From contig NZ_BMHD01000001.1 of assembly GCF_014640535.1 (NCBI RefSeq), positions 2,965,474 to 3,029,473 on the forward strand: a stretch of 64,000 bases of DNA, read 5' to 3'. Both the position numbers and the translations under genes were made by a program. This DNA comes from Cnuibacter physcomitrellae (lineage in GTDB: Bacteria; Actinomycetota; Actinomycetes; Actinomycetales; Microbacteriaceae). Numbering within the stretch: position 1 is the first letter of the stretch; every line of letters starts with the position of its first letter. The notes under the pieces were generated by a model. It saw only the letters and a program-made list of their open reading frames with translations, ran no database searches and had not been told where the DNA came from. Positions 1-64,000 of the stretch are shown here, one piece after another.

Positions 1-187
1 GAACGTCACCGTGGGCGTCGCCCACCGTGCCGCCGACATCACGGTCCGGCCCCAGCCCGGCCTCACCGTCGACCCCGCGGCCGTCCGAGCCGCGGCCGAG
101 GAGGAGCTCACCGGCTACCGCCTCACCCCGGCGCTGCGTGTCCGTATCCGCATCGAGAAGCCCGCCCAGAAGGAGCCGCTGTCATGA
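1..187 (+). CDS. C-terminal fragment of a small protein of the AmaP/Asp23 cluster
   Basis: An open frame enters from the left edge and stops at 185-187, giving about 61 visible residues that end in IEKPAQKEPLS. It overlaps the next start by ATGA, so the two are co-translated. I do not recognise a domain in what is visible. In actinobacteria the gene just before the AmaP-like anchor is usually an Asp23/Gls24 or DUF6286-type envelope-stress protein; calling it that here rests on position only. Confidence 0.6.
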   Translation, partial: NVTVGVAHRAADITVRPQPGLTVDPAAVRAAAEEELTGYRLTPALRVRIRIEKPAQKEPLS

Positions 188-801
188 ACTCGACGAACCG
201 CGGCCTGAACCGCGCGATCCTCCTCGTCGTCGGCCTCGTGCTGCTGGCCGCCGGTGCCGCTGCGACGACGGCCGTCCTCTGGCCGGTCTTCGGACAGGCC
301 TGGACGACCACCGTGGGCGGCGCCCTCGGATGGGCTCGCGACACGTCCGCGGCGACACCCCTCTACGACGGCACCACCCTGAGCTGGCTGGTCGTAGCCG
401 TGCTGGCCGCCCTGGCCCTGCTCATCGTGCTCGCGATCGTGGTCCTGGCCCACCTGGGCGGGCGGCGCAGCCGCACCGTCCTCCGGGCGACGGGAGCGGA
501 GAGCCCCCTCGGGCCCGTCACGGTCCAGGAGTCGTTCGCCTCCGACGCGATCAGGAACACCCTGAGCGTTCACGAGGAGATCCTCGCCAGCAGCGTCTCG
601 GCGAACGAGGTCAAGGGGCGGCCCGTGCTGCACGTCTCGGTGACGCCGCGGCAGAACACGTCGCCGCGCGCGGTGGCCGAGCTGCTCGCCCGGCTCACCG
701 ACAACCTCGCCACCCTCACGGGCCAGGACATCCCCACCTACATCTCGATCCACACCGGCCTCCGCGCCCGCCTCGCGACGGACGCACGCCGGGTGAACTG
801 A
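184..801 (+). CDS. amaP: AmaP-like alkaline shock response membrane anchor
   Basis: 205 residues with two hydrophobic segments near residues 11-36 and 66-93, followed by a soluble tail of about 110 residues. This is the layout of AmaP, which anchors Asp23-type stress proteins at the membrane. The start overlaps the preceding stop (ATGA). A CsbD protein follows after 63 bp, so this looks like the end of an envelope-stress operon. The family call comes from topology and context; there is no catalytic motif to test. Confidence 0.65.
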   Translation: MNSTNRGLNRAILLVVGLVLLAAGAAATTAVLWPVFGQAWTTTVGGALGWARDTSAATPLYDGTTLSWLVVAVLAALALLIVLAIVVLAHLGGRRSRTVLRATGAESPLGPVTVQESFASDAIRNTLSVHEEILASSVSANEVKGRPVLHVSVTPRQNTSPRAVAELLARLTDNLATLTGQDIPTYISIHTGLRARLATDARRVN

Positions 802-864
802 ACCACCGCACCACAGACTCATCCGTATCGAAGACCCAACACCCACACACGAAGGAGAGACACC

Positions 865-1038
865 ATGGGACTGGACGACAAGATCCGCAACGCCGCCGAG
901 GACATCGCCGGAAAGGCGAAGGAGGGCATCGGCAAGGTGACCGGCAACGAGCGTCTCGAGGCCGAGGGCAAGGCCGACCAGGTCAAGGCCGACGCCAAGA
1001 AGGCCGGCGAGAACGTGAAGGACGCCTTCAAGGAGTAG
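865..1038 (+). CDS. CsbD family stress-response protein
   Basis: A short gene of 57 residues beginning MGLDDKIRNAAEDIAGKAKE. It is a highly charged, Lys/Glu/Ala-rich amphipathic helix with the KxxxGKxxGxxxLExEGKADQ pattern of CsbD/YjbJ proteins, which are abundant general-stress proteins of unclear biochemical role. A strong site GAAGGAGAG lies at 851-859. It sits behind the AmaP-like gene and just before a strong hairpin. Confidence 0.88.
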   Translation: MGLDDKIRNAAEDIAGKAKEGIGKVTGNERLEAEGKADQVKADAKKAGENVKDAFKE

Positions 1039-1103
1039 TCGACTCCTGACACCCGACCCCGCGCCTCGAGGCGCGGCCGAGACCGGTGCCACCCACACCG
1101 GCG

Positions 1104-1138
1104 AGGACCCCGGGCCGCCCCACGGCGCCCGGGGTCCT
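1104..1138. terminator. hairpin between csbD and the convergent oxidoreductase
   Basis: A perfect 12-bp inverted repeat, AGGACCCCGGGC at 1104-1115 and its complement at 1127-1138, with an 11-nt loop. It lies between two converging genes and can act on both strands. There is no clear U-run, as is common in high-GC actinobacteria. Confidence 0.7.
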
Positions 1139-1154
1139 CTGTGTGCGCGGTCCG

Positions 1155-2099
1155 TCAGTCGACGGTCGGGCGCACCACGAGGACGACCTTGCCGGGTCCG
1201 TGGGGCTCGGCGTGAGCGGCGGCGGCCTCGTCGAGAGGGTAGGTGGCGGCGATGAGGGGCCGCAGACGCCCCGCTTCGACCAGGTCGACGAGGGCGTTCA
1301 GCCCGAGCCGGTCCGACTCGACGAAGAGGCCGGCGACGCGGATGCCGTGCTCGGCCCCCTTCTGCACCGCATCGCCCAGCGTCTGGGGCAGCGTGGAGAT
1401 GAGCGTGCCCCCGGATCGGATCGTCGGCACCGCCTCCGCCGCGTACCTCCCCACCGTGTCGAAGACCACGTCCAGCTCTCCGAGGCCGGCCAGGACGTCG
1501 TCGCCCCGGTAGTCGAGCACGGTGGTGGCGCCGAGATCCCGGGCGAGGTCGAGGTTCTCCGTGGAGGCGAGACCGACGACCTCGGCGCCCGCCGCGGCGG
1601 CGATCTGCACGGCGAGGTGACCGACGCCGCCGGTCGCGCCCGTGATGAGCACACGATCGCCGGACGTCAGCCGGGCGGTCTCGGCGAGGGCCTGCCAGGC
1701 GGTCAGCCCTGCCAGGGGGAGAGCGGCAGCCTGGACGTGCGAGAGGCTCGCCGGCTTCGGGACGAGCACCCGGGTCGGAGCGACGACGTACTCGGCGTAC
1801 GCGCCGCTGCCGGAGGGGAAGGGCAGCAGGCCGAACACCTCGTCGCCCGGGCGGTACAGCGTCACGCCAGGTCCGACCGCTTCGACCACACCCGAGACGT
1901 CCCACCCGAGGGTGAAGGGCGGCACGCCGCTGAAGGTCCCGGTCCGCCGGTTCATCTCGTCGGCGGGGTTCACCCCGGCGGCGTGGACGCGCACCAGGAC
2001 CCGGCCGAGCGACGGTGTCGGTCGCTCGACCTCGGCGACGTGGAGCACCTCCGGTCCGCCGAGCTCGTCCTGCACGATGGCTCGCATGGTCTCTGTCAT
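1155..2099 (-). CDS. NAD(P)-dependent quinone-oxidoreductase-type MDR protein
   Basis: 314 residues from the start MTETMRAIVQDELGG; an in-frame ATG 27 bp further upstream is possible. It has the medium-chain reductase layout: an N-terminal GroES-like domain with HAAGVNPADEMNRRTG and a Rossmann fold with GATGGVGHLAVQIA near residues 150-165. The structural zinc cysteines are absent, placing it with the zinc-free quinone oxidoreductase branch. Substrate is unknown. It is transcribed away from the SnoaL-like gene. Confidence 0.85.
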   Translation of the reverse strand: MTETMRAIVQDELGGPEVLHVAEVERPTPSLGRVLVRVHAAGVNPADEMNRRTGTFSGVPPFTLGWDVSGVVEAVGPGVTLYRPGDEVFGLLPFPSGSGAYAEYVVAPTRVLVPKPASLSHVQAAALPLAGLTAWQALAETARLTSGDRVLITGATGGVGHLAVQIAAAAGAEVVGLASTENLDLARDLGATTVLDYRGDDVLAGLGELDVVFDTVGRYAAEAVPTIRSGGTLISTLPQTLGDAVQKGAEHGIRVAGLFVESDRLGLNALVDLVEAGRLRPLIAATYPLDEAAAAHAEPHGPGKVVLVVRPTVD

Positions 2100-2297
2100 G
2101 CGATCGACGCTAGGCGGCGGCTCCACCGCCAGGCCACGACAGGAATGTCATCTCCCGATGGAATCTCGCCATCCGCTCCGATCGGCGCGAAACCGGTGGA
2201 AGCTGGCCGGTTCGTCCCTTCAGGCGCTTCAGCGGGCTGCGTAGCGTGCCTGACGTCGGCCGCCGTCGACCCTGCCCACCCAGAACCCAGGAGCACC

Positions 2298-3029
2298 ATG
2301 TCCCCCCAGGAGATCGTCGCCCAGGCGACGGACCGTCTGTTCAACGCGAAGGACCTCAGCGCGGTCGACGAGCTGTTCGGCCCCGTCTACACCCAGCACT
2401 CCGCGCTGGCGCCCGACGGCACGCCGGGCCTGCGGGGCCTGGTGTCGGGACTGTCCGCGGACAGTCATTACGACCTCGTCCGCATCCTGGGCGACGGCGA
2501 CCTCGTCGTGACGCAGGGTGTGTTCCACGGATTCGCGCCGGTCCCGCTCCTCGGCTTCGACGTCTGGCGCGTCGAGGGCGATCGCGTGGTCGAGCACTGG
2601 GATGCCCTGGGACCGCTCGCCGGCGCGTCGCCGAACGGCCGCACCCCGCTCGACGGTCCCCTCGAGCCGACCCATCGGGAGGACGCCGAGCGTGCCCGCC
2701 GCGTCGTCGAGGACTTCGTGGACGGCGTCCTGATCCGTGGCTCCGGACCGCTGGACGTCGCGCCGGACTACGCCGAGCACGACCCCCAGGGCCTCGACGG
2801 TCAGGACGACCTCGAGCGTCGGATCTCGAGCGGCGAGCTCCGTCGTCGGGTGCTGCACCAGGTGATCGCCGAGGGCGACCTCGTCTACACCCGGTCGGAG
2901 GCCGGGAGCGAGGAGGCGCCGCTGATCGCCAACGACCTCTGGCGGGTGGCGGACGGGCGCATCGCCGAGCACTGGAGCCTCGTCGTCCCGGTACCGCCGC
3001 AGCTCCCCCACGGGAACGGCGCCTTCTGA
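2298..3029 (+). CDS. tandem SnoaL-like / NTF2-fold protein
   Basis: 243 residues from ATG 2298, with CCAGGAGCACC just upstream. Two consecutive NTF2-type halves are visible, each ending in the same pattern: DVWRVEGDRVVEHWDALGP in the first and NDLWRVADGRIAEHWSLVVP in the second. Such SnoaL-like folds are small binding or cyclase-like barrels; the substrate cannot be read from sequence. Single-domain members are about 130 residues, so this is an internal duplication. It precedes the GlxA-type regulator. Confidence 0.8.
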   Translation: MSPQEIVAQATDRLFNAKDLSAVDELFGPVYTQHSALAPDGTPGLRGLVSGLSADSHYDLVRILGDGDLVVTQGVFHGFAPVPLLGFDVWRVEGDRVVEHWDALGPLAGASPNGRTPLDGPLEPTHREDAERARRVVEDFVDGVLIRGSGPLDVAPDYAEHDPQGLDGQDDLERRISSGELRRRVLHQVIAEGDLVYTRSEAGSEEAPLIANDLWRVADGRIAEHWSLVVPVPPQLPHGNGAF

Positions 3030-3091
3030 CGAGGCCCCTTCTCCGTCCCCGGGAGGGTGGCAGGCCTCTCGCTGGACGTTACGATCGTGCC

Positions 3092-4075
3092 ATGCCCGCT
3101 CCCGAGCCCACCGCATCCGCCGGTCATCACGTCGTCGTGCTCGCGCAGGACGGTGTGTACCCGTTCGAGCTCGGCATCCCGTCCCGCATCTTCGGCGCGG
3201 CCGAGGCCGGCTACATGGTCACGGTCTGCTCGCCGACGGGCGGCCCCTTCTCGACCAACGCGGGGTTCGACGTGGTGCCCTCCGCCGGAGCGGAGGCGCT
3301 GGAGAGGGCGGACACGGTCATCGTCGCACCCGTCGATCCCCGGGCTCTGCGGCCCTCCCTGAGCGAGGAGCTCGCCGGAGCGATGGCGCGCATCCGGCCG
3401 GGGGCGCGGATCGCGTCGATCTGCACGGGCGGGTTCACCCTCGCGGCGGCCGGGATGCTCGAGGGGAGGCGCGCGACGACGCACTGGCAGTGCGAGCCGG
3501 TGTTCCGGTCGTGGTTCCCCGAGGTCGACCTCGACGACAACGTGCTGTTCGTCGACGAGGGCGACCTGTTGACCTCGGCGGGAGCGGCGGCGGGCATCGA
3601 CCTGTGCCTGCATCTCATCCGCCTCGATCACGGCGCGGACGTGGCTGCCCGGGCGGCACGCCGCTGCGTGGTCGCCCCGCACCGGGAGGGCGGGCAGGCG
3701 CAGTTCGTCGAGCGTCCCATCCCGGAGGCGGGCGACGCCTCCACCGCGGCGACCCGCGAGTGGGCGCTGGCGCGGCTCGAGGAACCGCTGACCATCACGC
3801 GCCTGGCGCGGCACGCCCACATGAGCGAGCGGACGTTCGTGCGCCGTTTCCGCGAGGAGACCGGCCTCCCGCCGCGACGCTGGCTCACGCGGCAACGCCT
3901 CGACCTCGCGCGGCGACTGCTCGAGACCACCGATCTCGGGATCGACGCCATCGCCACGAGCGTCGGCTATGCGACCGCCACCTCGCTGCGCCACCACCTC
4001 GCCGACGCGCTCGGGGTCTCACCGCTGACCTATCGGCGCACCTTCCAGCCCGCGCCCGAGCGCGTCACGACGTGA
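3092..4075 (+). CDS. GlxA family AraC-type transcriptional regulator
   Basis: 327 residues. The N-terminal ~190 residues form a DJ-1/PfpI-like class I amidotransferase fold with the nucleophile-elbow motif ASICTGGFTLAAAG. The C-terminal ~100 residues are an AraC double helix-turn-helix (LARHAHMSERTFVRRFREET, then IATSVGYATATSLRHHL). This is the GlxA/FtrA layout. It follows the SnoaL-like gene by 62 bp and may control it and the divergent oxidoreductase. The 3' end overlaps the convergent DoxX-like gene by 11 bp. Confidence 0.88.
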   Translation: MPAPEPTASAGHHVVVLAQDGVYPFELGIPSRIFGAAEAGYMVTVCSPTGGPFSTNAGFDVVPSAGAEALERADTVIVAPVDPRALRPSLSEELAGAMARIRPGARIASICTGGFTLAAAGMLEGRRATTHWQCEPVFRSWFPEVDLDDNVLFVDEGDLLTSAGAAAGIDLCLHLIRLDHGADVAARAARRCVVAPHREGGQAQFVERPIPEAGDASTAATREWALARLEEPLTITRLARHAHMSERTFVRRFREETGLPPRRWLTRQRLDLARRLLETTDLGIDAIATSVGYATATSLRHHLADALGVSPLTYRRTFQPAPERVTT

Positions 4076-4511
4076 GCCGTCGACGGTCGCGCCAGGCGCC
4101 CGTCGACCAGAGCGCGAGCCAGACCAGCAGCGGCTGACCGGGAAGGCGCGCCAGACGCTTCGCGTCCGTGTCAAGGCCGAAGGCGTCGCGGTGCTCGGCG
4201 TACTGCGCGATGTTGCCGGGGAAGATCGCCACGAAGAACGTCGCGACGATCCAGCCCACCGGGACGCGCTGCCTGCCGAGCAGCAGCAGGGCGCTGCCGA
4301 GGGCGATCTCGACGATCCCGCTCAGCACGACCACGAGGTCGACGGGCAGCGGCAGCCACGGCGGCACCTGGGCGCGGAAGTCCTTCCGCGCGAACGTGAG
4401 GTGCGACGTGCCCGCGAAGACGAGGATGCCGCCGAGGCCGAGCCGAGCCAGCGTCCGCTTGGTCTCGGTGGGCGGGGCGGGCTCCAGCAGGTGCTTCAGC
4501 GACAGCGGCAT
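4065..4511 (-). CDS. DoxX family membrane protein
   Basis: 148 residues with about four hydrophobic segments (near 27-40, 55-80, 85-105 and 125-140) and the DoxX-type start GLGGILVFAGTSHLTFARKDF. DoxX-like proteins are small inner-membrane proteins linked to redox or thiol stress; the precise role is unknown. It lies 4 bp after the aldo/keto reductase stop on the same strand, so the two are probably co-transcribed. Confidence 0.8.
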   Translation of the reverse strand: MPLSLKHLLEPAPPTETKRTLARLGLGGILVFAGTSHLTFARKDFRAQVPPWLPLPVDLVVVLSGIVEIALGSALLLLGRQRVPVGWIVATFFVAIFPGNIAQYAEHRDAFGLDTDAKRLARLPGQPLLVWLALWSTGAWRDRRRLTS

Positions 4512-4515
4512 GGGC

Positions 4516-5421
4516 TCAGAACTCCTCGTACTCGGCCGGATCCTGCCCGGCGGCGCGGCCGTCGGGGCGACCCAGTGCGGTGATCTCGGCGACCTCGTCG
4601 GGGGTGAGGAGGTCGGCGCGGGGGACCTCGAGGTTGCCTCGCTGGCGCTCCGGGCTCGATGACTTCGGCAGCGGGAGGGTGTCGAGCGCGAGATGCCACG
4701 AGAGGATGGCGTGGCCGGGCTCGATGCCGTGGTCGGCGGCGATCCGGGCGATCACGGGGTCGCCCAGGAGGTCGGTCTTCCGGCCGAGCGGGCTCCAGGC
4801 CTCGGTGACGATGCCGTGCTCGGCGTGGTAGGCGCGCTGCTCCTCCTGCGGGAAGTAGGGGTGCAGCTCGATCTGGTTGACCACGGGCGTGACACCGGTC
4901 TCCGCGGTCAGGCGGTCGAGGTGCTCGGGCAGGAAGTTGCTCACGCCGATGGCCTTGACCAGGCCGCGCTCCCGCGCCTCGATGAGGGCGCGCCACGCCT
5001 CGACGTACTTCCCGACCTTGGGGTTCGGCCAGTGGATCAGGTAGAGGTCGATCGACTCCAGGCCCGTGCGGTAGACGCTCTCCTCGACGATCTCGAGCGC
5101 CTTGTCGTACTCCTGGTGGCGGCCCGGCAGCTTCGACGCCACGACGACCTGGTCGCGCGGGATCCCGCTCGCGCGGATCGCCGTGCCCACCGTGCCCTCG
5201 TTCTCGTAGTTGAAGGCCGAGTCGAGCATCCGGTAGCCGACGTCGAGGGCGTCGGAGAGGATGCGCAGGCCGGTCGCGCCGCGGAGCGGGTAGGTGCCGA
5301 ATCCGATGCGGGGCAGGACGAGGCCGCCCGCGATCGGGTGGCCACCGTCGGTGGGCGCTGAGGGCTCTGTGGTCTCGGCGGGGGCGGGGCTGGGGGTGTC
5401 GTTCTCGGTCATCGAGTTCAA
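4516..5421 (-). CDS. aldo/keto reductase
   Basis: 301 residues, a TIM-barrel NADPH-dependent aldo/keto reductase. The catalytic tetrad is visible: Asp in LDSAFNYENEG, Tyr in the same motif, Lys in ASKLPGRH and His in LIHWPNP. The NADPH-binding segment LPLPKSSSPER is near the C terminus. A low-complexity Pro/Thr/Glu leader of about 25 residues precedes the barrel, so the true start may be slightly downstream. The substrate cannot be inferred. Confidence 0.9.
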   Translation of the reverse strand: MNSMTENDTPSPAPAETTEPSAPTDGGHPIAGGLVLPRIGFGTYPLRGATGLRILSDALDVGYRMLDSAFNYENEGTVGTAIRASGIPRDQVVVASKLPGRHQEYDKALEIVEESVYRTGLESIDLYLIHWPNPKVGKYVEAWRALIEARERGLVKAIGVSNFLPEHLDRLTAETGVTPVVNQIELHPYFPQEEQRAYHAEHGIVTEAWSPLGRKTDLLGDPVIARIAADHGIEPGHAILSWHLALDTLPLPKSSSPERQRGNLEVPRADLLTPDEVAEITALGRPDGRAAGQDPAEYEEF

Positions 5422-5459
5422 GGGAACACCATCCGCGGCTCCCTGGCTACGCTGGACGC

Positions 5460-5975
5460 ATGTACGAGACGGATGGTGGGGCCCTCATCGCGGCGTTCGT
5501 GGCCACGTACCTCGTGATCCTCGGGTTCGCCTTCCTCTTTGGCGTCGCCGTCTATGTCGTGAACGGGTTCGCGTTCATGTCGCTCTACCGCAAGGTGGGC
5601 GTGAAGCCGTGGATCGCGTGGGTGCCCTACTACAACACCTGGGTGTGGCTGAAGCTCGGCGGGCAGCCGGGATGGCTGGCGCTGCTGCCGCTCGTTGGTG
5701 CCTCCATCGTCACGCTCGTCTTCAACGCGATCGGGATGGTTCGCACCCAGATCGCCTTCCGTCGCGACTCCGCGTTCGTGGTGCTCGGGATCTTCCTCCC
5801 CTTCGTGTGGGCGTTCATGCTCGGCGCGCGCGACTCCGTGTACGAGCCCTGGCGCATCACCGCTGCCGGCTACCCGCCGCCCGGCGTCGGCTACGGTTCG
5901 GTCGTCCCCGACTACGCCACCGCCCCCGAGGCCCTCCCCGTCTTCCCCGCCCCTCCCACCCCTCCCGCTGCCTGA
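5460..5975 (+). CDS. DUF5684-type integral membrane protein
   Basis: 171 residues with four hydrophobic segments and the signature YRKVGVKPWIAWVPYYNTW, typical of the signal-peptidase-like/DUF5684 membrane family common in actinobacteria. The C terminus is a proline-rich cytoplasmic tail. Function is unknown. It diverges from the aldo/keto reductase across a 38-bp gap. Confidence 0.75.
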   Translation: MYETDGGALIAAFVATYLVILGFAFLFGVAVYVVNGFAFMSLYRKVGVKPWIAWVPYYNTWVWLKLGGQPGWLALLPLVGASIVTLVFNAIGMVRTQIAFRRDSAFVVLGIFLPFVWAFMLGARDSVYEPWRITAAGYPPPGVGYGSVVPDYATAPEALPVFPAPPTPPAA

Positions 5976-6017
5976 GCTCGCGCCTCCGCGCGCCGCGCAC
6001 GAGTCGAGCGCGTCGAG

Positions 6018-6065
6018 TGCTCACTCCTGGCGCCTTCTGAGCACCGATGGGTGCAGAAGTGAGCA
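6018..6065. repeat. palindromic element between converging genes
   Basis: TGCTCACTCCTG at 6018-6029 pairs with CAGAAGTGAGCA at 6054-6065, one mismatch, 24-nt loop. The flanking GTCGAGTGCTCAC recurs in a second palindrome at 24299-24360. It lies between two converging genes and probably acts as a bidirectional terminator. Confidence 0.6.
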
Positions 6066-6089
6066 GTGGGATCTCGCCTGCCCGCCGCG

Positions 6090-6605
6090 CTACGCGAGCG
6101 CGGCCAGGGCGGCGACGGCGCGCTCGACCACGTCGGCGGGACTCCCGTCGACGTCGACGCGCACACCGCGCTCGGCGGGGCCGAGCGGTTCGAGCGTGGC
6201 GAGCTGGGAGGCGAGCAGGGCTGCGGGCATGAAGTGGTCGCGGCGAGCTCCTATCCGCGAGGCCAGCAGCTCGGGTGACCCGTCGAGCTCGATGAACACC
6301 GTCTCGGGGGCGGCGGAGCGGAGGCGGTCGCGGTAGGCGACCTTGAGGGCCGAGCAGGCCACGACGATCCCCCCGGCTCGGTGCGCGATGGCGGCCCCGA
6401 CGAGATCGAGCCAGGGCCAGCGGTCGAGGTCGTCGAGGGGGATGCCCGCGGCCATCTTCGCGACGTTCTCGGCGGGGTGCAGGTCGTCCGCATCCACGAA
6501 GGCGTAGCCGAGGCGGCTGGCCAGCCCCGCGCCGATCAGCGACTTGCCCGCCCCCGAGACGCCCATCACGACGATCGCATCGGGAAGCGCGGCGCGGTCG
6601 GTCAC
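6090..6605 (-). CDS. gntK: gluconokinase
   Basis: 171 residues from a GTG start reading MTDRAALPDAIVVMGVSG; an in-frame ATG 36 bp upstream is possible. The Walker A motif GVSGAGKS is at residues 15-22, followed by DADDLHPAENVAKMAAGIPLDD, the gluconate-binding signature of the GntK family, and ARRDHFMPAALLASQ. It phosphorylates D-gluconate to 6-phosphogluconate in the cytosol. The length fits the family (165-175). No gluconate permease is adjacent. Confidence 0.92.
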   Translation of the reverse strand: MTDRAALPDAIVVMGVSGAGKSLIGAGLASRLGYAFVDADDLHPAENVAKMAAGIPLDDLDRWPWLDLVGAAIAHRAGGIVVACSALKVAYRDRLRSAAPETVFIELDGSPELLASRIGARRDHFMPAALLASQLATLEPLGPAERGVRVDVDGSPADVVERAVAALAALA

Positions 6606-6643
6606 GCCATCGACGCTACCCCAGCCGCCGCACCCGCCCACTT

Positions 6644-7185
6644 CGCCGAGTGGCGCGGATCCGCCCTTCGTGAGGGCCTGGGAGGGCGGATTCTCGCGTG
6701 TCGGCGGCGGGGTGGGGGCTACCGCGGCTGCAGTGCCCGCTCATCTCGCCGAGTGGTGCGGATCCGCCCTTCGTGAGGGTCTGGGAGGGCGGGTTCTCGC
6801 GTGTCGAGGCGAGGGTGGGCGTGACCCAGGCGCTGCACCTGTCGGCGTCGCCCAGTGGCGCGATTACGCCCTTCGTGTGGGCCCGGAAGGGCGGGTTCTC
6901 GCGTTTCGCGGGGAGGGAGGGCGCGACCCAGGCGCTGCACCTGTCGGCTTCGCCGAGTGGCGCGGATCCGCCCCTCGCGTGGGCCCGGGAGGGCAGGTTC
7001 TCGCGTGTCGGCGGGAGGGTGGGCGTTACCGCGGTTGCAGCGGGCGCCCGCCTCGCCGAGTGGCGCGGTTCCGCCCTTCGTATGGGCCCGGGAGGGCGGG
7101 TTCTCGCGTGTCGGCGGGAGGGTGGGCGTTACCGCGGCTGCAGCGGGCGCCCGCCTCGTCGAGTCGGGCGGATCCGCTCTGCCCA
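6644..7185. repeat. array of five to six ~103-bp tandem repeats
   Basis: The 623-bp gap between gntK and the epimerase gene holds degenerate direct repeats beginning at 6644, 6747, 6849, 6950, 7054 and 7157 (spacings 103, 102, 101, 104, 103; the last is partial). Each unit carries CGCCGAGTGGCGCGGATCCG and then an inverted repeat around GGGCCCGGGAGGGC. In the first unit ATCCGCCCT (6659-6667) pairs perfectly with AGGGCGGAT (6683-6691). Unit lengths are not multiples of three, so the long open frames across the array are not credible genes. Confidence 0.85.
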
Positions 7186-7228
7186 GGGGAGGGAGGGGCG
7201 GGGCGGGCGGGGCGGGTAGCGTGGAGGG

Positions 7229-8194
7229 GTGGCGAGGGTGCTGATCACGGGGGCGACGGGGTTCATCGGCTCGTACACGGTGCGCGCGGTGCGGGAGCGC
7301 GAGCACGAGGTCGTCGCGGTGAGCCGGTACGACTACCGGCCCGAGGCGCTGCAGGTGATCGGCGGCGACCCGCCCGAGCTGATCCGCGGTGGCGCGATGC
7401 GCGAGGACGCCATCGAGGAGGCCATCCGCGACCGTCGCCCGGAGGTCGTCGTCCACCTCGACGCGTACGTGAACCCGGTAGCGCTGCGCGAGGATCCGCT
7501 GCGAGCGGTCGAGCTCAACGTCCAGCCCACCCTCGCGCTGCTCGACCTCTGCCGCCGGTTCGGCGTGCGGAGGTTCGTGCTCGCGTCCACGGTGGCCGTC
7601 CTCCCCTCCGTGAGGTACGAGCCGATCGATGCCGCGCATCCGATCGTGACGCCCACCGAGGGTCCGGCCGGCGGCTTCTACGGCGTCTCGAAGGCGGTCT
7701 CCGAGGTGCTCGCGCTGGGCTACGCGGATGCGTTCCCGCTCGACGTGCGGATCGTCCGTCCCAGTGCGGTGTACGGCTTCGGGATGCAGTGGCCGATCGG
7801 CGTGAAGCCCGTGGTGGAGGGCATCTGCGAGGGGCGCGAGGTGGAGATCCCCACGTCCGGCCCCCGGCGCGACTTCACCCCCGTTCAGGACGTCGCCGCG
7901 GTGTTCGCCGCGGCGGCGGACTGCGCCGACGACTGCGACCGCGTGTTCTTCGCCGGGACGGGGCGACCGCTCACCTCGCCCGCCGAGTACGCGGACATCG
8001 TGCGCGAGACCTTCCCGCACGCCCGGATCCGCACGGTGGACGTCGATTCCGACCCCGCCGGCGTGGAGAGCCGCTACCGGGGGGTCGTCGACATGGCTCC
8101 GGTGCGCGAGCAGCTCGGGGTCGAGCCCGCCTTCGCCACGCTCGGTGAGGGGCTCGCGCGGTACGCCGAGGACTACCAGCGCTTCACGAGCTGA
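7229..8194 (+). CDS. NAD(P)-dependent epimerase/dehydratase (extended SDR)
   Basis: 321 residues from a GTG start with GGAGGGG close upstream. The Rossmann motif TGATGFIGSYT is at the N terminus and the catalytic YGVSK near residue 150. This is the layout of nucleotide-sugar epimerases and related sugar dehydrogenases. The exact sugar is unknown. Its 3' end overlaps the converging RuBisCO-like gene by 11 bp. Confidence 0.88.
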   Translation: MARVLITGATGFIGSYTVRAVREREHEVVAVSRYDYRPEALQVIGGDPPELIRGGAMREDAIEEAIRDRRPEVVVHLDAYVNPVALREDPLRAVELNVQPTLALLDLCRRFGVRRFVLASTVAVLPSVRYEPIDAAHPIVTPTEGPAGGFYGVSKAVSEVLALGYADAFPLDVRIVRPSAVYGFGMQWPIGVKPVVEGICEGREVEIPTSGPRRDFTPVQDVAAVFAAAADCADDCDRVFFAGTGRPLTSPAEYADIVRETFPHARIRTVDVDSDPAGVESRYRGVVDMAPVREQLGVEPAFATLGEGLARYAEDYQRFTS

Positions 8195-9440
8195 GCGCTC
8201 CCCGGAACGTCCGCAGTGCGGCATCGAGCTCCGGATGCGTCGCCGCGTACTCGTCCAGATCGGTGCCCTCGAGGGCGGCCTCCCAGGCCTGGCGGATGCT
8301 CGCCACGCCGGCCGCGACACCGTCCGGGTGGGCCATGATCCCGCCTCCGCAGACGTACATCAGGTCGGCGGTGCCGATCGCGGCGTAGGTGTCGGCGGCC
8401 TGCTCCGCCGACTGAGCGGAGGAGAACACCGGCATCGCGGCCGGCCCGCCGTTCATCGGCTGGAGCACCGCCCTCGCCGAGGCGATCACCGAGTCGTCCG
8501 GCTCCCAGAACTTGTTCCTGAGCCCGTTCACGTGGAGGTGGTCGGCGCCGGCCAGACGCCAGAGCTGCTGCCACACCTGATACGAGTAGCCCAGCTGCGG
8601 GAACCGGGTGAGCGCACCCCATCCGTTGCGGTGGGCGTGGATCGGGAGGGAGCTGTGCAGCCGCAGGTCGCGCAGCCCCGCGATGCCGACCGCGTTCACG
8701 CTCACCATGATGCAGTTCCCGCCGCGCGACGCGACGAGGTCCGCTCGCCGCCGCATGTCGTCGATCTCGCCGCTGACGTTGACGGCGTAGAGAGGCCGCC
8801 GTCCGGTCTGCTCGGCGGCGCGGTCGAGTCCGCGCAGCACCGCGTCGAGCCGTTCCTCGAAGGGCGAGTGCGGCGAGTCGGCCATCAGCTCGTCGTCCTT
8901 GATGAAGTCGAGTCCGGCCAGCGCCAGCTCCTCGGCGAGGGCCCCGGTCTGGGTGGGGGTGAGACCCACGCTGGGCTTCACGATCGTGCCCACGATCGGT
9001 CCGGTCGGCACCCCGGCGATCTCGCGGGTGCCGTCGACGCCGAACTGCGAGCCCGGGTGCGCGGCCCCGAACTCCGCGGGGAGCTCGAGGTCGATCAGCC
9101 GGATGCCGGACAGCTGCTGCAGCTCGAAGAGGTTGCCCGCCACGGTCGCCAGCAGGTTCGGCAGCGCCGTGCCGACGTTCTCGAGCGGGAAGGAGAGCAC
9201 GACCTCGCCGCGCTCGACCGGCCCGGGGCCCCGCGACCCGGACAGCGAGGCGTCGACGCCCGTCTCGTGGAGCTCGATCGACTCGACGTGGGCCGCATGA
9301 CGGCGGTGCAGCTCGGGGGTCTCGCCGGGCAGTGCGATGAAGGTGCCCGTGGACTGCTCGCCGGCCATCGAGGTGGCGGCGCGCTCGAGTCCGACCGGCG
9401 TCTCGATCAGGTAGCGGGCGCGGATGCGGTCGTCGGTCAT
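8184..9440 (-). CDS. oiaX: RuBisCO-like protein, probable 3-oxo-isoapionate-4-phosphate transcarboxylase/hydrolase
   Basis: 418 residues of the RuBisCO large-subunit fold. Active-site equivalents are kept: Lys155 in TIVKPSVGL, the carbamylation motif FIKDDE with Lys181, Asp183 and Glu184, His268/His270-Arg271 in LPIHAHRNGWG, Ser in FSSAQS, and GGGIMAHPDG. It is the last gene of an operon with D-apionate enzymes. In the known D-apionate pathway, RuBisCO-like proteins either split 3-oxo-isoapionate 4-phosphate to 3-phosphoglycerate and glycolate (OiaX) or decarboxylate it. No erythrulose-phosphate isomerase is nearby, so I favour OiaX; the choice is inference. Confidence 0.75.
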   Translation of the reverse strand: MTDDRIRARYLIETPVGLERAATSMAGEQSTGTFIALPGETPELHRRHAAHVESIELHETGVDASLSGSRGPGPVERGEVVLSFPLENVGTALPNLLATVAGNLFELQQLSGIRLIDLELPAEFGAAHPGSQFGVDGTREIAGVPTGPIVGTIVKPSVGLTPTQTGALAEELALAGLDFIKDDELMADSPHSPFEERLDAVLRGLDRAAEQTGRRPLYAVNVSGEIDDMRRRADLVASRGGNCIMVSVNAVGIAGLRDLRLHSSLPIHAHRNGWGALTRFPQLGYSYQVWQQLWRLAGADHLHVNGLRNKFWEPDDSVIASARAVLQPMNGGPAAMPVFSSAQSAEQAADTYAAIGTADLMYVCGGGIMAHPDGVAAGVASIRQAWEAALEGTDLDEYAATHPELDAALRTFRGALSS

Positions 9441-9474
9441 GGCGGAGCCTTCCGGTGAGGGGGGATGGGGCGGG

Positions 9475-11262
9475 TCAGGGGAGTTCGACGAGGCGCGCCT
9501 GGTACGGCGTGAGCGCGACCGTCAGCCCGTCGAGCTCGACGCGCCGGGCGCGGCCGGAGAGGTCGGCGACCAGGGCGTGGGCGGCCTCGTTCGCCCGCTC
9601 CCGCGAGAGGTTCGCCCGCTCCCGCGAGAGCGGGAGCACGACGATGTCGTGCGAGAGGTCGACGGAGGGGATGCCGACACCGTCGCTGGAGCACACCGCC
9701 GCGAGCACCTCGCCGGCGGCGGTGAGGTGGCCGTCGGCGTCCAGGACCCCGCGCGGTCCCGTGAGCTCGAGGGCGGTGACGCGGGAGACGCCGGAGGCGA
9801 CGAGGGCGGCCAGGGTGGCGGTGAGCCACGCCGCCGCGAAGTCGCTCGGCTGCCGGGCGTCGATCGAGCCCGAGTCCCTCCCGAGCCGGTCGACGACGAC
9901 GCCCTGTCGGTAGATCGACCGCCGGGGACGAAGGGTCAGCGCACCGATGCCGACGGCCCGGCCGGCGCCCAGCGCGGATGCGGTCCTGATCATCGCGGGA
10001 ACGGCCTCGACCGTCTCGATCACCGCGCGATCCGAGCTGTCGTGCACCTGGGGGTTGAGGCTGAAGGTGACCTCGTCGGCTCCGGCGAGCCGCGGCCGGC
10101 CTCGGGAGAGCTCGGCGAGGTTGTCGTCCGTTCCCACCGCGACGACGGTCTCGTCGAGGAGTGCCCCGAGAGCGGACCTCAGTCTGCTGACCGCATCCGG
10201 AGCGGTGACCGGGGCGGCGTGGTCGAAGAGCAGCACGCTGCGGAGCGGTCCGGTCCGCTCGGACAGCAGGCGGGCGAGCGCGGGGAGTCCGCCGTCGTCG
10301 CCGGTGGACGGGGCCGGGTCGAGGTGGACGGCGAGCTCGAGGGGGAGGTCCGCGACGGCCGCGAGGCCCTCCGCTCCGCGCACACCGTCCCCGTCGCACA
10401 CGACGTCGACGCGCACGTGATCGACCCCGAGACGCCGGACCGCCTCGACGAGGGCGGGGCGCTCCAGCGCGAGGTCGTCGGGGCCGAGCTGGATCCCGAG
10501 TCGAGGTCGCGGATGCACGACGGACCGGTCGATCAGGACGCCCCGCCGCTCCTCGACCTCTCCGACCGGGTCGGAGGCGGGCCCGGGAGCCGCGCTCACC
10601 TCCACCGCCTGCCGCACCGTCTCGCCGTCGCCGAGCGTGTACGGGAAGGGCAGGGCGAGCGGACGGCTGTAGGTCTTGAAGGAGGCGTCGGACCAGTTGC
10701 GCTGATCCTCCGTCTCGAACAGGTCGCCCTCGAGGTCGATCGAGAGCACACGGCCGCTCCCCGGCGCGGCGACGGACAGGCCCGTGATGCCGACCCACGG
10801 CTGATGCGGAGCGACGTCGGCGGGGAACCGGTCGCGCGAGACGCGTTCCTCCCCGTGCCTGAGCTCCACCTCGGCGCCGGCGAGCGACAGCGGATGCAGC
10901 ACCACGAATCCCACGCGGTTGGTCACCACGGTGCCCTCCGCCGTCGCCTCGACCTCGTATCGGATGCGGTCGGGCGCCACGGCGAGGCGGGCGCTGGCGC
11001 GCAGGACGCCGTCCGGGAAGCGGTGGACGGAGCGGAGCACGGCGACGAGCCCATCGCCGTCGTCGAGCCCAGGGGACTCGATCCGCAGGTCGCGGTCGCC
11101 GCGGATCGTGCCCCATGCGTCGTCGCGCACGACGAACTGGACCCCGCGCAGCACCTCGACGCCGTCGAGGAGCACGTGGGCGAGGTCGCCGTCATCCGTG
11201 AGCTCGAGCCGCCAGGCGCCGACCGTCACCGCGCGCGCCGCACGGGGTCCCGCGTCCGCCAT
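9475..11262 (-). CDS. apnL: D-apionate lactonase
   Basis: 595 residues from ATG 11262 (MADAGPRAARAVTVGAW), preceded by GGAGGCGGAGG. An N-terminal ~270-residue beta-rich part is followed by a TIM-barrel-like part with DVTFSLNPQVHDSSDRAV-like segments, matching the long, sparsely characterised D-apionate lactonase family. It would hydrolyse D-apionolactone to D-apionate. It lies 23 bp after apnO and 34 bp before the RuBisCO-like gene. Near the C terminus a perfect 21-bp direct repeat (9589-9609, 9610-9630) duplicates seven residues in frame. The assignment relies on family resemblance plus operon partners. Confidence 0.72.
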   Translation of the reverse strand: MADAGPRAARAVTVGAWRLELTDDGDLAHVLLDGVEVLRGVQFVVRDDAWGTIRGDRDLRIESPGLDDGDGLVAVLRSVHRFPDGVLRASARLAVAPDRIRYEVEATAEGTVVTNRVGFVVLHPLSLAGAEVELRHGEERVSRDRFPADVAPHQPWVGITGLSVAAPGSGRVLSIDLEGDLFETEDQRNWSDASFKTYSRPLALPFPYTLGDGETVRQAVEVSAAPGPASDPVGEVEERRGVLIDRSVVHPRPRLGIQLGPDDLALERPALVEAVRRLGVDHVRVDVVCDGDGVRGAEGLAAVADLPLELAVHLDPAPSTGDDGGLPALARLLSERTGPLRSVLLFDHAAPVTAPDAVSRLRSALGALLDETVVAVGTDDNLAELSRGRPRLAGADEVTFSLNPQVHDSSDRAVIETVEAVPAMIRTASALGAGRAVGIGALTLRPRRSIYRQGVVVDRLGRDSGSIDARQPSDFAAAWLTATLAALVASGVSRVTALELTGPRGVLDADGHLTAAGEVLAAVCSSDGVGIPSVDLSHDIVVLPLSRERANLSRERANEAAHALVADLSGRARRVELDGLTVALTPYQARLVELP

Positions 11263-11285
11263 GTCCTCCGCCTCCCGCGCCGTCG

Positions 11286-12119
11286 TCAGTGGTTGACGAT
11301 CTCGTCGACGCTGGCCGCGACGACCTCGTCGTCGAAGACGCGCTTCCAATCGTCCTTGAACAGGATGTCCTTCGCCGTCGCGATCGCCTTCAGCGCGCCG
11401 TCGGAGAACGGCGAGCCGATCTCGCCGAACACGATCGCCAGCTCGACGTTGACGTGACCGAGGATGAACGCGCGCGCCGCGTCGGCGGGGACGCCGCGGC
11501 GCACCGCCTCGTCCATCGCCTCCTTGATGATCGTCACGCACGTGGCGGCCGTGGTCTCCGCGAGCACGGGCTCGAGCAGGACCATGTTCTCGACCGTGAT
11601 GCGGTGGGCGTTCAGCACCGGGGCGAAGAACGCGCGCACGACCTCCTCGGCGCGGGTGTAGTCGTCCTCCGAGCCGGAGATGAGAGCGATGACGACGTCC
11701 TGACGGGCGGCGATCCCGCCGAAGTAGTCGGTCTGGGCCACGGGGTCGGTCTCGGAGTTGTTGAAGACCGAGGGATGGCAGGGGTGGCAGGCGACGAAGC
11801 TGACGTCGGCCCGCTCGGGGAGATGGCCCGCGAACGGCGCTGCTGCATCCAGGACGATCAGGGTGGCGCCCGATCGCATCAGCGGCACCGCCTGCTCGGC
11901 GACCACGCCGATCCGGTTGTCGGGGACGGCGAGGATGACGACGTCGGCAGCCGAGACGGCCTCCTCGAGACTCGTCGGAGTGGCGCCGCGCTCGGCGAGA
12001 CGGGCCACTCCGGCCTCGCTCGGCTCGACGAAGAGCATCTCGTAGTCGGTCTTCAGGAGGTTGTCGGTGAGGCGCGAGCCCATCTTCCCGCCTGCGCCGA
12101 CGAGGGCGATCGTGGTCAT
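11286..12119 (-). CDS. apnO: D-apionate oxidoisomerase
   Basis: 277 residues from ATG 12119, with GAAAGGGA upstream. The N-terminal NAD-binding Rossmann motif is VGAGGKMGSRL. A C-terminal all-helical domain contains CHPCHPSVFN and the run ETTAATCVTIIKEAMDEAVR. This is the beta-hydroxyacid dehydrogenase-like family that includes ApnO, which oxidises and rearranges D-apionate to 3-oxo-isoapionate. It sits between the kinase and lactonase genes of the same pathway, which supports the call. Confidence 0.78.
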   Translation of the reverse strand: MTTIALVGAGGKMGSRLTDNLLKTDYEMLFVEPSEAGVARLAERGATPTSLEEAVSAADVVILAVPDNRIGVVAEQAVPLMRSGATLIVLDAAAPFAGHLPERADVSFVACHPCHPSVFNNSETDPVAQTDYFGGIAARQDVVIALISGSEDDYTRAEEVVRAFFAPVLNAHRITVENMVLLEPVLAETTAATCVTIIKEAMDEAVRRGVPADAARAFILGHVNVELAIVFGEIGSPFSDGALKAIATAKDILFKDDWKRVFDDEVVAASVDEIVNH

Positions 12120-12166
12120 GTGGTTCCCTTTCTGGTGATCCTGGTGGTCTCGGTGCTCGCGGACGG

Positions 12167-13555
12167 TCATCCCGCCGCGGCAGCACCGACGTTCTCGGTG
12201 CCGACGTCGTCCGTGCCGAGGTCGGCGATCCGGACGAAGTAGTCGGGCGCGCCGATCTGGCCGCCCTTGAGGCAGAGCTCCATGCCGTCGACGCGGGGGT
12301 CGTCGCTGACGGCGGAGCAGAGCGGTGATCCGGGCGCCAGCCGCCGCACCAGGCGGAGCGCCCGGATGCCGAGGGCCTTCGCCACGTATCCGGAGGTGTC
12401 TCCGCCGGCGACCACGAGCCGGGGGATGTCGACCCGGTCGAGCACCTGCCGGGTGATGTCGGCGAGGGCGAGAGAGAGCCGGGTGCCGTCGACCGCGGGG
12501 GCGCCGGGGACGGGCGGCGGGGTGAAGAGCAGCACGCGGTCGCTCGCCGACAGCGCGGCGACGACCTGCGCCGCGACGGCCGCGCGTGCGTCCTCCGCGT
12601 CCGTCGCGCTCTCCGCCGTGACGGCGCCCGGGTCGAGGTCGACGCGCAGGAACCCGGCGGCGACGGCCGCCTCCGCCTGCCGCTGGGTGGCGGGCGCGCG
12701 GGAGCCGGACACCACGAGCGTCGTGCCCGCCGGTCGCACCGCCCGCTCGGCCGCGTGCCCCTGTCGCCCCCAGGCGGCGCCGAGCGCGTACTCGACGCCG
12801 GAGGAGCCGACCACCACGGCGGTCCCTCCGGTCGTCGAGGCGGCCTCGAGCCGGCGGTGGAGCGCGGAGCCCACGCGCCGCTGAGTCTCATGGTCGGCGA
12901 CGTCCAGCACGACGATCCCGTCGGAGGAGCCCAGCGACTCGTCGACTCGGCGGGCGACCTCGTCGTCCGGTCCGTCGAGGTCGAACACGTCGATGAGCGA
13001 GAGGGGGAGCGAGGTCTGCCCGCTCAGGTGAATCCGCACATCCGCCTCGTGCATCGGGGTGATCGGATGCACGCTCATCGCCGGATGCCGGTCGAGCCGG
13101 TAGACCTCCCCCTGGAAGGTGGCGAACAGCGTGCCGAAGGCGGTCCAACGACCGAGCTGGGGCACGCCCACGACGAGCGCGGTGGCCCGCTCCTCGCCGC
13201 CCGGCACGGCTCGACGGAGCAGCTCGGTCGCGCGACCGATGCTGCCGACCTCGGGCGACGAGTCGAACGTGGAGCAGATCTTGTAGTGCAGCAGCGGCGC
13301 TCCGAGCGCGGCGAGGGCGGAGAACACCGGGGGCAGCTCGTCGTCCATCTCCGCGGGCGAGAGCGTTCGGCTGACCCCCGCGACGCCCACCGCCCGCACC
13401 TCCGGATGCGAGGCGACCTCCTCGCGGGTCGGCGGCTCGAGGAAGAGGAGCGTGGGGATCCCGGCGTCCTCCAGCGTCTCCATCACGTCCGTCGACCCGG
13501 TGAAGTCGTCGCCGTAGTACGCGACCACGAGTCCCTCGCTGGGCGGCTGCGGCAC
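12167..13555 (-). CDS. oiaK: four-carbon acid sugar kinase family (DUF1537), probable 3-oxo-isoapionate kinase
   Basis: 462 residues from GTG 13555, chosen because GGAGG lies 7 bp upstream and the start falls 2 bp after the permease stop. The N-terminal domain has YYGDDFTGSTDVMETL, the DUF1537 sugar-binding signature. The C-terminal nucleotide-binding domain has VSGSRAPATQRQ and VVAGGDTSGYVAKALG. Family members phosphorylate 3-oxo-tetronates or 3-oxo-isoapionate. With apnO and apnL as neighbours the substrate is most likely 3-oxo-isoapionate (inference). Confidence 0.82.
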   Translation of the reverse strand: MPQPPSEGLVVAYYGDDFTGSTDVMETLEDAGIPTLLFLEPPTREEVASHPEVRAVGVAGVSRTLSPAEMDDELPPVFSALAALGAPLLHYKICSTFDSSPEVGSIGRATELLRRAVPGGEERATALVVGVPQLGRWTAFGTLFATFQGEVYRLDRHPAMSVHPITPMHEADVRIHLSGQTSLPLSLIDVFDLDGPDDEVARRVDESLGSSDGIVVLDVADHETQRRVGSALHRRLEAASTTGGTAVVVGSSGVEYALGAAWGRQGHAAERAVRPAGTTLVVSGSRAPATQRQAEAAVAAGFLRVDLDPGAVTAESATDAEDARAAVAAQVVAALSASDRVLLFTPPPVPGAPAVDGTRLSLALADITRQVLDRVDIPRLVVAGGDTSGYVAKALGIRALRLVRRLAPGSPLCSAVSDDPRVDGMELCLKGGQIGAPDYFVRIADLGTDDVGTENVGAAAAG

Positions 13556-13557
13556 CT

Positions 13558-14544
13558 CTAGACCTCCGTCCGCTCGGACATGACCACACGTCGCGTGAGC
13601 TTCTCCAGCCGGCCGGTGCGGAGGGCGTCGATGAAGACCGCGAGCAGGATGATGCAGGCCTGGATCATGGGCGTGACGTACAGGTCCACCTGGAGGAACT
13701 GCAGGCCCGTCTGGATGAGCTGGATGAGGAGGGCGCCCACGACCGTGCCCGGGAACACCGATCCGCGTCCGCCGAAGAGGCTCGTCCCGCCGAGGACCGC
13801 GGCGGCGATCGCGTCGAACTCGTCGCCGCTGCCGAAGCCGGGGGCGGCCGTCCGCAGCTGCGTCATGGCGACGAAGCTCGCGAGGCCCGCCAGGGCTCCC
13901 GAGATCACGTAGACGGTGAAGAGGATGCGTCGCACCGGGATGCCCGCGCGTTCCGCGGCCGCGCGATCCTCGCCCGTGGCCAGGAGCTGGCGCCCGAACG
14001 GCGTGCGCGTCACCAGGAGGTGCGCGAGGAGCACGACGAGCGCGAACACCCACACGGGGAGCGGGATCCCGAGGATCGGCTGCGATCCGAGCTGCGTGAT
14101 CACGTCGGGGTAGTTGACCTCACGGGAGTCGGAGAGGCCGAGCCCCGCGCCCCGGAACACGGTGAGCATCGCGAGGGTGACGATGAACGGCACGAGCCGG
14201 AGGAAGGAGATGGCGAACCCGTTGATCGCCCCGAGGACGACGCCGACGCCGATCGCCAGGAGCGGCACGACGAACACCGGGAGGGCGGCCGCGTTGATCA
14301 CCTGGCCGACGACGACCGCCGTCAGGTACAGCATCGATCCCACCGAGAGGTCGATGCCGGCGGTCATCAGCACGAGCGTCATGCCGACCGCGACGATCCC
14401 GATGTAGGCGGTGCTTCGAGCGACGTTGGCGAGCGTCTGCAGGTCGAAGAAGCGCGGGTCGAGCAGCGAGAACACGATGAACACCACGACGAGCAGGATG
14501 ATCGGCACGTTCCCCAGCGCGAGCTGGCGGAGTCTCTGGCTCAT
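13558..14544 (-). CDS. ribose-type ABC transporter permease (second subunit)
   Basis: 328 residues, about eight to ten hydrophobic segments, with the RbsC-family signature AIAAAVLGGTSLFGGRGSV near residue 230. The start overlaps the ATPase stop (ATGA). It differs clearly from the other permease of the operon, so the importer probably uses a heterodimeric membrane channel. Context points to D-apiose or a related branched sugar acid as substrate. Confidence 0.9.
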   Translation of the reverse strand: MSQRLRQLALGNVPIILLVVVFIVFSLLDPRFFDLQTLANVARSTAYIGIVAVGMTLVLMTAGIDLSVGSMLYLTAVVVGQVINAAALPVFVVPLLAIGVGVVLGAINGFAISFLRLVPFIVTLAMLTVFRGAGLGLSDSREVNYPDVITQLGSQPILGIPLPVWVFALVVLLAHLLVTRTPFGRQLLATGEDRAAAERAGIPVRRILFTVYVISGALAGLASFVAMTQLRTAAPGFGSGDEFDAIAAAVLGGTSLFGGRGSVFPGTVVGALLIQLIQTGLQFLQVDLYVTPMIQACIILLAVFIDALRTGRLEKLTRRVVMSERTEV

Positions 14545-16136
14545 CGGGCGGTCTCCTGGTCGGGCAGCGCGTCGGCGGACGCGGTGTCGGTTGATGGATC
14601 AGCGGGTGGCGGGACCTCGGCGGCGCTCTCCCCGAACGCGGCGCCCAGGATGCGGCGGGCGTCGAACGCGCCGCGATCGAACGAGCCGACCAGCCGCCCC
14701 ATCCGCATGACGAGGATGCGGTCGCAGATGCCGATCAGCTCGGGGAGCTCGGACGAGATGACGAGGACCGCGGTGCCGGCATCCGCCAGCTCGAGGGTGG
14801 TGCGGTAGACCTCGTACTGTGCTCCGACGTCGACCCCTCGCGTGGGCTCGTCGAGCATGAAGACGCGGGGCTTCGTGAGCAGCCACTTGGCGATCACCAC
14901 CTTCTGCTGGTTGCCGCCCGACAGCGAGCGCACCGGAGACCGGTCGAGGTCCGCGGACTTCAGTCGCAGGCTCGACGTGACCTCCGCCACGTCCCGGGCG
15001 GCCACCCGGCGCTTGATCGGGCCGAGGACGTTCCCCGCCCACCGCTTGAGCGAGGGCAGGGCGGCGTTGGTGAGCACCGGGAAGTCCATCAGCAGGCCCT
15101 CGCCGCGCCGGTCCTCGGTGACGAACGCCAGGCCGCGGGCGATCCGGCCCTTGGTGGAGTGACGTGAGAGGTCCTCCCCGTCGACCGTCACCGACCCGCG
15201 GTCGGCGGGGTCGAGCCCGTAGACCATCCGGGCGAGCTCGGTGCGGCCGGCGCCCATCAGGCCGAAGAGGCCGACGACCTCGCCCGCGTGAGCGGTCAGG
15301 TCGATGCCGTCGACCACGCCCTTGGCCGACAGGTCGCGGACCTCCAGGACGGGCGTCTCGGTCGGCCCGCCGGACCGGGCGGGGAAGCGGTCGTCGAGGG
15401 TGCGGCCGACCATCAGGGTGATGACGTCGCCGACCGTCAGGTCCTCCTCGGGCTGCACGTCCACGAGGGCTCCGTCGCGCATGATCGCGATGCGGTCCGA
15501 CAGGCGCTTGATGTCCTCGAGGATGTGCGAGACGTAGATGACCGAGGTGCCCGCCGCGGTGAGGGTGCCGATCAGCTCGAACAGGCGAGCCGTCTCGCGC
15601 GAGGTGAGCGACGTGGTGGGTTCGTCGAGGATCACGAGCTTGGGCGAACCGACCGCGGCCTTGGAGATCTCGAGCATCTGCCGCTGGCCGGGGCTGAGGT
15701 CCTCGACGAGGGTGGACGGCGAGAACGGGAGGTCCATGAGACCGAGGGCCTCTGCGGCGCGCGCCCGCGCCGCCCGCTTGTCGGTGAACACGCCGAACCT
15801 GCGCGGGTACCCCGTGAGGAACATGTTGTCGGCGACCGAGAGCGGCGCGAACAGGTTGAGCTCCTGATGCACGTGAGCGATGCCGAACCGCCTCGCCTCG
15901 GCCGGGCTGTGCGGCTCGTAGCGCTCGCCGTCGACCCGCAGCTCTCCCGCGTCGGGACGCAGGACCCCGCCGACGATGTTCATGAGCGTGCTCTTGCCGG
16001 CTCCGTTCTCGCCCACGAGGCCCAGCACCTCGCCCGGCGCGATCTCGAGCGAGATGTCCTTGTTGACGGGCACGCCGAAGAAGCTGTGCGACACCCCGGA
16101 GATCGCGAGCCGCGGAGCCGTGCCGCCCGCCGTCAT
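14541..16136 (-). CDS. ribose-type ABC transporter ATP-binding protein
   Basis: 531 residues, a duplicated RbsA-type ATPase. The first half has Walker A GENGAGKST, signature LSPGQRQ and Walker B LVILDEPT. The second half has a Walker A-like GLMGAGRTEL without the P-loop lysine-threonine pair (usual for this family), signature SLSGGNQQKV and DEPTRGVDVG. ATG 16136 overlaps the upstream permease stop. It energises the two permeases of this operon. Confidence 0.93.
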   Translation of the reverse strand: MTAGGTAPRLAISGVSHSFFGVPVNKDISLEIAPGEVLGLVGENGAGKSTLMNIVGGVLRPDAGELRVDGERYEPHSPAEARRFGIAHVHQELNLFAPLSVADNMFLTGYPRRFGVFTDKRAARARAAEALGLMDLPFSPSTLVEDLSPGQRQMLEISKAAVGSPKLVILDEPTTSLTSRETARLFELIGTLTAAGTSVIYVSHILEDIKRLSDRIAIMRDGALVDVQPEEDLTVGDVITLMVGRTLDDRFPARSGGPTETPVLEVRDLSAKGVVDGIDLTAHAGEVVGLFGLMGAGRTELARMVYGLDPADRGSVTVDGEDLSRHSTKGRIARGLAFVTEDRRGEGLLMDFPVLTNAALPSLKRWAGNVLGPIKRRVAARDVAEVTSSLRLKSADLDRSPVRSLSGGNQQKVVIAKWLLTKPRVFMLDEPTRGVDVGAQYEVYRTTLELADAGTAVLVISSELPELIGICDRILVMRMGRLVGSFDRGAFDARRILGAAFGESAAEVPPPADPSTDTASADALPDQETAR

Positions 16137-17242
16137 CGCGTCGCTCCCAGGATGCGGGTGCGGACGACGTCGAGCAGAGCTGCGGCCACGATGACCAGTC
16201 CCTTCACGATGAAGACGAGGGTGAACGGCAGGTTCAGGAGGTTCAGGCTGTTGGACAGCACGACGAAGAACAGCGCTCCGAGCGCCGCTCCGACCACCGA
16301 GCCCTTGCCGCCGAAGAGCGACACCCCGCCGATGACGGCGGCGCCGATCACGTCGAGCAGGAGGTCGTCGGCGAGCGTCGGACGCCCGGCTTCCAGGCGC
16401 GCGGAGTACAGCAGTCCGCCGACCGTGGCGAACACGCCCGAGAGCGCGTACGCCGTGACGACCACGCGCTTGTACGGCACGCCCGAGATGATGGCCGCCT
16501 GCCGGCTGGTGCCGGCGGCGTAGAGCCACCCGCCGAACGGCGTGCGGCTGAGGATGTAGTGGGCCGCGAGTCCGAGGACCACGGCGATGATCGCCGGCAC
16601 CGTGAGGGCGCCCCACACCTGGGCCTGGCCGATCGCGATGTACTCCTCGGGCAGGCCCGTGACGTTCTCGCTGCGGGTGAGCCAGACGGCCACGGCGCTG
16701 AAGAGCAGCATCGTCCCGAGCGTCACCATGAACGGCGGCATCTTCAGCCGAGCGATGGCCAGACCGTTCAGACTGCCGAGCAGGGCTCCGATGGCGACCA
16801 CGATGAGCACCGCGAGCACGATCCCGGGCCAGCCGCCCCCGAGGGGCCCGCCCTCCGGGCCGATGACGCTGTTCCAGAGCACGGAGCCCTGGAACAGCGT
16901 CGGCTCGAGCATCCTCGCCACGAGCAGCGCGCCCACCGTGTTGGTGAGGTTGATGATCGCGGTCTGAGCCAGATCGATGCCCGCGAGGACGAGCACGAAC
17001 GTCTGCCCGATCACGATGATCGCGAGCGGCCAGAAGTTCGACAGGACGTTGAGCAGGTTGCGCTCGGAGAGCATCCCCTGCGCGAACGGCGACAGGGCGA
17101 TCACGTAGACGACGATGAGGAGGGCGACGAAGCCCTCCCCGGCGAAGAGCCGGCGAAGGAGCGCCCGGCGCCGTGACGGCGGTGCCGGATCGGTCGACGG
17201 CGGGGTCGTCGAGGCCGTGGCGGCGGGTGTGGTGGTCGACAC
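16133..17242 (-). CDS. ribose-type ABC transporter permease (first subunit)
   Basis: 369 residues from GTG 17242, preceded by GGAAGGAGCG. A Thr/Pro-rich cytoplasmic leader of about 35 residues precedes eight to ten hydrophobic segments. The RbsC signature reads VIGAAVIGGVSLFGGKGSV. It is the gene after the binding protein and overlaps the ATPase start. Confidence 0.9.
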   Translation of the reverse strand: MSTTTPAATASTTPPSTDPAPPSRRRALLRRLFAGEGFVALLIVVYVIALSPFAQGMLSERNLLNVLSNFWPLAIIVIGQTFVLVLAGIDLAQTAIINLTNTVGALLVARMLEPTLFQGSVLWNSVIGPEGGPLGGGWPGIVLAVLIVVAIGALLGSLNGLAIARLKMPPFMVTLGTMLLFSAVAVWLTRSENVTGLPEEYIAIGQAQVWGALTVPAIIAVVLGLAAHYILSRTPFGGWLYAAGTSRQAAIISGVPYKRVVVTAYALSGVFATVGGLLYSARLEAGRPTLADDLLLDVIGAAVIGGVSLFGGKGSVVGAALGALFFVVLSNSLNLLNLPFTLVFIVKGLVIVAAALLDVVRTRILGATR

Positions 17243-17277
17243 GAGCGGGGCGCTCCTTCCTGGTGGGTGCGGGTGGA

Positions 17278-18342
17278 TCAGCTGGCGGGCGGGGTGATGA
17301 CGCAGCCCCACATGTCCTCGGAGCGGTCGCCGAAGTTCGCGGCGGTGAGCGCGAAGCCGGGGTCGACGATGGTCTGGTCGGGCTTGCTGTCGCCGTCCTG
17401 GATCGCCGTGCCGAGAGCGTCGAGCAGCGCGGAGGCCTCGGAGAAGAGGTCCTGCACGCCGGTCGCGTCGACGTACCCGGTCTCGATCAGACCGCAGGCG
17501 CGGTTGTCGCCGTCGAGGCCGCCCATGATGACGTGCCCCTCCTCGCCGACCGCCTTCCACTTGCCGAGCGGCTCGAGCACGGCCTGGATCTGCGGGAACA
17601 GGAAGTCGCTCGAGGTGAAGAGGACGTCGACGTTCGGGTTGGCCTGCATGGCCGCCTGGAGGTTCGCCTGGCCGGTCGCCGCATCCCAGTTGGTCTGCAC
17701 CTCGATCGGGGTGAGGAACAGGTCGGGGTTGGCGTCGACGATCTCGTAGAAGCCGTTCCGGCGCTCCACCGCGTTCTGGTCGCTGAGGTTGCCGACCATG
17801 ATGAGCGGCTGCACCGGGCGGCCGAGCTTGGTCGCCTCGTCCGCGAGGTACTGCACGGTCTGGGCGGCGACGTCGCGGTTGTCGGCGACCGAGATGATGG
17901 CGGCGCCGTCCTCGGTGGCGGGCGGGCGGTTGAAGATGCCGATCGGGATGTCGGCGTCGTTCGCCTCCTTGATGATCGTGTTCGCGCTCGATCCGTCCTC
18001 GGGGATGACGATGATGCCGTCGACGCCCTGGGTGATGCAGTCCCGCACCTGCTCGAGCTGGCGGTTGGGGTCCTCGTTCGAGTTGTGCTCGATGACGGTG
18101 GCGTTGGCCGCCGAGAGCGAGTCGCTGATCGACTTGATGCCCGCCGCCCAGAACTCGGTCTCGCTTCCCGAGAAGCCGAAGCAGATGCGCTTGCCGCTCA
18201 GGTCGGTGCTGACGTCGACGCTGATGTCCTGGTCGGCGGCGGCGGTGCTCCCGCCGGTGCCGCCGGTGGTGCCGCAGGCGGTCAGTGCGGTGAGCACGGC
18301 GAGGGCTGCTGCCCCCGCGGTGAGTGCGCGGAATCGTGTCAC
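17278..18342 (-). CDS. sugar ABC transporter substrate-binding lipoprotein
   Basis: 354 residues from GTG 18342, chosen because AAGGAGG lies upstream and the reading begins with a lipoprotein signal, MTRFRALTAG then a hydrophobic stretch and lipobox LTAC (Cys23). The mature part is a periplasmic-binding-protein type 1 fold (QVRDCITQGVDGIIVIPED and DNRACGLIETGYVDATG). It is the first gene of the eight-gene apionate operon and defines its specificity; D-apiose or D-apionate is inferred from the enzymes. Confidence 0.88.
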   Translation of the reverse strand: MTRFRALTAGAAALAVLTALTACGTTGGTGGSTAAADQDISVDVSTDLSGKRICFGFSGSETEFWAAGIKSISDSLSAANATVIEHNSNEDPNRQLEQVRDCITQGVDGIIVIPEDGSSANTIIKEANDADIPIGIFNRPPATEDGAAIISVADNRDVAAQTVQYLADEATKLGRPVQPLIMVGNLSDQNAVERRNGFYEIVDANPDLFLTPIEVQTNWDAATGQANLQAAMQANPNVDVLFTSSDFLFPQIQAVLEPLGKWKAVGEEGHVIMGGLDGDNRACGLIETGYVDATGVQDLFSEASALLDALGTAIQDGDSKPDQTIVDPGFALTAANFGDRSEDMWGCVITPPAS

Positions 18343-18395
18343 GAGGCCTCCTTGACTCGGAATGCGGCAAACCACTGTGCCGCTGGTCCCCGACA

Positions 18396-18424
18396 CCATA
18401 ACGATATGTTCCGCGCGATTGCAA
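18396..18424 (-). promoter_or_regulatory. predicted promoter of the apionate transport/catabolic operon
   Basis: On the minus strand TTGCAA (18424-18419) and TTATGG (18401-18396) are separated by 17 bp and lie 54 bp upstream of the binding-protein start. The operator at 18457-18468 is about 33 bp upstream of this -35. Confidence 0.45.
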
Positions 18425-18456
18425 GCCGAGAAGCGCATCCACAAGTAGCGTTGTGC

Positions 18457-18468
18457 TTGGTATACCAA
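18457..18468. promoter_or_regulatory. FCD/GntR-type operator
   Basis: Perfect 12-bp palindrome TTGGTATACCAA, matching the TGGTnnACCA core bound by FadR-subfamily GntR regulators. It lies in the shared region between the binding-protein gene and the divergent GntR gene. It exactly fills the spacer between TTGTGC (18451-18456) and CATGTT (18473-18478), a plausible promoter for the regulator, so autoregulation is likely. Confidence 0.7.
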
Positions 18469-18528
18469 AGACCATGTTACGATCGGCGCGACTCATCGAC
18501 GAAGATGGGCTCGAGGAGAGAGAGGGTC

Positions 18529-19248
18529 ATGGGCGACTTCGGACCACTGACGCGCCAGCCGTCGTTGTCGACGCGGGTCTCCGAGGAGCTGCTCGAGGCC
18601 ATCGCCTCGGGACGCTTCCGTCCGGGGGAGCGCCTGCCGAGCGAACGCGAGATGAGTGACCGCTTCGGCGTCTCCCGCACGGTCATCCGCGAGGCGATCC
18701 GATCGCTCTACGCGAAGGGTGTGCTCGAGGTCTCCGAGGGCAGGGGCACCCAGATCGCGACCGTGTCGTCCACGCGGGTCACCGAGGCGCTCGAGCTCTA
18801 CCTCCGGGGTGCGCAGTCGCAGGAGCTCCTCCGCCCCGAGCACATCGCCGAGGTGCGCGAGACCCTCGAGACCCGGCTGGTCGAGCTGGCATGCGAGCGC
18901 GCCACGGAGGAGGACCTCGAGGCCATCGCCGCGGAGCACGAGCGGATGGCGACGGCCCGCGACCCCCAGGCGGCGGCCGCGCACGACGCCGAGTTCCACC
19001 GATTGCTCGCGCGCTCGACGCACAACGCCCTGTTCCTCACCCTCATCGAGTCGATCAACGCGACCATGAAGGCGATCCGCTCCACCAGCCTCGCGCTCGA
19101 GGGGCGGCTGCCGGTCGCGCTCAAGGAGCACGCCGCCGTCCTCGATGCCGTGCGGGCCCGCGACCCCGAGGCGGCGCGCCTGGCCATGAGGCGGCATCTC
19201 GACGGATCGCAGCGCTTCTACGGCGACGGTGCGGAGATCGAGCCGTGA
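18529..19248 (+). CDS. FCD-domain GntR family transcriptional regulator
   Basis: 239 residues from ATG 18529 with GAGGAGAGAGAGGG upstream. The N-terminal winged helix has RLPSEREMSDRFGVSRTVIR; the C-terminal FCD domain has EVRETLETRLVELACERA, HDAEFHRLLA and a closing HLDGSQRFY. FCD regulators respond to small acids and usually repress. It faces the apionate operon across a palindromic operator and is translationally coupled to the SDR gene (GTGA overlap), so it is the likely pathway regulator. Confidence 0.9.
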   Translation: MGDFGPLTRQPSLSTRVSEELLEAIASGRFRPGERLPSEREMSDRFGVSRTVIREAIRSLYAKGVLEVSEGRGTQIATVSSTRVTEALELYLRGAQSQELLRPEHIAEVRETLETRLVELACERATEEDLEAIAAEHERMATARDPQAAAAHDAEFHRLLARSTHNALFLTLIESINATMKAIRSTSLALEGRLPVALKEHAAVLDAVRARDPEAARLAMRRHLDGSQRFYGDGAEIEP

Positions 19249-19991
19249 GCGGCCGTCTCGACGGCAAGGTCGCCCTGGTCACGGGAGCGGCCTCCGGCAT
19301 CGGGCTGGCGACGGCCCTCCGCTTCGCCCGCGAGGGTGCGACCGTCTTCGGGCTCGATCGCGACGGCGACCGTCTCCGCGAGGCCCTCGGGTCGGACGCC
19401 CGTGCGGTGATCGCCGACATCACCGACGAGGGGTCGGTGGCGGCCGCCTACTCCTCGCTGCTGGAGCAGACCGGCCGTCTCGACGTCGTCGTCGCCAACG
19501 CGGGAGTGCAGCTGTTCGGCCAGGACTCCCCGATCGACTCGCTGGACCTCGCCGTCTGGCAGCGCACGGTCGACATCAACCTCACCGGGACGTTCCTCAC
19601 GGTCAAGCACGCGGTGAGGAGCATGCTGACGACGGGCGGCGCCATCCTCATCACCGGCAGTCCGACCGGGCTGACCGGGGAGGGCGCCGGCTACACGGCG
19701 TACTCGACGACCAAGGCCGGCGGCTTCGGGCTGATGCGCACGGTCGCGGCCGACTACGCCTCGGCCGGCATCCGCGTGAACAGCGTCGTGCCCGGGTTCA
19801 CCTCGACGCCGTTGGTGTCGACCCTCGCCGACGACGCCGAGTCGCGCGCGCAGATCGTCTCGCGCGTGCCCCTCGGCCGGGCAGGCACGCCCGACGACGT
19901 CGCGAGCATGATGGTCTACCTCGCGTCCGATGAGGCCGCCTTCACCACGGGCAGCACCTACTTCATCGACGGCGGCATGACGGCCCTCTGA
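19245..19991 (+). CDS. short-chain dehydrogenase, candidate sugar dehydrogenase of the apiose pathway
   Basis: 248 residues from GTG 19245, overlapping the regulator stop. Classical SDR motifs: TGAASGIG (cofactor), NAG in VVANAGVQ, Ser in ITGSPTG, Tyr/Lys in YTAYSTTKAG, and a C-terminal STYFIDGGMT. No Gfo/Idh-type D-apiose dehydrogenase (ApsD) is visible in the window, so this SDR could supply the oxidation to the lactone. That role is inferred from position alone. Confidence 0.82.
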   Translation: MSGRLDGKVALVTGAASGIGLATALRFAREGATVFGLDRDGDRLREALGSDARAVIADITDEGSVAAAYSSLLEQTGRLDVVVANAGVQLFGQDSPIDSLDLAVWQRTVDINLTGTFLTVKHAVRSMLTTGGAILITGSPTGLTGEGAGYTAYSTTKAGGFGLMRTVAADYASAGIRVNSVVPGFTSTPLVSTLADDAESRAQIVSRVPLGRAGTPDDVASMMVYLASDEAAFTTGSTYFIDGGMTAL

Positions 19992-20105
19992 GGAGCGACC
20001 GCGTCCCCTTCCCTCACCTCGCCTCGCCGGTGGCCAGGACGTAGTCGAAGGGGTACCCGCCCTGGACGAAGACGTCCCGAACGCGCGCGGGACTACCCTT
20101 CTCGT

Positions 20106-20399
20106 GTGGAGACGGCGCAGGAGTTCGCGGAGACGTGCCGGGTGCTGTCGCAGCACCTCGCGGAGAACGGGCGCGCGGACTGGGCGGCGACGTTCGAGCG
20201 CCTGGCCGACCGCGCCGAGGAGGCGGACGGCCCCGACCGTGTCCGGGAGGTGGCGTCCGACGCGCTCGCGCTCTACGGCGGGATGGGGAGCTTCGCCGAC
20301 CTCGTGCTCCTGGCGTCGAGCAGCGGCTCCCGCGAGCCCGACGAGCGGCTCGACCGGTTGAGGTCCGCGCTCCACCGGAGCGCCGTGGCCCTGCGCTGA
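20106..20399 (+). CDS. small hypothetical protein
   Basis: 97 residues from GTG 20106, beginning METAQEFAETCRVLSQHLAE. It is predicted almost wholly helical and rich in Ala, Glu and Arg, with no signal peptide or membrane segment and no motif I recognise. Coding is supported by strongly biased third positions and a reasonable gap to both neighbours. It stands alone, converging with the methyltransferase gene. Confidence 0.6.
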   Translation: METAQEFAETCRVLSQHLAENGRADWAATFERLADRAEEADGPDRVREVASDALALYGGMGSFADLVLLASSSGSREPDERLDRLRSALHRSAVALR

Positions 20400-20418
20400 G
20401 CCACGACGCCGGTGGGGG

Positions 20419-21210
20419 TCAGCGGATCCCGTAGAGCACGTGGTCGTCGAGGTATCGCCAGACGGTGCCGGTCTCGGTGAACCCCGCGCTGCGGAGGGTC
20501 GAGAGGTGGAACTCCAGCGACACCTTCGGCGGGGCGATGCGGATGTCGTCGCCCCACACCTCCTCGCGTCGGGCCACCTGGCGGCTGTAGCGCGGCTCGG
20601 CGGCGACGGCGGCCCACCACTCATCCCAGGTGTCGGCGCTCCCGGAGAAGGTCTCCGTCTGCATCCGCTCGTCGTCGGCCGCGGCCACACGCCGGAGGGT
20701 CGGCTCGAGGTGCTCGTCGTAGGACAGGTGGTCGCCGTTGAGCAGGATCCCGCCGGGCGCGAGCAGGTCGGCTGTCCGCCAGTACACGTCGACCAGCTGG
20801 GCGGGCTGCAGCCAGTGCAGGGCGGTGGAGCTGACGATGGCGTCGAAGCGCTCTCCGGCCAGGAGCGGGTGCTCGTCCCAGCCGGGACGTCCGAGGTCGA
20901 CGTCGGCGACGTCGATACGGGGATCCGCCGTAGCGATGTCCGAGGCGATCGCCAGCAGGGCCGGATCCTTGTCGGCCACCACGAGCGAGGCCCGGGGGAC
21001 CGCCGCCAGCACCGCGTGGCCGAGCGAACCCGTGCCGCCGGCGAGGTCGAGGACACGGGGCCGCTCGACGTCCTCCGTCACCGCCTCGACCACCCGGGCG
21101 ATGGTGGCGAAGCGCTCGGCGCGGTGTCGGATGTACCCGGTCTGCTGCGCGTCCCAGCGCTTCGAGAGCTCGCGGGCGAGGGTGGAGGGATCGAGGGTCG
21201 TGTCGGTCAC
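20419..21210 (-). CDS. class I SAM-dependent methyltransferase
   Basis: 263 residues. Motif I is VLDLAGGTGSLG, motif II acidic residue in VVADKDP, and the post-motif VSSTALHWLQPAQLVDVYW typical of small-molecule methyltransferases. Its start overlaps the stop of the ABC ATPase (21210/21207), so it belongs to the metal-transport operon, where it might modify a siderophore or cofactor. That role is speculative. Confidence 0.85.
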   Translation of the reverse strand: MTDTTLDPSTLARELSKRWDAQQTGYIRHRAERFATIARVVEAVTEDVERPRVLDLAGGTGSLGHAVLAAVPRASLVVADKDPALLAIASDIATADPRIDVADVDLGRPGWDEHPLLAGERFDAIVSSTALHWLQPAQLVDVYWRTADLLAPGGILLNGDHLSYDEHLEPTLRRVAAADDERMQTETFSGSADTWDEWWAAVAAEPRYSRQVARREEVWGDDIRIAPPKVSLEFHLSTLRSAGFTETGTVWRYLDDHVLYGIR

Positions 21211-22031
21211 GGTGAGGTCCTTTCGAAGGGAGGGGTGGATGTCGGGGAGAGGTGGGCCTCGGCGCGGTCGAAGCCGAAGAGGAAGGTGTCGCCCTCCCGG
21301 TGCACCGTCGTGCGGACCCCGTAGACCGGGTCGAGCACCGCCGGGGTGAGCACGGAGTCCGGCGGCCCGGACGCGACCACGGCGCCCGCGTCGAGCAGCA
21401 CGATGTGATCGCAGAACCGTGCGGCGAGCTCCAGGTCGTGGAGCACGACGACGACGGTGGGGGCGATCCTCCGCAGCATCGCGAGGGTGTCGAGACGATG
21501 GCGGATGTCGAGATGGTTGGTCGGCTCGTCCAGGAGCGCGTGGGGCGCCCGCTGGGCCGCGGCGCGGGCGAGCGCCACGCGCTGCCGCTCGCCGCCCGAG
21601 AGCGTGACGAGCGGCGAGCGAGCGTGCTCGCCCACGCCCATCGCGATCAGCGCGTCGGCCACGGCGCGATCGGCCGCGTCGCGACCGAGGGGTCCGCGCT
21701 GCACCAGCCCGAGCGCGACCTCGTCGGCCACGGTGACGGTCGGGTCCGTGGCGTCCGAGTGCTGACCGACGAACGCCACGCGGCGAGCGATGTCGCGGCG
21801 CCGGAGACGGCTCACGTCCTCCCCATCCACCCGGACCTCCCCCGAGGCGAGCGGTACGGCGCGGATGAGGGTCCTCAGCAGCGTGCTCTTCCCGCTGCCG
21901 TTGGGGCCGACGATGCCGACGACGGCGCCCGTCGGGACATCGAGGTCGACGCCGGCGGAGGAGGACGACGACTCTCCGCCGAGGAGCGTCCGATCTCCCG
22001 CCCGGACGCGGAGTGCTCGTGCGGTGATCAC
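21207..22031 (-). CDS. FecE/BtuD-type ABC transporter ATP-binding protein
   Basis: 274 residues from GTG 22031. Walker A GPNGSGKST, Q-loop VGQHSD, signature LSGGERQRVALARA and a Walker B ending HALLDEPTNHLD are all present, in the order of siderophore/B12 ATPases. A serine-rich ESSSSSAG stretch sits before the Walker A. No strong ribosome site is visible; the start follows the binding-protein stop by 10 bp and may rely on coupling. Confidence 0.9.
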   Translation of the reverse strand: MITARALRVRAGDRTLLGGESSSSSAGVDLDVPTGAVVGIVGPNGSGKSTLLRTLIRAVPLASGEVRVDGEDVSRLRRRDIARRVAFVGQHSDATDPTVTVADEVALGLVQRGPLGRDAADRAVADALIAMGVGEHARSPLVTLSGGERQRVALARAAAQRAPHALLDEPTNHLDIRHRLDTLAMLRRIAPTVVVVLHDLELAARFCDHIVLLDAGAVVASGPPDSVLTPAVLDPVYGVRTTVHREGDTFLFGFDRAEAHLSPTSTPPFERTSP

Positions 22032-22041
22032 CGGCGACCGG

Positions 22042-23076
22042 TCATCGGAGGCCGGTGAGGAGACCCTTGAGCTGGGCCGGGCCGCGGACGCTGAGCACCG
22101 AGGGCGGGTCGGTGTAGGGGAAGGGCAGCGCGACGACCCTGCCGTTCCGGACCGCGGAGAGGGACTGCGTCCCCGGAGCCGAGGTGAACGAGTCGACGGC
22201 GGACGGGCCGTCGCCGCTCGAGTAGAGGACGACCACCGTCTCGGGATCACGCGACACGAGGTCCTCGACGTTGACGTCGAACACCCGCTGGTCGACATCG
22301 GCGTAGACGTTCGTCAGGCCGGCCGCCTCGAACACCGGGGTGACCATGCTCTGTGCGCCGTAGGGGGAGAGCACCGTGCCGCCGGACGAGACGTAGACGG
22401 CCGCCGCGGTCCCCGCGGACGCCGCAGGGGCGGAGACCGTCTCCGTCAACTCGCCGACGAGCTCGTCGGAGCGCTCCGCCTCGCCCAGGATGGCGCCGTA
22501 GTCGCGCAGCTCCGACCAGACCCGGTCGAAGGTGGCCGGGCCGCTCGTCGACGGGGGATCCGAGCAGTAGGCGGTCGGGGTGTACACAGCGACACCGGCT
22601 GCGGCGAGGGCGGCCCTGTCGACGGCGTTCTCGGGTGAGATGACGAGGTCGGGCTCGGCTCCGAGGATGCTCTCCTGGGACACGATCGATCCGCCCGTGG
22701 AGTTCTTCTCCGTGGACATCGTCTCCAGGCGAGCGAGGGCGTCGTACGTGGACTGCTCGTAGAGACCGGGGGCGGGTTGCGCGGTGATCCCGACGACGCG
22801 GTCGACGGCCCCCAGCGCCTCGAGGTTCGCGAGGGAGTCGTCGTTGACGAGGACGATCCGCTCGGACCGGTGGTCGAGCGTGAGCTCGGTCCCGCAGTTG
22901 CTGATGGTCACCGGGAAGCCCTGGTCAGGGGTGGCGGCGCCAGCGGAATCCGAGCCGGGGGTGGTCCCGCATCCGCTGAGGACGGCCGCGGTCGCGGCCG
23001 CGAGGAGGACGGCGATGCCGGCCGTCGGCGCGGAGGGGTGGCGGCGCGATCGCCGTCGGAGGGTCTGGGCGGTCAT
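22042..23076 (-). CDS. ABC transporter substrate-binding lipoprotein, iron-siderophore type
   Basis: 344 residues with an Arg-rich leader, hydrophobic stretch and lipobox LSGC (Cys36). The mature part is a class III binding protein (FPVTISNCGTELTL, LANLEALGAVDRVVG, EPDLVISPENAV) as in siderophore, haem and B12 importers. Some actinobacterial relatives with an NCG motif have been proposed to carry the cofactor precursor F420-0. The Fur-type box upstream favours a metal complex. The start overlaps the permease stop (ATGA). Confidence 0.85.
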   Translation of the reverse strand: MTAQTLRRRSRRHPSAPTAGIAVLLAAATAAVLSGCGTTPGSDSAGAATPDQGFPVTISNCGTELTLDHRSERIVLVNDDSLANLEALGAVDRVVGITAQPAPGLYEQSTYDALARLETMSTEKNSTGGSIVSQESILGAEPDLVISPENAVDRAALAAAGVAVYTPTAYCSDPPSTSGPATFDRVWSELRDYGAILGEAERSDELVGELTETVSAPAASAGTAAAVYVSSGGTVLSPYGAQSMVTPVFEAAGLTNVYADVDQRVFDVNVEDLVSRDPETVVVLYSSGDGPSAVDSFTSAPGTQSLSAVRNGRVVALPFPYTDPPSVLSVRGPAQLKGLLTGLR

Positions 23077-24203
23077 GGTGTGCTTTCTCTCGGGAGGGAC
23101 AGGGTCTTCGGATGCGGGCGGCCGGCAGGGGCGGGGCCGGAGCGGTGACCGTGACCGCCGCGCAGGAGCAGCAGCAGGACGGGGGCGCCGATCACGCCGG
23201 TGATCACCCCGACGGGGATCTCCTGCGGGGCCAGGGCGGTGCGCGCCACGGTGTCGGCGCAGACCAGGAGCAGCGCGCCGAGCAGAGCCGACGCGGGGAG
23301 GATCGCCCGGTGGCGCGAGCCGACGAGCTGCCGCGCGAGGTGAGGGACGACGAGGCCGAGGAACCCGATCCCCCCGACCCCGGCGACGACGACCCCGACG
23401 GCGGCGCTCGTGGCGGCCATCAGCAGCAGGCGCATCCGCTCGGGGTCGATGCCCACCGACCGGGCCGAGTCGTCACCCGAGGCGAGAGCGTCCAGGAGCG
23501 GGCCGGCGCTCGTGAGTGCGACGAGCGCGAGGACCGTGATCGCCCCGGCCGCGAGGAGGGCGATCGGCTGGACCGACGCGAGCGAGCCCAGGAGCCAGAA
23601 CAGCACCGACCGAGCGGCCTCCGGCGAATCGGACCAGAAGATCAGGAAGCTGGTCACGGCGTTGAGCGCGTAGCCGACGGCGAGTCCGGCGAGCACGATG
23701 CGGAACGGTCCGCGCGTCCCGGCCGTGCTCGAGAGCAGGAGCACGAGGAGGATCGCCGCGACGGCGCCGACGAGCGCACCCCCCGAGAAGAGCAGGGCGC
23801 TGCCGCTGCCGACGACGAGGACCACGACGGCGGCGCCCGTCGACGCGCCCGAGTTGATCCCGAGCAGGTACGGGTCGGCCAGGCCGTTCCGCGCGAGCGC
23901 CTGGAACACCGCGCCCGCGGCGGCGAGCATGGCGCCGGCGACGATCGCCATCAGGATGCGGGGGAGGCGCGTGTTCCAGACGATGGTCTGGGCGGGCCCA
24001 CCGGGGTCGTCGCCGCTGAGCTCGGCGACGATCACCCTGACGACGTCGGCCGGTGCGATCGGGACGGGGCCGATGCAGGCGGCCGCGGTGGCCACGGCGA
24101 CGAGGATGCAGGCGAGCAGCACCAGGGAGAGTGCGACGCGGCGTCGCCGGGCGCGGAATCCACGGGCGATCGACACCGCTGAGACCTCGGACGGGCTGGC
24201 CAT
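23073..24203 (-). CDS. FecCD family ABC transporter permease
   Basis: 376 residues with about ten hydrophobic segments and the FecCD motifs LPRILMAIVAGAMLAAAGAV, NGLADPYLLGINSGA and GFLGLVVPHLARQLVG. First gene of the four-gene operon (permease, binding protein, ATPase, methyltransferase). GGAGAGGGG precedes the ATG, and a Fur-type palindrome lies 23 bp upstream of the start. Confidence 0.92.
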   Translation of the reverse strand: MASPSEVSAVSIARGFRARRRRVALSLVLLACILVAVATAAACIGPVPIAPADVVRVIVAELSGDDPGGPAQTIVWNTRLPRILMAIVAGAMLAAAGAVFQALARNGLADPYLLGINSGASTGAAVVVLVVGSGSALLFSGGALVGAVAAILLVLLLSSTAGTRGPFRIVLAGLAVGYALNAVTSFLIFWSDSPEAARSVLFWLLGSLASVQPIALLAAGAITVLALVALTSAGPLLDALASGDDSARSVGIDPERMRLLLMAATSAAVGVVVAGVGGIGFLGLVVPHLARQLVGSRHRAILPASALLGALLLVCADTVARTALAPQEIPVGVITGVIGAPVLLLLLRGGHGHRSGPAPAGRPHPKTLSLPRESTP

Positions 24204-24225
24204 GCAACCCCTCTCCGGCCGCTAG

Positions 24226-24242
24226 TTGATAATCATTATCAA
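24226..24242. promoter_or_regulatory. Fur-type iron box
   Basis: Palindrome TTGATAATCATTATCAA, perfect 8-bp arms around one base, containing the GATAATnATTATC core of Fur-family sites. It stands directly before the FecCD operon and would give repression in metal-replete cells. The neighbouring A/T-rich stretch is unusual for this GC-rich DNA. Confidence 0.75.
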
Positions 24243-24298
24243 TAGCAGTGGAATAACGCTCTCCGCAAATCGCGCGCGGGAAGGATCACTCTCTTCCC

Positions 24299-24360
24299 CG
24301 TCGAGTGCTCACTTCCTGCGCGATGGGGGAGTGGGTGCAGCAGGAAGTGAGCACTCGACG
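24299..24360. terminator. long palindrome after the MFS gene
   Basis: A perfect 20-bp inverted repeat (24299-24318 against 24341-24360) with a 22-nt loop. The left arm begins CGTCGAGTGCTCAC. It sits 14 bp after the MFS stop on the minus strand and upstream of the iron box. Its core matches the element at 6011-6065, so it belongs to an interspersed palindromic family. Confidence 0.7.
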
Positions 24361-24373
24361 GTCGCGGCGGCGG

Positions 24374-25570
24374 TCAGTCCTTGATCGCCGGGGAGGCGGC
24401 GGGGAGTGAGCGCTCGGGAGAGGAGAGGCGGCGGTAGGCCAGGACGAGCGCGAGCGCGGCGAGGGCGGGGAGGAGGGCGGCGGCCGGAAGGGCCGAGGCG
24501 GGGGCGCCCGCGCCCAGGATGAGGCCGCCCGCTCCGGCGGCGCCGGCGATGCCGAGGTTGAACGCGGAGCTGTTCACCGCGAGGGCGACGTCGGAGGCCG
24601 GCCCCGCCGACTCCCTCGCGACGAGCGCGGAGATGGGCGTGATCGTGGCGAAGTACGCCACCCCCGCCGCCAGCACGGCGACGGCGGCCCACGGCAGGGC
24701 GGCCACCGACCAGAGGGCGGCGAGGGTGACGGCGAGGGCCGCCGAGCTCCAGGTCAGCGCCCGGGCGAGGTCGCGGTCGGCCAGGCGCGCGCCGAGCAGG
24801 TTGCCCACGACGCCGCCCACTCCGTAGAGGAGGAGCACCGCGGGGAGCAGAGCCGGATCGAGCCCGCTGAACCCGGTCAGGAGCGGCGCCACGTACGTCA
24901 TCACGAGCATCGACGCTCCCGCGCAGAGCACGCTCATCCCGATGCCGACCAGCACGCCCGGACGCCTCATCCACCCGAGCTCACCCCGGAGCCGCGAGCG
25001 CGCAGGGGCCGGCAGCGCCGGCAGCCGCAGCATCACGACGACCAGGGCGAGGAGCGCGAGCGCGGCGATGAGCAGGAACGGCGCCCGCCAGCTCGCGAGG
25101 TCGGTGAGCACGATCCCCGCGGGGACCCCCAGCACCGACGCCGCGGTGAGCCCGACGAGCACCATGCCCATCGAGCTGGCCTCCCGTCCCGGGCGTGCGA
25201 GGTGGATGGCGGTGAGCGAGAACCTCACGAGGATCGTCGTGTGGGCGAGCCCCGCGAGCACGCGCGCGACGAAGAGCACCTCGAACGTCGGGGCGCTCGC
25301 GGCGAGGACGTTGGCGGCGGCGTACCAGACGAGCAGCGCGAGGAGGGTGCGCCGGGTGCTCCACCGCGACAGCGCCACGGTCACGAGCGGCCCCAGCACC
25401 GTCACCGTCGCCGCGTAGGCGAGCACCAGCGATCCGACGCCGGCGACCGCGACGCCGGTCCCGGCGGAGATCTGGGGCAGGATGCCGGCCACGACGCTCT
25501 CGGAGGTGCCGAGCGCGAAGGCGCCGATCATGAACCCGACCATGACGGACCGGGTCCTCGTCGCGGGCAC
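24374..25570 (-). CDS. MFS transporter, AraJ-like sugar/drug efflux family
   Basis: 398 residues from GTG 25570; ATG 25543 is an alternative. Twelve hydrophobic segments and the DHA1/AraJ opening GAFALGTSESVVAGILPQIS, with motif A-like SRWSTRRTLL after segment two. Such carriers export sugars or small drugs. The GTG start lies 5 bp after the lactonase-family stop, so it is the last gene of that operon. I prefer the longer start because it keeps positive residues before the first membrane segment. Confidence 0.85.
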   Translation of the reverse strand: MPATRTRSVMVGFMIGAFALGTSESVVAGILPQISAGTGVAVAGVGSLVLAYAATVTVLGPLVTVALSRWSTRRTLLALLVWYAAANVLAASAPTFEVLFVARVLAGLAHTTILVRFSLTAIHLARPGREASSMGMVLVGLTAASVLGVPAGIVLTDLASWRAPFLLIAALALLALVVVMLRLPALPAPARSRLRGELGWMRRPGVLVGIGMSVLCAGASMLVMTYVAPLLTGFSGLDPALLPAVLLLYGVGGVVGNLLGARLADRDLARALTWSSAALAVTLAALWSVAALPWAAVAVLAAGVAYFATITPISALVARESAGPASDVALAVNSSAFNLGIAGAAGAGGLILGAGAPASALPAAALLPALAALALVLAYRRLSSPERSLPAASPAIKD

Positions 25571-25575
25571 GGGGC

Positions 25576-26613
25576 TCAGCTCGCGAGGATCACGGTCGGA
25601 CTGCCCACCGCGGCCCGGTCGACGACACCGGTCGACAGCCCGCCGTCGTCGACCCGGTGCGTCGTGATCTCGTCGGATCCCTGGTGGGCGACGCGGAGCA
25701 CCCGTCCCTCGACGGCGTGGTGCCGCGGGAGGGACCCGCCCGACGCGAACGCGCCGATGCCCGCGAGGGCTCCGGCCTCGTCGCAGCGGAGGACCGCGAT
25801 CCGGTCGCTCCCGCGCAGACCCACGTGGAGCAGTCCGCCCGGTGACGCCTCGATGTGCGCGGCGGTCTCGCCGGGCTGTGGGCTGTCGGGGGTCAGCGGC
25901 AGCCGGGCGGCGAGACGGCGTCCCGCCCCGTCGCGCACCACCGAGAGGGCCTCGCAGGAGTACTCCGTGCAGACCACGAGGAGGTCGTCGGACAGCGCGA
26001 CCAGGTGACGGGGACCGCATCCGAAGGGCAGCTCTACCGTGGAGGTGGGGTGCAGACGTCCGTCGCGGACGCTGAAGACCCGGAGCAGGTCGTAGCCGAG
26101 GTCGGTCGTGACCACCTCCTCGGGTCCGAGCCAGAGGGACATGTGCGCGCGGCTGCTCGCCTCGAGACCGGCCGGTGGCGGGGTGGTCGCCCGCAGGGCG
26201 GGGTGCGGATCCTCCGCGGGGGTCGTGAGCACGGGCTCGCCGAGGGCCCCCTCGGGATCGATCGGGTACAGCGCGACCGTCCCGTCGCCCCAGCAGGTCG
26301 CCGCGAGGTGGTCCCCCGACGGGGAGACCGCGACGTGGCACACGGCCGGTCCGGCCGGGCGGCTGCCCAGCGGGGAGAGCTCGCCGCCGGCCGCCGTGAT
26401 GCGGAAGGCGCTCACCGTCCCCGCCGACTCGTCGGCCGAGTAGAGCACCGACAGTCGCGGATGGCGCGCCAGGAAGCTCGGCGAGGGGGTCGGATGCGCC
26501 GGGCCGGCCGCGACGAACGTGTCGCCGTCGGCACGCCACCGCGAGATCCCCGAGCTCGATCCGCCCATCTCGGGGGTGTATCCGCCGACCCAGAACGCCC
26601 CGCCGTCGGTCAT
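25576..26613 (-). CDS. lactonase family beta-propeller protein (6-phosphogluconolactonase-like)
   Basis: 345 residues from ATG 26613. It shows the seven-bladed propeller repeats of the Pgl/carboxy-muconate lactonase family (FWVGGYTPEMGG, LSVLYSADESAGTVSAF, CHVAVSPSGDHLAATCWGDG, GCGPRHLVALSDD, AHIEASPGG). The family hydrolyses sugar-acid or aromatic lactones. Lying between an apiosidase-like gene and an MFS carrier, it may open a sugar lactone from the released sugar (inference). Confidence 0.85.
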   Translation of the reverse strand: MTDGGAFWVGGYTPEMGGSSSGISRWRADGDTFVAAGPAHPTPSPSFLARHPRLSVLYSADESAGTVSAFRITAAGGELSPLGSRPAGPAVCHVAVSPSGDHLAATCWGDGTVALYPIDPEGALGEPVLTTPAEDPHPALRATTPPPAGLEASSRAHMSLWLGPEEVVTTDLGYDLLRVFSVRDGRLHPTSTVELPFGCGPRHLVALSDDLLVVCTEYSCEALSVVRDGAGRRLAARLPLTPDSPQPGETAAHIEASPGGLLHVGLRGSDRIAVLRCDEAGALAGIGAFASGGSLPRHHAVEGRVLRVAHQGSDEITTHRVDDGGLSTGVVDRAAVGSPTVILAS

Positions 26614-26644
26614 CGTGTGCTCTCCTCTGCCCGTCGAGGTCCGG

Positions 26645-27907
26645 TCATCCGGCCGGCCGCACGATGTAGAGCGCGTCGCCCAGGAACTCGGGCTGCTCGA
26701 TCCGCAGGCCGCCCTCGACCGGGGTGGTGCGCACGGCGTCGCGCCGCCCGTGGTCGAGATCGTACGCGGTGACCGTGACCGCCGCGTCCACGCGGAGGGT
26801 GAGTGCGAAGGGCTCGGGCGCGTAGACGACGACGGCGTCTCCGACCCGGCCGGCGACCGCCCCCGACGGCTCCGCGACGAGCAGGTCGGGATCTTCGACG
26901 AGACCGAAGAGGTCCTCCTCCTCGACCACACGGCGCACGAAGGCCGCGTCGAGCGCCCCCTCGAAGCCGGCGGCGACGGAGAACGGGAACGGGGTGCCGT
27001 GCACGTCCTCCGCGGTGAAGGCGGCGCCGCGGCGGTGCCACGACCACACGCCGTGGGCGCCGTAGCCGAGCCCCGCGCTCGCGCCGGCGACGACGCCGGT
27101 CCAGCTGGCTCGGCGCACGTCGTCGCGACGGTGGCGCTCGCGTCCGGCGAAGCGGCCGAGGCCCTCGTAGCAGGGCTCGAGGTTGACGATCGGCCGCTCG
27201 ACGCCTAGCCCGCGGTAGTAACGGGTGAGGTCGGCGGGCAGGGTATCCCACGCCTCGTTGTGGCCGGACTGCAGGCCGTGCACGTCGATGAGGGCGCCGT
27301 CGGCGATCGAGGCGGGCATCCTCGCCGTCGGGGTGTCGTGCCAGGTGATGAGCGCGTCCGGAGCCTCCTCGCGCACGACGCTCGCCGCCAGCGAGTACCT
27401 CTCGAGGGCCGTGTCATCGTTCAGGTCGTCGTCGCCCGAGATGGCGAAGACGGGGGAGAAGGGGGCGAAGGTCCGCACCGCGTGCCGCACGTAGTCCACG
27501 GTCTGCTCCTCGGTGAGGACGTGGTCCGGGGTGAGACGGCTGCCCCAGGTGCCCGGCACGAAGTTGTTCCACAGCAGCACGAGGACGGGGGTGAAGCCCC
27601 GCGCCTGCGCCTGCTCGAGCACCCAGACGGCGTGCGACCAGTAGTCGGGGTCTCCGCCGTCGAAGTCGACGCCCGCGGGGGAGACGGCGAAGGGCGTCCG
27701 CTCGGCCTCGGACCTGTCGTGGACGATCGGGAGCACGCTGATGAGCAGCGCGTTGAAGCCCTGCCGGCGGCGCAGCTCGAGGTGATCGAGCCACTCCGCG
27801 TCGGTCGGGGACGTGAACGCCGCCCACACGGTGTCGGCCAGCAGGAATCGGCGCCGACCGTCGGCGAGGAGGCTCCGGTGGTCGGGGGCCACGGTCCAGG
27901 AGGTCAT
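26645..27907 (-). CDS. DUF4038 / GH140-type apiosidase-like glycosidase
   Basis: 420 residues. The N-terminal TIM-barrel has LADTVWAAFTSPTDAEWLDHL, the opening of the apiosidase-like (GH140, DUF4038) family whose characterised member releases apiose from rhamnogalacturonan II. Candidate catalytic acids are Asp159 in ISGDDD and Glu244 in NLEPCYEG. A C-terminal beta domain of about 90 residues closes the protein. There is no signal peptide, so it would act on imported oligosaccharides in the cytosol. It is divergent from the IclR gene, and the apionate operon is 8 kb away. Confidence 0.78.
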   Translation of the reverse strand: MTSWTVAPDHRSLLADGRRRFLLADTVWAAFTSPTDAEWLDHLELRRRQGFNALLISVLPIVHDRSEAERTPFAVSPAGVDFDGGDPDYWSHAVWVLEQAQARGFTPVLVLLWNNFVPGTWGSRLTPDHVLTEEQTVDYVRHAVRTFAPFSPVFAISGDDDLNDDTALERYSLAASVVREEAPDALITWHDTPTARMPASIADGALIDVHGLQSGHNEAWDTLPADLTRYYRGLGVERPIVNLEPCYEGLGRFAGRERHRRDDVRRASWTGVVAGASAGLGYGAHGVWSWHRRGAAFTAEDVHGTPFPFSVAAGFEGALDAAFVRRVVEEEDLFGLVEDPDLLVAEPSGAVAGRVGDAVVVYAPEPFALTLRVDAAVTVTAYDLDHGRRDAVRTTPVEGGLRIEQPEFLGDALYIVRPAG

Positions 27908-27969
27908 GCGGGGTCCTTTCGGGAGGGCGTTAGTGTGGGGATCCGAGAATCGAGGGAACCGGGAGAGCA

Positions 27970-28752
27970 GTGGCCGAGGGCGAGAGGACCGCGACGCGCG
28001 GCGGGGTGAAGTCGTCGCTGCGCACGCTCGAGATCCTCGAGCTCCTGGCGTCCGACGACGAGCGCCGCTCGATCGCCGAGATCGCCCGAGAGCTCGGCAT
28101 CCCCCGATCGAGCCTGCACGGCCTCATGCACACGATGGCCGATCGCGGCTGGCTGCAGACCGACGCGAGCGGAACCCGGTACGGCCTGGGCATCCGCTCC
28201 CTGCTGGCGGGCACGTCGTACATCGAGACCGACGACGTCGTCGCGCTGTCCGGGTCGGCGCTCGACCGCATCGCCGATCGCACGGGCGAGACGGTGCACC
28301 TCGGGCGCCTGGACGGGGCGGACGTCGTGTACCTCGCCAAGCGCGAGTCGGTGCATCCGCTGCGCATGTACTCGGCCGTGGGGCGTCGGCTGCCCGCGCA
28401 CGCCACAGCCCTGGGGAAGGTGCTGCTGGCCAGGACGGAGCCCGCCCGGCTCGACGCGCTCCTCGGCCGGGGCCCCCTCGTCGCTCTCACGCCCGAGACC
28501 ATCGTCGACCGGGCTCGCCTCGACGAGGAGCTCGACCGCATCCGGACCGACGGCTACGCCGTCGATCGCGGGGAGAACAGCCTGGGGATCACCTGCTTCG
28601 CGGTGGCCCTCGCGGGCGACGGATCGCTCAACGCGGTGAGCTGCTCGCTGCCCGATGCGCGCCTCGACGCCGGTCATCGAGCCGAGATCGTGGCGGCGCT
28701 GGCCGATGGGGCGCGCGAGATCGACACGCTCCTCGGGCGTCGAGGGCGCTGA
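27970..28752 (+). CDS. IclR family transcriptional regulator
   Basis: 260 residues from GTG 27970. The N-terminal winged helix has SLRTLEILELLASDDERRSIAEI and ELGIPRSSLHGLMHTM; the C-terminal effector domain has RLPAHATALGKVLLA and SLGITCFAVAL. It sits between the divergent glycosidase operon and the downstream kinase/aldolase operon, so it may control both. Confidence 0.9.
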   Translation: MAEGERTATRGGVKSSLRTLEILELLASDDERRSIAEIARELGIPRSSLHGLMHTMADRGWLQTDASGTRYGLGIRSLLAGTSYIETDDVVALSGSALDRIADRTGETVHLGRLDGADVVYLAKRESVHPLRMYSAVGRRLPAHATALGKVLLARTEPARLDALLGRGPLVALTPETIVDRARLDEELDRIRTDGYAVDRGENSLGITCFAVALAGDGSLNAVSCSLPDARLDAGHRAEIVAALADGAREIDTLLGRRGR

Positions 28753-28814
28753 CGCCGGGGAGCCGTGGCGCGCCAGACGCGGGTGCGCCGCGGCGACCTT
28801 CCCTGCCGTGCCGC

Positions 28815-28875
28815 TTGACAGCATCCGCACCCCTTCGTATCGTTCGTCTACATGAACCGCATTCACATATGTGAA
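28815..28875 (+). promoter_or_regulatory. promoter and palindromic operator of the kinase/aldolase operon
   Basis: TTGACA (28815-28820) and TATCGT (28838-28843) are spaced by 17 bp. Downstream, at 28862-28875, lies the perfect palindrome TTCACATATGTGAA, just before the kinase ATG at 28890. A repressor there would block elongation or initiation; the adjacent IclR protein is the obvious candidate. Confidence 0.65.
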
Positions 28876-28889
28876 CGAGTGTATCGCGC

Positions 28890-29879
28890 ATGACGACCGT
28901 CCTCACGCTCGGCGAGCCGCTCGCCACCCTCACGGTCGACGACGCCGATCCCCGCGTGGCCGCCGTGCACGTGGCGGGCGCCGAGCTCAACACCGCCGTC
29001 GGTCTGGCGCGCCAGGGGGTCGAGGTGCGGTGGTTCTCCCGCAGCGCCGACGACGCGTTGGGATCGCTCGTGCTCGCCACCCTCCGTCGTGAGGGCGTCG
29101 ACGCGTCACGGGTCGTCCTCGCCACGGGGGAGCGCACCGGCCTGATCGTCAAGCAGCGGATCGACGACCACGCCATGCGGAGCGAGCACTACCGCGCCGG
29201 TTCCGCGTCTAGCCGCCTGTCGCCGGAGGAGGTGCCGGGCGACCTGCTGGAGGGGGTGGACCTGCTCCACGTCACCGGCATCACGCCGGCCATCGGCGAG
29301 GGCCCCCGGGCGGCCTGGACGGCGCTCATCCGCTCGGCCGCGGATCGGCTGGTGCCGGTCTCGCTCGACGTCAACCACCGGCCTCAGCTCGTCGACGACG
29401 ACGGGATCCGCGACATCGTCGACAGTGTGATCGACTCCGTCGACACCCTCTTCTGCAACGAGGAGGAGGCGCAGCTGCTCACCGGCGAGACGGATCCCGA
29501 GCGCGCGCTCGCGGCGCTGGTCGCTCGCGGTCCGCGGACCGTGGTGCTCAAGCTCGGTCGCCGCGGCGCCCTCGTGGGCTTCGCGGACGGACGCACGCTG
29601 CGCGGCGGGGTCTGGCCGGTGCCGCTGCCGACCTTCCCCGTCGGCGCCGGCGACGCGTTCAACGCCGGGTGGATCGCCGCGGCGCTCGGTGGTGTCGACC
29701 CCGGGGTCGCGCTGCCCCTGGCGGCATGGACCGCGGCGAGGGTGGTCGCCGATCCGGGCGACCACGACGGCTTCCCGTCCGCGGCGGAGGTCGCGGAGGT
29801 CCGCGAGGCGCTGACACGAGGGGATCTCGCTCCCGAGCCCTACGACGTCGGCGCCCCGGTCGAGGTGGTGGTCCGATGA
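28890..29879 (+). CDS. kdgK: PfkB family sugar kinase, probable 2-dehydro-3-deoxygluconokinase
   Basis: 329 residues of the ribokinase fold: GGA-like AGAELNTAVGLARQG near residue 30, SLDVNHRPQL, CNEEEAQLLTG and the catalytic/anion-hole motif FPVGAGDAFNAGW near residue 250. It overlaps the aldolase start (ATGA). Pairing with a KDPG/KHG aldolase indicates phosphorylation of 2-keto-3-deoxygluconate in a uronate or gluconate route. Confidence 0.85.
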   Translation: MTTVLTLGEPLATLTVDDADPRVAAVHVAGAELNTAVGLARQGVEVRWFSRSADDALGSLVLATLRREGVDASRVVLATGERTGLIVKQRIDDHAMRSEHYRAGSASSRLSPEEVPGDLLEGVDLLHVTGITPAIGEGPRAAWTALIRSAADRLVPVSLDVNHRPQLVDDDGIRDIVDSVIDSVDTLFCNEEEAQLLTGETDPERALAALVARGPRTVVLKLGRRGALVGFADGRTLRGGVWPVPLPTFPVGAGDAFNAGWIAAALGGVDPGVALPLAAWTAARVVADPGDHDGFPSAAEVAEVREALTRGDLAPEPYDVGAPVEVVVR

Positions 29880-30493
29880 CGGCCTTCGTCGAGACGCTGC
29901 GCAGGGCGCGCATCGTCGCCGTGCTGCGTGCCGACGGCGCCGCGGCCCTCGAGGCGCAGCTCGACGCGGTGCGCGAGGGCGGCGTGCGGGCCATCGAGGT
30001 CACGACCACCGCCGAGGGGTGGCAGCAGGTGCTGCGCCGCGCCGCGTCGGAGGCGGAGGCCGACGTGCTCGTCGGCGCCGGGACCGTGACGACGATCGAG
30101 CAGGCCGAGCAGGCGCTCGAGGCGGGCGCGCGCTTCCTCGTCTCGCCCTACCGGGTGCCCGACGCGGTCAGTGCGATCGCGCGGACCGCGGCCGGCGGAG
30201 GCGTTCCCTTCGTCCCCGGCGGGTTCACGCCGGCGGAGGTGGCTGAGGCCGCTCAGGTCGGTGACGGCGTCGCGAAGCTGTTCCCCGCCGCGACCGGCGG
30301 GCTGGCGCACCTCAAGGCGATCCGCGACGTGCTGCCGTCGGTGTCGATCATGCCGACGGGCGGCATCGGGCCCGACGACGCCGCCGACTGGCTGGCGGCG
30401 GGCGCTGTCGCCGTGGGGCTGGGAGGTGCGCTCGTCCGGCAGCCGGTGGCGCGCATCCGTGACCTGATGTCGAGCGTGGGTGCGGGTGCCTGA
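29876..30493 (+). CDS. eda: KDPG / 4-hydroxy-2-oxoglutarate aldolase
   Basis: 205 residues. The class I aldolase signature is complete: the Glu of AIEVTTTAEG, GAGTVTT, FVPGGFTPAEV and the Schiff-base Lys in GVAKLFPAA, then IMPTGGIG. It cleaves 2-keto-3-deoxy-6-phosphogluconate to pyruvate and glyceraldehyde 3-phosphate. Its start overlaps the kinase stop and its 3' end overlaps the aldose epimerase gene. Confidence 0.93.
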   Translation: MTAFVETLRRARIVAVLRADGAAALEAQLDAVREGGVRAIEVTTTAEGWQQVLRRAASEAEADVLVGAGTVTTIEQAEQALEAGARFLVSPYRVPDAVSAIARTAAGGGVPFVPGGFTPAEVAEAAQVGDGVAKLFPAATGGLAHLKAIRDVLPSVSIMPTGGIGPDDAADWLAAGAVAVGLGGALVRQPVARIRDLMSSVGAGA

Positions 30494-31334
30494 GACGGAC
30501 CGGATGGAGCGGGTCGAGGTCGCCGCCGGGCGCCTGTCGGCGGTGGTCGAGGCGGAGGGGGCGCGGATGGCGTCCTTGCGCTGGACGGACCCTCGCGGCG
30601 GGGGCGAGCGCGAGCTGCTGCTGCGCACACCCTGGTCGGACGACCCCGACGGTCCGTGGTCGATGCCGGTCAGCAGCCACGAATGGCATCGCCGCTATCG
30701 AGGCGGCTGGCACGTGCTGCTGCCGCGCGCCGGGGATCCGGTCGCCATCGACGGCATCGAGCAGCCCTTCCACGGCGAGGCGGCCTGGCGCGTCTGGCGC
30801 CTCGCGACCGTGCCCGGCGGATGCGACGCGACGGTCCTGCTCCGCACCGTGCCGTTGCGACTGGAGCGGCGTGTGAGGCTGGAGGGCTCGACCGTCCGCG
30901 TGATCCAGGACGTGCGGAACGAGGGACCGGAGCCCGTCGCGTTCGGATGGCTGGAGCATCCCGCCCTCGACGGTCCGCTCCTCGAGGGCGCGACGGTCCG
31001 CCTCGGAGACGGCGAGCCCGTCGCCGTGGTGGATGCGCCGCAGACGTCGTTCGCGGACCTCGACGGGCGACAGGGGGTGTGCCGCATCTCGGCGCCGGTG
31101 CTCGGCGTGACGATCGAGATGCGCTGGGACGGCGCGCTCTTCCCGCGCACCCACCTCTGGCAGGAGAGGCGCGGCACCGCCGGGTTCCCCTGGTGGGGCG
31201 GGGTCGATGCGGTGGGCGTCGAGCCGTCCTCGGACCGGTTCCGGCCCTCCGCGGACCAGCTCGGCTCGCTGGTGGTGGACCCGGGCGCCACGCTGAGCGC
31301 CGCCTTCGAGATCTCGGTGACACCGGGAGCGTAG
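30480..31334 (+). CDS. aldose 1-epimerase superfamily protein
   Basis: 284 residues from GTG 30480, overlapping the aldolase by 14 bp; ATG 30504 (MERVEVAAGRLSAVVE) is an alternative. A beta-sandwich galactose-mutarotase-like fold is suggested by HEWHRRYRGGWHVLLPRAG, FHGEAAWRVW and RVIQDVRNEG. It probably interconverts sugar anomers for the same pathway. The canonical catalytic His/Glu could not be placed with certainty. Confidence 0.75.
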   Translation: MRVPETDRMERVEVAAGRLSAVVEAEGARMASLRWTDPRGGGERELLLRTPWSDDPDGPWSMPVSSHEWHRRYRGGWHVLLPRAGDPVAIDGIEQPFHGEAAWRVWRLATVPGGCDATVLLRTVPLRLERRVRLEGSTVRVIQDVRNEGPEPVAFGWLEHPALDGPLLEGATVRLGDGEPVAVVDAPQTSFADLDGRQGVCRISAPVLGVTIEMRWDGALFPRTHLWQERRGTAGFPWWGGVDAVGVEPSSDRFRPSADQLGSLVVDPGATLSAAFEISVTPGA

Positions 31335-31370
31335 TCCCGGGCGCTCTCCAGGGCCTAGAATCGGTCCACG

Positions 31371-32411
31371 ATGGAGAGAAAAGCGGTTTCCCTGCGCGAC
31401 GTCGCCGCCGTCGCAGGAGTCTCGGTGTCGACCGTCTCGAAGGTGCTGCGGGGGCAGGGCAAGGCGTCCGATGCGACCCGCAAGCGCATCCTCGCGGCCG
31501 CCGAGCGGCTCGACTTCCAGCCCAACGCGCTCGGCCAGTTCCTCGCGCAGGGTCGCAGCGCCACCATCGGCATCCTCGCCGAGAACGCGCCCGGCACGTT
31601 CACCATGCCCGTGCTCACGGGGGCGACCACGGCCTTCGGCGAGCGCGACCTCTCCGTCCTCGTCTACGACTCCCACCTCGACCGCACCGTGGTCGCCGCG
31701 ACCGTCCGCAAGCTCAAGGCCCGCAAGGTCGACGGCCTCCTCGTCATCGGCGACGGCAGCGGATCCGACATGCACTCCGTCTCCGAGGGGTTCTCGGTGC
31801 CGGTGGTCTACGCCTACGGGATCTCGGATGACGCGCACGACCCGTCGTTCATGCACGACGGGTTCCTCGCCGGACGGCTCGCCGGTGAGCACCTCCTCGG
31901 TCTCGGCCGCACGAGGATCGCCCACATCACGGCGGCGCCCTCCGACCTGTCGGCGAAGGCCCGCGCCGACGGACTGCGCGCCGCGCTCGACGAGGCGGGC
32001 CTGCCGCTCGTGCTCGGGCAGCCCCTCAGCGGCGACTGGACCCGCGAGTGGGGCATCCGCGCCGCACGGCGCCTGCTCGAGAGCGGCGAGCGGTTCGACG
32101 CCGTGTTCTGCGGGAACGACACCATCGCCGCCGCGGTGCAGGACGTGCTCCGCGAGTCCGGTCGCCGCGTCCCCGAGGACGTCGCCATCGTCGGCATGGA
32201 CAACATCACCGGCCTCTCCGGCCAGCACGACGGCCTGCTCACCACGATCGACCCGAACCTCACCGAGCTCGGCGCCGTCGCCGCGCGCTACCTCGCCGAC
32301 GCGATCGAGGGGGGCGAGTACGAGGGCGGCGTGCACACCATCCCGTGCACCCTCATCCCCGGCGAGTCCACCGGCGCCCTCCCCCGCTCCGCCGGCTCCG
32401 TCGCCGCCTGA
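31371..32411 (+). CDS. LacI family transcriptional regulator
   Basis: 346 residues. The N-terminal headpiece SLRDVAAVAGVSVSTVSKVL and hinge QPNALGQFLAQGRS are typical; the effector domain is a type 1 binding-protein fold (FDAVFCGNDTIAAAVQDVL, VAIVGMDNITG). It follows the sugar operon by 36 bp and probably regulates a carbohydrate operon, not necessarily the one next to it. Confidence 0.9.
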   Translation: MERKAVSLRDVAAVAGVSVSTVSKVLRGQGKASDATRKRILAAAERLDFQPNALGQFLAQGRSATIGILAENAPGTFTMPVLTGATTAFGERDLSVLVYDSHLDRTVVAATVRKLKARKVDGLLVIGDGSGSDMHSVSEGFSVPVVYAYGISDDAHDPSFMHDGFLAGRLAGEHLLGLGRTRIAHITAAPSDLSAKARADGLRAALDEAGLPLVLGQPLSGDWTREWGIRAARRLLESGERFDAVFCGNDTIAAAVQDVLRESGRRVPEDVAIVGMDNITGLSGQHDGLLTTIDPNLTELGAVAARYLADAIEGGEYEGGVHTIPCTLIPGESTGALPRSAGSVAA

Positions 32412-32431
32412 CCCGGGCGCGCGGCGCGGGA

Positions 32432-32518
32432 CCGTAGTGCGGGTTCCGCCCGCATCCTGCGCTGAGGGGGCCGTATGGGCGGCGACAGACCGCGGAGCGG
32501 GCGCAACCCGCACCACGG
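32432..32518. terminator. inverted repeat between converging genes
   Basis: 22-bp arms at 32432-32453 and 32497-32518 with two mismatches, both containing the GTGCGGGTT / AACCCGCAC core, separated by 43 nt. The whole gap between the LacI and oxidoreductase stops is occupied by this structure, which probably terminates both transcripts. Confidence 0.6.
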
Positions 32519-32531
32519 CCGGGCGGCGGGC

Positions 32532-33653
32532 TCAGAGGCGGACGACGAGCTTGCGGGCGGAGACGCCCGCGCGCAGGCGGTCGAGGGCGGGCTGGATCGA
32601 CTCGAGGCCCTCGCCGACGACCTCGGCCTCGGGGGCGCAGACGTGCCTGCCCTCGGCGAGCGCCGTGGGCAGGTAGTCCTCCCAGAGCATCCGGCCGACC
32701 TCGTTCGTCATGAGGGTGCTGCCCCACACGAAGCGCGCGTCGATCCCGTGGCGGCGAGCGCGCAGCTGGGTGAGAGACGTTGACGTGCCGAGGCGCAGCA
32801 TCGTCCGCGCCGCGCGCAGGCTCGGGCCGCCTCGCCGCGGCAGGTCACCGAACGAGACCGCGGGGCTGGCCAGCGCGACCCGCTTCGCTCCCGTCGCCGC
32901 GGCGAGCGCGACCGCCGGCCGAGCCGACCCCGTCCCGACGGCCAGGATGCCGACCACACGATCCTCGCGGAGGGCGGAGCCCAGCTGCGACACCGCGGAG
33001 GGGTCCCGGTAGTCGGCGACGACGTCCGCGCCCAGCGCGCGCATCCGCTCGTGGTTGCGCGGGGAGGCGGTGGTCGCGACGCGGTGGCCGGATGCGGCGG
33101 CGAGCTGGATCGCGTTGCTGCCGACGCTCGTGGAGCCGCCCCAGACCACGACGGTGCCCCGGGTGCCGACGGCCGACGGGGAGCCGGTCGGGTGGGGCAG
33201 GGCGAGGTGATCGGACTGGAACAGGGCGGTCGCGGCCGTCGAGACCGCGAGCGGGAGCACGACGACCTCCTCGAACGAGAGCCGGTCGGGGATCGGCGCG
33301 GTCAGGTCGGCCCGCACGACGACGTAGTGCTGGAACCCGCCCTCGGCGCGGTGCCGTCGATCGCGCTCCATCCCCACGGCGTACGCCACCACCCGGTCAC
33401 CCGGGGCGAAGCGGGACACCGACGGCCCCACCGACACGACCTCTCCGGCGACGTCCTCGCCGAGGATCGCCGGATAGGGCAGCCAGCGGTACATGAGGTC
33501 GCCGGTCCACTGCTTGACCTCGTCGAGCGGGTTCACGGCGATCGCCCGGACGCGGACGAGCAGCTCCTCCGGCCCGGGCTCGGGCATGTCGGCGGGGCCG
33601 ACCACGAGGTCGGCGCGCGGCTCGGTCAGCCACGCTGCGGTGTTGGTGGGCAC
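32532..33653 (-). CDS. zinc-free MDR oxidoreductase (alcohol dehydrogenase-like)
   Basis: 373 residues from GTG 33653, with GGAAGGAGAC just upstream. Medium-chain reductase layout: VRAIAVNPLDEVKQWTGD, GEDVAGEVVSVGPSVSRFAPGDRV and the cofactor motif VVWGGSTSVGSNAIQLAAASG near residue 180. It resembles the enoyl-reductase/quinone-reductase branch. It is divergent from a TetR gene with paired operators, so expression is probably induced by a small toxic or lipophilic compound. Confidence 0.85.
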   Translation of the reverse strand: MPTNTAAWLTEPRADLVVGPADMPEPGPEELLVRVRAIAVNPLDEVKQWTGDLMYRWLPYPAILGEDVAGEVVSVGPSVSRFAPGDRVVAYAVGMERDRRHRAEGGFQHYVVVRADLTAPIPDRLSFEEVVVLPLAVSTAATALFQSDHLALPHPTGSPSAVGTRGTVVVWGGSTSVGSNAIQLAAASGHRVATTASPRNHERMRALGADVVADYRDPSAVSQLGSALREDRVVGILAVGTGSARPAVALAAATGAKRVALASPAVSFGDLPRRGGPSLRAARTMLRLGTSTSLTQLRARRHGIDARFVWGSTLMTNEVGRMLWEDYLPTALAEGRHVCAPEAEVVGEGLESIQPALDRLRAGVSARKLVVRL

Positions 33654-33680
33654 GATGTCTCCTTCCGCGACGAGGTCAAT

Positions 33681-33723
33681 GGCACGTCGTGTCATCAGCG
33701 TAACACTGACGACACGTCGTGCC
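33681..33723. promoter_or_regulatory. paired TetR-type operators
   Basis: Two 13-bp imperfect dyads, GGCACGTCGTGTC (33681-33693) and GACACGTCGTGCC (33711-33723), each other's near-mirror and centred 30 bp apart, about three helical turns. They fill the gap between the divergent oxidoreductase and TetR genes. Confidence 0.65.
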
Positions 33724-33741
33724 ATCAGCTAGGCTGGCCGC

Positions 33742-34350
33742 ATGCCACGCTGGGCCCCCAACGCCGCGCTCCGCCTCGAGCGAGCCGCGATCGAGCTGTT
33801 CGCCGAGAAGGGGTTCGCGGGGGCCACCGTGCCCGAGATCGCCCAGCGCGCCGGACTGACCACGCGCACCTTCTTCCGGCACTTCGCCGACAAGCGGGAT
33901 GTGCTGTTCCTGCGTGAGCGGGAGCTCCCCGCCGTCGTCGCCGAGCTGCTGGCGACCGCACCCCCGGGGCTCGATCCTCTGGCGTTGGCCATGCACGGGC
34001 TCGAGTCGGCGGCGACGGGCGATCTCGAACGGTGGAAGGACGACATCCGCGCCCGACGAGCGATCGTGGAGTCGGAGCCGCAGCTCCGCGAACGGGAGCG
34101 CCTGAAGTCCGCGGTGCTCACCGACGCCATCCGCGACGGGCTGCGCGCCGGTGGCGTGGATGCCGACGACGCGGCCCTCACCGCGGCCGTGGCCACCGCC
34201 CTCTTCGACGCCGCGCTCGAGCGCTGGCTCGGCGGCGACGACGGCCTCCCGCTCGTCGAGGTGCTCGCTCGTCTCCGGGCCCGGCTCGGGCGCCTGGCCT
34301 CAGTCCCCGTCGCCGGTGGCGGCGCCGAAGACGAGGGCGTCCTCCGCTGA
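33742..34350 (+). CDS. TetR family transcriptional regulator
   Basis: 202 residues. N-terminal helix-turn-helix: RAAIELFAEKGFAGATVPEI and AGLTTRTFFRHFADKRDVLF. The C-terminal ligand domain is helical and unassigned. Its 3' end overlaps the converging STAS gene by 51 bp, a fairly long antisense overlap. It probably represses the divergent oxidoreductase and itself. Confidence 0.9.
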   Translation: MPRWAPNAALRLERAAIELFAEKGFAGATVPEIAQRAGLTTRTFFRHFADKRDVLFLRERELPAVVAELLATAPPGLDPLALAMHGLESAATGDLERWKDDIRARRAIVESEPQLRERERLKSAVLTDAIRDGLRAGGVDADDAALTAAVATALFDAALERWLGGDDGLPLVEVLARLRARLGRLASVPVAGGGAEDEGVLR

Positions 34351-34659
34351 GTCGTACGTCCGGAACACGCGGTCCATGTTCGACAGCTCGAGGACCATGG
34401 TCACCTGAGCGGTTGGCGCCGCGATCCGGAGGTCTCCGCCGGCCTGGCGTGCCGTCTTCAGCGCCCCGACGAGCGCTCCCAGTCCGGTCGAGTCGATGAA
34501 CGAGATCCCGCTGAGATCGACGGCGATGCGCGTCAGCCCGGATGCCGTGGCCTCGCCCACCAGGGCTCGGAACGCGGGCGCCGCGACCGCGTTCAGCCTC
34601 CCCGTCCCGCCGAGGACGGCCCGCCCCTCCCCGCGAGGCTCGATCGTGAACTGACTCAT
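34300..34659 (-). CDS. STAS-domain anti-sigma factor antagonist-like protein
   Basis: 119 residues from ATG 34659, which overlaps the GT2 stop. The STAS domain has VDLSGISFIDSTGLGALVGAL with the phosphorylatable Ser of the IDSTGL motif. Such proteins bind anti-sigma kinases in partner switching. As the last gene of a polysaccharide operon it may instead control synthase activity. No anti-sigma kinase is in the window. Confidence 0.85.
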   Translation of the reverse strand: MSQFTIEPRGEGRAVLGGTGRLNAVAAPAFRALVGEATASGLTRIAVDLSGISFIDSTGLGALVGALKTARQAGGDLRIAAPTAQVTMVLELSNMDRVFRTYDSAEDALVFGAATGDGD

Positions 34660-36611
34660 GCCTTCTCCTCTCCTTGCGCGTACCCCTCGTACCGCGCCGC
34701 GCCGAACAGCACCGACAGCACGATGAGGTCGTAGACCGCCCAGGCGATGTTCACCCCCGTGCCGATCGGCTCGGCGCCGTCGACGAGGAGCCTCACGAGG
34801 CCCACGCCGATGGCGAGCACGAGGACGGCCATCACGATCAGCTGGGGCCGGATGAGGTGCCACTGCGGTCCGCTGGTCACGGGCCGGGTCTTCGGCGTGA
34901 CCGCGAAGCCGAGCGGGATGCCGAGCACGACGTTCGTGAAGGCCGTGGTGCACGCCCGGATCCAGACCGGGAAGAGCGCCAGGCTGTACTGCTGCCCGCG
35001 CCAGGTGGGCGTGCCCTTCGCGGCCACGAGGAAGAGCAGCTGGTTGAGCACCATGAACGGGATGAACCGCACGAAGAACTCGAACGCGAAGGCGTGGACC
35101 GGCAGGATGCCGAGCACCAGGAAGATGACGGGGGCGGCGATGTAGACGACCGCGGCGTATCCGGCGAGGTAGCTCCACATCGTCGCGAAGTACATGAGCC
35201 GCTGCGGCAGCTTCATGCGCCACTGGAGGAGCGGGTTCTCTCGGAGGAACACCTGCATCGTGCCCTGCGCCCAGCGGAGGCGCTGGGTCAGCATCGTCCC
35301 GAGGTCCTCCGGCGCCAGGCCGTCGGCGAGCAGCTCGTGGTGGTAGACGCTCTTCCAGCCGAGGCCGTGCATCCGCATCGAGGTCGCCATGTCCTCGGTC
35401 ACCGAGATGGTCGCGAGCGGCATGACGGGCTGGGCCTCGTCGGGACGGTCGATCGCGATCGTCCGGAGCACCGCCTGCACGGCCTCGAGTGCGTTGAGCG
35501 GCGACAGCTCCCTGCTGGCCAGGTTCGCCACCGTCGCCTCGACGTCGAAGGCGTACTCGGTGGGAGTGGAACCCGGCCCGCCGAGAGCGGCCAGGGCGCG
35601 GATCTCGGCGAGATCGCTCTCGATCCCCGCCACGTCGGCGGCGACGATCGACTCCGTGGCGGCGTCCACGCGGGAGTGGAGGCGGTAGGTCACCTCGCCG
35701 AACGGCTCCCGATCCCGCAGCTCCCGCCGGGCGTCGGCCACCGCGCCGGCCACCTCGTCGAGCGCGGAGGCGACGGCCGGGTCCGCCGCCGCGGGGTGCG
35801 ATCGCGACTTCTCGATCACCCTGGCGGCGTTGCGGAGCGCCGAGCCGATCGAGTCCTCGAGCTCCTTCACGTATCCGACGATGCCGAGCTGCATCAGCGC
35901 CTCTCGGCGCAGGATCGCGTTCGAGCCGCAGAAGAAGGCGGCGTTCCAGCCGTCCTTGCCCTGCTGGATGGGGCCGTAGAAGAGCGGAGCCTGGCTGCCG
36001 AGCGGGTCGCCGGTCGCGACGTTGCTGAAGACCTGGGGGGTCTGCACCAGCGCCACCAGCGGATCCGTGAAGTAGCCGAGCGTCCGGTCGAGGATCTCCG
36101 GTCGGGGGATCATGTCCGCGTCGAGGATGAGGATGTACTCCCCGTCGGTCTGCTCGAGCGCGTTGTTGATGTTCCCGGCCTTGGCGTGCCGAGGCCGGTC
36201 GAGCCACTCCGCGCCCCGGGTGATGTAGCCGATCCCCTCGGCGCGGGCCCTCGCCGCCATCTCCGGCCGGGCTCCGTCGTCGAGGATCCAGGTCTGGTGG
36301 GGGAAGCGGATGCGCTTCGCCGCCACCGCGGTCGTCATCACCAGGTCGACGGGCTCGTTGTAGGTCGCGATGAACACGTCGACCGTCGCCTCGGCCGGCG
36401 GCGGCCCCGGGTCGGGCCGGGTGCGGGCACGCCACATCGTCATGCCGAAGAGGCAGACGTCGATGAAGCTGTACGTCTCGGCGGCGATCAGCGGGACGGC
36501 GATCCACCAGGCGTCCCAGTTGAGGGAGAACAGCCACCGCCAGGCGATGTAGTTCGCGCCGAGCAGCACCACGAGGACCACCACGATCCTCAGCAGCACG
36601 AGTCGTCTCAT
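34656..36611 (-). CDS. family 2 glycosyltransferase, cellulose-synthase-like membrane protein
   Basis: 651 residues. Two N-terminal membrane segments (about 5-25 and 33-55), a GT-A domain with WILDDGARPE (Asp111-112), LDADM (Asp164, Asp166), VTEDM (405-407) and QRLRW (443-447), then about six C-terminal membrane segments. It is a processive polysaccharide synthase. Between FFCGSNAILRREAL and the TED motif lies about 150 extra residues (roughly 248-398), charged and helical, that BcsA-type enzymes lack. It is preceded by the OpgC fusion gene and coupled to the STAS gene. Confidence 0.88.
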   Translation of the reverse strand: MRRLVLLRIVVVLVVLLGANYIAWRWLFSLNWDAWWIAVPLIAAETYSFIDVCLFGMTMWRARTRPDPGPPPAEATVDVFIATYNEPVDLVMTTAVAAKRIRFPHQTWILDDGARPEMAARARAEGIGYITRGAEWLDRPRHAKAGNINNALEQTDGEYILILDADMIPRPEILDRTLGYFTDPLVALVQTPQVFSNVATGDPLGSQAPLFYGPIQQGKDGWNAAFFCGSNAILRREALMQLGIVGYVKELEDSIGSALRNAARVIEKSRSHPAAADPAVASALDEVAGAVADARRELRDREPFGEVTYRLHSRVDAATESIVAADVAGIESDLAEIRALAALGGPGSTPTEYAFDVEATVANLASRELSPLNALEAVQAVLRTIAIDRPDEAQPVMPLATISVTEDMATSMRMHGLGWKSVYHHELLADGLAPEDLGTMLTQRLRWAQGTMQVFLRENPLLQWRMKLPQRLMYFATMWSYLAGYAAVVYIAAPVIFLVLGILPVHAFAFEFFVRFIPFMVLNQLLFLVAAKGTPTWRGQQYSLALFPVWIRACTTAFTNVVLGIPLGFAVTPKTRPVTSGPQWHLIRPQLIVMAVLVLAIGVGLVRLLVDGAEPIGTGVNIAWAVYDLIVLSVLFGAARYEGYAQGEEKA

Positions 36612-36620
36612 CCGATCCTC

Positions 36621-39152
36621 CTACCTCGGCACGATCCGGAACAGGAAACGGGTCCTCACCATCACCCAGAGCAGGGCGAGGATCACGGCGTTCGCGAGCG
36701 TGTCGATCCACACCCCGCCCGAGGCGAGCACCGGCACGTTGGCGGCGATCAGGGCGAAGAACACGTGCATGACGAAGACGTAGAGGGTGGCCTGACCGAG
36801 CGGGATGAAGAACCACCCGACCACGGCGTTCACCGGTCGCCAGTACGCGCTGAGCAGGGCGTACAGCGCGACGACGAGGACGAGCACGTTGAGCAGCCGG
36901 CCCGGCGCGAGGTACGTGCGGAGGAAGCCCTGCTCGTAGAAAGTACGGAACACGTTGTCGGGCATGAGCGCCAGACGCGCGTCGAGCGGGCTCACCGTGT
37001 AGGGGTTGTTCCAGGAGAACAGCATGAACAGCGTGGCCGCGATGACGACGACGCCGAGGACGACGAGGCCGGCGCGGCTGCGGAACCACTCCAGGATCTC
37101 GCGCCGGTGGAACCCGGCGGTGAGCCCCACGACGAACAGGAGCTGCCAGACCAGGAGGGGGAAGGAGTCCTCGAACTGCGAGGGCAGGAGTCGCTGTCGC
37201 GTCAGCATGCCCACGACGTACAGGCCGACGCTGACGGCCAGCACCGGGGCCCACCACCGCCGCGACAGCGCCCACAGCACGAGCGGCGAGATCAGCAGCA
37301 GCACGACGTAGAGGCCCATCACGTTGAACTGCCACGGACCCACTCGGAGCAGCAGGACGTCGATGACCGCCTGGGGATCCACCGGATACTGCAGGAGGCG
37401 ATCCGCGCCGGAGTAGAGGTCGTAGACCCGACCGGCGGCGCCCGACCCGGCCGCCCCGGTGCCCTGGTCGGTGAACGTCGTGACCGTCGTGCCGTCGACG
37501 AAGGGCAGTCTCGTGACGAAGAACACGAGCAGCACCACGACGAGCGCGGTGACGTAGAGCTTCCGTGACCGTCCCGCGGTGCGGAGCACCACCTCGCCGA
37601 TGCCCCCGGAGACGAGCTTCGGCCGGTAGACCAGGCCCAGCACGGCGCCCGAGAGGAGGACGAACAGCTCCGCTCCCGACACCACGCCGACCGCCTCCTG
37701 GGTCACGTCCTGGAAGAGGGACACCAGTCCGATGTGGTTGATCACGACGAAGACGATCGCGACTCCGCGCAGGAGGTCGATGCGCTGATCCCGGTTCGGT
37801 GGGCCCGTGTAGGCCAGGCCGCTCCTCCCGCGTCGCAGCACCGCGATCACGAACAGCGCGACCACGGCGGCCAGCACGAGTGCGACGACCAGCCATCCGA
37901 GGACACCGCCGAGGGCGACGGCTCCCTCCCTGGCGGAAGGTGCGTCGCCGTCGGACTCGCTCGGTGCTCGGACGGGACCCCAGGTCAGCTCCGAGTCGGC
38001 CGCGTCCGCGAGGAAGGCAGCGCGGATCGCCGGGTCGAGCGAGATGCTCCAGTCGATCACCGACTCGCCCACCACGCCGCGGGTGGTCGTCGTGTCCCGC
38101 CAGACGACCGCCGCCAGGCGGTCGAGGTCGCCCGAGTCGACCGCCTCGAGAACCTGACGCCACCAGGCCTGCTTGATCTCGAGCTCCGACGGCCCGGCCG
38201 CAGACGGGCTGAAGAACGCCGCCGTCTCGATGAGCATCGGATGCGCGTCCTCCTCGGCGAACCGGCCGTAGAAGTCGAGGTCGGGCCGCCCGCCGCCCGT
38301 GAGCGCGGTGAGCAGCTCGTCGTCGGGCGGGACGGTGTTCACCGCCGGACCGCCGCCGGTGTCGTCGTGGAAGACCGAGAGCCCGACCCAGTCCACCTCC
38401 GTCGGGTCCGGAGCGTACGGTCCGTACGGGTCGTCGGCCGAGTCGAGTCGCCCGTCGCCCGTGGTGTCCGCCTCGGCGATCGCTCCCTCCGCTGCTCGCC
38501 CGGCCGCGAACGGGTAGTCCGTGCCCGCCGCGGGCGACCACACCATCCGGGCCGAGGGCAGCGTGTCGCGCATCGCCGCCGCGACCTGCCCGAACGCCGC
38601 CCGGTACGCGGCGGGCTGCTGCCCCCACGCCACCCAGGGCGCGTTCATGTCGGGAGCGAAGCGGATGAGGAGCTCCGCACCCTCGGGCCGCGCGATCGCG
38701 GCCAGGTCCTCTGCGAAGGCCTCCGCCGTGGGGCCGTCGATCCTGTCGAGAGGCACCGCGGGGTTCACCGTGACGATGGCCGCGGCCCCTGCTGCGGCGG
38801 TCTGCTGGAAGAACTGCGCCAGGTAGGAGGCGCTGTCGTCACCCATCGGGAGCGTGATGTCGTGCTCGTACAGGGACGAGGGGGAGCCCAGCCTGTCGCT
38901 CTGATCGGCCACGGAGTCGCCCGCCCAGTCGAGGACGGACCCGAGCCGTGCGCCTCGATCCGGGATCAGCTCGTCGTCGCCTGCGGAGCGGACGGACGTC
39001 GACGGGGACACGATCGCGGACGCGGTCGCAGCCGGCAGCGGGCCGAGGACCACGAAGCCGATCGCCGCGAGGGCGGCACCGAGGAAGAGGCGGGATCGAG
39101 GCCGCGAAGCGGCGCTCGGCACTCTCCGCTCGGTTCTCCGGTGCTCACCCAC
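36621..39152 (-). CDS. GH26-like domain fused to OpgC-type acyltransferase
   Basis: 843 residues from GTG 39152. A signal/anchor segment (about 21-46) is followed by an extracytoplasmic GH26-like TIM-barrel (about 60-420), one membrane segment, and an OpgC-type acyltransferase with about ten membrane segments starting NRDQRIDLLRGVAIVFVVINH. In the barrel the usual acid/base Glu is Asp168 (RFAPDMN), and the likely nucleophile is Glu309 (MLIETAAFF). A calcium-loop-like DTTGDGRLDSAD lies at 229-240. Together with the GT2 enzyme it probably trims or acylates an exopolysaccharide. The alternative start is an in-frame GTG 30 bp downstream. Confidence 0.8.
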   Translation of the reverse strand: MGEHRRTERRVPSAASRPRSRLFLGAALAAIGFVVLGPLPAATASAIVSPSTSVRSAGDDELIPDRGARLGSVLDWAGDSVADQSDRLGSPSSLYEHDITLPMGDDSASYLAQFFQQTAAAGAAAIVTVNPAVPLDRIDGPTAEAFAEDLAAIARPEGAELLIRFAPDMNAPWVAWGQQPAAYRAAFGQVAAAMRDTLPSARMVWSPAAGTDYPFAAGRAAEGAIAEADTTGDGRLDSADDPYGPYAPDPTEVDWVGLSVFHDDTGGGPAVNTVPPDDELLTALTGGGRPDLDFYGRFAEEDAHPMLIETAAFFSPSAAGPSELEIKQAWWRQVLEAVDSGDLDRLAAVVWRDTTTTRGVVGESVIDWSISLDPAIRAAFLADAADSELTWGPVRAPSESDGDAPSAREGAVALGGVLGWLVVALVLAAVVALFVIAVLRRGRSGLAYTGPPNRDQRIDLLRGVAIVFVVINHIGLVSLFQDVTQEAVGVVSGAELFVLLSGAVLGLVYRPKLVSGGIGEVVLRTAGRSRKLYVTALVVVLLVFFVTRLPFVDGTTVTTFTDQGTGAAGSGAAGRVYDLYSGADRLLQYPVDPQAVIDVLLLRVGPWQFNVMGLYVVLLLISPLVLWALSRRWWAPVLAVSVGLYVVGMLTRQRLLPSQFEDSFPLLVWQLLFVVGLTAGFHRREILEWFRSRAGLVVLGVVVIAATLFMLFSWNNPYTVSPLDARLALMPDNVFRTFYEQGFLRTYLAPGRLLNVLVLVVALYALLSAYWRPVNAVVGWFFIPLGQATLYVFVMHVFFALIAANVPVLASGGVWIDTLANAVILALLWVMVRTRFLFRIVPR

Positions 39153-39265
39153 GCGACCCCCACCACATCGATCGACTGCTCCGACGCTACGACCGTCTGC
39201 GAGGGTGCGCACCTTGTCGGCGACGCGGTTGACAAGGGCGCGTCGGGCAGGGCTCGATCGGCGGC

Positions 39266-39607
39266 TCAGCCCCGGGGGTCGAAGAGGACCGAGGGGTCGG
39301 GCCGGCCGGCGGCGAGGGTGAAGTGCCGTGCGGTCGGCGCGCCTTCGAGGAAGAAGTGGGCCTCCTCCTCGAAGAAGACGGGGTTGTCGATGTCGTACCC
39401 GGCCCAGGCCTCGAGCGCTTCGGGCGTGCTCCAGTGCGAGATGATCAGCACCTCGGTGAAGCCGGCGTCGAGGTCGCTGGTGAGCACCCAGACGCCGAGG
39501 TTGCCCTCCACCGCCCGGGTCTGAGGCACCCGGATGCTCTCGGCGCACTCGCGGTAGGCGGCCTTGTCCGAGGTGAGGATCTGGCCCGTCCAGACTCGTG
39601 CGATCAC
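39266..39607 (-). CDS. antibiotic biosynthesis monooxygenase-like small protein
   Basis: 113 residues, beginning MIARVWTGQILTSDKAAYRE, with the ferredoxin-like ABM/Dabb dimeric barrel pattern (VWVLTSDLDAGFTEVLIISHWSTPEALEAWAG). These small barrels are often co-factorless oxygenases or stress proteins. It is upstream of the polysaccharide operon, separated by 113 bp, so a shared transcript is uncertain. Confidence 0.65.
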   Translation of the reverse strand: MIARVWTGQILTSDKAAYRECAESIRVPQTRAVEGNLGVWVLTSDLDAGFTEVLIISHWSTPEALEAWAGYDIDNPVFFEEEAHFFLEGAPTARHFTLAAGRPDPSVLFDPRG

Positions 39608-39688
39608 TCGACTCTCTCCTTCGGCTCGGGTCGACGAGGCGTCGCCGTGGACGACAGCCCCATCTGCTCCGACTCTAGGCCGAGCGGG

Positions 39689-41386
39689 TCACGACGAGCG
39701 TCGCGGTGAGCCGCCGCGGGCGAGGGCGATCGCACCAGCGCCCGCCGCCCCGAGCCCTGTCGCGATCACCGCTGCCGGTCCTGCGGCGACGCCGGTCGCG
39801 GCGAGCGTCGACGCGGCCGACCCACCGGCTGCAGGCGGGGCGGGCGGCACGACCGGTGCGGGAGGGGAGGGAGGCGTGGGCACGCGCCCGAAGATCCCGT
39901 CCAGCCAGTCGTAGACCACCTCGTTCCGCACCTGCGGGGCCATCGGCGCGCAGTGGAACTGGGCGCCCTCCGCCGCGGTGAAGTCGTGCTGACTCAGCGA
40001 GGCGACCGAGGTGAGCCAGGACCGGGCGTCGACGTCCTGACCGGTGAAGAAGTCGTCTCCCTCGTAGGTGAGGAGCAGCGAATGGGCGGTGACCGCGCCG
40101 AACATCGCGGCGTCCCCCGTGTAGGCGCCGATCGCGTCGAGGAGGCCTACGAGGTCCTGGATGACCACGCCGGAGAGCGCTTGCTGGTGGAACGCCTCGC
40201 CGAAGATCTCGCCGCGCTTGCCGAGCAGGAACCGGAGCGCATCCCTGCCCTGTGGTCCGTGCTGCGGGAACGACGGATACACGTCGTTCACCCAGACGTC
40301 GTTCGGGATGCCCTGCAGACGGGCGTAGGGGGTGAGGGGATTGTAGAACACCGGATCGGCCACGACGGCGGCGAGCCGGTGCTCGTGCGCGGCGGCACGC
40401 ATGACCAGCAATCCGCCGAAGCTCCAGCCCGTGAGGGCCACCGAGGCCGCGTCTGTCTCGGGCTGAGCGAGCACGAAGTCGACGAGGGGGGTGATCACGT
40501 CCTCCCAGTGCGGCGTGAAGGGGATGTCCTGCTCGAAGAGCAGCGACCCCTGACCCGGGCCCTCGAACATCAGCGCGTTGTATCCGCGTTCGAGCGCGGC
40601 CGCGCCGCCGAAGGCGAAGGTGTCGACGAGCTGTGCGTCGCTGCCGTTGTTGATGATCACCGTGGGCTTGGGGCCGTCTCCGGACGCGCGAGCCCAGTAG
40701 GCCGGCACGGTGACGCTCCGTGCGACGGGGGTGCCCGAGGCAGACGGGAACCGGACGGTCATCGGGATCTCGACCCGGGTCCAGACCGGATCGAGGAGCG
40801 CGGCGGCCTCCGCCCAGCAGCGCTGCATGGCGCGGTAGACCTCCGCCTCCCTGGTCGGCGCGCTTCCGCCGAGGACGAAGAACAGCACGCTCGTGTAGTA
40901 GCCCGCGGCACGGAGGTACTTGGAGCGCGCGCTCGCGAGGCGTCCGGCAGTCTTCTCGGCGTCCGCATCCGCCGCCATCCGCGCCGCCAGCGCCTCGAAG
41001 GTGTCGTTGTAGGGCTGATAGACGGGGAGGTTCGCCGTGCCGATCTGCGCGAGCGCCGCCTGCACCTCCTCGACGGCGGCGGCGACCTCGCCGACCTCGG
41101 CGGCGCCGTAGGCGGCCTCGCCGTAGTTGAACTGGGTCTGGAAGTTCAGGTCGTCCTGTTGAGGGAACGGGGTGAGGCCGGAGGCCACGGTGCCGGTCGC
41201 GCCGGGTGCGGCCGGAACGACAGGGGCCGTGGTCGCGGACGCCGCCGCTGCCGCGCCGCCGACCCCGGTGGACCACAGGAGCGAGCCGACGCCGCCCGTG
41301 GCCGCCAGGCCGAGCAGGACCCTGCGGCTGACGCCCGCATCCGCCTCGTGAGGAGTGCCCGTCATCGATCGTCTGCGTCCCGGCAT
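39689..41386 (-). CDS. surface-anchored alpha/beta hydrolase (DHPON-hydrolase-like)
   Basis: 565 residues from ATG 41386 (ATG 41365 is possible). An N-terminal twin-arginine-like signal, SRRVLLGLAATGG, leads into a helical lid region and an alpha/beta hydrolase core with FEGPGQGSLLF and the nucleophile elbow GWSFGG. This resembles the 2,6-dihydroxypseudooxynicotine hydrolase/FrsA group. The C terminus has a sorting signal: LAATG, a hydrophobic segment and a basic tail, as recognised by class E sortases. So it is predicted to be exported and wall-linked. It diverges from the pyridine-ring oxygenase gene. Confidence 0.75.
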   Translation of the reverse strand: MPGRRRSMTGTPHEADAGVSRRVLLGLAATGGVGSLLWSTGVGGAAAAASATTAPVVPAAPGATGTVASGLTPFPQQDDLNFQTQFNYGEAAYGAAEVGEVAAAVEEVQAALAQIGTANLPVYQPYNDTFEALAARMAADADAEKTAGRLASARSKYLRAAGYYTSVLFFVLGGSAPTREAEVYRAMQRCWAEAAALLDPVWTRVEIPMTVRFPSASGTPVARSVTVPAYWARASGDGPKPTVIINNGSDAQLVDTFAFGGAAALERGYNALMFEGPGQGSLLFEQDIPFTPHWEDVITPLVDFVLAQPETDAASVALTGWSFGGLLVMRAAAHEHRLAAVVADPVFYNPLTPYARLQGIPNDVWVNDVYPSFPQHGPQGRDALRFLLGKRGEIFGEAFHQQALSGVVIQDLVGLLDAIGAYTGDAAMFGAVTAHSLLLTYEGDDFFTGQDVDARSWLTSVASLSQHDFTAAEGAQFHCAPMAPQVRNEVVYDWLDGIFGRVPTPPSPPAPVVPPAPPAAGGSAASTLAATGVAAGPAAVIATGLGAAGAGAIALARGGSPRRSS

Positions 41387-41498
41387 CGTTCCCGATCGCC
41401 CTTCCTCGTCGTCGCGCGCCAAGGGCCTTGGATCGCCGGGCCACCGAGCCGGTGGTCGCCGTGGCTCCAACCTAGCGGTCGGGTCGTCCGTGGGACAC

Positions 41499-41570
41499 GT
41501 TACGGCCGTGTAAAACGTCTGCCGCGCCGCGCCCGGTCCCTTGCGCGCCGCGGAGACCACAGTGCAGAAT
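41499..41570 (+). promoter_or_regulatory. putative IclR site and promoter of the B6 ring-cleavage operon
   Basis: GTTAC-N6-GTAAAAC at 41499-41516, then TTGCGC (41541-41546) and CAGAAT (41565-41570) spaced 18 bp. The same 17-18-bp site recurs before the other two B6-locus promoters. The stretch up to the ATG at 41636 is unusually A/T-rich (41575-41612), consistent with a start region. The -35/-10 choice is tentative. Confidence 0.5.
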
Positions 41571-41635
41571 CTCTACCATTGCAATAATCGGGACTCAAAA
41601 TATAAGAATTCAGGGCCCTGGGAAGGAAGCAACAG

Positions 41636-42769
41636 ATGACCGAACGCCGACGCCACGCCGAGATCTCGGGTGGGGGCTTCGCGGGTCTCACCGCGGCCAC
41701 CGCACTGGCACAGAGGGGATGGAGCGTCCGGCTCCACGAGCGCTCACCCGAGTTGCGCACCGAGGGCGCCGGGATCGTGCTCTGGAACAACAGCCTCCAG
41801 GTCATCGACGCCATCAAGGCCGGGCCCGACCTGATGTCGAGGTCGATGACGCCGCCCGCCTACGAGACCAGGATGAACAACGTCATCCAGTCCCAGGAGA
41901 CGCTCGACGGCATCCGCTGGCGCACCCTGACCCGCCCGCACCTCTTCCAGACCCTGCTGGTCGCAGCGCGGGAGGCCGGTGTCGAGGTGGTCGCGGGCTC
42001 GGAGGTCGTCGGGGCCAGCCCGGATGGAACGATCCGGTTCGCGAACGGCGACTCCGCCGAGGCCGACCTCATCATCGGCGCCGACGGCGTCGGATCCGCC
42101 GTGCGCGACTCGTTGGACATCCCCCTGAAGCGCGAGCGCTCGCGTGACGGCATCACCCGCTTCCTCGTCCCGCGTCGCAAGGCCGAGCTGCAGGCGCTCG
42201 AGCCTGACACCGAGTGGGACAACGTCATCGACTTCTGGAACCTCGACCCGCGTGTGCTCCGCGTGCTGTACACGCCGGCCAATGACGAGGAGCTCTACAT
42301 CGCGCTCATGTCGCCCGCGGCCGACGCGGACGGCTCGAGGGTGCCCATCGACCTCGACCTCTGGACGAGCGTCTTCCCCCAGCTCGCCCCGGTGCTCGAG
42401 GATGCGGCGAAGACCCCGGGTCGTTACTACGGCTACCAGACCACACGCCTCGACCACTGGACCGAGGGCAAGGTCGCGCTCATCGGCGACGCCGCCCACG
42501 CCATGTGCCCCGCGCTCGCCCAGGGCGCCGGATGCGCGATGCAGAACGCCTGGACGCTCGCCGTCGCCGCGACCGAGGCGGACGACATCCCCGCGGCCCT
42601 CATCGACTGGGAGCGGCTCGAGCGTCCGTACACCGACATCGCCCAGGACCGCTCCCAGTGGTACGCCGACACCCGCGAGATGGCGAAGGGCAACCAGTTC
42701 CAGGGCGACAGCGTCGTCACCGCCACCTACAACCCGACCGATCCGCACCGACACGAGGTCCACGCATGA
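41636..42769 (+). CDS. 2-methyl-3-hydroxypyridine-5-carboxylate oxygenase
   Basis: 377 residues, FAD-dependent class A monooxygenase: GGGFAGLTA at 12-20, GADGVGS from 148 and GDAAHAMCPALAQGAG from 284. The run HERSPELRTEGAGIVLWNN and the segment EWDNVIDFWNLDPRVLRVLY match the family that opens the pyridine ring of 2-methyl-3-hydroxypyridine-5-carboxylate to acetamidomethylene-succinate. Length fits the Mesorhizobium enzyme (about 379). It heads a coupled operon with the decarboxylase, dehydrogenase and hydrolase of the same pathway. Confidence 0.9.
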   Translation: MTERRRHAEISGGGFAGLTAATALAQRGWSVRLHERSPELRTEGAGIVLWNNSLQVIDAIKAGPDLMSRSMTPPAYETRMNNVIQSQETLDGIRWRTLTRPHLFQTLLVAAREAGVEVVAGSEVVGASPDGTIRFANGDSAEADLIIGADGVGSAVRDSLDIPLKRERSRDGITRFLVPRRKAELQALEPDTEWDNVIDFWNLDPRVLRVLYTPANDEELYIALMSPAADADGSRVPIDLDLWTSVFPQLAPVLEDAAKTPGRYYGYQTTRLDHWTEGKVALIGDAAHAMCPALAQGAGCAMQNAWTLAVAATEADDIPAALIDWERLERPYTDIAQDRSQWYADTREMAKGNQFQGDSVVTATYNPTDPHRHEVHA

Positions 42770-43350
42770 GCATCGATCCGTACTACGACGTCCGCGCCTT
42801 CCACTCCTTCGTCCAGGAGACGGTGCACGACCTCGGCCCCGCGCCCGAGCAGCCCCTCGTCAAGGCCGCCGTCGCCGTGGTGATCAAGAATCCCTTCGCC
42901 GGGCAGTGGGTGGAGGACCTCTCCCCGCTCACCGGGCCGAGCGCGAGCATCGGCACCGAGCTCGGCGAGCGTGCGCTGGCCCTCCTCGGCGGTCGTCCCG
43001 CCGAGAGCTACGGCAAGGGCGGCATCGCCGGCCTCGCCGGGGAGCAGGAGCACGTGGTGGCCTGCGTGACCACCGTCTTCGGCAACGCCCTCCGCGACGC
43101 GGTCGGCGGCGGGAAGGCCTGGATCTCGTCGGCGACCAAGACCGCCGCGGCGGGGACGACCATCGACATCCCGCTGGCGTACAAGGATGAGGTGTACGTG
43201 CGGTCGCACTACGACGCGATCACCGTGGCGCTTCCCGACGCCCCTCGACCCGACGAGCTCGTCATCATCGCGGCCGTGGCCACAGGAGGCCGGGTGAACG
43301 CCCGCGTGGGCGGCATGACCGTCGCCGACGTCCTCGCCGGCACGAACTAG
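42766..43350 (+). CDS. DUF1185 (amino acid synthesis family) protein
   Basis: 194 residues, start overlapping the oxygenase stop (ATGA). The sequence (VKAAVAVVIKNPFAGQWVED, ESYGKGGIAG, RDAVGGGKAWISS) fits the DUF1185/AA_synth family, whose members are often found in amide- or ring-catabolic clusters but have no firmly established reaction. Its coupling to the ring-cleaving oxygenase says it belongs to B6 catabolism here. It could act on a labile ring-opening product. Confidence 0.8.
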   Translation: MSIDPYYDVRAFHSFVQETVHDLGPAPEQPLVKAAVAVVIKNPFAGQWVEDLSPLTGPSASIGTELGERALALLGGRPAESYGKGGIAGLAGEQEHVVACVTTVFGNALRDAVGGGKAWISSATKTAAAGTTIDIPLAYKDEVYVRSHYDAITVALPDAPRPDELVIIAAVATGGRVNARVGGMTVADVLAGTN

Positions 43351-43360
43351 GAGGAGCCCG

Positions 43361-44140
43361 ATGACCTACACCCACTCGCAGTACTTCGAGGACCAGTCCA
43401 TCGCGAGCGTGCTCGCCGACGTGGCCCGTGCTCACCGCATCCTCGAGCTCGAGGGCCACGGCGACATGTCCATGGGACACCTGTCGTTCCGCGACCCGTT
43501 CGGCCGCGGCCTCTGGCTCAAGCGCGGCAACCTCGCGCTCAGCGAGGTCGAGGGCGACGACTTCATCCTCATCGACTTCGACGGCACCGTGCTCGAGGGC
43601 ACCGGGCTCCGGCACCTCGAGTGGCCGCTGCACGCCGAGATCATGAAGGCGCGCCCCGACGTGAACTTCGTCGGCCACTCGCACTCCCACTACGCGACCG
43701 TGCTCGGAGCTTCCGAGGAGCCGCTGAAGCCCTACAACAACCACGGCGTGTGGTTCGCGTACGAGGGCGTGCCGCGCTTCACCGAGACGAGCCACATCAT
43801 CACCACGGTGCCGCTCGGCGTCGCCGCCGCGAAGGCTCTGGGGGACGCGCAGGCCATCCTGCTCGCCAACCACGGCGTCGCCTTCGTCGGCTCGACGGTG
43901 GCGGAGGTCACCCTGACGGGGATCTTCCTCGAGAAGGCGGCCCGGTTCCAGGTCGACCTCAAGTCGTCGGGCTTCGCCCCGATCGAGCCCACGGTCGAGG
44001 AGACCAAGGAGAAGTTCGACCGCATCTACCCGCCGAAGGCCCAGCACAACTTCTGGACCTTCTTCAACCGCCGTCTCGACCGTGTCGAGGCGCAGTTCGG
44101 CATCGGCATCTCGCCGATCGGCCTCCCGCCCGGAATCTGA
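43361..44140 (+). CDS. 3-hydroxy-2-methylpyridine-4,5-dicarboxylate 4-decarboxylase (class II aldolase family)
   Basis: 259 residues of the class II aldolase/adducin fold. Metal ligands are visible as GHSHSH (His106, His108) and a later LANHGVAFVG; Glu87 or Glu93 is a likely acid. The Mesorhizobium pathway uses exactly this family for the decarboxylation that yields 2-methyl-3-hydroxypyridine-5-carboxylate, the substrate of the oxygenase two genes upstream. It follows DUF1185 by 10 bp with AGGAG. Confidence 0.85.
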   Translation: MTYTHSQYFEDQSIASVLADVARAHRILELEGHGDMSMGHLSFRDPFGRGLWLKRGNLALSEVEGDDFILIDFDGTVLEGTGLRHLEWPLHAEIMKARPDVNFVGHSHSHYATVLGASEEPLKPYNNHGVWFAYEGVPRFTETSHIITTVPLGVAAAKALGDAQAILLANHGVAFVGSTVAEVTLTGIFLEKAARFQVDLKSSGFAPIEPTVEETKEKFDRIYPPKAQHNFWTFFNRRLDRVEAQFGIGISPIGLPPGI

Positions 44141-44207
44141 CGACCCTCGACCCCGCGTGACGCGCCTCGCGCATCCGCACCCCTTCCCCCGTGAACAAGG
44201 AGCAAGC

Positions 44208-45143
44208 ATGAGCAGCCTTCCCAGCATCGCCACCGTCGTCGGCTCGGGCACCATGGGCCCCGGCATCGCCGCGACCCTCGCCCGCGCGGGTGTCACCGTG
44301 CGTCTGTACGACATCTCCGCCGACGCCATCGCGAAGGCGGAGGCCGCCTACGGCGTCGTCCAGAACGTCCTCGAGGCGGTCGACTCCCCGTCGGCGCCCG
44401 GCGGATCCGTCTCGTTCGGCACCGACCTCGACGCCGCGCTCGCCGACACCGAGCTCATCATCGAGGCCGTTCCCGAGAAGCTCGAGCTGAAGCGGTCGGT
44501 CCTCGCCGACCTCGAGGCCCGCATCGGCGCCGACGTCATCATCGCGACGAACACCTCCGGCATCCCGATCACCACCATGGCCGAGTCGATGACCGTCCCC
44601 GGTCGTCTCATCGGCATGCACTGGTCGAACCCGCCGCACCTCATCCCGATGATCGAGATCATCCCCGGGCAGGCCACCGACGAGGCGCTCGTCGGGAAGC
44701 TCACCGAGATCGTGAAGTCGTTCAACTACGTGCCCGTGCTCGAGAAGGAGATCGCCGGCTTCGTCGAGAACCGCGTGCTCTACGCGATCCTGCGCGAGTG
44801 CATGGCGCTCCTCGAGGAGGGCATCGTCACGCCCGAGGGTCTCGACGCCTGCGTGAAGTGGGGCATCGGCTACAAGCTGTCGGTGATCGGCCCCACGCGC
44901 CTGCTCGACATGGCCGGCCTCGACATCTACCAGGCCGTGTCGAGCTACCTCAACAAGGAGCTCGACGCCTCCACCGAGACGCCGCAGCTGATCAAGGACA
45001 AGATCGCCGCCGGACAGCTCGGCTTCAAGTCGGGCGGCGGGATGTACGAGTACGGCGAGGGCGACGTCGACGCCAAGCGCAAGGAGATCATCACCGGCCT
45101 CATCGCCGCCCGCAAGACGCTGTCGTCCATCCCGAACGTCTGA
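44208..45143 (+). CDS. 5-formyl-3-hydroxy-2-methylpyridine-4-carboxylate 5-dehydrogenase (3-hydroxyacyl-CoA dehydrogenase family)
   Basis: 311 residues from ATG 44208 with AAGGAG upstream. N-terminal NAD-binding motif VVGSGTMGPGIA, then IIEAVPEKLELKRSVL, NTSGIPIT and GMHWSNPPHLIPMIEII, and a helical C-terminal domain with FVENRVLYAILRE. This is the 3-hydroxyacyl-CoA dehydrogenase fold recruited in B6 degradation to oxidise the 5-formyl group. Length matches (about 309). It is coupled to the hydrolase (TGATG). Confidence 0.85.
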   Translation: MSSLPSIATVVGSGTMGPGIAATLARAGVTVRLYDISADAIAKAEAAYGVVQNVLEAVDSPSAPGGSVSFGTDLDAALADTELIIEAVPEKLELKRSVLADLEARIGADVIIATNTSGIPITTMAESMTVPGRLIGMHWSNPPHLIPMIEIIPGQATDEALVGKLTEIVKSFNYVPVLEKEIAGFVENRVLYAILRECMALLEEGIVTPEGLDACVKWGIGYKLSVIGPTRLLDMAGLDIYQAVSSYLNKELDASTETPQLIKDKIAAGQLGFKSGGGMYEYGEGDVDAKRKEIITGLIAARKTLSSIPNV

Positions 45144-45982
45144 TGACGTCGGCCGTCACCGTCGAGGCGATCGGCGACGGGCTGTCGCGCACCCGGGGAG
45201 CCGAGGTCGACCTCGCCTTCCGGGTGCGCGGCAGCGGCCCCGCCGTGGTGCTGCTGCACGGCACCTCGGCGAACCACGCCGTGTGGGAGCCCGTCGGCGA
45301 CGCGCTCGAGGACAGCGCGACCGTGATCGCGCTCGACCAGCGCGGTCACGGCCGGAGCGACAAGCCCGTCTCCGGCTACACCGGGGCCGACTTCGCGGAC
45401 GATGTCGTCAGGGTGCTGGATGCGCTCGGCCTCGACCGCGCGGTGGTCGCCGGGCACTCGCTGGGCGGCCGCAACGCCTGGCTCGCGGCGGCCCGCCATC
45501 CGTCTCGCATCACCGGCGCCGTCGTCGTCGACTACACGCCGTACGTCGAGGCGAGCGTGCTCGACGAGCTCGACGTCCGCGTGGCTGCGGGCTTCCGCGA
45601 GTTCGCCGATGTCGACGAGATCGAGCGGTACCTGCGCGAGCGGTACACCCGCATCCTGCCCGGCGCCGTCTCGCGGCGTGCCCGGTGGGGCTACCGCCAG
45701 ACGGAGGAGGGGAGCTGGGTGCCGCTCGCGTCGCCCGACGCGATGCGGCAGCTCATCGAGGGGTTCCGCACGCCGTTCGACGCGGAGTTCCGAGAGGTCG
45801 CCGTACCGATGTCCCACCTCCGCGGCGACGGGAGCAGGATCGTGAGCGTGGATGCGTGGGAGCGCGCCCGAGCCGATCGGCCCGCCGACCGCTGGGTCGA
45901 GGTGCCGGACACCGACCACTACATCCCCGAAGAGGTCCCCGACCTCGTCGCCGCCGAGATCGACCGCGTTCTCGGATCCTGA
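45143..45982 (+). CDS. (E)-2-(acetamidomethylene)succinate hydrolase
   Basis: 279 residues, alpha/beta hydrolase with oxyanion motif LLHGTSANHAVW, nucleophile elbow GHSLGG (Ser106) and a C-terminal His in DTDHYIPEEVP. In B6 degradation an enzyme of this fold and length (about 278) hydrolyses the ring-opened product to succinate semialdehyde, acetate, ammonia and CO2. Position after the dehydrogenase and the shared operon support that role. Confidence 0.87.
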   Translation: MTSAVTVEAIGDGLSRTRGAEVDLAFRVRGSGPAVVLLHGTSANHAVWEPVGDALEDSATVIALDQRGHGRSDKPVSGYTGADFADDVVRVLDALGLDRAVVAGHSLGGRNAWLAAARHPSRITGAVVVDYTPYVEASVLDELDVRVAAGFREFADVDEIERYLRERYTRILPGAVSRRARWGYRQTEEGSWVPLASPDAMRQLIEGFRTPFDAEFREVAVPMSHLRGDGSRIVSVDAWERARADRPADRWVEVPDTDHYIPEEVPDLVAAEIDRVLGS

Positions 45983-46001
45983 CTGAAAGGACACACCCCT
46001 C

Positions 46002-46463
46002 ATGCCCATGTTCGCCGACCTCCGCGTCTCGAGCCCCGACTTCGAGGACCTCGGACGCATCCCCGACCGCCTCTCGGCCGACGGCGGCAACGATACGCCC
46101 GTCGTCGAGCTCTCCGGCGCCCCCGAGGGCACCGTCGAGCTGGCGCTCATCGTCAACGACCCCGACGCACCGCTCCCGAACGGCTTCACCCACTGGGTCG
46201 TCTACGGCATCGCCCCCGACACCACCACCCTCGACGTCACCGCCGACGGCGTGACGGTGGGCCCGATGGGTGCCGGACAGAACGTCTGGTACGGCCCGCA
46301 GCCTCCCGCTGGACACGGTGTGCACCACTACTTCTTCCACGTGTACGCGCTGGGGAAGCACGTCGAGGGCACGCCGACGCGCGAGGAGTTCCTCGCGCAG
46401 TACGCCGGCGACGTGCTCGAGACCGCCCGCTACGTGGGCACCTTCTCGAACGACTCCGAGTGA
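46002..46463 (+). CDS. YbhB/YbcL-type PEBP family protein
   Basis: 153 residues with the phosphatidylethanolamine-binding-protein motifs NDPDAPLPNGFTHWVVYGI and GVHHYFFHVYALG. There is no signal peptide. The bacterial family has no clear catalytic role. It lies 19 bp after the hydrolase inside the B6 operon, so it is probably co-expressed with it. What it does there is unknown. Confidence 0.85.
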   Translation: MPMFADLRVSSPDFEDLGRIPDRLSADGGNDTPVVELSGAPEGTVELALIVNDPDAPLPNGFTHWVVYGIAPDTTTLDVTADGVTVGPMGAGQNVWYGPQPPAGHGVHHYFFHVYALGKHVEGTPTREEFLAQYAGDVLETARYVGTFSNDSE

Positions 46464-46472
46464 GCTGACCGG

Positions 46473-47186
46473 ATGCCCATCACGGATGCGCACATGCACG
46501 TCGGGGACTTCCCGACGTTCGGCGTGAGGCTCGACGAGGATCGGCTCGCGCCCTACCTCGCCGAGAACGGCATCGACGCGGCGATGGTGTTCCACCAGGA
46601 CAACGCGATGGTCCGTCGGGTGATCCAGGACATCCCGGGCGCCTACGGGCTGTACTGGGCCAACCCGAAGCTCGGGGATCCCGTCCCCGAGCTCCGGGAG
46701 TACCTGGAGGACCCGAAGTTCCGCGGCGTGAAGCTGCATCCGCTGATGGACGGGTTCCACCCGGACGACCCGATGGTGTGGCCCATCATCGAGGTGCTGA
46801 TCGAGCACGACCTGCCGGCCCTCATCCACTGCGGCCACCCGATCTTCTCGCTGCCGTGGAGCATCGAGGAGCTCATCGCCCGGTACGAGGACGCGAAGAT
46901 CATCCTCGGGCACATGGGGCACGGCAACGTCATCTACATCGACGCCTCGATCGGGGTCGCCCAGCGGCATCCGAACGTCTGGCTCGAGACCAGCGGCATG
47001 CCGATGAGCGTGAAGATCCTCGAGGCCGTCCAGAAGGTGGGCGCGGACCGGGTCATGTACGGCTCCGACGGCCCGTGGCACGAGCCCCGGGTCGAGCAGC
47101 TCAAGGTGCAGCTCGCCGGCCTCTCGCCGGAGGACCTCGACGCCGTGATGCACGGCACCGCCCAGCGCCTCTTCCTCGGCGTGTAG
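46473..47186 (+). CDS. amidohydrolase-2 family metal-dependent hydrolase
   Basis: 237 residues. Metal-binding signature DAHMH at the N terminus, then GVKLHPLMDGF, HCGHPIFS, LGHMGHGN and the Asp of MYGSDGPW, all in the order of the amidohydrolase-2 family (decarboxylases and hydrolases). It is somewhat short for the family (typically 270-330). It is the last gene of the B6 ring-cleavage operon; no step of the known pathway needs it. Confidence 0.85.
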   Translation: MPITDAHMHVGDFPTFGVRLDEDRLAPYLAENGIDAAMVFHQDNAMVRRVIQDIPGAYGLYWANPKLGDPVPELREYLEDPKFRGVKLHPLMDGFHPDDPMVWPIIEVLIEHDLPALIHCGHPIFSLPWSIEELIARYEDAKIILGHMGHGNVIYIDASIGVAQRHPNVWLETSGMPMSVKILEAVQKVGADRVMYGSDGPWHEPRVEQLKVQLAGLSPEDLDAVMHGTAQRLFLGV

Positions 47187-47190
47187 CGCT

Positions 47191-47260
47191 TGGGGCTCCG
47201 CCCCTCGCCCCCGCCCCCGGCGCCAGCGTGTGGGGCTCCGCCCCTCGCCCCCACCCCGGC
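47191..47260. repeat. two 40-bp-spaced direct repeats
   Basis: TGGGGCTCCGCCCCTCGCCC occurs at 47191-47210 and again at 47231-47250, followed in each case by CC and a C-rich tail. Each copy also contains GGGGCTCCGCCCC, a self-complementary hairpin (GGGGC/GCCCC). They directly precede the long palindrome. Confidence 0.75.
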
Positions 47261-47315
47261 TTTGTCCAGTTTTCCGTCGCGAAACGCCGATTTCGCGACG
47301 GAAACCTGGACAAAG
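47260..47315. terminator. 25-bp-arm hairpin between converging B6 operons
   Basis: Arms 47260-47284 and 47291-47315 are complementary over 25 bp except one G-U-type mismatch, with a 6-nt loop (CGCCGA). It lies between the amidohydrolase stop and the oxidase stop and should terminate both operons. Confidence 0.8.
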
Positions 47316-47325
47316 CCCGTGGGGG

Positions 47326-48861
47326 TTACGCGGGGTAGCGGGCGGCGAAGGACTCGGCGAGGGCGAGCACCGACGCGTGGACGGGGCCGGCGGTGATCGA
47401 GGGGATCACGGACGCGTCGACGACGTGCAGGTTCGACAGGCCGCGGAAGCGGAGGTCGGGGGTCACCGGCGCCGCGTCGGACGCGCCCATCGAGAGGGTG
47501 CCGACGGGGTGGTGGTGCGTGATCGCGGCGCGGGCGATGAAGGCGTCGGCCTCCGCCTCCGTCGAGACCGAGGCGCCGGGCAGCACCTCCGAGTCGCGCC
47601 ACGCGGCCAGCGCGTCCGAGCCGCCGACGAGCCGGGCGTGCTCGAGAGCGGCCCGGAACGCGGCACGGTCGTGCTCCGTGTCGAGGTAGTTCGGATCGAT
47701 GATCGGCTCGTCGGCGAGATCGGGGCCCGAGATGCGGAGCGACCCACGGCTCGTCGGGTTCGTCACGCCGAAGAGCAGCGTATAGCCCTCGCCGGGCGCG
47801 ACGCCGTGGTCGGGGAACGACTCCGAGGCGCTCGGCCCGACGACGCATCCCACCACGATGTCGGCGGGACCCGCCGTCACGGAGAGCCCGTCGAGCGAGA
47901 GGTACGTCATCGACTCCGAGAGCTGCAGCCGCGTCGGTGGCACCGGCCGGGCGGACCGGTACAGGGTGCCCGCCCCGAGCAGGTGGTCGTGCAGGTTGGT
48001 CCCGACGCCGGTCGACTCCAGCACGGTGTCGACGCCGGCGGCGGACAGCACCGACGGGTCGCCGATCCCGGAGCGCATGAGGAGCAGCGGATCGCCGATC
48101 GAGCCGGCGCAGAGGATCACCTCGTCGGCGGTGAGCACCTCGTCGGCGCCATGGAGGGAGACCTCGACCCCCGACACCCGCGATCCCGCGAGGACGAGCC
48201 GGTGCACATCGACGCCGGTGAGCAGCGTCAGGTTCGGGCGATCGAGGACCGGGTCGAGGTAGACGTCCGAGACCGTGACCCGCTGACCGTCGCGGATCGT
48301 GAGCGAGTTCGGGGTCCCGCCCAGCATCTCGCCGCCGTTGTGGTCCGGGATGCGGGCCACCCCCAGCGACTCCCACGCGGCGAGATAGTCGGTCACGAGC
48401 GGGCTCGACAGGTCGGGCCCCGGGAGCATCACCGGGAGCGGACCGTCGGCGCCGTGGACCGCATCCGCGCCACCCGAGAACGACTCGGAGCGGATGAAGG
48501 AGGGCAGCAGCGCATCCCACGACCACCGGTCGTCCCCGGTCGCCTCGACCCAGCGGTCGAAGTCGGCGCGGCAGCCGCGCATGTGCGCCATCGCGTGCAC
48601 CAGGCTCGACCCGCCCGGCCCCTTGCCTCGGGCCCACTCGAGCGAGCGCCCGGCGAGCCCGGGCTGCGGAGTGGTGCGGTAGGCCCAGTCGTAGCGGCGG
48701 CCGTGGATGAACGGCCACAGCTCGGGCCGGCGCATCTCGGGATCGGTGACCCGAGCGCCGGCCTCGAGCACGGTGACGCGGCGGGCGGGATCCGCGCTGA
48801 GGCGGTTCGCCACCACGCTCCCGGCCGAGCCGGCCCCGATGATCAGGACATCGGAGTGCAT
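47326..48861 (-). CDS. GMC oxidoreductase, probable pyridoxine 4-oxidase
   Basis: 511 residues. FAD-binding VLIIGAGSAGSVVANRLS at the N terminus, WARGKGPGGSSLVHAMAHMRG, and the C-terminal active-site region HHPVGTLSMGASDAAPV with HASVLALAESFAARY at the end. Pyridoxine 4-oxidase of Microbacterium is a GMC enzyme of about 507 residues. It is adjacent to the pyridoxal dehydrogenase and lactonase genes. 4-Pyridoxate dehydrogenase is also a GMC enzyme, so that is the main alternative. Confidence 0.78.
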   Translation of the reverse strand: MHSDVLIIGAGSAGSVVANRLSADPARRVTVLEAGARVTDPEMRRPELWPFIHGRRYDWAYRTTPQPGLAGRSLEWARGKGPGGSSLVHAMAHMRGCRADFDRWVEATGDDRWSWDALLPSFIRSESFSGGADAVHGADGPLPVMLPGPDLSSPLVTDYLAAWESLGVARIPDHNGGEMLGGTPNSLTIRDGQRVTVSDVYLDPVLDRPNLTLLTGVDVHRLVLAGSRVSGVEVSLHGADEVLTADEVILCAGSIGDPLLLMRSGIGDPSVLSAAGVDTVLESTGVGTNLHDHLLGAGTLYRSARPVPPTRLQLSESMTYLSLDGLSVTAGPADIVVGCVVGPSASESFPDHGVAPGEGYTLLFGVTNPTSRGSLRISGPDLADEPIIDPNYLDTEHDRAAFRAALEHARLVGGSDALAAWRDSEVLPGASVSTEAEADAFIARAAITHHHPVGTLSMGASDAAPVTPDLRFRGLSNLHVVDASVIPSITAGPVHASVLALAESFAARYPA

Positions 48862-48869
48862 CGCGGCCG

Positions 48870-49604
48870 TCAGTTGCGCGTGTGACCGGCGTCGACCACG
48901 AGGGTCTGCCCGGTGATCCAGCCCGCCTTCTCCGAGGCGAGGAAGGCGACCGCGGGCGCGACGTCCTGGGGGAGCCCGCGGCGGTCGAACGCCTGCATCG
49001 GCACGACGTAGTCGAAGCCGGCCGCGTGCGGTCCGGACAGGACGCCCTCGCTCGCGATGATGCCGGGGGCGACGGCGTTGATCGTGATGCCGAGGCGTCC
49101 CAGCTCACCGGCGAGCGCACGCACGAGCCCGATCGACGCGCCCTTCGTGGCCACGTAGTGGGCGCAGTCGGGCGTCCCGGCCACGAAGGTGTTCGACGCG
49201 ATGTTGACGATGCGGCCGTAGCCGGCCTCGCCCATCACCTCGGTGACCGCGTGCGTCACGAGGTAGATCCCGTCGAGGTTCACGGACATGACGCGGCGCC
49301 ACTCCTCGAAGGTGATGTCGGCCCACGGCGTGAGCGGCACGAGGGCGGCGTTGTTGACGAGCACGTCGATGCGGCCGAGCTCGTCGACGATCTCGGCGAT
49401 CGTGCGGTTCACCGCATCCTGGTCGCTGACGTCGAGGGTCTTCGCCACACCGCCGTTGCGCTCCGCGACCGCGGCGGCGCCCTCGGCGTTCACATCGGCG
49501 ACGACGACCTTCATCCCCTCGGCGGCGAGCTCGTCGGCGATGGCGGCGCCGATGCCCTGGGCTGCTCCGGTGACCAGGGCGACGCGCTGGACTGTATCGG
49601 TCAT
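48870..49604 (-). CDS. pyridoxal 4-dehydrogenase (SDR)
   Basis: 244 residues, classical SDR: TGAAQGIGAAIA, NNAALVPLTPWADI, Ser in IASNTFVAGTP, Tyr/Lys in YVATKGASIG, and WITGQTLVVDAGHTRN. The NTFxAGTP and WITGQTL segments agree with the pyridoxal 4-dehydrogenase of Mesorhizobium, which oxidises pyridoxal to 4-pyridoxolactone with NAD. It lies between the oxidase and lactonase genes, in pathway order. Confidence 0.87.
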   Translation of the reverse strand: MTDTVQRVALVTGAAQGIGAAIADELAAEGMKVVVADVNAEGAAAVAERNGGVAKTLDVSDQDAVNRTIAEIVDELGRIDVLVNNAALVPLTPWADITFEEWRRVMSVNLDGIYLVTHAVTEVMGEAGYGRIVNIASNTFVAGTPDCAHYVATKGASIGLVRALAGELGRLGITINAVAPGIIASEGVLSGPHAAGFDYVVPMQAFDRRGLPQDVAPAVAFLASEKAGWITGQTLVVDAGHTRN

Positions 49605-49658
49605 GACGATGGTGCTCCTCTTATATAGGTGTGGGTGTGACGGAGGCGTCGGGTCGGG

Positions 49659-50417
49659 TCAGCGTCCGCCGTAGGACTCGGGGGCGAGCTTCCACTCCAG
49701 GTAGGGCTCGAGCTCGTGCGAGGGGTAGACGTCGGCGTCCTTCGTCCTCGCCAGGTAGTTGAGGCGGCGGATCGCCTCGACCGACTTGGTCGGGTCGAGG
49801 TGGAATCCGGCGATCCACTCCTTCTCGAGGGTGGTGCGTGTGTACGCGGCGTCGCCGCAGAAGAGCATGCTGCGCTCGTTCTGCATCTCGACGAGCAGGG
49901 AGTAGTGGCCGATGGTGTGGCCCGGGGTCTCGAACAGCCACACGCCGGGCACGATCTCGTAGTCACCGGAGATGGGCTTGTAGCTCACGCCTTCGTGATC
50001 GAAGGAGAGATCGGAGTACCCGAGTCGCTCGAACGGCTCGGGCACCTTCGCGTGCCGCAGCTCCTCCTTGTGGACGAGCGTGGTCGCCTTCGTCAGGTAC
50101 TTGTTGCCGCCGACGTGGTCGAAGTGGAAGTGGGAGTTGACCACGATGTCGACGTCCTCAGGGGAGTAGCCGCACTTCGCCAGCTGCGCCGGGATGGTCT
50201 GCTCCTCCGTCTGCTCGGGCAGCTCGAACGGGAGCACGCGGTTCACGTGGTCGAGGTCGAAGCCCGTGTCGTAGAGGATCAGCGCGTCCGGATGCTCGAC
50301 CAGGACGCTGTAGACGGGGAACCGCACCGGGTTGCCCGCGTTGATGTGCCAGTGCACGTCGGACTCGTCGATGACGAGCGTTCCGCCGTCGAGCAGATAC
50401 ACCTTCGGGTCCGTCAT
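49659..50417 (-). CDS. 4-pyridoxolactonase (metallo-beta-lactamase fold)
   Basis: 252 residues. The zinc motif is NSHFHFDHVGGNKY (His96, His98, Asp100, His101), with His167 in TPGHTIGHYSLLVE and Asp189 in FCGDAAYT. The segments FERLGYSDLSF and RFPVYSVLVEH match the family of the Mesorhizobium 4-pyridoxolactonase, a relative of acyl-homoserine-lactone lactonases. It hydrolyses 4-pyridoxolactone to 4-pyridoxate. First gene of the oxidase/dehydrogenase operon. Confidence 0.9.
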   Translation of the reverse strand: MTDPKVYLLDGGTLVIDESDVHWHINAGNPVRFPVYSVLVEHPDALILYDTGFDLDHVNRVLPFELPEQTEEQTIPAQLAKCGYSPEDVDIVVNSHFHFDHVGGNKYLTKATTLVHKEELRHAKVPEPFERLGYSDLSFDHEGVSYKPISGDYEIVPGVWLFETPGHTIGHYSLLVEMQNERSMLFCGDAAYTRTTLEKEWIAGFHLDPTKSVEAIRRLNYLARTKDADVYPSHELEPYLEWKLAPESYGGR

Positions 50418-50464
50418 CGGACTGCACCTCCACGGTTTCTTATGATGCGCTAAGTGACGCTCAC

Positions 50465-50523
50465 GTTATGAGAACAGATTTTCACGTGTCAAGAGTGGGC
50501 CGGTGAGTTTACGAAGTCGAAAC
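50465..50523 (-). promoter_or_regulatory. promoter of the lactonase operon with putative IclR site
   Basis: On the minus strand: site GTTTC-N6-GTAAAC (50523-50507), 14 bp, then TTGACA (50492-50487), 16 bp, CATAAC (50470-50465). The same site lies at the same 14-bp distance in the BMP promoter. A site just upstream of -35 suits an activator. Confidence 0.6.
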
Positions 50524-50536
50524 ACGCCCGGCCCCG

Positions 50537-50932
50537 TCACCCGGCCTTGACGGCGGGGAAGTCGCCGAACTCGGGGGCGAAGTCGTAGTGCGCCCAGCGG
50601 TAGCAGTGATCGAGCATCGGCTGGGCGGCGAAGTCGCCGATGCAGGTGGTGTCCTGATACCGGTCCCCGGACTTGTCGGTGTAGTGCACGCGACACAGCA
50701 CCTTCCAGGTGGTCCCGTCGAGCGACTCGTCCTCGATGAGGTGGCCGGAGGGCAGCCAGCACTCGGTCGACGTGATCGCCGAGGCGTCCACGCCCGATGT
50801 CGGACCGGCCACCTGGGCTAGCGTGTCGAGGGCGGCGGCATCCTCCTCGGACAGCGCCGGGGCGCTCGCGCACCCGGCGAGGATGAGGGCGGATGCGACT
50901 GCCAGCAGCGTCTGCGCACGGCGATGGGTCAT
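50537..50932 (-). CDS. small predicted lipoprotein
   Basis: 131 residues from ATG 50932, chosen because AAGGAGGT lies upstream. It begins MTHRRAQTLLAVASALILAG with lipobox LAGC (Cys21). The mature part has four cysteines (ECWLPSG, VLCRVHY, TTCIGDF, LDHCYRW), perhaps two disulfides. I recognise no family. It sits between the lactonase operon and the divergent ABC importer, both of the B6 locus. Confidence 0.75.
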   Translation of the reverse strand: MTHRRAQTLLAVASALILAGCASAPALSEEDAAALDTLAQVAGPTSGVDASAITSTECWLPSGHLIEDESLDGTTWKVLCRVHYTDKSGDRYQDTTCIGDFAAQPMLDHCYRWAHYDFAPEFGDFPAVKAG

Positions 50933-50966
50933 GGGGACCTCCTTTCCCTCATCGTCGAGGGTGCGT

Positions 50967-51027
50967 GTTTCCGCGGTGTAAAACCTCGGAACTCGTCGTT
51001 GACGCTGCTGTCGTCTTCTCATACTGT
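50967..51027 (+). promoter_or_regulatory. promoter of the BMP importer operon with putative IclR site
   Basis: Site GTTTC-N6-GTAAAAC (50967-50984), 14 bp, then TTGACG (50999-51004), 17 bp, TACTGT (51022-51027). The arrangement is the same as in the lactonase promoter. TTCTCA (51016-51021) and TGAGAA (51048-51053) form an additional inverted pair around the start region. Confidence 0.6.
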
Positions 51028-51113
51028 ATCGCTACCCCGACACATTGTGAGAAATGCACCGAGACACAACGAAGCGGTTCGGGGCATCGTCCACTCGGAA
51101 GGAACGTTCTGCA

Positions 51114-52205
51114 ATGTTCACATTCACCGGCGGCAGCAGCAGCCGCACCGTCTCTCGCGTCGCCGCGCTCACGGCCGCGGGCGCCCTCGCCATCGGACTC
51201 GCGGCCTGCTCAGGCGGCCGCGGCGACGACTCCGGCGCGGGCTCCACCTCGTCCGCCGGCACCGAGGTGACGAAGTTCGCCCTCGTCGCACCGGAGAACG
51301 AGTCGGACTTCGGCTGGAACCAGGCCGGCCTCATGGGAGCCGACCAGGCCGCGACAGACCTCGGCATCGAGGTCACCCTCGTGCCGGATGCGGGCTGGGA
51401 CAACGCGGAGACCGTCCTCGGCCAGGTCGCCGACGGCGGCGCGCAGTTCATCATCGCCCACGCCTCCGGCTACGGCGTCGCCGCGACCAGCGTCGCGCAG
51501 GACAAGAACGTGCCGATCCTCATCCAGGACGCCGGCGACAACATCCCCGGCAAGATCGCGGTCACCAAGACCGAGGCGCAGGAGGGCGGCTACCTCGCCG
51601 GCATCGCCGCGGCGATGACGACGAAGTCGAAGACGATCGGCATCGTGGTGTCGGCCGACGACCTCAACTGGTTCAAGATGGCCGCCGGGTTCGCCGAGGG
51701 CGTCTACAGCGTCGACCCGTCGATCAACGTGCTCTACACCTCCGTCGGGCCCGCGGCCTACGCGGATGCGGCGGGCGGCAAGACGGCGACCGAGCAGCTC
51801 ATCGCCTCCGGCGCCGACGTGATCTTCGGCATGGGCGACGGCGCGACCCACGGCTACCTGCAGGCCGTCGAGGCCGCCCCCGGGGTGAAGTACATCGCCG
51901 ACATCGGCGACGTCACCTCGGGCCTCAGCGACCCGAGCGTCCTGCTCACGTCGGTGCTCTGGAACTACGGACCCACCTACGAGAAGGCCATCGCCGACGT
52001 CGAGGCGGGCACGTTCGGCCAGCAGGGCTACGACCTCACGGTCGACAACGGCGGTCTCTCCCTCCAGGAGACCGAGAACCTGACGAGCCAGATCCAGTCC
52101 GCGATCGACACGGCGAAGAAGGGGATCGCCGACGGGTCGATCAAGCCCACCGCGGCCAGCACGGCCGACGAGGTCACCGCGGTGATCGCCAAGAAGGGCG
52201 CCTGA
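51114..52205 (+). CDS. BMP/PnrA family ABC substrate-binding lipoprotein, candidate vitamin B6 binder
   Basis: 363 residues from ATG 51114. An export signal with lipobox LAAC (Cys32) precedes a BMP-type fold: VAPENESDFGWNQAGLMGAD, QFIIAHASGYG, GGYLAGIAAAM and LLTSVLWNYGPTYEKAI. Characterised members bind purine nucleosides. Here the whole importer lies between B6-degradation genes and shares their promoter site, so pyridoxine or another B6 vitamer is the likely ligand (inference). Confidence 0.88.
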   Translation: MFTFTGGSSSRTVSRVAALTAAGALAIGLAACSGGRGDDSGAGSTSSAGTEVTKFALVAPENESDFGWNQAGLMGADQAATDLGIEVTLVPDAGWDNAETVLGQVADGGAQFIIAHASGYGVAATSVAQDKNVPILIQDAGDNIPGKIAVTKTEAQEGGYLAGIAAAMTTKSKTIGIVVSADDLNWFKMAAGFAEGVYSVDPSINVLYTSVGPAAYADAAGGKTATEQLIASGADVIFGMGDGATHGYLQAVEAAPGVKYIADIGDVTSGLSDPSVLLTSVLWNYGPTYEKAIADVEAGTFGQQGYDLTVDNGGLSLQETENLTSQIQSAIDTAKKGIADGSIKPTAASTADEVTAVIAKKGA

Positions 52206-52218
52206 CCCACACCCTCCC

Positions 52219-52250
52219 GGGCGGTGCCGGATCCCGGTCCGGCACCGCCC
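52219..52250 (+). promoter_or_regulatory. intercistronic hairpin
   Basis: A perfect 13-bp stem, GGGCGGTGCCGGA (52219-52231) with its complement at 52238-52250, loop of 6 nt, between the binding-protein stop and the ATPase start. Such structures usually attenuate read-through or protect the upstream message so that binding protein exceeds transporter core. Confidence 0.7.
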
Positions 52251-52274
52251 GCCCCACGCTAGGAGACCCGTCCC

Positions 52275-53891
52275 GTGACATCACCGACCGCCCCGGACGT
52301 GATCTCGCTCCGAGAGATCACGAAGGCCTTCCCCGGGGTCGTGGCGAACGACCACATCTCGCTCGACATCGTCAGCGGCCAGGTGCACTGCCTGCTCGGT
52401 GAGAACGGTGCCGGCAAGTCGACCCTCATCAGCATCCTCGCCGGCATGCAGCAGCCCGACTCGGGCACGATCGCGATCAACGGCAAGCCCGTCCCGATCA
52501 ACTCCCCGAAGATCGCCGTCGACTACGGGATCGGGGTCGTGCACCAGCACTCGACGCTCGTCCCGGCGTTCACCGTGCTCGAGAACCTCATGCTCGGGGA
52601 GAGCGGCCTCATGCAGGGCAAGAAGGCCGCGATGGAACGGCTCGACGAGCTCTCGGATCTCCTCGGCGCCCGCATCGACCCGCACGCCCTCACCTCCGAC
52701 CTCGGCCTCGGCCAGCAGCAGCAGGTCGAGATCGCGAAGGCCATCTGGAAGGGCAGCCGCCTCCTCGTGCTCGACGAGCCGACGTCGATGCTCACGCCGC
52801 AGGCGATCGAGCACCTCGGCGAGAGCGTCGCTCGGGTCAAGGCGCAGGGTCTCGCCGTCGTCTTCATCACCCACAAGCTCCGCGAGGCCTACGCGATGGG
52901 CGACTGCGTCACCGTCCTCCGGGGCGGCCGGAACGTCGGCCACATCGGGGTGGACGAGCTGCGCACCTACAGCGAGCAGCAGGCGCAGGACGCGATCCTG
53001 CGCGCCATGTTCGGCGAGGACCTCGCCCGCGTCGACGACGCCGCCGAGCTCGCCGGGGCGACGGACGCGACGCGCGAGACGCGCAGCATCGATCTCGCGT
53101 CACGCCCGGTGAGACTCGAGCTCACCGGGGTCTCGAGCAAGGGGCACGGTCGCGACGTCGAGGCGCAGGACGTGACGATCCGAGTGCACGAGGGCGAGAT
53201 CCTCGGCATCGCGGGCATCGACGGGCATGGCCAGGGCGCCCTCGCCGAGGTGGTGGCCGGACAGCGTTCGGCGTCCTCGGGGGTGGTCCGGTTCGACGGT
53301 CAGGACGTCACCAAGCAGGGGGTGCGTGCGAGACAGCAGCTCGGCCTCCGGTATGTCACGGACGACCGCCTCCACGAGGGCACGGTCGGATCGATGTCCG
53401 TCGCGCTCAACCTCGTCATCAAGCGGATCGGGCAGCGCCCGTTCTGGCGGTTCGGGCAGATCCAGCGGAAGGCCGTCGACACGGAGGCCGAGCGCCTGAT
53501 CGAGGAGTACGGCATCCGCACCCCGTCGCCGGCCACCCGAGCGGGAACCCTCTCCGGCGGCAACATCCAGAAGATCCTGCTCGCCCGCGAGCTGACGCAC
53601 GGCGCCCGCCTGGTCGTCGTCAACAAGCCCACGTACGGGCTCGACCTCAAGACCGTGAGGCTCGTCCGCGAGATCCTCATCGACTTCGCCGCCCAGGGCG
53701 GGTCCGTGCTCCTGCTCTCGACCGACCTCGACGAGCTCGTGGAGCTCTCGCACCGCATCGAGGTCATCTCGAGCGGGCGGATCGTCGGCGGTGTCACGAA
53801 CGACGGCCCGGGGACGGCCGAGAAGGTGGGCCACTACATGACCGGCGCCATCGAGGGCGAGGACGTCCTGGAAGCGGAGCAGACCCGATGA
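52275..53891 (+). CDS. nucleoside-type ABC transporter ATP-binding protein
   Basis: 538 residues from GTG 52275 with AGGAGACC upstream. First ATPase: Walker A GENGAGKST, signature in DLGLGQQQQVEIAKA, Walker B LLVLDEPTSML. Second ATPase: degenerate GIDGHGQGAL, signature TLSGGNIQKILLAREL and VVVNKPTYGLD in place of the usual DEP. So one half is catalytically weakened, as is common in this family. It energises the two permeases that follow. Confidence 0.92.
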   Translation: MTSPTAPDVISLREITKAFPGVVANDHISLDIVSGQVHCLLGENGAGKSTLISILAGMQQPDSGTIAINGKPVPINSPKIAVDYGIGVVHQHSTLVPAFTVLENLMLGESGLMQGKKAAMERLDELSDLLGARIDPHALTSDLGLGQQQQVEIAKAIWKGSRLLVLDEPTSMLTPQAIEHLGESVARVKAQGLAVVFITHKLREAYAMGDCVTVLRGGRNVGHIGVDELRTYSEQQAQDAILRAMFGEDLARVDDAAELAGATDATRETRSIDLASRPVRLELTGVSSKGHGRDVEAQDVTIRVHEGEILGIAGIDGHGQGALAEVVAGQRSASSGVVRFDGQDVTKQGVRARQQLGLRYVTDDRLHEGTVGSMSVALNLVIKRIGQRPFWRFGQIQRKAVDTEAERLIEEYGIRTPSPATRAGTLSGGNIQKILLARELTHGARLVVVNKPTYGLDLKTVRLVREILIDFAAQGGSVLLLSTDLDELVELSHRIEVISSGRIVGGVTNDGPGTAEKVGHYMTGAIEGEDVLEAEQTR

Positions 53892-55054
53892 GCATCGACA
53901 CCGAAGCAGAGCTGAAGCCGTCCGCCCAGCGGCGCGAGCCGATGGGCACCAAGCAGAGCAGGGGCCGGTCGATCGTCGACGGACTCGTGCGCTCGATCCT
54001 GCCCGTCCTCCTCGCGCTCATCGTGGCGGGCTTCATCATGCTCGCGATGGGCAGCAGCCCGCTGGCGTTCTTCCAGGGCGTGTGGACCTACGGCCTCTCC
54101 GGGGGCAACTGGCAGCGCAGCCTCGTGCTGATGGCGCCGCTGGTCATCATCGCGGTCGGGCTCATCGTGGCCTTCCGCGGGCAGCTGTGGAACCTCGGCT
54201 ACAACGGCCAGTACCTCCTCGGTGCGGTCGTCGCGTCGGGCGTGGGCCCGTCCCTGTTCGCCGTGATGCCCGCCTGGCTCGCGACGCTCATCATCTTCGT
54301 CGGGGCGATCCTCGTCGGGGCGGTGTGGTCGCTCATCCCGGCCATCCTCAAGGCGCGCTACGGCACGAACGAGATCATCACGTCGCTCGTCATGTCCTTC
54401 ATCGGCGTCGGCATCGCCAACCTGCTGATCAAGGGCCCGTTCAAGGATCCGTCGACCCCGCAGCCGCAGACCGCCGTCATCCCCGACGACCAGCTGCTGC
54501 CGTACATCCCGGGCACGCAGATCCACGTCGGCTTCATCATCGCCATCGTGCTCGCGATCGTGGCGCAGTTCGTCCTCACCCGGACCTCGTTCGGTCTGCG
54601 GATGGACGTCTTCGGGGCCAGCCCCAAGGCGGCGCGACACGTCGGGATCAACTCGACCTGGATGGTCATCCTGCTGTTCGCCCTCTCCAGCGGGCTCATC
54701 GCCTTCGCGGGTTCTATCGACGTCCTCGGCCAATACAGCTACCAGCGCGCGAACTGGGATCCGCACTACGGCGACGCGATCATGCCGTTCGTGTTCCTCG
54801 CCAGGCTGAGCCCGCTCGCCGCGATCCCGCTCGTCGCGTTCTACGCCATCCTCGCCACCGGTGGGACGCTCGCGGCCCAGCAGGCGGGCCTCAACGTCGA
54901 CTTCCTGCTCGTCATCGTGGGTCTCATCCTGCTCTTCATGACCATCACGGAGTACGTCGGCGAGCGTCGTCGACTCGGTCAGAGCTACCTGCCGGCGGGG
55001 CTCCGCCGCACGCTCGTGAGACCGTTCCAGCGCGACGGGAGGGGATCCCTGTGA
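53888..55054 (+). CDS. nucleoside-type ABC transporter permease 1
   Basis: 388 residues, starting in overlap with the ATPase stop (ATGA). A charged cytoplasmic leader of about 35 residues is followed by about ten hydrophobic segments with the BMP-transporter signatures RGQLWNLGYNGQYLLGAVVA and GTNEIITSLVMSFI. It forms the channel with permease 2. Confidence 0.92.
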   Translation: MSIDTEAELKPSAQRREPMGTKQSRGRSIVDGLVRSILPVLLALIVAGFIMLAMGSSPLAFFQGVWTYGLSGGNWQRSLVLMAPLVIIAVGLIVAFRGQLWNLGYNGQYLLGAVVASGVGPSLFAVMPAWLATLIIFVGAILVGAVWSLIPAILKARYGTNEIITSLVMSFIGVGIANLLIKGPFKDPSTPQPQTAVIPDDQLLPYIPGTQIHVGFIIAIVLAIVAQFVLTRTSFGLRMDVFGASPKAARHVGINSTWMVILLFALSSGLIAFAGSIDVLGQYSYQRANWDPHYGDAIMPFVFLARLSPLAAIPLVAFYAILATGGTLAAQQAGLNVDFLLVIVGLILLFMTITEYVGERRRLGQSYLPAGLRRTLVRPFQRDGRGSL

Positions 55055-55986
55055 GCGACATGCTGTCCGCCACGTTCATCACCGTGTTCGTGGCCTCGGT
55101 GATCGCGCAGACGATGCCGCTGCTGCTCGCCTCCGTCGGGGAGACGATCGGCGAGCAGGCCGGCGTGCTGAACCTCGGCATCGAGGGCGTCATGCTCATC
55201 GGCGCCTACTCCGGGTTCGTCGTCACCCTCACCACCGGCAGCTTCTGGCTCGGGATGCTCGGGGGCGCGCTGGGCGGGATCGTCGGCAACCTCGCCATGC
55301 TGGTCCTCAACGTGTGGCTGGGGCTCAACCAGATCGTCATCGGCCTCGCCGTCACCCTGATCGGCGAGGGCATCACGAGCGTGCTGTACCTCCAGAACTA
55401 CGCGAAGGCGAACGCCAGCCTCGGTCAGAGCCCCAGTCTGCCCATCCCCGGCCTGGCGGACATCCCCGTCATCGGGCAGGCGGTCTTCCAGCAGTCCGGG
55501 ATCTTCTGGGTGATGCTCCTCCTCGTCATCGCCGTCGGATTCCTGCTGGCGAAGACCAACTGGGGTCTTGCGACTCGCGCGGCCGGTCAGAAGCCGTCGT
55601 CGCTGGATGCCGCCGGCGGGAGCGTGCTGCGCACCCGGTCGATCGCGGTGCTCCTGAGCGGCGCGTTCGTCGGTCTCGGCGGGGCCTACCTGTCGGTGCT
55701 CACGACGGCGACCTTCACCGGGTTCCTCACCAACGGGCTTGGCTTCATCGCCATCGTCATCACGATGCTCTCGCGCGGCCGCATCGCGCTGGTGATGATC
55801 ACCTCCCTGATCTACGGCGTGGCCGTGGCGATCGGTCCGGCGCTCCAGGTGATCGGCTTCGCCATCCCCGCGGACGTGATCAAGATGCTGCCGTTCATCG
55901 TGGTCATCCTCACGCTCATCGTCTTCGCCCGCAGCTCGGTGGTCCCACCGGCGCTCGGCGCTCCCTACATCCGAGGCGCGCGCTGA
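55051..55986 (+). CDS. nucleoside-type ABC transporter permease 2
   Basis: 311 residues from GTG 55051, overlapping the previous stop, GGGAGGGG upstream. About eight hydrophobic segments and the family motifs LLLASVGETIGEQAGVLNLG, IEGVMLIGAYSGF and LTNGLGFIAIVITMLSRG. It completes the BMP-type importer and is followed by the transaminase gene after 26 bp. Confidence 0.92.
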   Translation: MSDMLSATFITVFVASVIAQTMPLLLASVGETIGEQAGVLNLGIEGVMLIGAYSGFVVTLTTGSFWLGMLGGALGGIVGNLAMLVLNVWLGLNQIVIGLAVTLIGEGITSVLYLQNYAKANASLGQSPSLPIPGLADIPVIGQAVFQQSGIFWVMLLLVIAVGFLLAKTNWGLATRAAGQKPSSLDAAGGSVLRTRSIAVLLSGAFVGLGGAYLSVLTTATFTGFLTNGLGFIAIVITMLSRGRIALVMITSLIYGVAVAIGPALQVIGFAIPADVIKMLPFIVVILTLIVFARSSVVPPALGAPYIRGAR

Positions 55987-56012
55987 CGCGCGCCGACACG
56001 AGAGGCGACACC

Positions 56013-57173
56013 ATGGCTGCACCAGACTTCACCCTCTCGGCAGGGCCGGTCACCGTCACCGCGCGCACCCTGGCCGGGCTCGGCAAGCCGATCCTGTACC
56101 ACTACGACCCCGAGTTCCGGGCGACGTTCACCCGCACCCAGGACAAGGTGGCGCAGATCCTCAAGACCTCGAACGACATCCTCCTCATGCAGGGCGAGGC
56201 GATCGTCGGGCTGGAGGGCGCGCTGCGCTCGCTCATCACCCCGGGGATGCCCGTGCTCAACCTCGTGCAGGGCGTCTTCGGCAAGGGCACGGGCTACTGG
56301 ATCGCGGACTTCGGCGCCGAGCTCCACGAGATCGAGGTCGGGTACGACGACGCGGTGACTCCCGAGCAGGTGGAGGCGTACCTCGACGAGCACCCGGAGA
56401 TCCGGATGGTGTGCCTGGTCGCATCGGAGACGCCGTCCGGCACCGTCACCGACGTCTCGCGCATCGGTCCGATGTGCCGCGATCGCGGCATCCTCACCTA
56501 CGTCGACACCGTGTCGGGCGTGCTCGGGATGCCGTGGGAGACCGACGAGTGGGGTCTCGACCTCTGCGTCGCCGGGGCCCAGAAGTGCCTCGGGGGCCCT
56601 CCCGGCATCGCGCTCGTCTCCGTCAGCGAGCGGGCGTGGGAGGCGATCTACGCCAATCCGGCCGCGCCGCGCGACTCGTACCTGTCACTTATCGACTGGA
56701 AGGAGAAGTGGCTCGGCGAGGGCCGCTTCCCGTACACACCCTCCGTCAGCGACGTCAACGGGCTGGAGGCGGCGCTCGACCAGGCGCTCGAGGAGGGCGT
56801 CGATGCCGTCGTCGCCCGGCACGAGGCCGCCGCGCACGTCACCCGCACGGGCGCCCGCGCCATGGGGCTCGAGCTGTGGGCCGTCCGGGAGGGGATCGCG
56901 TCGGCGTGCGTGACCTCCATCCGGTTGCCCGACCACATCGACAACGCCCTCGTGCGCGATCACGCGAGAGAGGTGTACGGTGTGATGCTGTCGCACGGTC
57001 AGGGGGCGGGGAACCTCATCCGCCTCTCGCACATGGGGCCGACCGCGGGGGGACTCCATTCGATCGTCGGACTGGCCGCTCTCGGGCGCTCGCTCGCCGA
57101 CCTCGGTGTGACAGTGGACATCGGTGCCGGACTGGAGGCTGCGCTCGGCGCGCTGAGCGCGCAGCGTCTCTGA
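56013..57173 (+). CDS. pyridoxamine--pyruvate transaminase
   Basis: 386 residues, class V fold-type I aminotransferase. The Schiff-base Lys191 is in GAQKCLGGPPG, cofactor Asp165 in YVDTVSG. The segments ASETPSGTVTDV, SVSERAW and FPYTPSVSDVNGLEAALDQA agree with Mesorhizobium pyridoxamine-pyruvate transaminase rather than ordinary alanine-glyoxylate enzymes. It converts pyridoxamine and pyruvate to pyridoxal and alanine, feeding the dehydrogenase. Same operon as the importer. Confidence 0.87.
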   Translation: MAAPDFTLSAGPVTVTARTLAGLGKPILYHYDPEFRATFTRTQDKVAQILKTSNDILLMQGEAIVGLEGALRSLITPGMPVLNLVQGVFGKGTGYWIADFGAELHEIEVGYDDAVTPEQVEAYLDEHPEIRMVCLVASETPSGTVTDVSRIGPMCRDRGILTYVDTVSGVLGMPWETDEWGLDLCVAGAQKCLGGPPGIALVSVSERAWEAIYANPAAPRDSYLSLIDWKEKWLGEGRFPYTPSVSDVNGLEAALDQALEEGVDAVVARHEAAAHVTRTGARAMGLELWAVREGIASACVTSIRLPDHIDNALVRDHAREVYGVMLSHGQGAGNLIRLSHMGPTAGGLHSIVGLAALGRSLADLGVTVDIGAGLEAALGALSAQRL

Positions 57174-57225
57174 CACGACGACATCATGGTGGTCAGCCGA
57201 GGCTAAGATCGACGGAGAATTCATC

Positions 57226-58071
57226 ATGGATGACGCACAGACGCCCACGAGGCGGAGGACACGATCCTCGGAAGGCTCTCCCTCATCCGACGGAGACGGA
57301 GCGGTGACGCAGGCCTCGCAGGCGCCGCAGCGGACCAAGGGCGTCGACAGCGCCCGGCGCGCGCTCCAGATCCTGCTGCAGTTCACCGAGAACACCCCTG
57401 AGCTGACGGTCGACAACCTCCTCGAGGACCACGACATCTCCGTGCCGAGCGCCTACCGCTACATCTCGCTGCTGCGCGAGATGGACCTCATCGAGGAGCG
57501 CGAGAAGGGCCGCTTCGTGCTCTCCCCGCAGGTGCTCAAGCTCGCCCGGGCGGCGGAGGCCACGTTCGACTACCGCGCGCAGGCCCAGCCCGTGCTCGAC
57601 AGGCTCACGCAGCGCACCGGCGAGACCGCGCTCTACCTCCGGCGCGTCAACGACTCCGCGGTCTGCCTCGCGATCGCCGAGTCCGACCATCCCATCTCGA
57701 TCTCGTTCCAGCCCGGCAACCTCATGCCTCTGCACGGCGGGGCGGCGGCGAAGATCCTGCTCAGCGCCCTCTCCCCGGCGAAGCTGAACCAGTACCTCAC
57801 CCGGGTCGGATCGACGATGACGAAGGCGGCACGTCAGCGCCTCGAGGAGGACCTCCAGCAGATCCGCGCCGACGGCTACGCCGAGAGCGCCGGAGAGGTC
57901 GACCAGGGCGTGTGGGCGAGCGCCGCGGGCGTGCACGCGAAGGGCGCGCTGGTCGGCGCGATCACCGTCGTGGCACCGGGCTACCGCCTCTCGGAGGAGC
58001 ACCGCGAGGAGATCGCCGACGCCGTCCGCGCCGCGGCCCAGGAGCTCGACGCCGCACTCGCCAAGCGCTGA
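57226..58071 (+). CDS. IclR family regulator of the B6 locus
   Basis: 281 residues. A disordered, charged N-terminal tail of about 38 residues precedes the winged helix (DSARRALQILLQFTENTPEL, HDISVPSAYRYISLL). The effector domain has LYLRRVNDSAVCLAIAES, LMPLHGGAAAKILLSAL and GVWASAAGVHAKGALVGAI. It is the only regulator in the 41.6-58 kb locus and follows the transaminase by 52 bp, so it probably reads a B6 vitamer or degradation intermediate and acts at the shared promoter sites. Confidence 0.9.
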   Translation: MDDAQTPTRRRTRSSEGSPSSDGDGAVTQASQAPQRTKGVDSARRALQILLQFTENTPELTVDNLLEDHDISVPSAYRYISLLREMDLIEEREKGRFVLSPQVLKLARAAEATFDYRAQAQPVLDRLTQRTGETALYLRRVNDSAVCLAIAESDHPISISFQPGNLMPLHGGAAAKILLSALSPAKLNQYLTRVGSTMTKAARQRLEEDLQQIRADGYAESAGEVDQGVWASAAGVHAKGALVGAITVVAPGYRLSEEHREEIADAVRAAAQELDAALAKR

Positions 58072-58207
58072 GTTGCGCCACCGCTGTCAAGAGGGGTGTT
58101 AGGCACGGGGTTAACTTCATCCCTCCGGGCCGTCACTGCACTCTCGCCCACGCACTCTCGCTGTAGCGGCAACGGAGCCGTGGACGGGGAACACGAGGAG
58201 ACAGCGG

Positions 58208-58819
58208 ATGCGGGAGCAGATGGGGGTCGTGGTCGCAGATGACGACCCGCTGGTGCGGAAGGTCGTCGCCGATCACCTGCAGGCGTCGGATCGAATCCAC
58301 GTCCTCGCCGAGTGCCAGGACGGGGAGGCGGTGATCCATGCTGCGCGCCTGTACCGGGTGGACGCGGTGGTGGCGGATGTGTGGATGAAGGGGCTGAACG
58401 GGATCGCGGCCACGACCGCGGTGCGCCGTATCCGCGCGAACACCCGAGTGATCCTGATGACCCGTACTCTCGACTCGAGGGTGGTCCAGGCCGCCCGACT
58501 CGCAGGAGCGGAGACCGTGCTGGACAAGTCGACCGTCATCGACGACCTGTTGCCCCTGCTCACGGGGGAGTCCGCGCCGACCTCCAGGCGCAGCGAGCTG
58601 GCGATGCTGTCAGTGCGTGAGCAGCAGGTCGCGCAATTGCTCATCGCAGGCCGCACCAACGCCGACATCGGCCTGACCCTGGGTCTGAGCATCAACTCCG
58701 TGAAGACCTACGCGTCGCGGATCTACACCAAGCTGCAGGTCACCAACCGAGTCCAGCTCGCGCATACCATGAGCTCCGCCGTTCGCGCCCGGAACGTCGG
58801 AGGGCCGTCCGCGGTCTAG
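58208..58819 (+). CDS. NarL/LuxR-type response regulator (orphan)
   Basis: 203 residues. Receiver domain: acidic pocket ADDDP, phospho-acceptor Asp in VVADVWMKG, conserved Thr in LMTRT and Lys in VLDKS. The C-terminal LuxR helix-turn-helix is LSVREQQVAQLLIAGRTNAD then LSINSVKTYASRIYTKLQV. GAGGAGA lies upstream. There is no histidine kinase in the window. It forms a block with the two regulators that follow. Confidence 0.9.
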   Translation: MREQMGVVVADDDPLVRKVVADHLQASDRIHVLAECQDGEAVIHAARLYRVDAVVADVWMKGLNGIAATTAVRRIRANTRVILMTRTLDSRVVQAARLAGAETVLDKSTVIDDLLPLLTGESAPTSRRSELAMLSVREQQVAQLLIAGRTNADIGLTLGLSINSVKTYASRIYTKLQVTNRVQLAHTMSSAVRARNVGGPSAV

Positions 58820-58828
58820 CATTCGTCC

Positions 58829-60268
58829 ATGTCATCTTCTGGCCTCAGATTCGAGGTGGTGATGGGGTCCGTTCTGCCCGGGGGCGACCCCCTCCCGCAA
58901 CCCGAGTGGGAACGCTACGCAGGACTCTCGCCCGAGCTGCTGGCCTCTCTGCCCGCCGACGTCCGGCTCGTCGCCAGCGCGGTCATGGTCGCGGCCCGGA
59001 CCGCCACCGGTCGCGTCGACGCGGCGGTCGAGCTGGGATCAAAGGAGATCCAGCGGGTGTCGGCCACGGGCGTGATCGACACCGCTCGAGCCGGTGCGGG
59101 ACTTCTGCTCCTCGCGGTCGCGGAGGCCTACGCCACCGCCGGGGCGACGATCGAGACCACCCGATACGCGAAGCTCGCCCTCCGCTCCGACGACCTCGAC
59201 CCGGCCATCCGCTACCGGGCATCCGGTCTGCTCGCGGTAGGGCGAGCCCTGAACGGCGAGTACGCGGCCGCGATCGTCGCTGTCGTGGCCGCCGAAGAGC
59301 TCCGGGAGGAGCGGGGATGGGCGCCCTCGCACGCGGACTTCCCGCTCATGCTCGCCCAGGTGCTGATCGCGTCGGCCGCCCTGGACGCCGGCGAGCTCAC
59401 CCGTCTGTCGAACGCGTTCCGACAGCTCGGGAACGGCTCACCGATCTGGACCTCCACGGCGACCGCGACGCTGGCGATGGCGCACCTGTGTCGGGGCGAG
59501 CTCGGAGAAGCTCTCGCGTTGACGAGGAGGGTGCTGCAGGGAACCGGTCAGGAGGAGATGCTGGCGATGATCCGCGGCTTCACCCTCGGCATCCGCGCCG
59601 ACCTGCTCCTGCTCCGCGGCGACGCCGGCCAGACACTCTCGCTCCTGCAGGACGAGCCGTCCCCCATCGGGCACTCGCTGTGCTTCAACATGCAGCGCTC
59701 GGCCGCGTTCCTGCAGCTGGGCCGCGACCGCGATGCCCTCCGAGTGACCGACGAGTGCGTGAAGATGGGCAGCCGACACTGCCTGCGCACCATCCCACCC
59801 CTGCTTCTGCGTCGCGCGGTCGCCTCCGAACGTCTCGGCGCTCACGACGCCGCCGACGAGGAGTTCGCGGAAGCGTTCCACCTCCTCCACGAGTCGGGCT
59901 CCTACACGCCCCTGCTGACCGTCCCCAAGCCGGAGACCATCGCCCTGCTGAGGCGGTTTGCCAGCGCCGCGCCGGAGGCGATGCGCCCCGCGATCGCCGA
60001 TCTCGCCGCGCGCGTGACCGCGGTGCCCGGCCAGGCCCATGTCCGGCCGGCGCTCCCCGCGCTCACCGGCAGGGAAGAGGTCCTCGCCCGGTCTCTCTCC
60101 GGCAAGGTCACGAACGCCGAGTTGGCCGCACAGCTCGGGGTGTCTCTGAACACGGTGAAGGTGCACCTGCGGAACCTTTACGCCAAGCTCGGTGTCTCCG
60201 GCCGCGCCGAGGCTCTGGCTGCGTTGGACGCGGCGGGCTTCTACGACATCCCCTCCACGCGCACCTGA
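58829..60268 (+). CDS. LuxR-type regulator with helical repeat domain
   Basis: 479 residues. About 400 residues of TPR/MalT-like helical repeats, Ala/Leu/Arg-rich, without the NTPase domain that MalT/LAL regulators carry at their N terminus. The C-terminal LuxR domain is LTGREEVLARSLSGKVTNAE then LGVSLNTVKVHLRNLYAKLGV. The start follows the response regulator by 9 bp. Its signal is probably a partner protein or ligand bound by the helical part. Confidence 0.85.
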   Translation: MSSSGLRFEVVMGSVLPGGDPLPQPEWERYAGLSPELLASLPADVRLVASAVMVAARTATGRVDAAVELGSKEIQRVSATGVIDTARAGAGLLLLAVAEAYATAGATIETTRYAKLALRSDDLDPAIRYRASGLLAVGRALNGEYAAAIVAVVAAEELREERGWAPSHADFPLMLAQVLIASAALDAGELTRLSNAFRQLGNGSPIWTSTATATLAMAHLCRGELGEALALTRRVLQGTGQEEMLAMIRGFTLGIRADLLLLRGDAGQTLSLLQDEPSPIGHSLCFNMQRSAAFLQLGRDRDALRVTDECVKMGSRHCLRTIPPLLLRRAVASERLGAHDAADEEFAEAFHLLHESGSYTPLLTVPKPETIALLRRFASAAPEAMRPAIADLAARVTAVPGQAHVRPALPALTGREEVLARSLSGKVTNAELAAQLGVSLNTVKVHLRNLYAKLGVSGRAEALAALDAAGFYDIPSTRT

Positions 60269-60273
60269 GCCGG

Positions 60274-60843
60274 TCAGGGCCGCCAGAGGCGGGTGAGCTG
60301 CACCCGGTTGCTGACCCCGATCTTGCGGTAGAGCCGGGACGTGTAGGTCTTCACCGAGTTCAGGCTCAGCCCAAGCCGTGCACCGATCTCCGCGTTGCTC
60401 AGGCCTGCCACGATCAGCTCTGCGACGGCCTGTTCCCGTTCGGACAGGACGAGCCTGATCCGGGTCGGTGGGGCGGCGCCGGTCACGGCAGGCAGCAGCC
60501 CATCGACGACGTCGGCCTTGTCCAGGATGACCGAGACGCCGAGCGCACGTGCCCGGTCGGCGAAGTCCGCTGGCGCATCGGACGTGAGCAGGATCACCCG
60601 CAGCCCGGGGTGCAGCTGCCGTGCGTCGACCGCGGCGCGGAGACCGTGTGGTCCCCGCAGGGTGAGGTCGATGATGAGCACGTCCGGGCGGTGCAGACGG
60701 ACCGCGTCGACGGCAGTCGCGGCGTTGTGAGCTTCGGCGATGACGTGGACCTGGTCGCTGAACGCGAGAAGGTCCGTCACCGCTCGGCGAGCAAGAGGGT
60801 CGTCGTCGACGACGACGATCCGTACGGCAGAGTTCGGGGTCAT
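60274..60843 (-). CDS. NarL/LuxR-type response regulator (orphan, convergent)
   Basis: 189 residues from ATG 60843. Receiver: VVDDDP, phospho-acceptor Asp in LIIDLTLRG, Thr in LLTSD, Lys in ILDKAD. C-terminal LuxR motif LSEREQAVAELIVAGLSNAE and LSLNSVKTYTSRLYRKIGV, clearly paralogous to the 58208 protein. It converges on the helical regulator (5-bp gap) and diverges from the surface-protein gene. Its ribosome site lies inside a hairpin. Confidence 0.88.
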   Translation of the reverse strand: MTPNSAVRIVVVDDDPLARRAVTDLLAFSDQVHVIAEAHNAATAVDAVRLHRPDVLIIDLTLRGPHGLRAAVDARQLHPGLRVILLTSDAPADFADRARALGVSVILDKADVVDGLLPAVTGAAPPTRIRLVLSEREQAVAELIVAGLSNAEIGARLGLSLNSVKTYTSRLYRKIGVSNRVQLTRLWRP

Positions 60844-61267
60844 GGCGGGTCCTGACTGGTGAGGGCTGTCACCAGGACCCAGACGCACGCTTCTCAGAAA
60901 CGTGACACTCCGCCCACACCGACCCGTGAATGGTGCCGGTGAGTGGAGGTGGGCAGAGTCCGGGAGCTCGTCACCGGCGCGGACGCACGTCGGTCGGACA
61001 AGCTCCCAGACGGGCACCCCACGAGTGGGCGCCGACCCGAGGCAGAGAACTGCCGCACCCCGACCGTAGGGGACACCACCCGCGCTCAAGGCCCGGATCC
61101 ACCCTCGGGTGACAAGAACGCAGCCGACTACGCGGCTTTGTCACCCGAAGGTTGATCTTCTCTATCCCCGTTTCCGGCGGATTCGTAGCTTGTGCTCACC
61201 TGCCGTGTGCAGGGCCGTGCCGCCGACCCGTGCGCTGCGGCGACCCGAGGGGAAACAGGGAACACTC
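60844..61267. promoter_or_regulatory. 424-bp divergent regulatory region with two hairpins
   Basis: No gene is supported here. Hairpin 1 (60847-60880): 8-bp arms GGGTCCTG / CAGGACCC plus an inner GTGA/TCAC pair, ending 4 nt from the response-regulator ATG. Hairpin 2 (61105-61148): perfect 11-bp arms TCGGGTGACAA / TTGTCACCCGA with a nested AGCCG/CGGCT stem, about 120 bp before the surface-protein start. I cannot place a convincing -35/-10. Confidence 0.55.
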
Positions 61268-64000
61268 GTGACACAGCCGTCCACCAGCGCCAGGCCACGC
61301 CGCTTGGCCACGATCGTCGCCGCGGTGCTCACACCGCTGCTCGCGATCTCGACCATCCTCGTGGGCGGCACTGCCGCGCACGCCGCGCTGCAGAACGCGC
61401 AGCTGACCGTCGTCACCGACGGCACCGGCCCCTACGACAGCCTCGATGACGGACCGAACAACGGGGTCGTCCGCACCCACGACACCATCGGCTACGGCTG
61501 GCAGTACAACACCGACGCCACTGCCACCGATGTCACCTTCGTGCAGACCATCACCGCACCCGCCTCGGGCGTCACGTTCGACCAGTCCAACCTGGCCCTG
61601 TGTACCGGCCCGAACGGCGGCTCCATCTCCGCAGACGGGAAGACGATCACCTGTCAGCGCTCCCTGCCCGCGAACTCCACCGGCGCCATCCCGATCAGCG
61701 TCACGGTCGACGGCACCAACCCCAACGGCACCCAGATCGTCACCGACCTGACCGCCGACAGCGCCCCCTCCGGCACGGCGACGACCACGATCGTGGCCGC
61801 CCCGAACTTCGACCTGAAGAAGAACATCTACTCCTTCTCCGGTGCCCTGCAGAGGGACGGCGTGTGGGGCCGCTACATCGCCTACTCGTGGGGTGTAACG
61901 GCGCCCTCGTCGTTGAAGGGAAGCGAGAACATCGCTGGACCCGTCACGTTCATCGACGACGTCTCCGGTGTCAGCCCCCACGCGCAGCTGCAGGACTGCC
62001 CTCCCGTGAGCGCCACGCTTGAGGGCTACCCGCTGCCGTACAGCGTGATTGGCATCACCAGCACGTCGAATGCGAACAACTCCGTCATCAACACTGGGAA
62101 CCAGTCCTGCTCCCAGCCGGGCGGTCCGGGAACCCCGATCACGATCACGCTGACGAACCCCGACTGGTCAGCGAACACACTGCCTACGGCCACCGCGGCC
62201 GGCTCGCCCATCGCGTCCGGAACCAACTGGGTTGCTACCGGCGTGTTCTTCCTCTTCGTGCCAGTCGATGACATCGTCGCTGCCGGGGGTTCGCTGAACA
62301 CGACGAACCAGTTCCGTGGTTTCGACCCGGTCTCGATCTCGGGTCAGTCCAACTTCGGTACCGGCTACGAGCCCGGCGGTGACCCGACCGAGCCTGCTTG
62401 CCCGTTCGTCGGCGACAACTCCACCCGCGCCAACAACAACTGCCACTCCACCACCGTCATTGCCAACCAGGGCGGCGCCGACAAGTACTTGCTCAACGCC
62501 GACGCCACCGGATACGCCGGAAACCCCTCCGGACCACACGCCGGCAACGGCGTCGTGGACGCGGGAACCAACTACCAGAGCCAGCTTGTCATGGCCAACT
62601 TCGGTGTCTCAGACTTCACGAACCAGGGCGTCTGCGACGTGTGGGACCCCTCCACCCAGCAGATCACCGCTGCCGGGGATGTGCTGCGCAACGCGACCGA
62701 GCTGCAGACCGCGGGAACGGACTACACCGTCGAGTTCGCTGCACTGCCGTTGACCTCCGAGGATGAGCGTCGCGCCGCGGATTGTGGATCCGGCACCTGG
62801 TACTCGAGCATCGCGGCCGCCGGCGGCCCCAGCGTCGTCAACGCGATCCGATTCAAGGCCAACTGGACGCTGACTCCGAACGAGCAGGACCTGTTCCGGG
62901 TGAAGTTCGTGGCCATGCCCAACCCGTCCGGCACCATCATCGGCGACTGGGCCATGACCAACTTCGGCGGCGGCTGGAGCCAGTCCAGCTACAGCAAGGA
63001 GTCGAACTCCGGCGGCCTCGGCGATCGGGTCATCCTCACTCCTGCGATCGCGACGATCACGAAGAGCACCGCCCCCGCCACCAACTCGGTGCTGGCCGGC
63101 AGCCCGGTGACCTACCAGCTGAACCCTGCATTGACCTCCGGTGCGCAGACACCAGCACCTGTCACGAACGCAACCGTCACTGATCAGCTGCCGTCCTGCC
63201 TGCAGTACGTCGCGGGCTCCTCTTCTGTGCCGGTGATGGTCGCACCGGGCAACGACGGCGCGGACGGGATCCCCTGCACGGGTGATGCTGGTGAGACGGG
63301 ATCGACGCTCACGATCAACCTGGGCACCCGCACCCCGAACCAGGTGATCGACCCGATCACCTACCAGGTCGGCACCCTCGGCACCACCGCGGACGGCACC
63401 CACGCGCCCAACACAGCCGTGGTCTCCTTCGACGGGGTCCAGCCCGACGATCTCGGACGGCGCACCGCGGCGTACGACATCGTCATCCGCAACGTGGCCC
63501 AGTTCTCGATCGCGAAGTCGACCGACACACCGCTGGTGCAGGTGCGGGACTCGTTCCGGTACACGGTGTCCTACCGCAACAACACCGGCCAGGCTGTGCA
63601 GCAGGCGCAGCTGATCGATGAGCTGCCCTACAACGGCGACAGCCGAGGCACCTCCTACACCGGTGCCGTCGCGTTCGCGGGAGCGTCCAACGTGCCGGCC
63701 AACGCCGTCGTGGAGTGCACCACCGACCCGCACCGCAGCATCAACGGCGACCCGGCCGCGAACACCAACACCTGGTCGCCGGTCTGCCCGCCGAACACCA
63801 CCGGCGTCCGCATCACGGTCGCCGGGATCCCGGACGGTGCTGTGGGAGGGGTGATCCTGAACTTCACCGCCACCGGCAACAGCGAGGGAGACCACTACAT
63901 CAACACCGTCGCCGGGGCCCGCGTGACGGGACTTTCGAACCCGATCACCGAGACCGCGCCCGTGCGGGTGGACGTCATCGCGTCCACGATCGGTGACCGG
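61268..64000 (+). CDS. large secreted DUF11/isopeptide-type surface protein (3' end beyond window)
   Basis: 911 residues are visible from GTG 61268 (AGGGGAAACAGGGAA upstream), and the frame is open to the window end. A Sec signal (basic start, hydrophobic 13-34) ends at AHA-AL after residue 39. The next ~550 residues are Ser/Thr/Asn/Gly-rich beta-type sequence. DUF11-like repeats then begin near 595 (ATITKSTAPATNSVLAGSPV) and 744 (FSIAKSTDTPLVQVRDSF). Such proteins are cell-surface adhesins or fibre subunits, often sortase-anchored at the missing C terminus. The neighbouring LuxR regulators may control it. Confidence 0.85.
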   Translation, partial: MTQPSTSARPRRLATIVAAVLTPLLAISTILVGGTAAHAALQNAQLTVVTDGTGPYDSLDDGPNNGVVRTHDTIGYGWQYNTDATATDVTFVQTITAPASGVTFDQSNLALCTGPNGGSISADGKTITCQRSLPANSTGAIPISVTVDGTNPNGTQIVTDLTADSAPSGTATTTIVAAPNFDLKKNIYSFSGALQRDGVWGRYIAYSWGVTAPSSLKGSENIAGPVTFIDDVSGVSPHAQLQDCPPVSATLEGYPLPYSVIGITSTSNANNSVINTGNQSCSQPGGPGTPITITLTNPDWSANTLPTATAAGSPIASGTNWVATGVFFLFVPVDDIVAAGGSLNTTNQFRGFDPVSISGQSNFGTGYEPGGDPTEPACPFVGDNSTRANNNCHSTTVIANQGGADKYLLNADATGYAGNPSGPHAGNGVVDAGTNYQSQLVMANFGVSDFTNQGVCDVWDPSTQQITAAGDVLRNATELQTAGTDYTVEFAALPLTSEDERRAADCGSGTWYSSIAAAGGPSVVNAIRFKANWTLTPNEQDLFRVKFVAMPNPSGTIIGDWAMTNFGGGWSQSSYSKESNSGGLGDRVILTPAIATITKSTAPATNSVLAGSPVTYQLNPALTSGAQTPAPVTNATVTDQLPSCLQYVAGSSSVPVMVAPGNDGADGIPCTGDAGETGSTLTINLGTRTPNQVIDPITYQVGTLGTTADGTHAPNTAVVSFDGVQPDDLGRRTAAYDIVIRNVAQFSIAKSTDTPLVQVRDSFRYTVSYRNNTGQAVQQAQLIDELPYNGDSRGTSYTGAVAFAGASNVPANAVVECTTDPHRSINGDPAANTNTWSPVCPPNTTGVRITVAGIPDGAVGGVILNFTATGNSEGDHYINTVAGARVTGLSNPITETAPVRVDVIASTIGDR

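Follow-up and report, generated by a model that had tools for sequence, protein, structure and literature searches.

Two putative control sites, a GlnR-like box and a candidate IclR operator, at three vitamin B6 catabolic promoters of Cnuibacter physcomitrellae

Which protein recognises the sequence box shared by the three operon promoters of a bacterial vitamin B6 catabolic locus, and what would it report to the cell? Pyridoxine 4-oxidase, pyridoxal 4-dehydrogenase and 4-pyridoxolactonase have been studied in Microbacterium luteolum and Mesorhizobium loti, and the locus examined here resembles the described B6 degradation systems in its enzyme families. We found no description of the transcriptional control of this locus in the open-licence PMC literature. 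The locus lies in a 64-kb stretch of Cnuibacter physcomitrellae DNA, the whole of which was analysed and is called the window, and is arranged in three presumed operons (Table 1); in the lactonase operon, NF047925 and NF047923 score above cut-off. For comparison we used 38 B6-type loci comprising 690,190 bases, of which 24 carry a relative of the IclR-family regulator. A search of these 38 loci gave no hit for the genes at 58208-60268 (response regulator and LuxR), which were therefore not considered further. A small lipoprotein shows identities ranging from 35 to 70%.

Table 1 Features of the B6 locus, in window coordinates
Feature	Position	Strand	Details
Upstream box, monooxygenase operon promoter	41499-41516	+	GTTAC-N6-GTAAAAC, GTTACGGCCGTGTAAAAC; GlnR-like on opposite strand
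Monooxygenase promoter	-35 TTGCGC 41541-41546, -10 CAGAAT 41565-41570	+	spacer 18; hexamers predicted from sequence
Tandem IclR-like half-sites RAKAA, monooxygenase promoter	41583 and 41604 (region 41571-41608)	+	21 bp apart
FAD-dependent monooxygenase that probably opens the ring in B6 catabolism	41636-42769	+	PF01494; exact activity predicted
Monooxygenase presumed operon	41636 to about 47186	+	monooxygenase is first gene
Lactonase presumed operon	47326-50417	-	three genes
GMC oxidoreductase, probable pyridoxine 4-oxidase	47326-48861	-	GMC Pfam; putative name
Pyridoxal 4-dehydrogenase, SDR type	48870-49604	-	lactonase presumed operon
4-Pyridoxolactonase	49659-50417	-	part of lactonase presumed operon
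Tandem IclR-like candidate operator, lactonase promoter	50437-50474	-	38 bp, TTCTCA...TAAGAA over -10 and leader
Lactonase promoter	-35 TTGACA 50492-50487, -10 TAACGT 50468-50463	-	spacer 18; alignment-conserved; predicted hexamers
Upstream box, lactonase operon promoter	50507-50523 (read 50523-50507)	-	GTTTC-N6-GTAAAC, GTTTCGACTTCGTAAAC
Upstream box, B6 transporter operon promoter	50967-50984	+	GTTTC-N6-GTAAAAC, GTTTCCGCGGTGTAAAAC
Transporter promoter	-35 TTGACG 50999-51004, -10 TACTGT 51022-51027	+	spacer 17; alignment-conserved; predicted hexamers
Tandem IclR-like candidate operator, transporter promoter	51016-51053	+	38 bp, TTCTCATACTGT...ACATTGTGAGAA
Transporter presumed operon: putative B6 ABC transporter binding protein, ATPase, permease, class-V aminotransferase	51054-57173	+	NF047927 above cut-off; Pfam
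IclR-family regulator	57226-58071	+	PF01614, PF09339; last gene of transporter operon

The pattern GTTWC-N6-GTAAA (GTTWCNNNNNNGTAAA) has exactly three matches in the window, where a preliminary description had placed one at each operon promoter, and none of 100 dinucleotide shuffles held three (shuffle mean 0.00). Across the 38 loci there are 24 exact matches, every one at the same three promoters and oriented toward the gene, while the reversed pattern used as a control has 0 matches in the same bases; the scan of related loci that the preliminary description proposed thus finds the site conserved. Although the site was originally picked by eye, which would favour a chance resemblance, the shuffles and the conservation across loci lead us to reject that explanation, to which we give practically no weight. 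Counted by promoter, the box is exact at the monooxygenase promoter in 5 of the 22 relatives with an upstream region examined (one of these, L023, is counted despite an unreliable stretch next to a partial gene at the locus end), and among the 24 relatives carrying the IclR gene it is found with at most one mismatch at the lactonase promoter in 13 and at the transporter promoter in 19. These results support one shared regulatory site at all three B6 operon promoters, conserved in orthologous loci and rare elsewhere.

For column and distance counts we used a table of 42 sites, the window's three included, which excludes weak monooxygenase-promoter matches in L028, L029 and L037 and everything from L034 and L037, and retains the L016 lactonase and L013 monooxygenase sites, each of which has 2 mismatches; promoter alignments covered loci other than L032-L035. 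Counted from the site's final C, the distances to the -35 of 14 bp (lactonase), 14 bp (transporter) and 24 bp (monooxygenase) given in the preliminary description are correct, but because the right half is GTAAAC in one window site and GTAAAAC in two, the gaps from the common core are 15, 16 and 26. The core-to--35 gap is 15-16 in 32 of the 35 measured lactonase- and transporter-promoter sites (two others have a gap of 28 and one has no recognised -35), and 25-26 in all seven at the monooxygenase promoter, where TTGCGC-N18-CAGAAT is a weak sigma-70 match. The directly observed placement is hence nearly the same throughout, except that the monooxygenase promoter has roughly one helical turn more, much as first described. 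At each operon promoter the site lies upstream of the -35, an activator-like location in line with the activator suggested at the outset.

IclR proteins can activate and can bind several sites, and the IclR protein at 57226 had been named as the simplest activator; it would bind the upstream box and activate all three promoters, and a conserved element over the -10, described below, would be either another site for IclR or a piece of the promoter itself. The outer halves GTT and AAC of the box stand 11 bp apart, as in the GTT-11-AAC subgroup of IclR sites set out in PMC8222616, where PcaU is also named, and the exact matches among the 38 loci are confined to those with the IclR gene. However, agreement with the IclR group 1 consensus GTTYCRYW3RYGRAAC fails in the inner columns: columns 7-13 agree at 0-0.38 and columns 12 and 13 in 0 of the 42 sites (0.0), with invariant or near-invariant G and T where the consensus expects Y and G. 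Five loci that keep the IclR gene (L027, L029, L030, L036 and L037) have no match with at most one mismatch at their examined promoters, and the second element agrees more closely with the IclR core and, at the lactonase promoter, is retained by a larger number of the IclR-bearing loci. The shared site and its activator-like position therefore stand, but the proposed binder is not supported: the spacing was initially favourable, the columns speak against it, and we consider IclR on the upstream box unlikely.

The upstream box looks more like a GlnR nitrogen box. Its reverse complement is TTTAC-N6-GAAAC, and the actinomycete GlnR box is given as gTnAC-n6-GaAAc in a review (PMC10704036); another form is GTnAC-n6-GTnAC. 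On the reverse strand the 42 sites have the 5+6+5 form with TnAC and GnAAC halves, and eight of the nine defined columns fit at 0.79-1.0, frequencies that are biased by selection given that the sites were chosen by pattern similarity: 1.0, 1.0, 0.98 and 1.0 at positions 2, 4, 5 and 12, and 0.79, 1.0, 1.0 and 0.95 at positions 13, 14, 15 and 16. Position 1 is G in 0.14 of the sites (14%), but agrees at 1.0 with the T/G of M. smegmatis. A G at position 1 and location on the coding strand, neither of which holds for the B6 box, are usual rather than strictly defining traits, given that the review records T/G at position 1 in M. smegmatis and one exception to the strand rule. The likeness extends to the 11-bp period, to TnAC and GAAAC halves on one strand, to the position upstream of the -35 and to a GlnR encoded in the genome. 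The B6 box differs in lying on the non-coding strand, in being single at each promoter, in having mostly T as first and third base and in its target, vitamin B6 catabolism; read in coding orientation, the 'irreplaceable' A of position 4 is replaced by T in 79%. A full GlnR box, GTTTC-N6-GTAAC, is present in 6 of 20 transporter-promoter sites. Among the matches from an uncontrolled scan of 11 loci with weak or missing boxes, using a looser GlnR pattern, is a full box, GTCAC-N6-GAAAC, which lies at -235 relative to the transporter gene of L030.

The best solved relatives of the genome's GlnR candidate are 8hih (2e-80) and 8hig (9e-74), which we take to be GlnR structures (the structure table labels them merely response regulators), followed by the GlnR receiver domain 4o1h (4e-26) and then an MtrA structure (4e-23); no NCBIfam model names the regulator GlnR. 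A relative at E <= 1e-40 is present in 24/24 genomes (23/23 searched relatives and the window genome), also where the B6 box is missing, so the presence of GlnR does not discriminate. Direct observation places GTAAC-N6-GAAAC at all 23 examined glnA promoters, the window genome's included, compared with which the B6 box has TTTAC in place of GTAAC. At amtB of the window genome we saw by eye GAAAC-N6-TTTAC, the same two half-sites in swapped order; searching this promoter for the usual half-site order gave no box with fewer than 2 mismatches.

Genome-wide, GTTWC-N6-GTNAC occurs at 13 places (14 rows; the reversed pattern has 5, which means that chance accounts for some of the 13). Six adjoin glnA, a family-5 solute-binding protein, a molybdopterin-dehydrogenase FAD subunit and three enzyme-like genes (cytosine-deaminase-like, N-carbamoylputrescine-amidase-like and RutA-like, all scoring under NCBI's cut-offs), and seven have no evident nitrogen link. 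The exact GTTWC-N6-GTAAA has 9 matches in the whole genome (4.35 Mb) against 1 reversed; beyond the B6 three, a nitrogen link is plausible only for the one at an FMN monooxygenase and the one at a solute-binding protein, and the other four adjoin a VOC-type protein and GntR, XRE-cupin and ROK-type regulators (several assigned by eye). The preliminary description held that frequent occurrence at unrelated promoters would count against it, and this applies in part, given that related boxes stand at glnA and at some nitrogen-compound genes of the same genome. A global motif was rejected: the 13 genomes counted have 2 to 9 matches each. The sites at VOC-type (L001, L115, L138) and ROK-type (L009, L114, L127) genes, types assigned by eye, share the short pattern but have conserved flanks of their own and look like sites of other regulators. 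A LacI site was likewise dismissed: the site at 2937622 extends into AAAACGTTTTA beside a LacI gene, and the second half of this palindrome is absent at the B6 sites. The solute-binding proteins at L116 and L126 were rejected as orthologues of that at L113, being merely 25-26% identical.

Near-identical sites adjoin an NMT1-type transporter, a LacI gene and an FMN monooxygenase about 70 kb away, so the upstream box is not private to the B6 locus, and some other regulator encoded outside it might be the binder. However, a regulator encoded in the genome already accounts for both the 5+6+5 form and the base pattern, and we regard this as very unlikely. Another OmpR-type response regulator, most likely MtrA, might instead bind the box, either by itself or competing with GlnR. 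Trans_reg_C has 13 matches in the genome, one of which (L168) was taken by eye for MtrA, and MtrA recognises sequences similar to those of GlnR in S. coelicolor according to PMC11000389. Nitrogen control would explain B6 catabolism as a nitrogen source more simply, and we think MtrA an unlikely binder. In the best reading, the upstream box would belong to GlnR, or else to MtrA or a similar regulator of the OmpR type, and the core promoter to IclR.

The second conserved element, which the preliminary description does not mention, reads TTCTCA-N26-TGAGAA; it covers the -10 and leader and consists of two IclR-like sites at a distance of 21 bp. The transporter operator is the genome's only exact TTCTCAYA-N14-26-TGAGAA place. 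At the monooxygenase promoter the half-sites are degenerate in the window; the first half is GAGAA in seven relatives (an L029 match at -263 was not counted). At the lactonase promoter, 22 of the 24 IclR-bearing loci have the operator, as does 1 of the 14 in which no IclR gene was detected (L038, a 4.7-kb contig); at the transporter promoter the corresponding counts are 15 of 24 and 0 of 3. The operator thus occurs together with the IclR gene, itself directly observed, although this is confounded with kinship because loci without the gene are mostly distant organisms. In several of the 9 IclR-bearing loci that fall short at the transporter promoter, the examined stretch ends before the right arm.

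IclR-family tandem sites have the core GKTYCRYW3-4RYGRAMC and centres 18-22 nt apart; PMC8222616 reports a tandem spacing of 19-21 nt, with which the 21 bp seen here agrees. The element spans 38 bp with centres 21 bp apart, a spacing first noticed in promoter alignments and then preset in the operator scans (span 37-39, 21-bp step). Most columns of the core YCRYW3RYGR agree, upstream-arm columns 2-8 being fixed by selection and those of the downstream arm not, but the outer columns do not: T3 occurs in 0/40 upstream arms and 0.10 of downstream arms, and A15-A16 are mostly low. The element is like known IclR tandem sites in most of the core YCRYW3RYG, in the 21-bp spacing and in having an IclR gene in the same presumed operon, and differs in an outer half-site TTCTC rather than GTTYC/WTTYC and in weak right halves. 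It appears the better IclR-binding candidate than the upstream box, and the protein at 57226-58071 is a candidate binder of the 38-bp operators.

Taken together, each of the three B6-catabolic promoters would have two control sites. GlnR, as a head-to-tail dimer, would bind the 5+6+5 box GTTWC-N6-GTAAM (other strand KTTAC-N6-GWAAC) upstream of the -35 and, under nitrogen shortage, activate the operons and make B6 vitamers usable as a nitrogen source. The locus's own IclR, most likely a repressor, would occupy the two sites 21 bp apart over the -10 and early leader (at the monooxygenase promoter, just after the -10) until released by a B6 vitamer or breakdown product. Here we infer the pairing of protein and site, the sign of regulation and the signals. 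We hold it somewhat probable that GlnR activates through the upstream box and IclR acts at core-promoter operators at all three promoters.

Two separate assignments hereby take the place of the doubtful one of IclR to the upstream box, and vitamin B6 breakdown is putatively linked to nitrogen control in a bacterial family. More tentatively, and with somewhat less than even confidence, we propose that Microbacteriaceae use vitamin B6 as a nitrogen source under the control of GlnR, in which a single reverse-strand box activates uptake and ring-opening and a vitamer-sensing IclR gates them. If so, a reverse-strand box 15-26 bp upstream of the -35 as sole activator site would be an unusual mode of GlnR action, and the promoters would serve for identifying the ligand of an IclR protein. 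B6 would be degraded solely when nitrogen is short and the vitamin in surplus, which would show under what conditions actinobacteria associated with soil and plants destroy a vitamin needed by their neighbours.

The B6 locus encodes a 4-pyridoxolactonase and an SDR-type pyridoxal 4-dehydrogenase, both exceeding the NCBI cut-off, with a GMC oxidoreductase beside them. It also holds a putative B6 transporter operon, whose final genes encode a class-V aminotransferase and an IclR regulator. In a further operon an FAD monooxygenase gene is followed by those for a class-II aldolase, a 3-hydroxyacyl-CoA-dehydrogenase-like protein and an alpha/beta hydrolase. As the preliminary description noted, GTTWC-N6-GTAAA stands at all three presumed operon promoters, and these are its only matches in the window (mean of 0.00 in 100 shuffles); genome-wide it has nine matches versus one for the reversed pattern. 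The earlier counts to the -35 (14 bp at the lactonase and transporter, 24 bp at the monooxygenase) are correct, subject to one minor qualification: GTAAAC is the right half at one site and GTAAAAC at two.

A search with the lactonase gave 194 relatives, from which 80 loci were kept; the first 38 of these (L011-L048; 690,190 bases) were compared, and an IclR relative is present in 24 of the 38. Across the 38 loci the site has 24 exact matches, all at the three promoters (lactonase 8, transporter 11, monooxygenase 5); the reversed pattern has none in the same sequence. Allowing one mismatch, IclR-bearing loci have the site at 13 of 24 lactonase and 19 of 24 transporter promoters. Of 42 sites measured, the window's three among them, 39 show a core-to-35 gap (core to -35) of 15-16 or 25-26; two others have 28 and one has no recognised -35. 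Every IclR-bearing locus also has the small lipoprotein-like gene (35-70% identity), which in the window starts 35 bp from the transporter box and, in a longer version of its frame, has no Pfam match; a PEBP/YbhB-type protein is found in 21 of the 24.

Features of the B6 locus and of other loci with similar or conserved sites
Feature	Location	Coordinates	Strand	Remark
Site, monooxygenase promoter	window	41499-41516	+	
PEBP/YbhB-type protein	window	46002-46463	+	within B6 operon; no obvious pathway role
Site, lactonase promoter	window	50507-50523	-	
Small lipoprotein-like gene	window	50537-50932	-	between two divergent operons
Site, transporter promoter	window	50967-50984	+	
IclR gene	window	57226-58071	+	
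NMT1/THI5-type transporter, LacI gene, NtaA-type FMN monooxygenase	L113; L166	600-7081; G000:C1:2931274-2939100		
Conserved GTTTCRAATTTGTAAA ahead of VOC-type gene	L001, L115, L138	near 1501-1516		three genomes; type judged by eye
Conserved site between ROK-type regulator and small membrane-protein-like gene	L009, L114, L127	near 1501-1516		types judged by eye

The IclR protein had been proposed as binder of the shared site, and this is not supported: columns 7-13 of GTTYCRYW3RYGRAAC fail, two of them wholly, and five IclR-bearing loci (L027, L029, L030, L036, L037) lack the site even at one mismatch. Its columns read cGTGTTWC-gGnc-gTGTAAm, with 11 bp from half to half; both halves contain cGTGT in the same direction, direct repeats resembling those of OmpR-type regulators, and in the mirrored reading GTT-11-AAC only the outer bases fit. 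On the opposite strand the site is KTTAC-N6-GWAAC, matching eight of nine columns of the GlnR box as given in PMC10704036 (gTnAC-n6-GaAAc in S. coelicolor, t/gTAAC-n6-Gc/aAAC in M. smegmatis).

GlnR is encoded in this genome, judged by nearest solved structures, and in 23 of 23 relatives searched. We take the two best structures to be GlnR; no NCBIfam model gives the protein that name. GTAAC-N6-GAAAC is present at all 23 glnA promoters examined, in a survey where one of 23 relatives searched gave no glnA match at threshold. Of these 23 promoters, 14 (among L180-L201) have another GlnR-like box with 0-1 mismatch, placed 22 bp past the first; it is absent from the glnA promoter of the window's own genome. 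There, GTTWC-N6-GTNAC occurs at 13 places (14 rows, versus five for the reversed pattern). Six are near glnA and genes for a family-5 solute-binding protein, a molybdopterin-dehydrogenase subunit and cytosine-deaminase-like, N-carbamoylputrescine-amidase-like and RutA-like proteins; of the other seven, one is within a ROK-type gene, one is without gene assignment, and the rest are near genes for two zinc dehydrogenases, a mandelate-racemase-type enzyme and a 2OG oxygenase and near an IclR gene. Another of the nine exact B6-type sites adjoins a solute-binding protein 21% identical to the family-5 one. These neighbours are suggestive of a GlnR box rather than a test of it.

The region in L113 and L166 has two TTACGGCYGTGTAAAA sites and, nearby, a RutA-like gene with GTTAC-N6-GTTAC; it is perhaps a second nitrogen-compound locus sharing the box. 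The GTTTCRAATTTGTAAA at VOC-type genes is probably another regulator's palindrome.

In promoter alignments a 38-bp feature, TTCTCATA over the -10 plus its mirror TGAGAA, is conserved more strongly than the upstream site. At the lactonase promoter it matches at 10 or more of its 12 positions in 22 of 24 IclR-bearing loci, the exceptions being L027 and L029; each of the 22 has p no higher than 0.025 against 200 mononucleotide shuffles. Among the 14 loci where no IclR gene was detected, one has it (L038, a 4.7-kb contig). At the transporter promoter the counts are 15 of 24 and 0 of 3, and several of the nine that fall short were compared over a stretch that stops before the right arm; the exact inverted form occurs nowhere else in the window's genome. 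At the monooxygenase promoter, 11 of 22 relatives carry the halves as a direct repeat with a 21-bp step (a scan without shuffle control), and the window has a degenerate version. The element fits most core columns of IclR sites but misses the outer ones. Taken as two IclR sites, it has 21 bp between centres at each of the three promoters, in keeping with the tandem spacing that PMC8222616 gives for this family.

Both kinds of site are already known; in the open-licence literature searched we saw neither their pairing at a B6 locus nor the breakdown of a vitamin under nitrogen control. Operators over the -10 are generally known to repress. Here the sites and their partner proteins are both present, and the binding, sign of regulation and ligands we infer are as follows: GlnR, or a regulator reading the same box, would probably activate from upstream, IclR would probably keep the core promoter repressed as long as no B6 compound is available, and iclR, because it lies in the transporter operon, would control itself.
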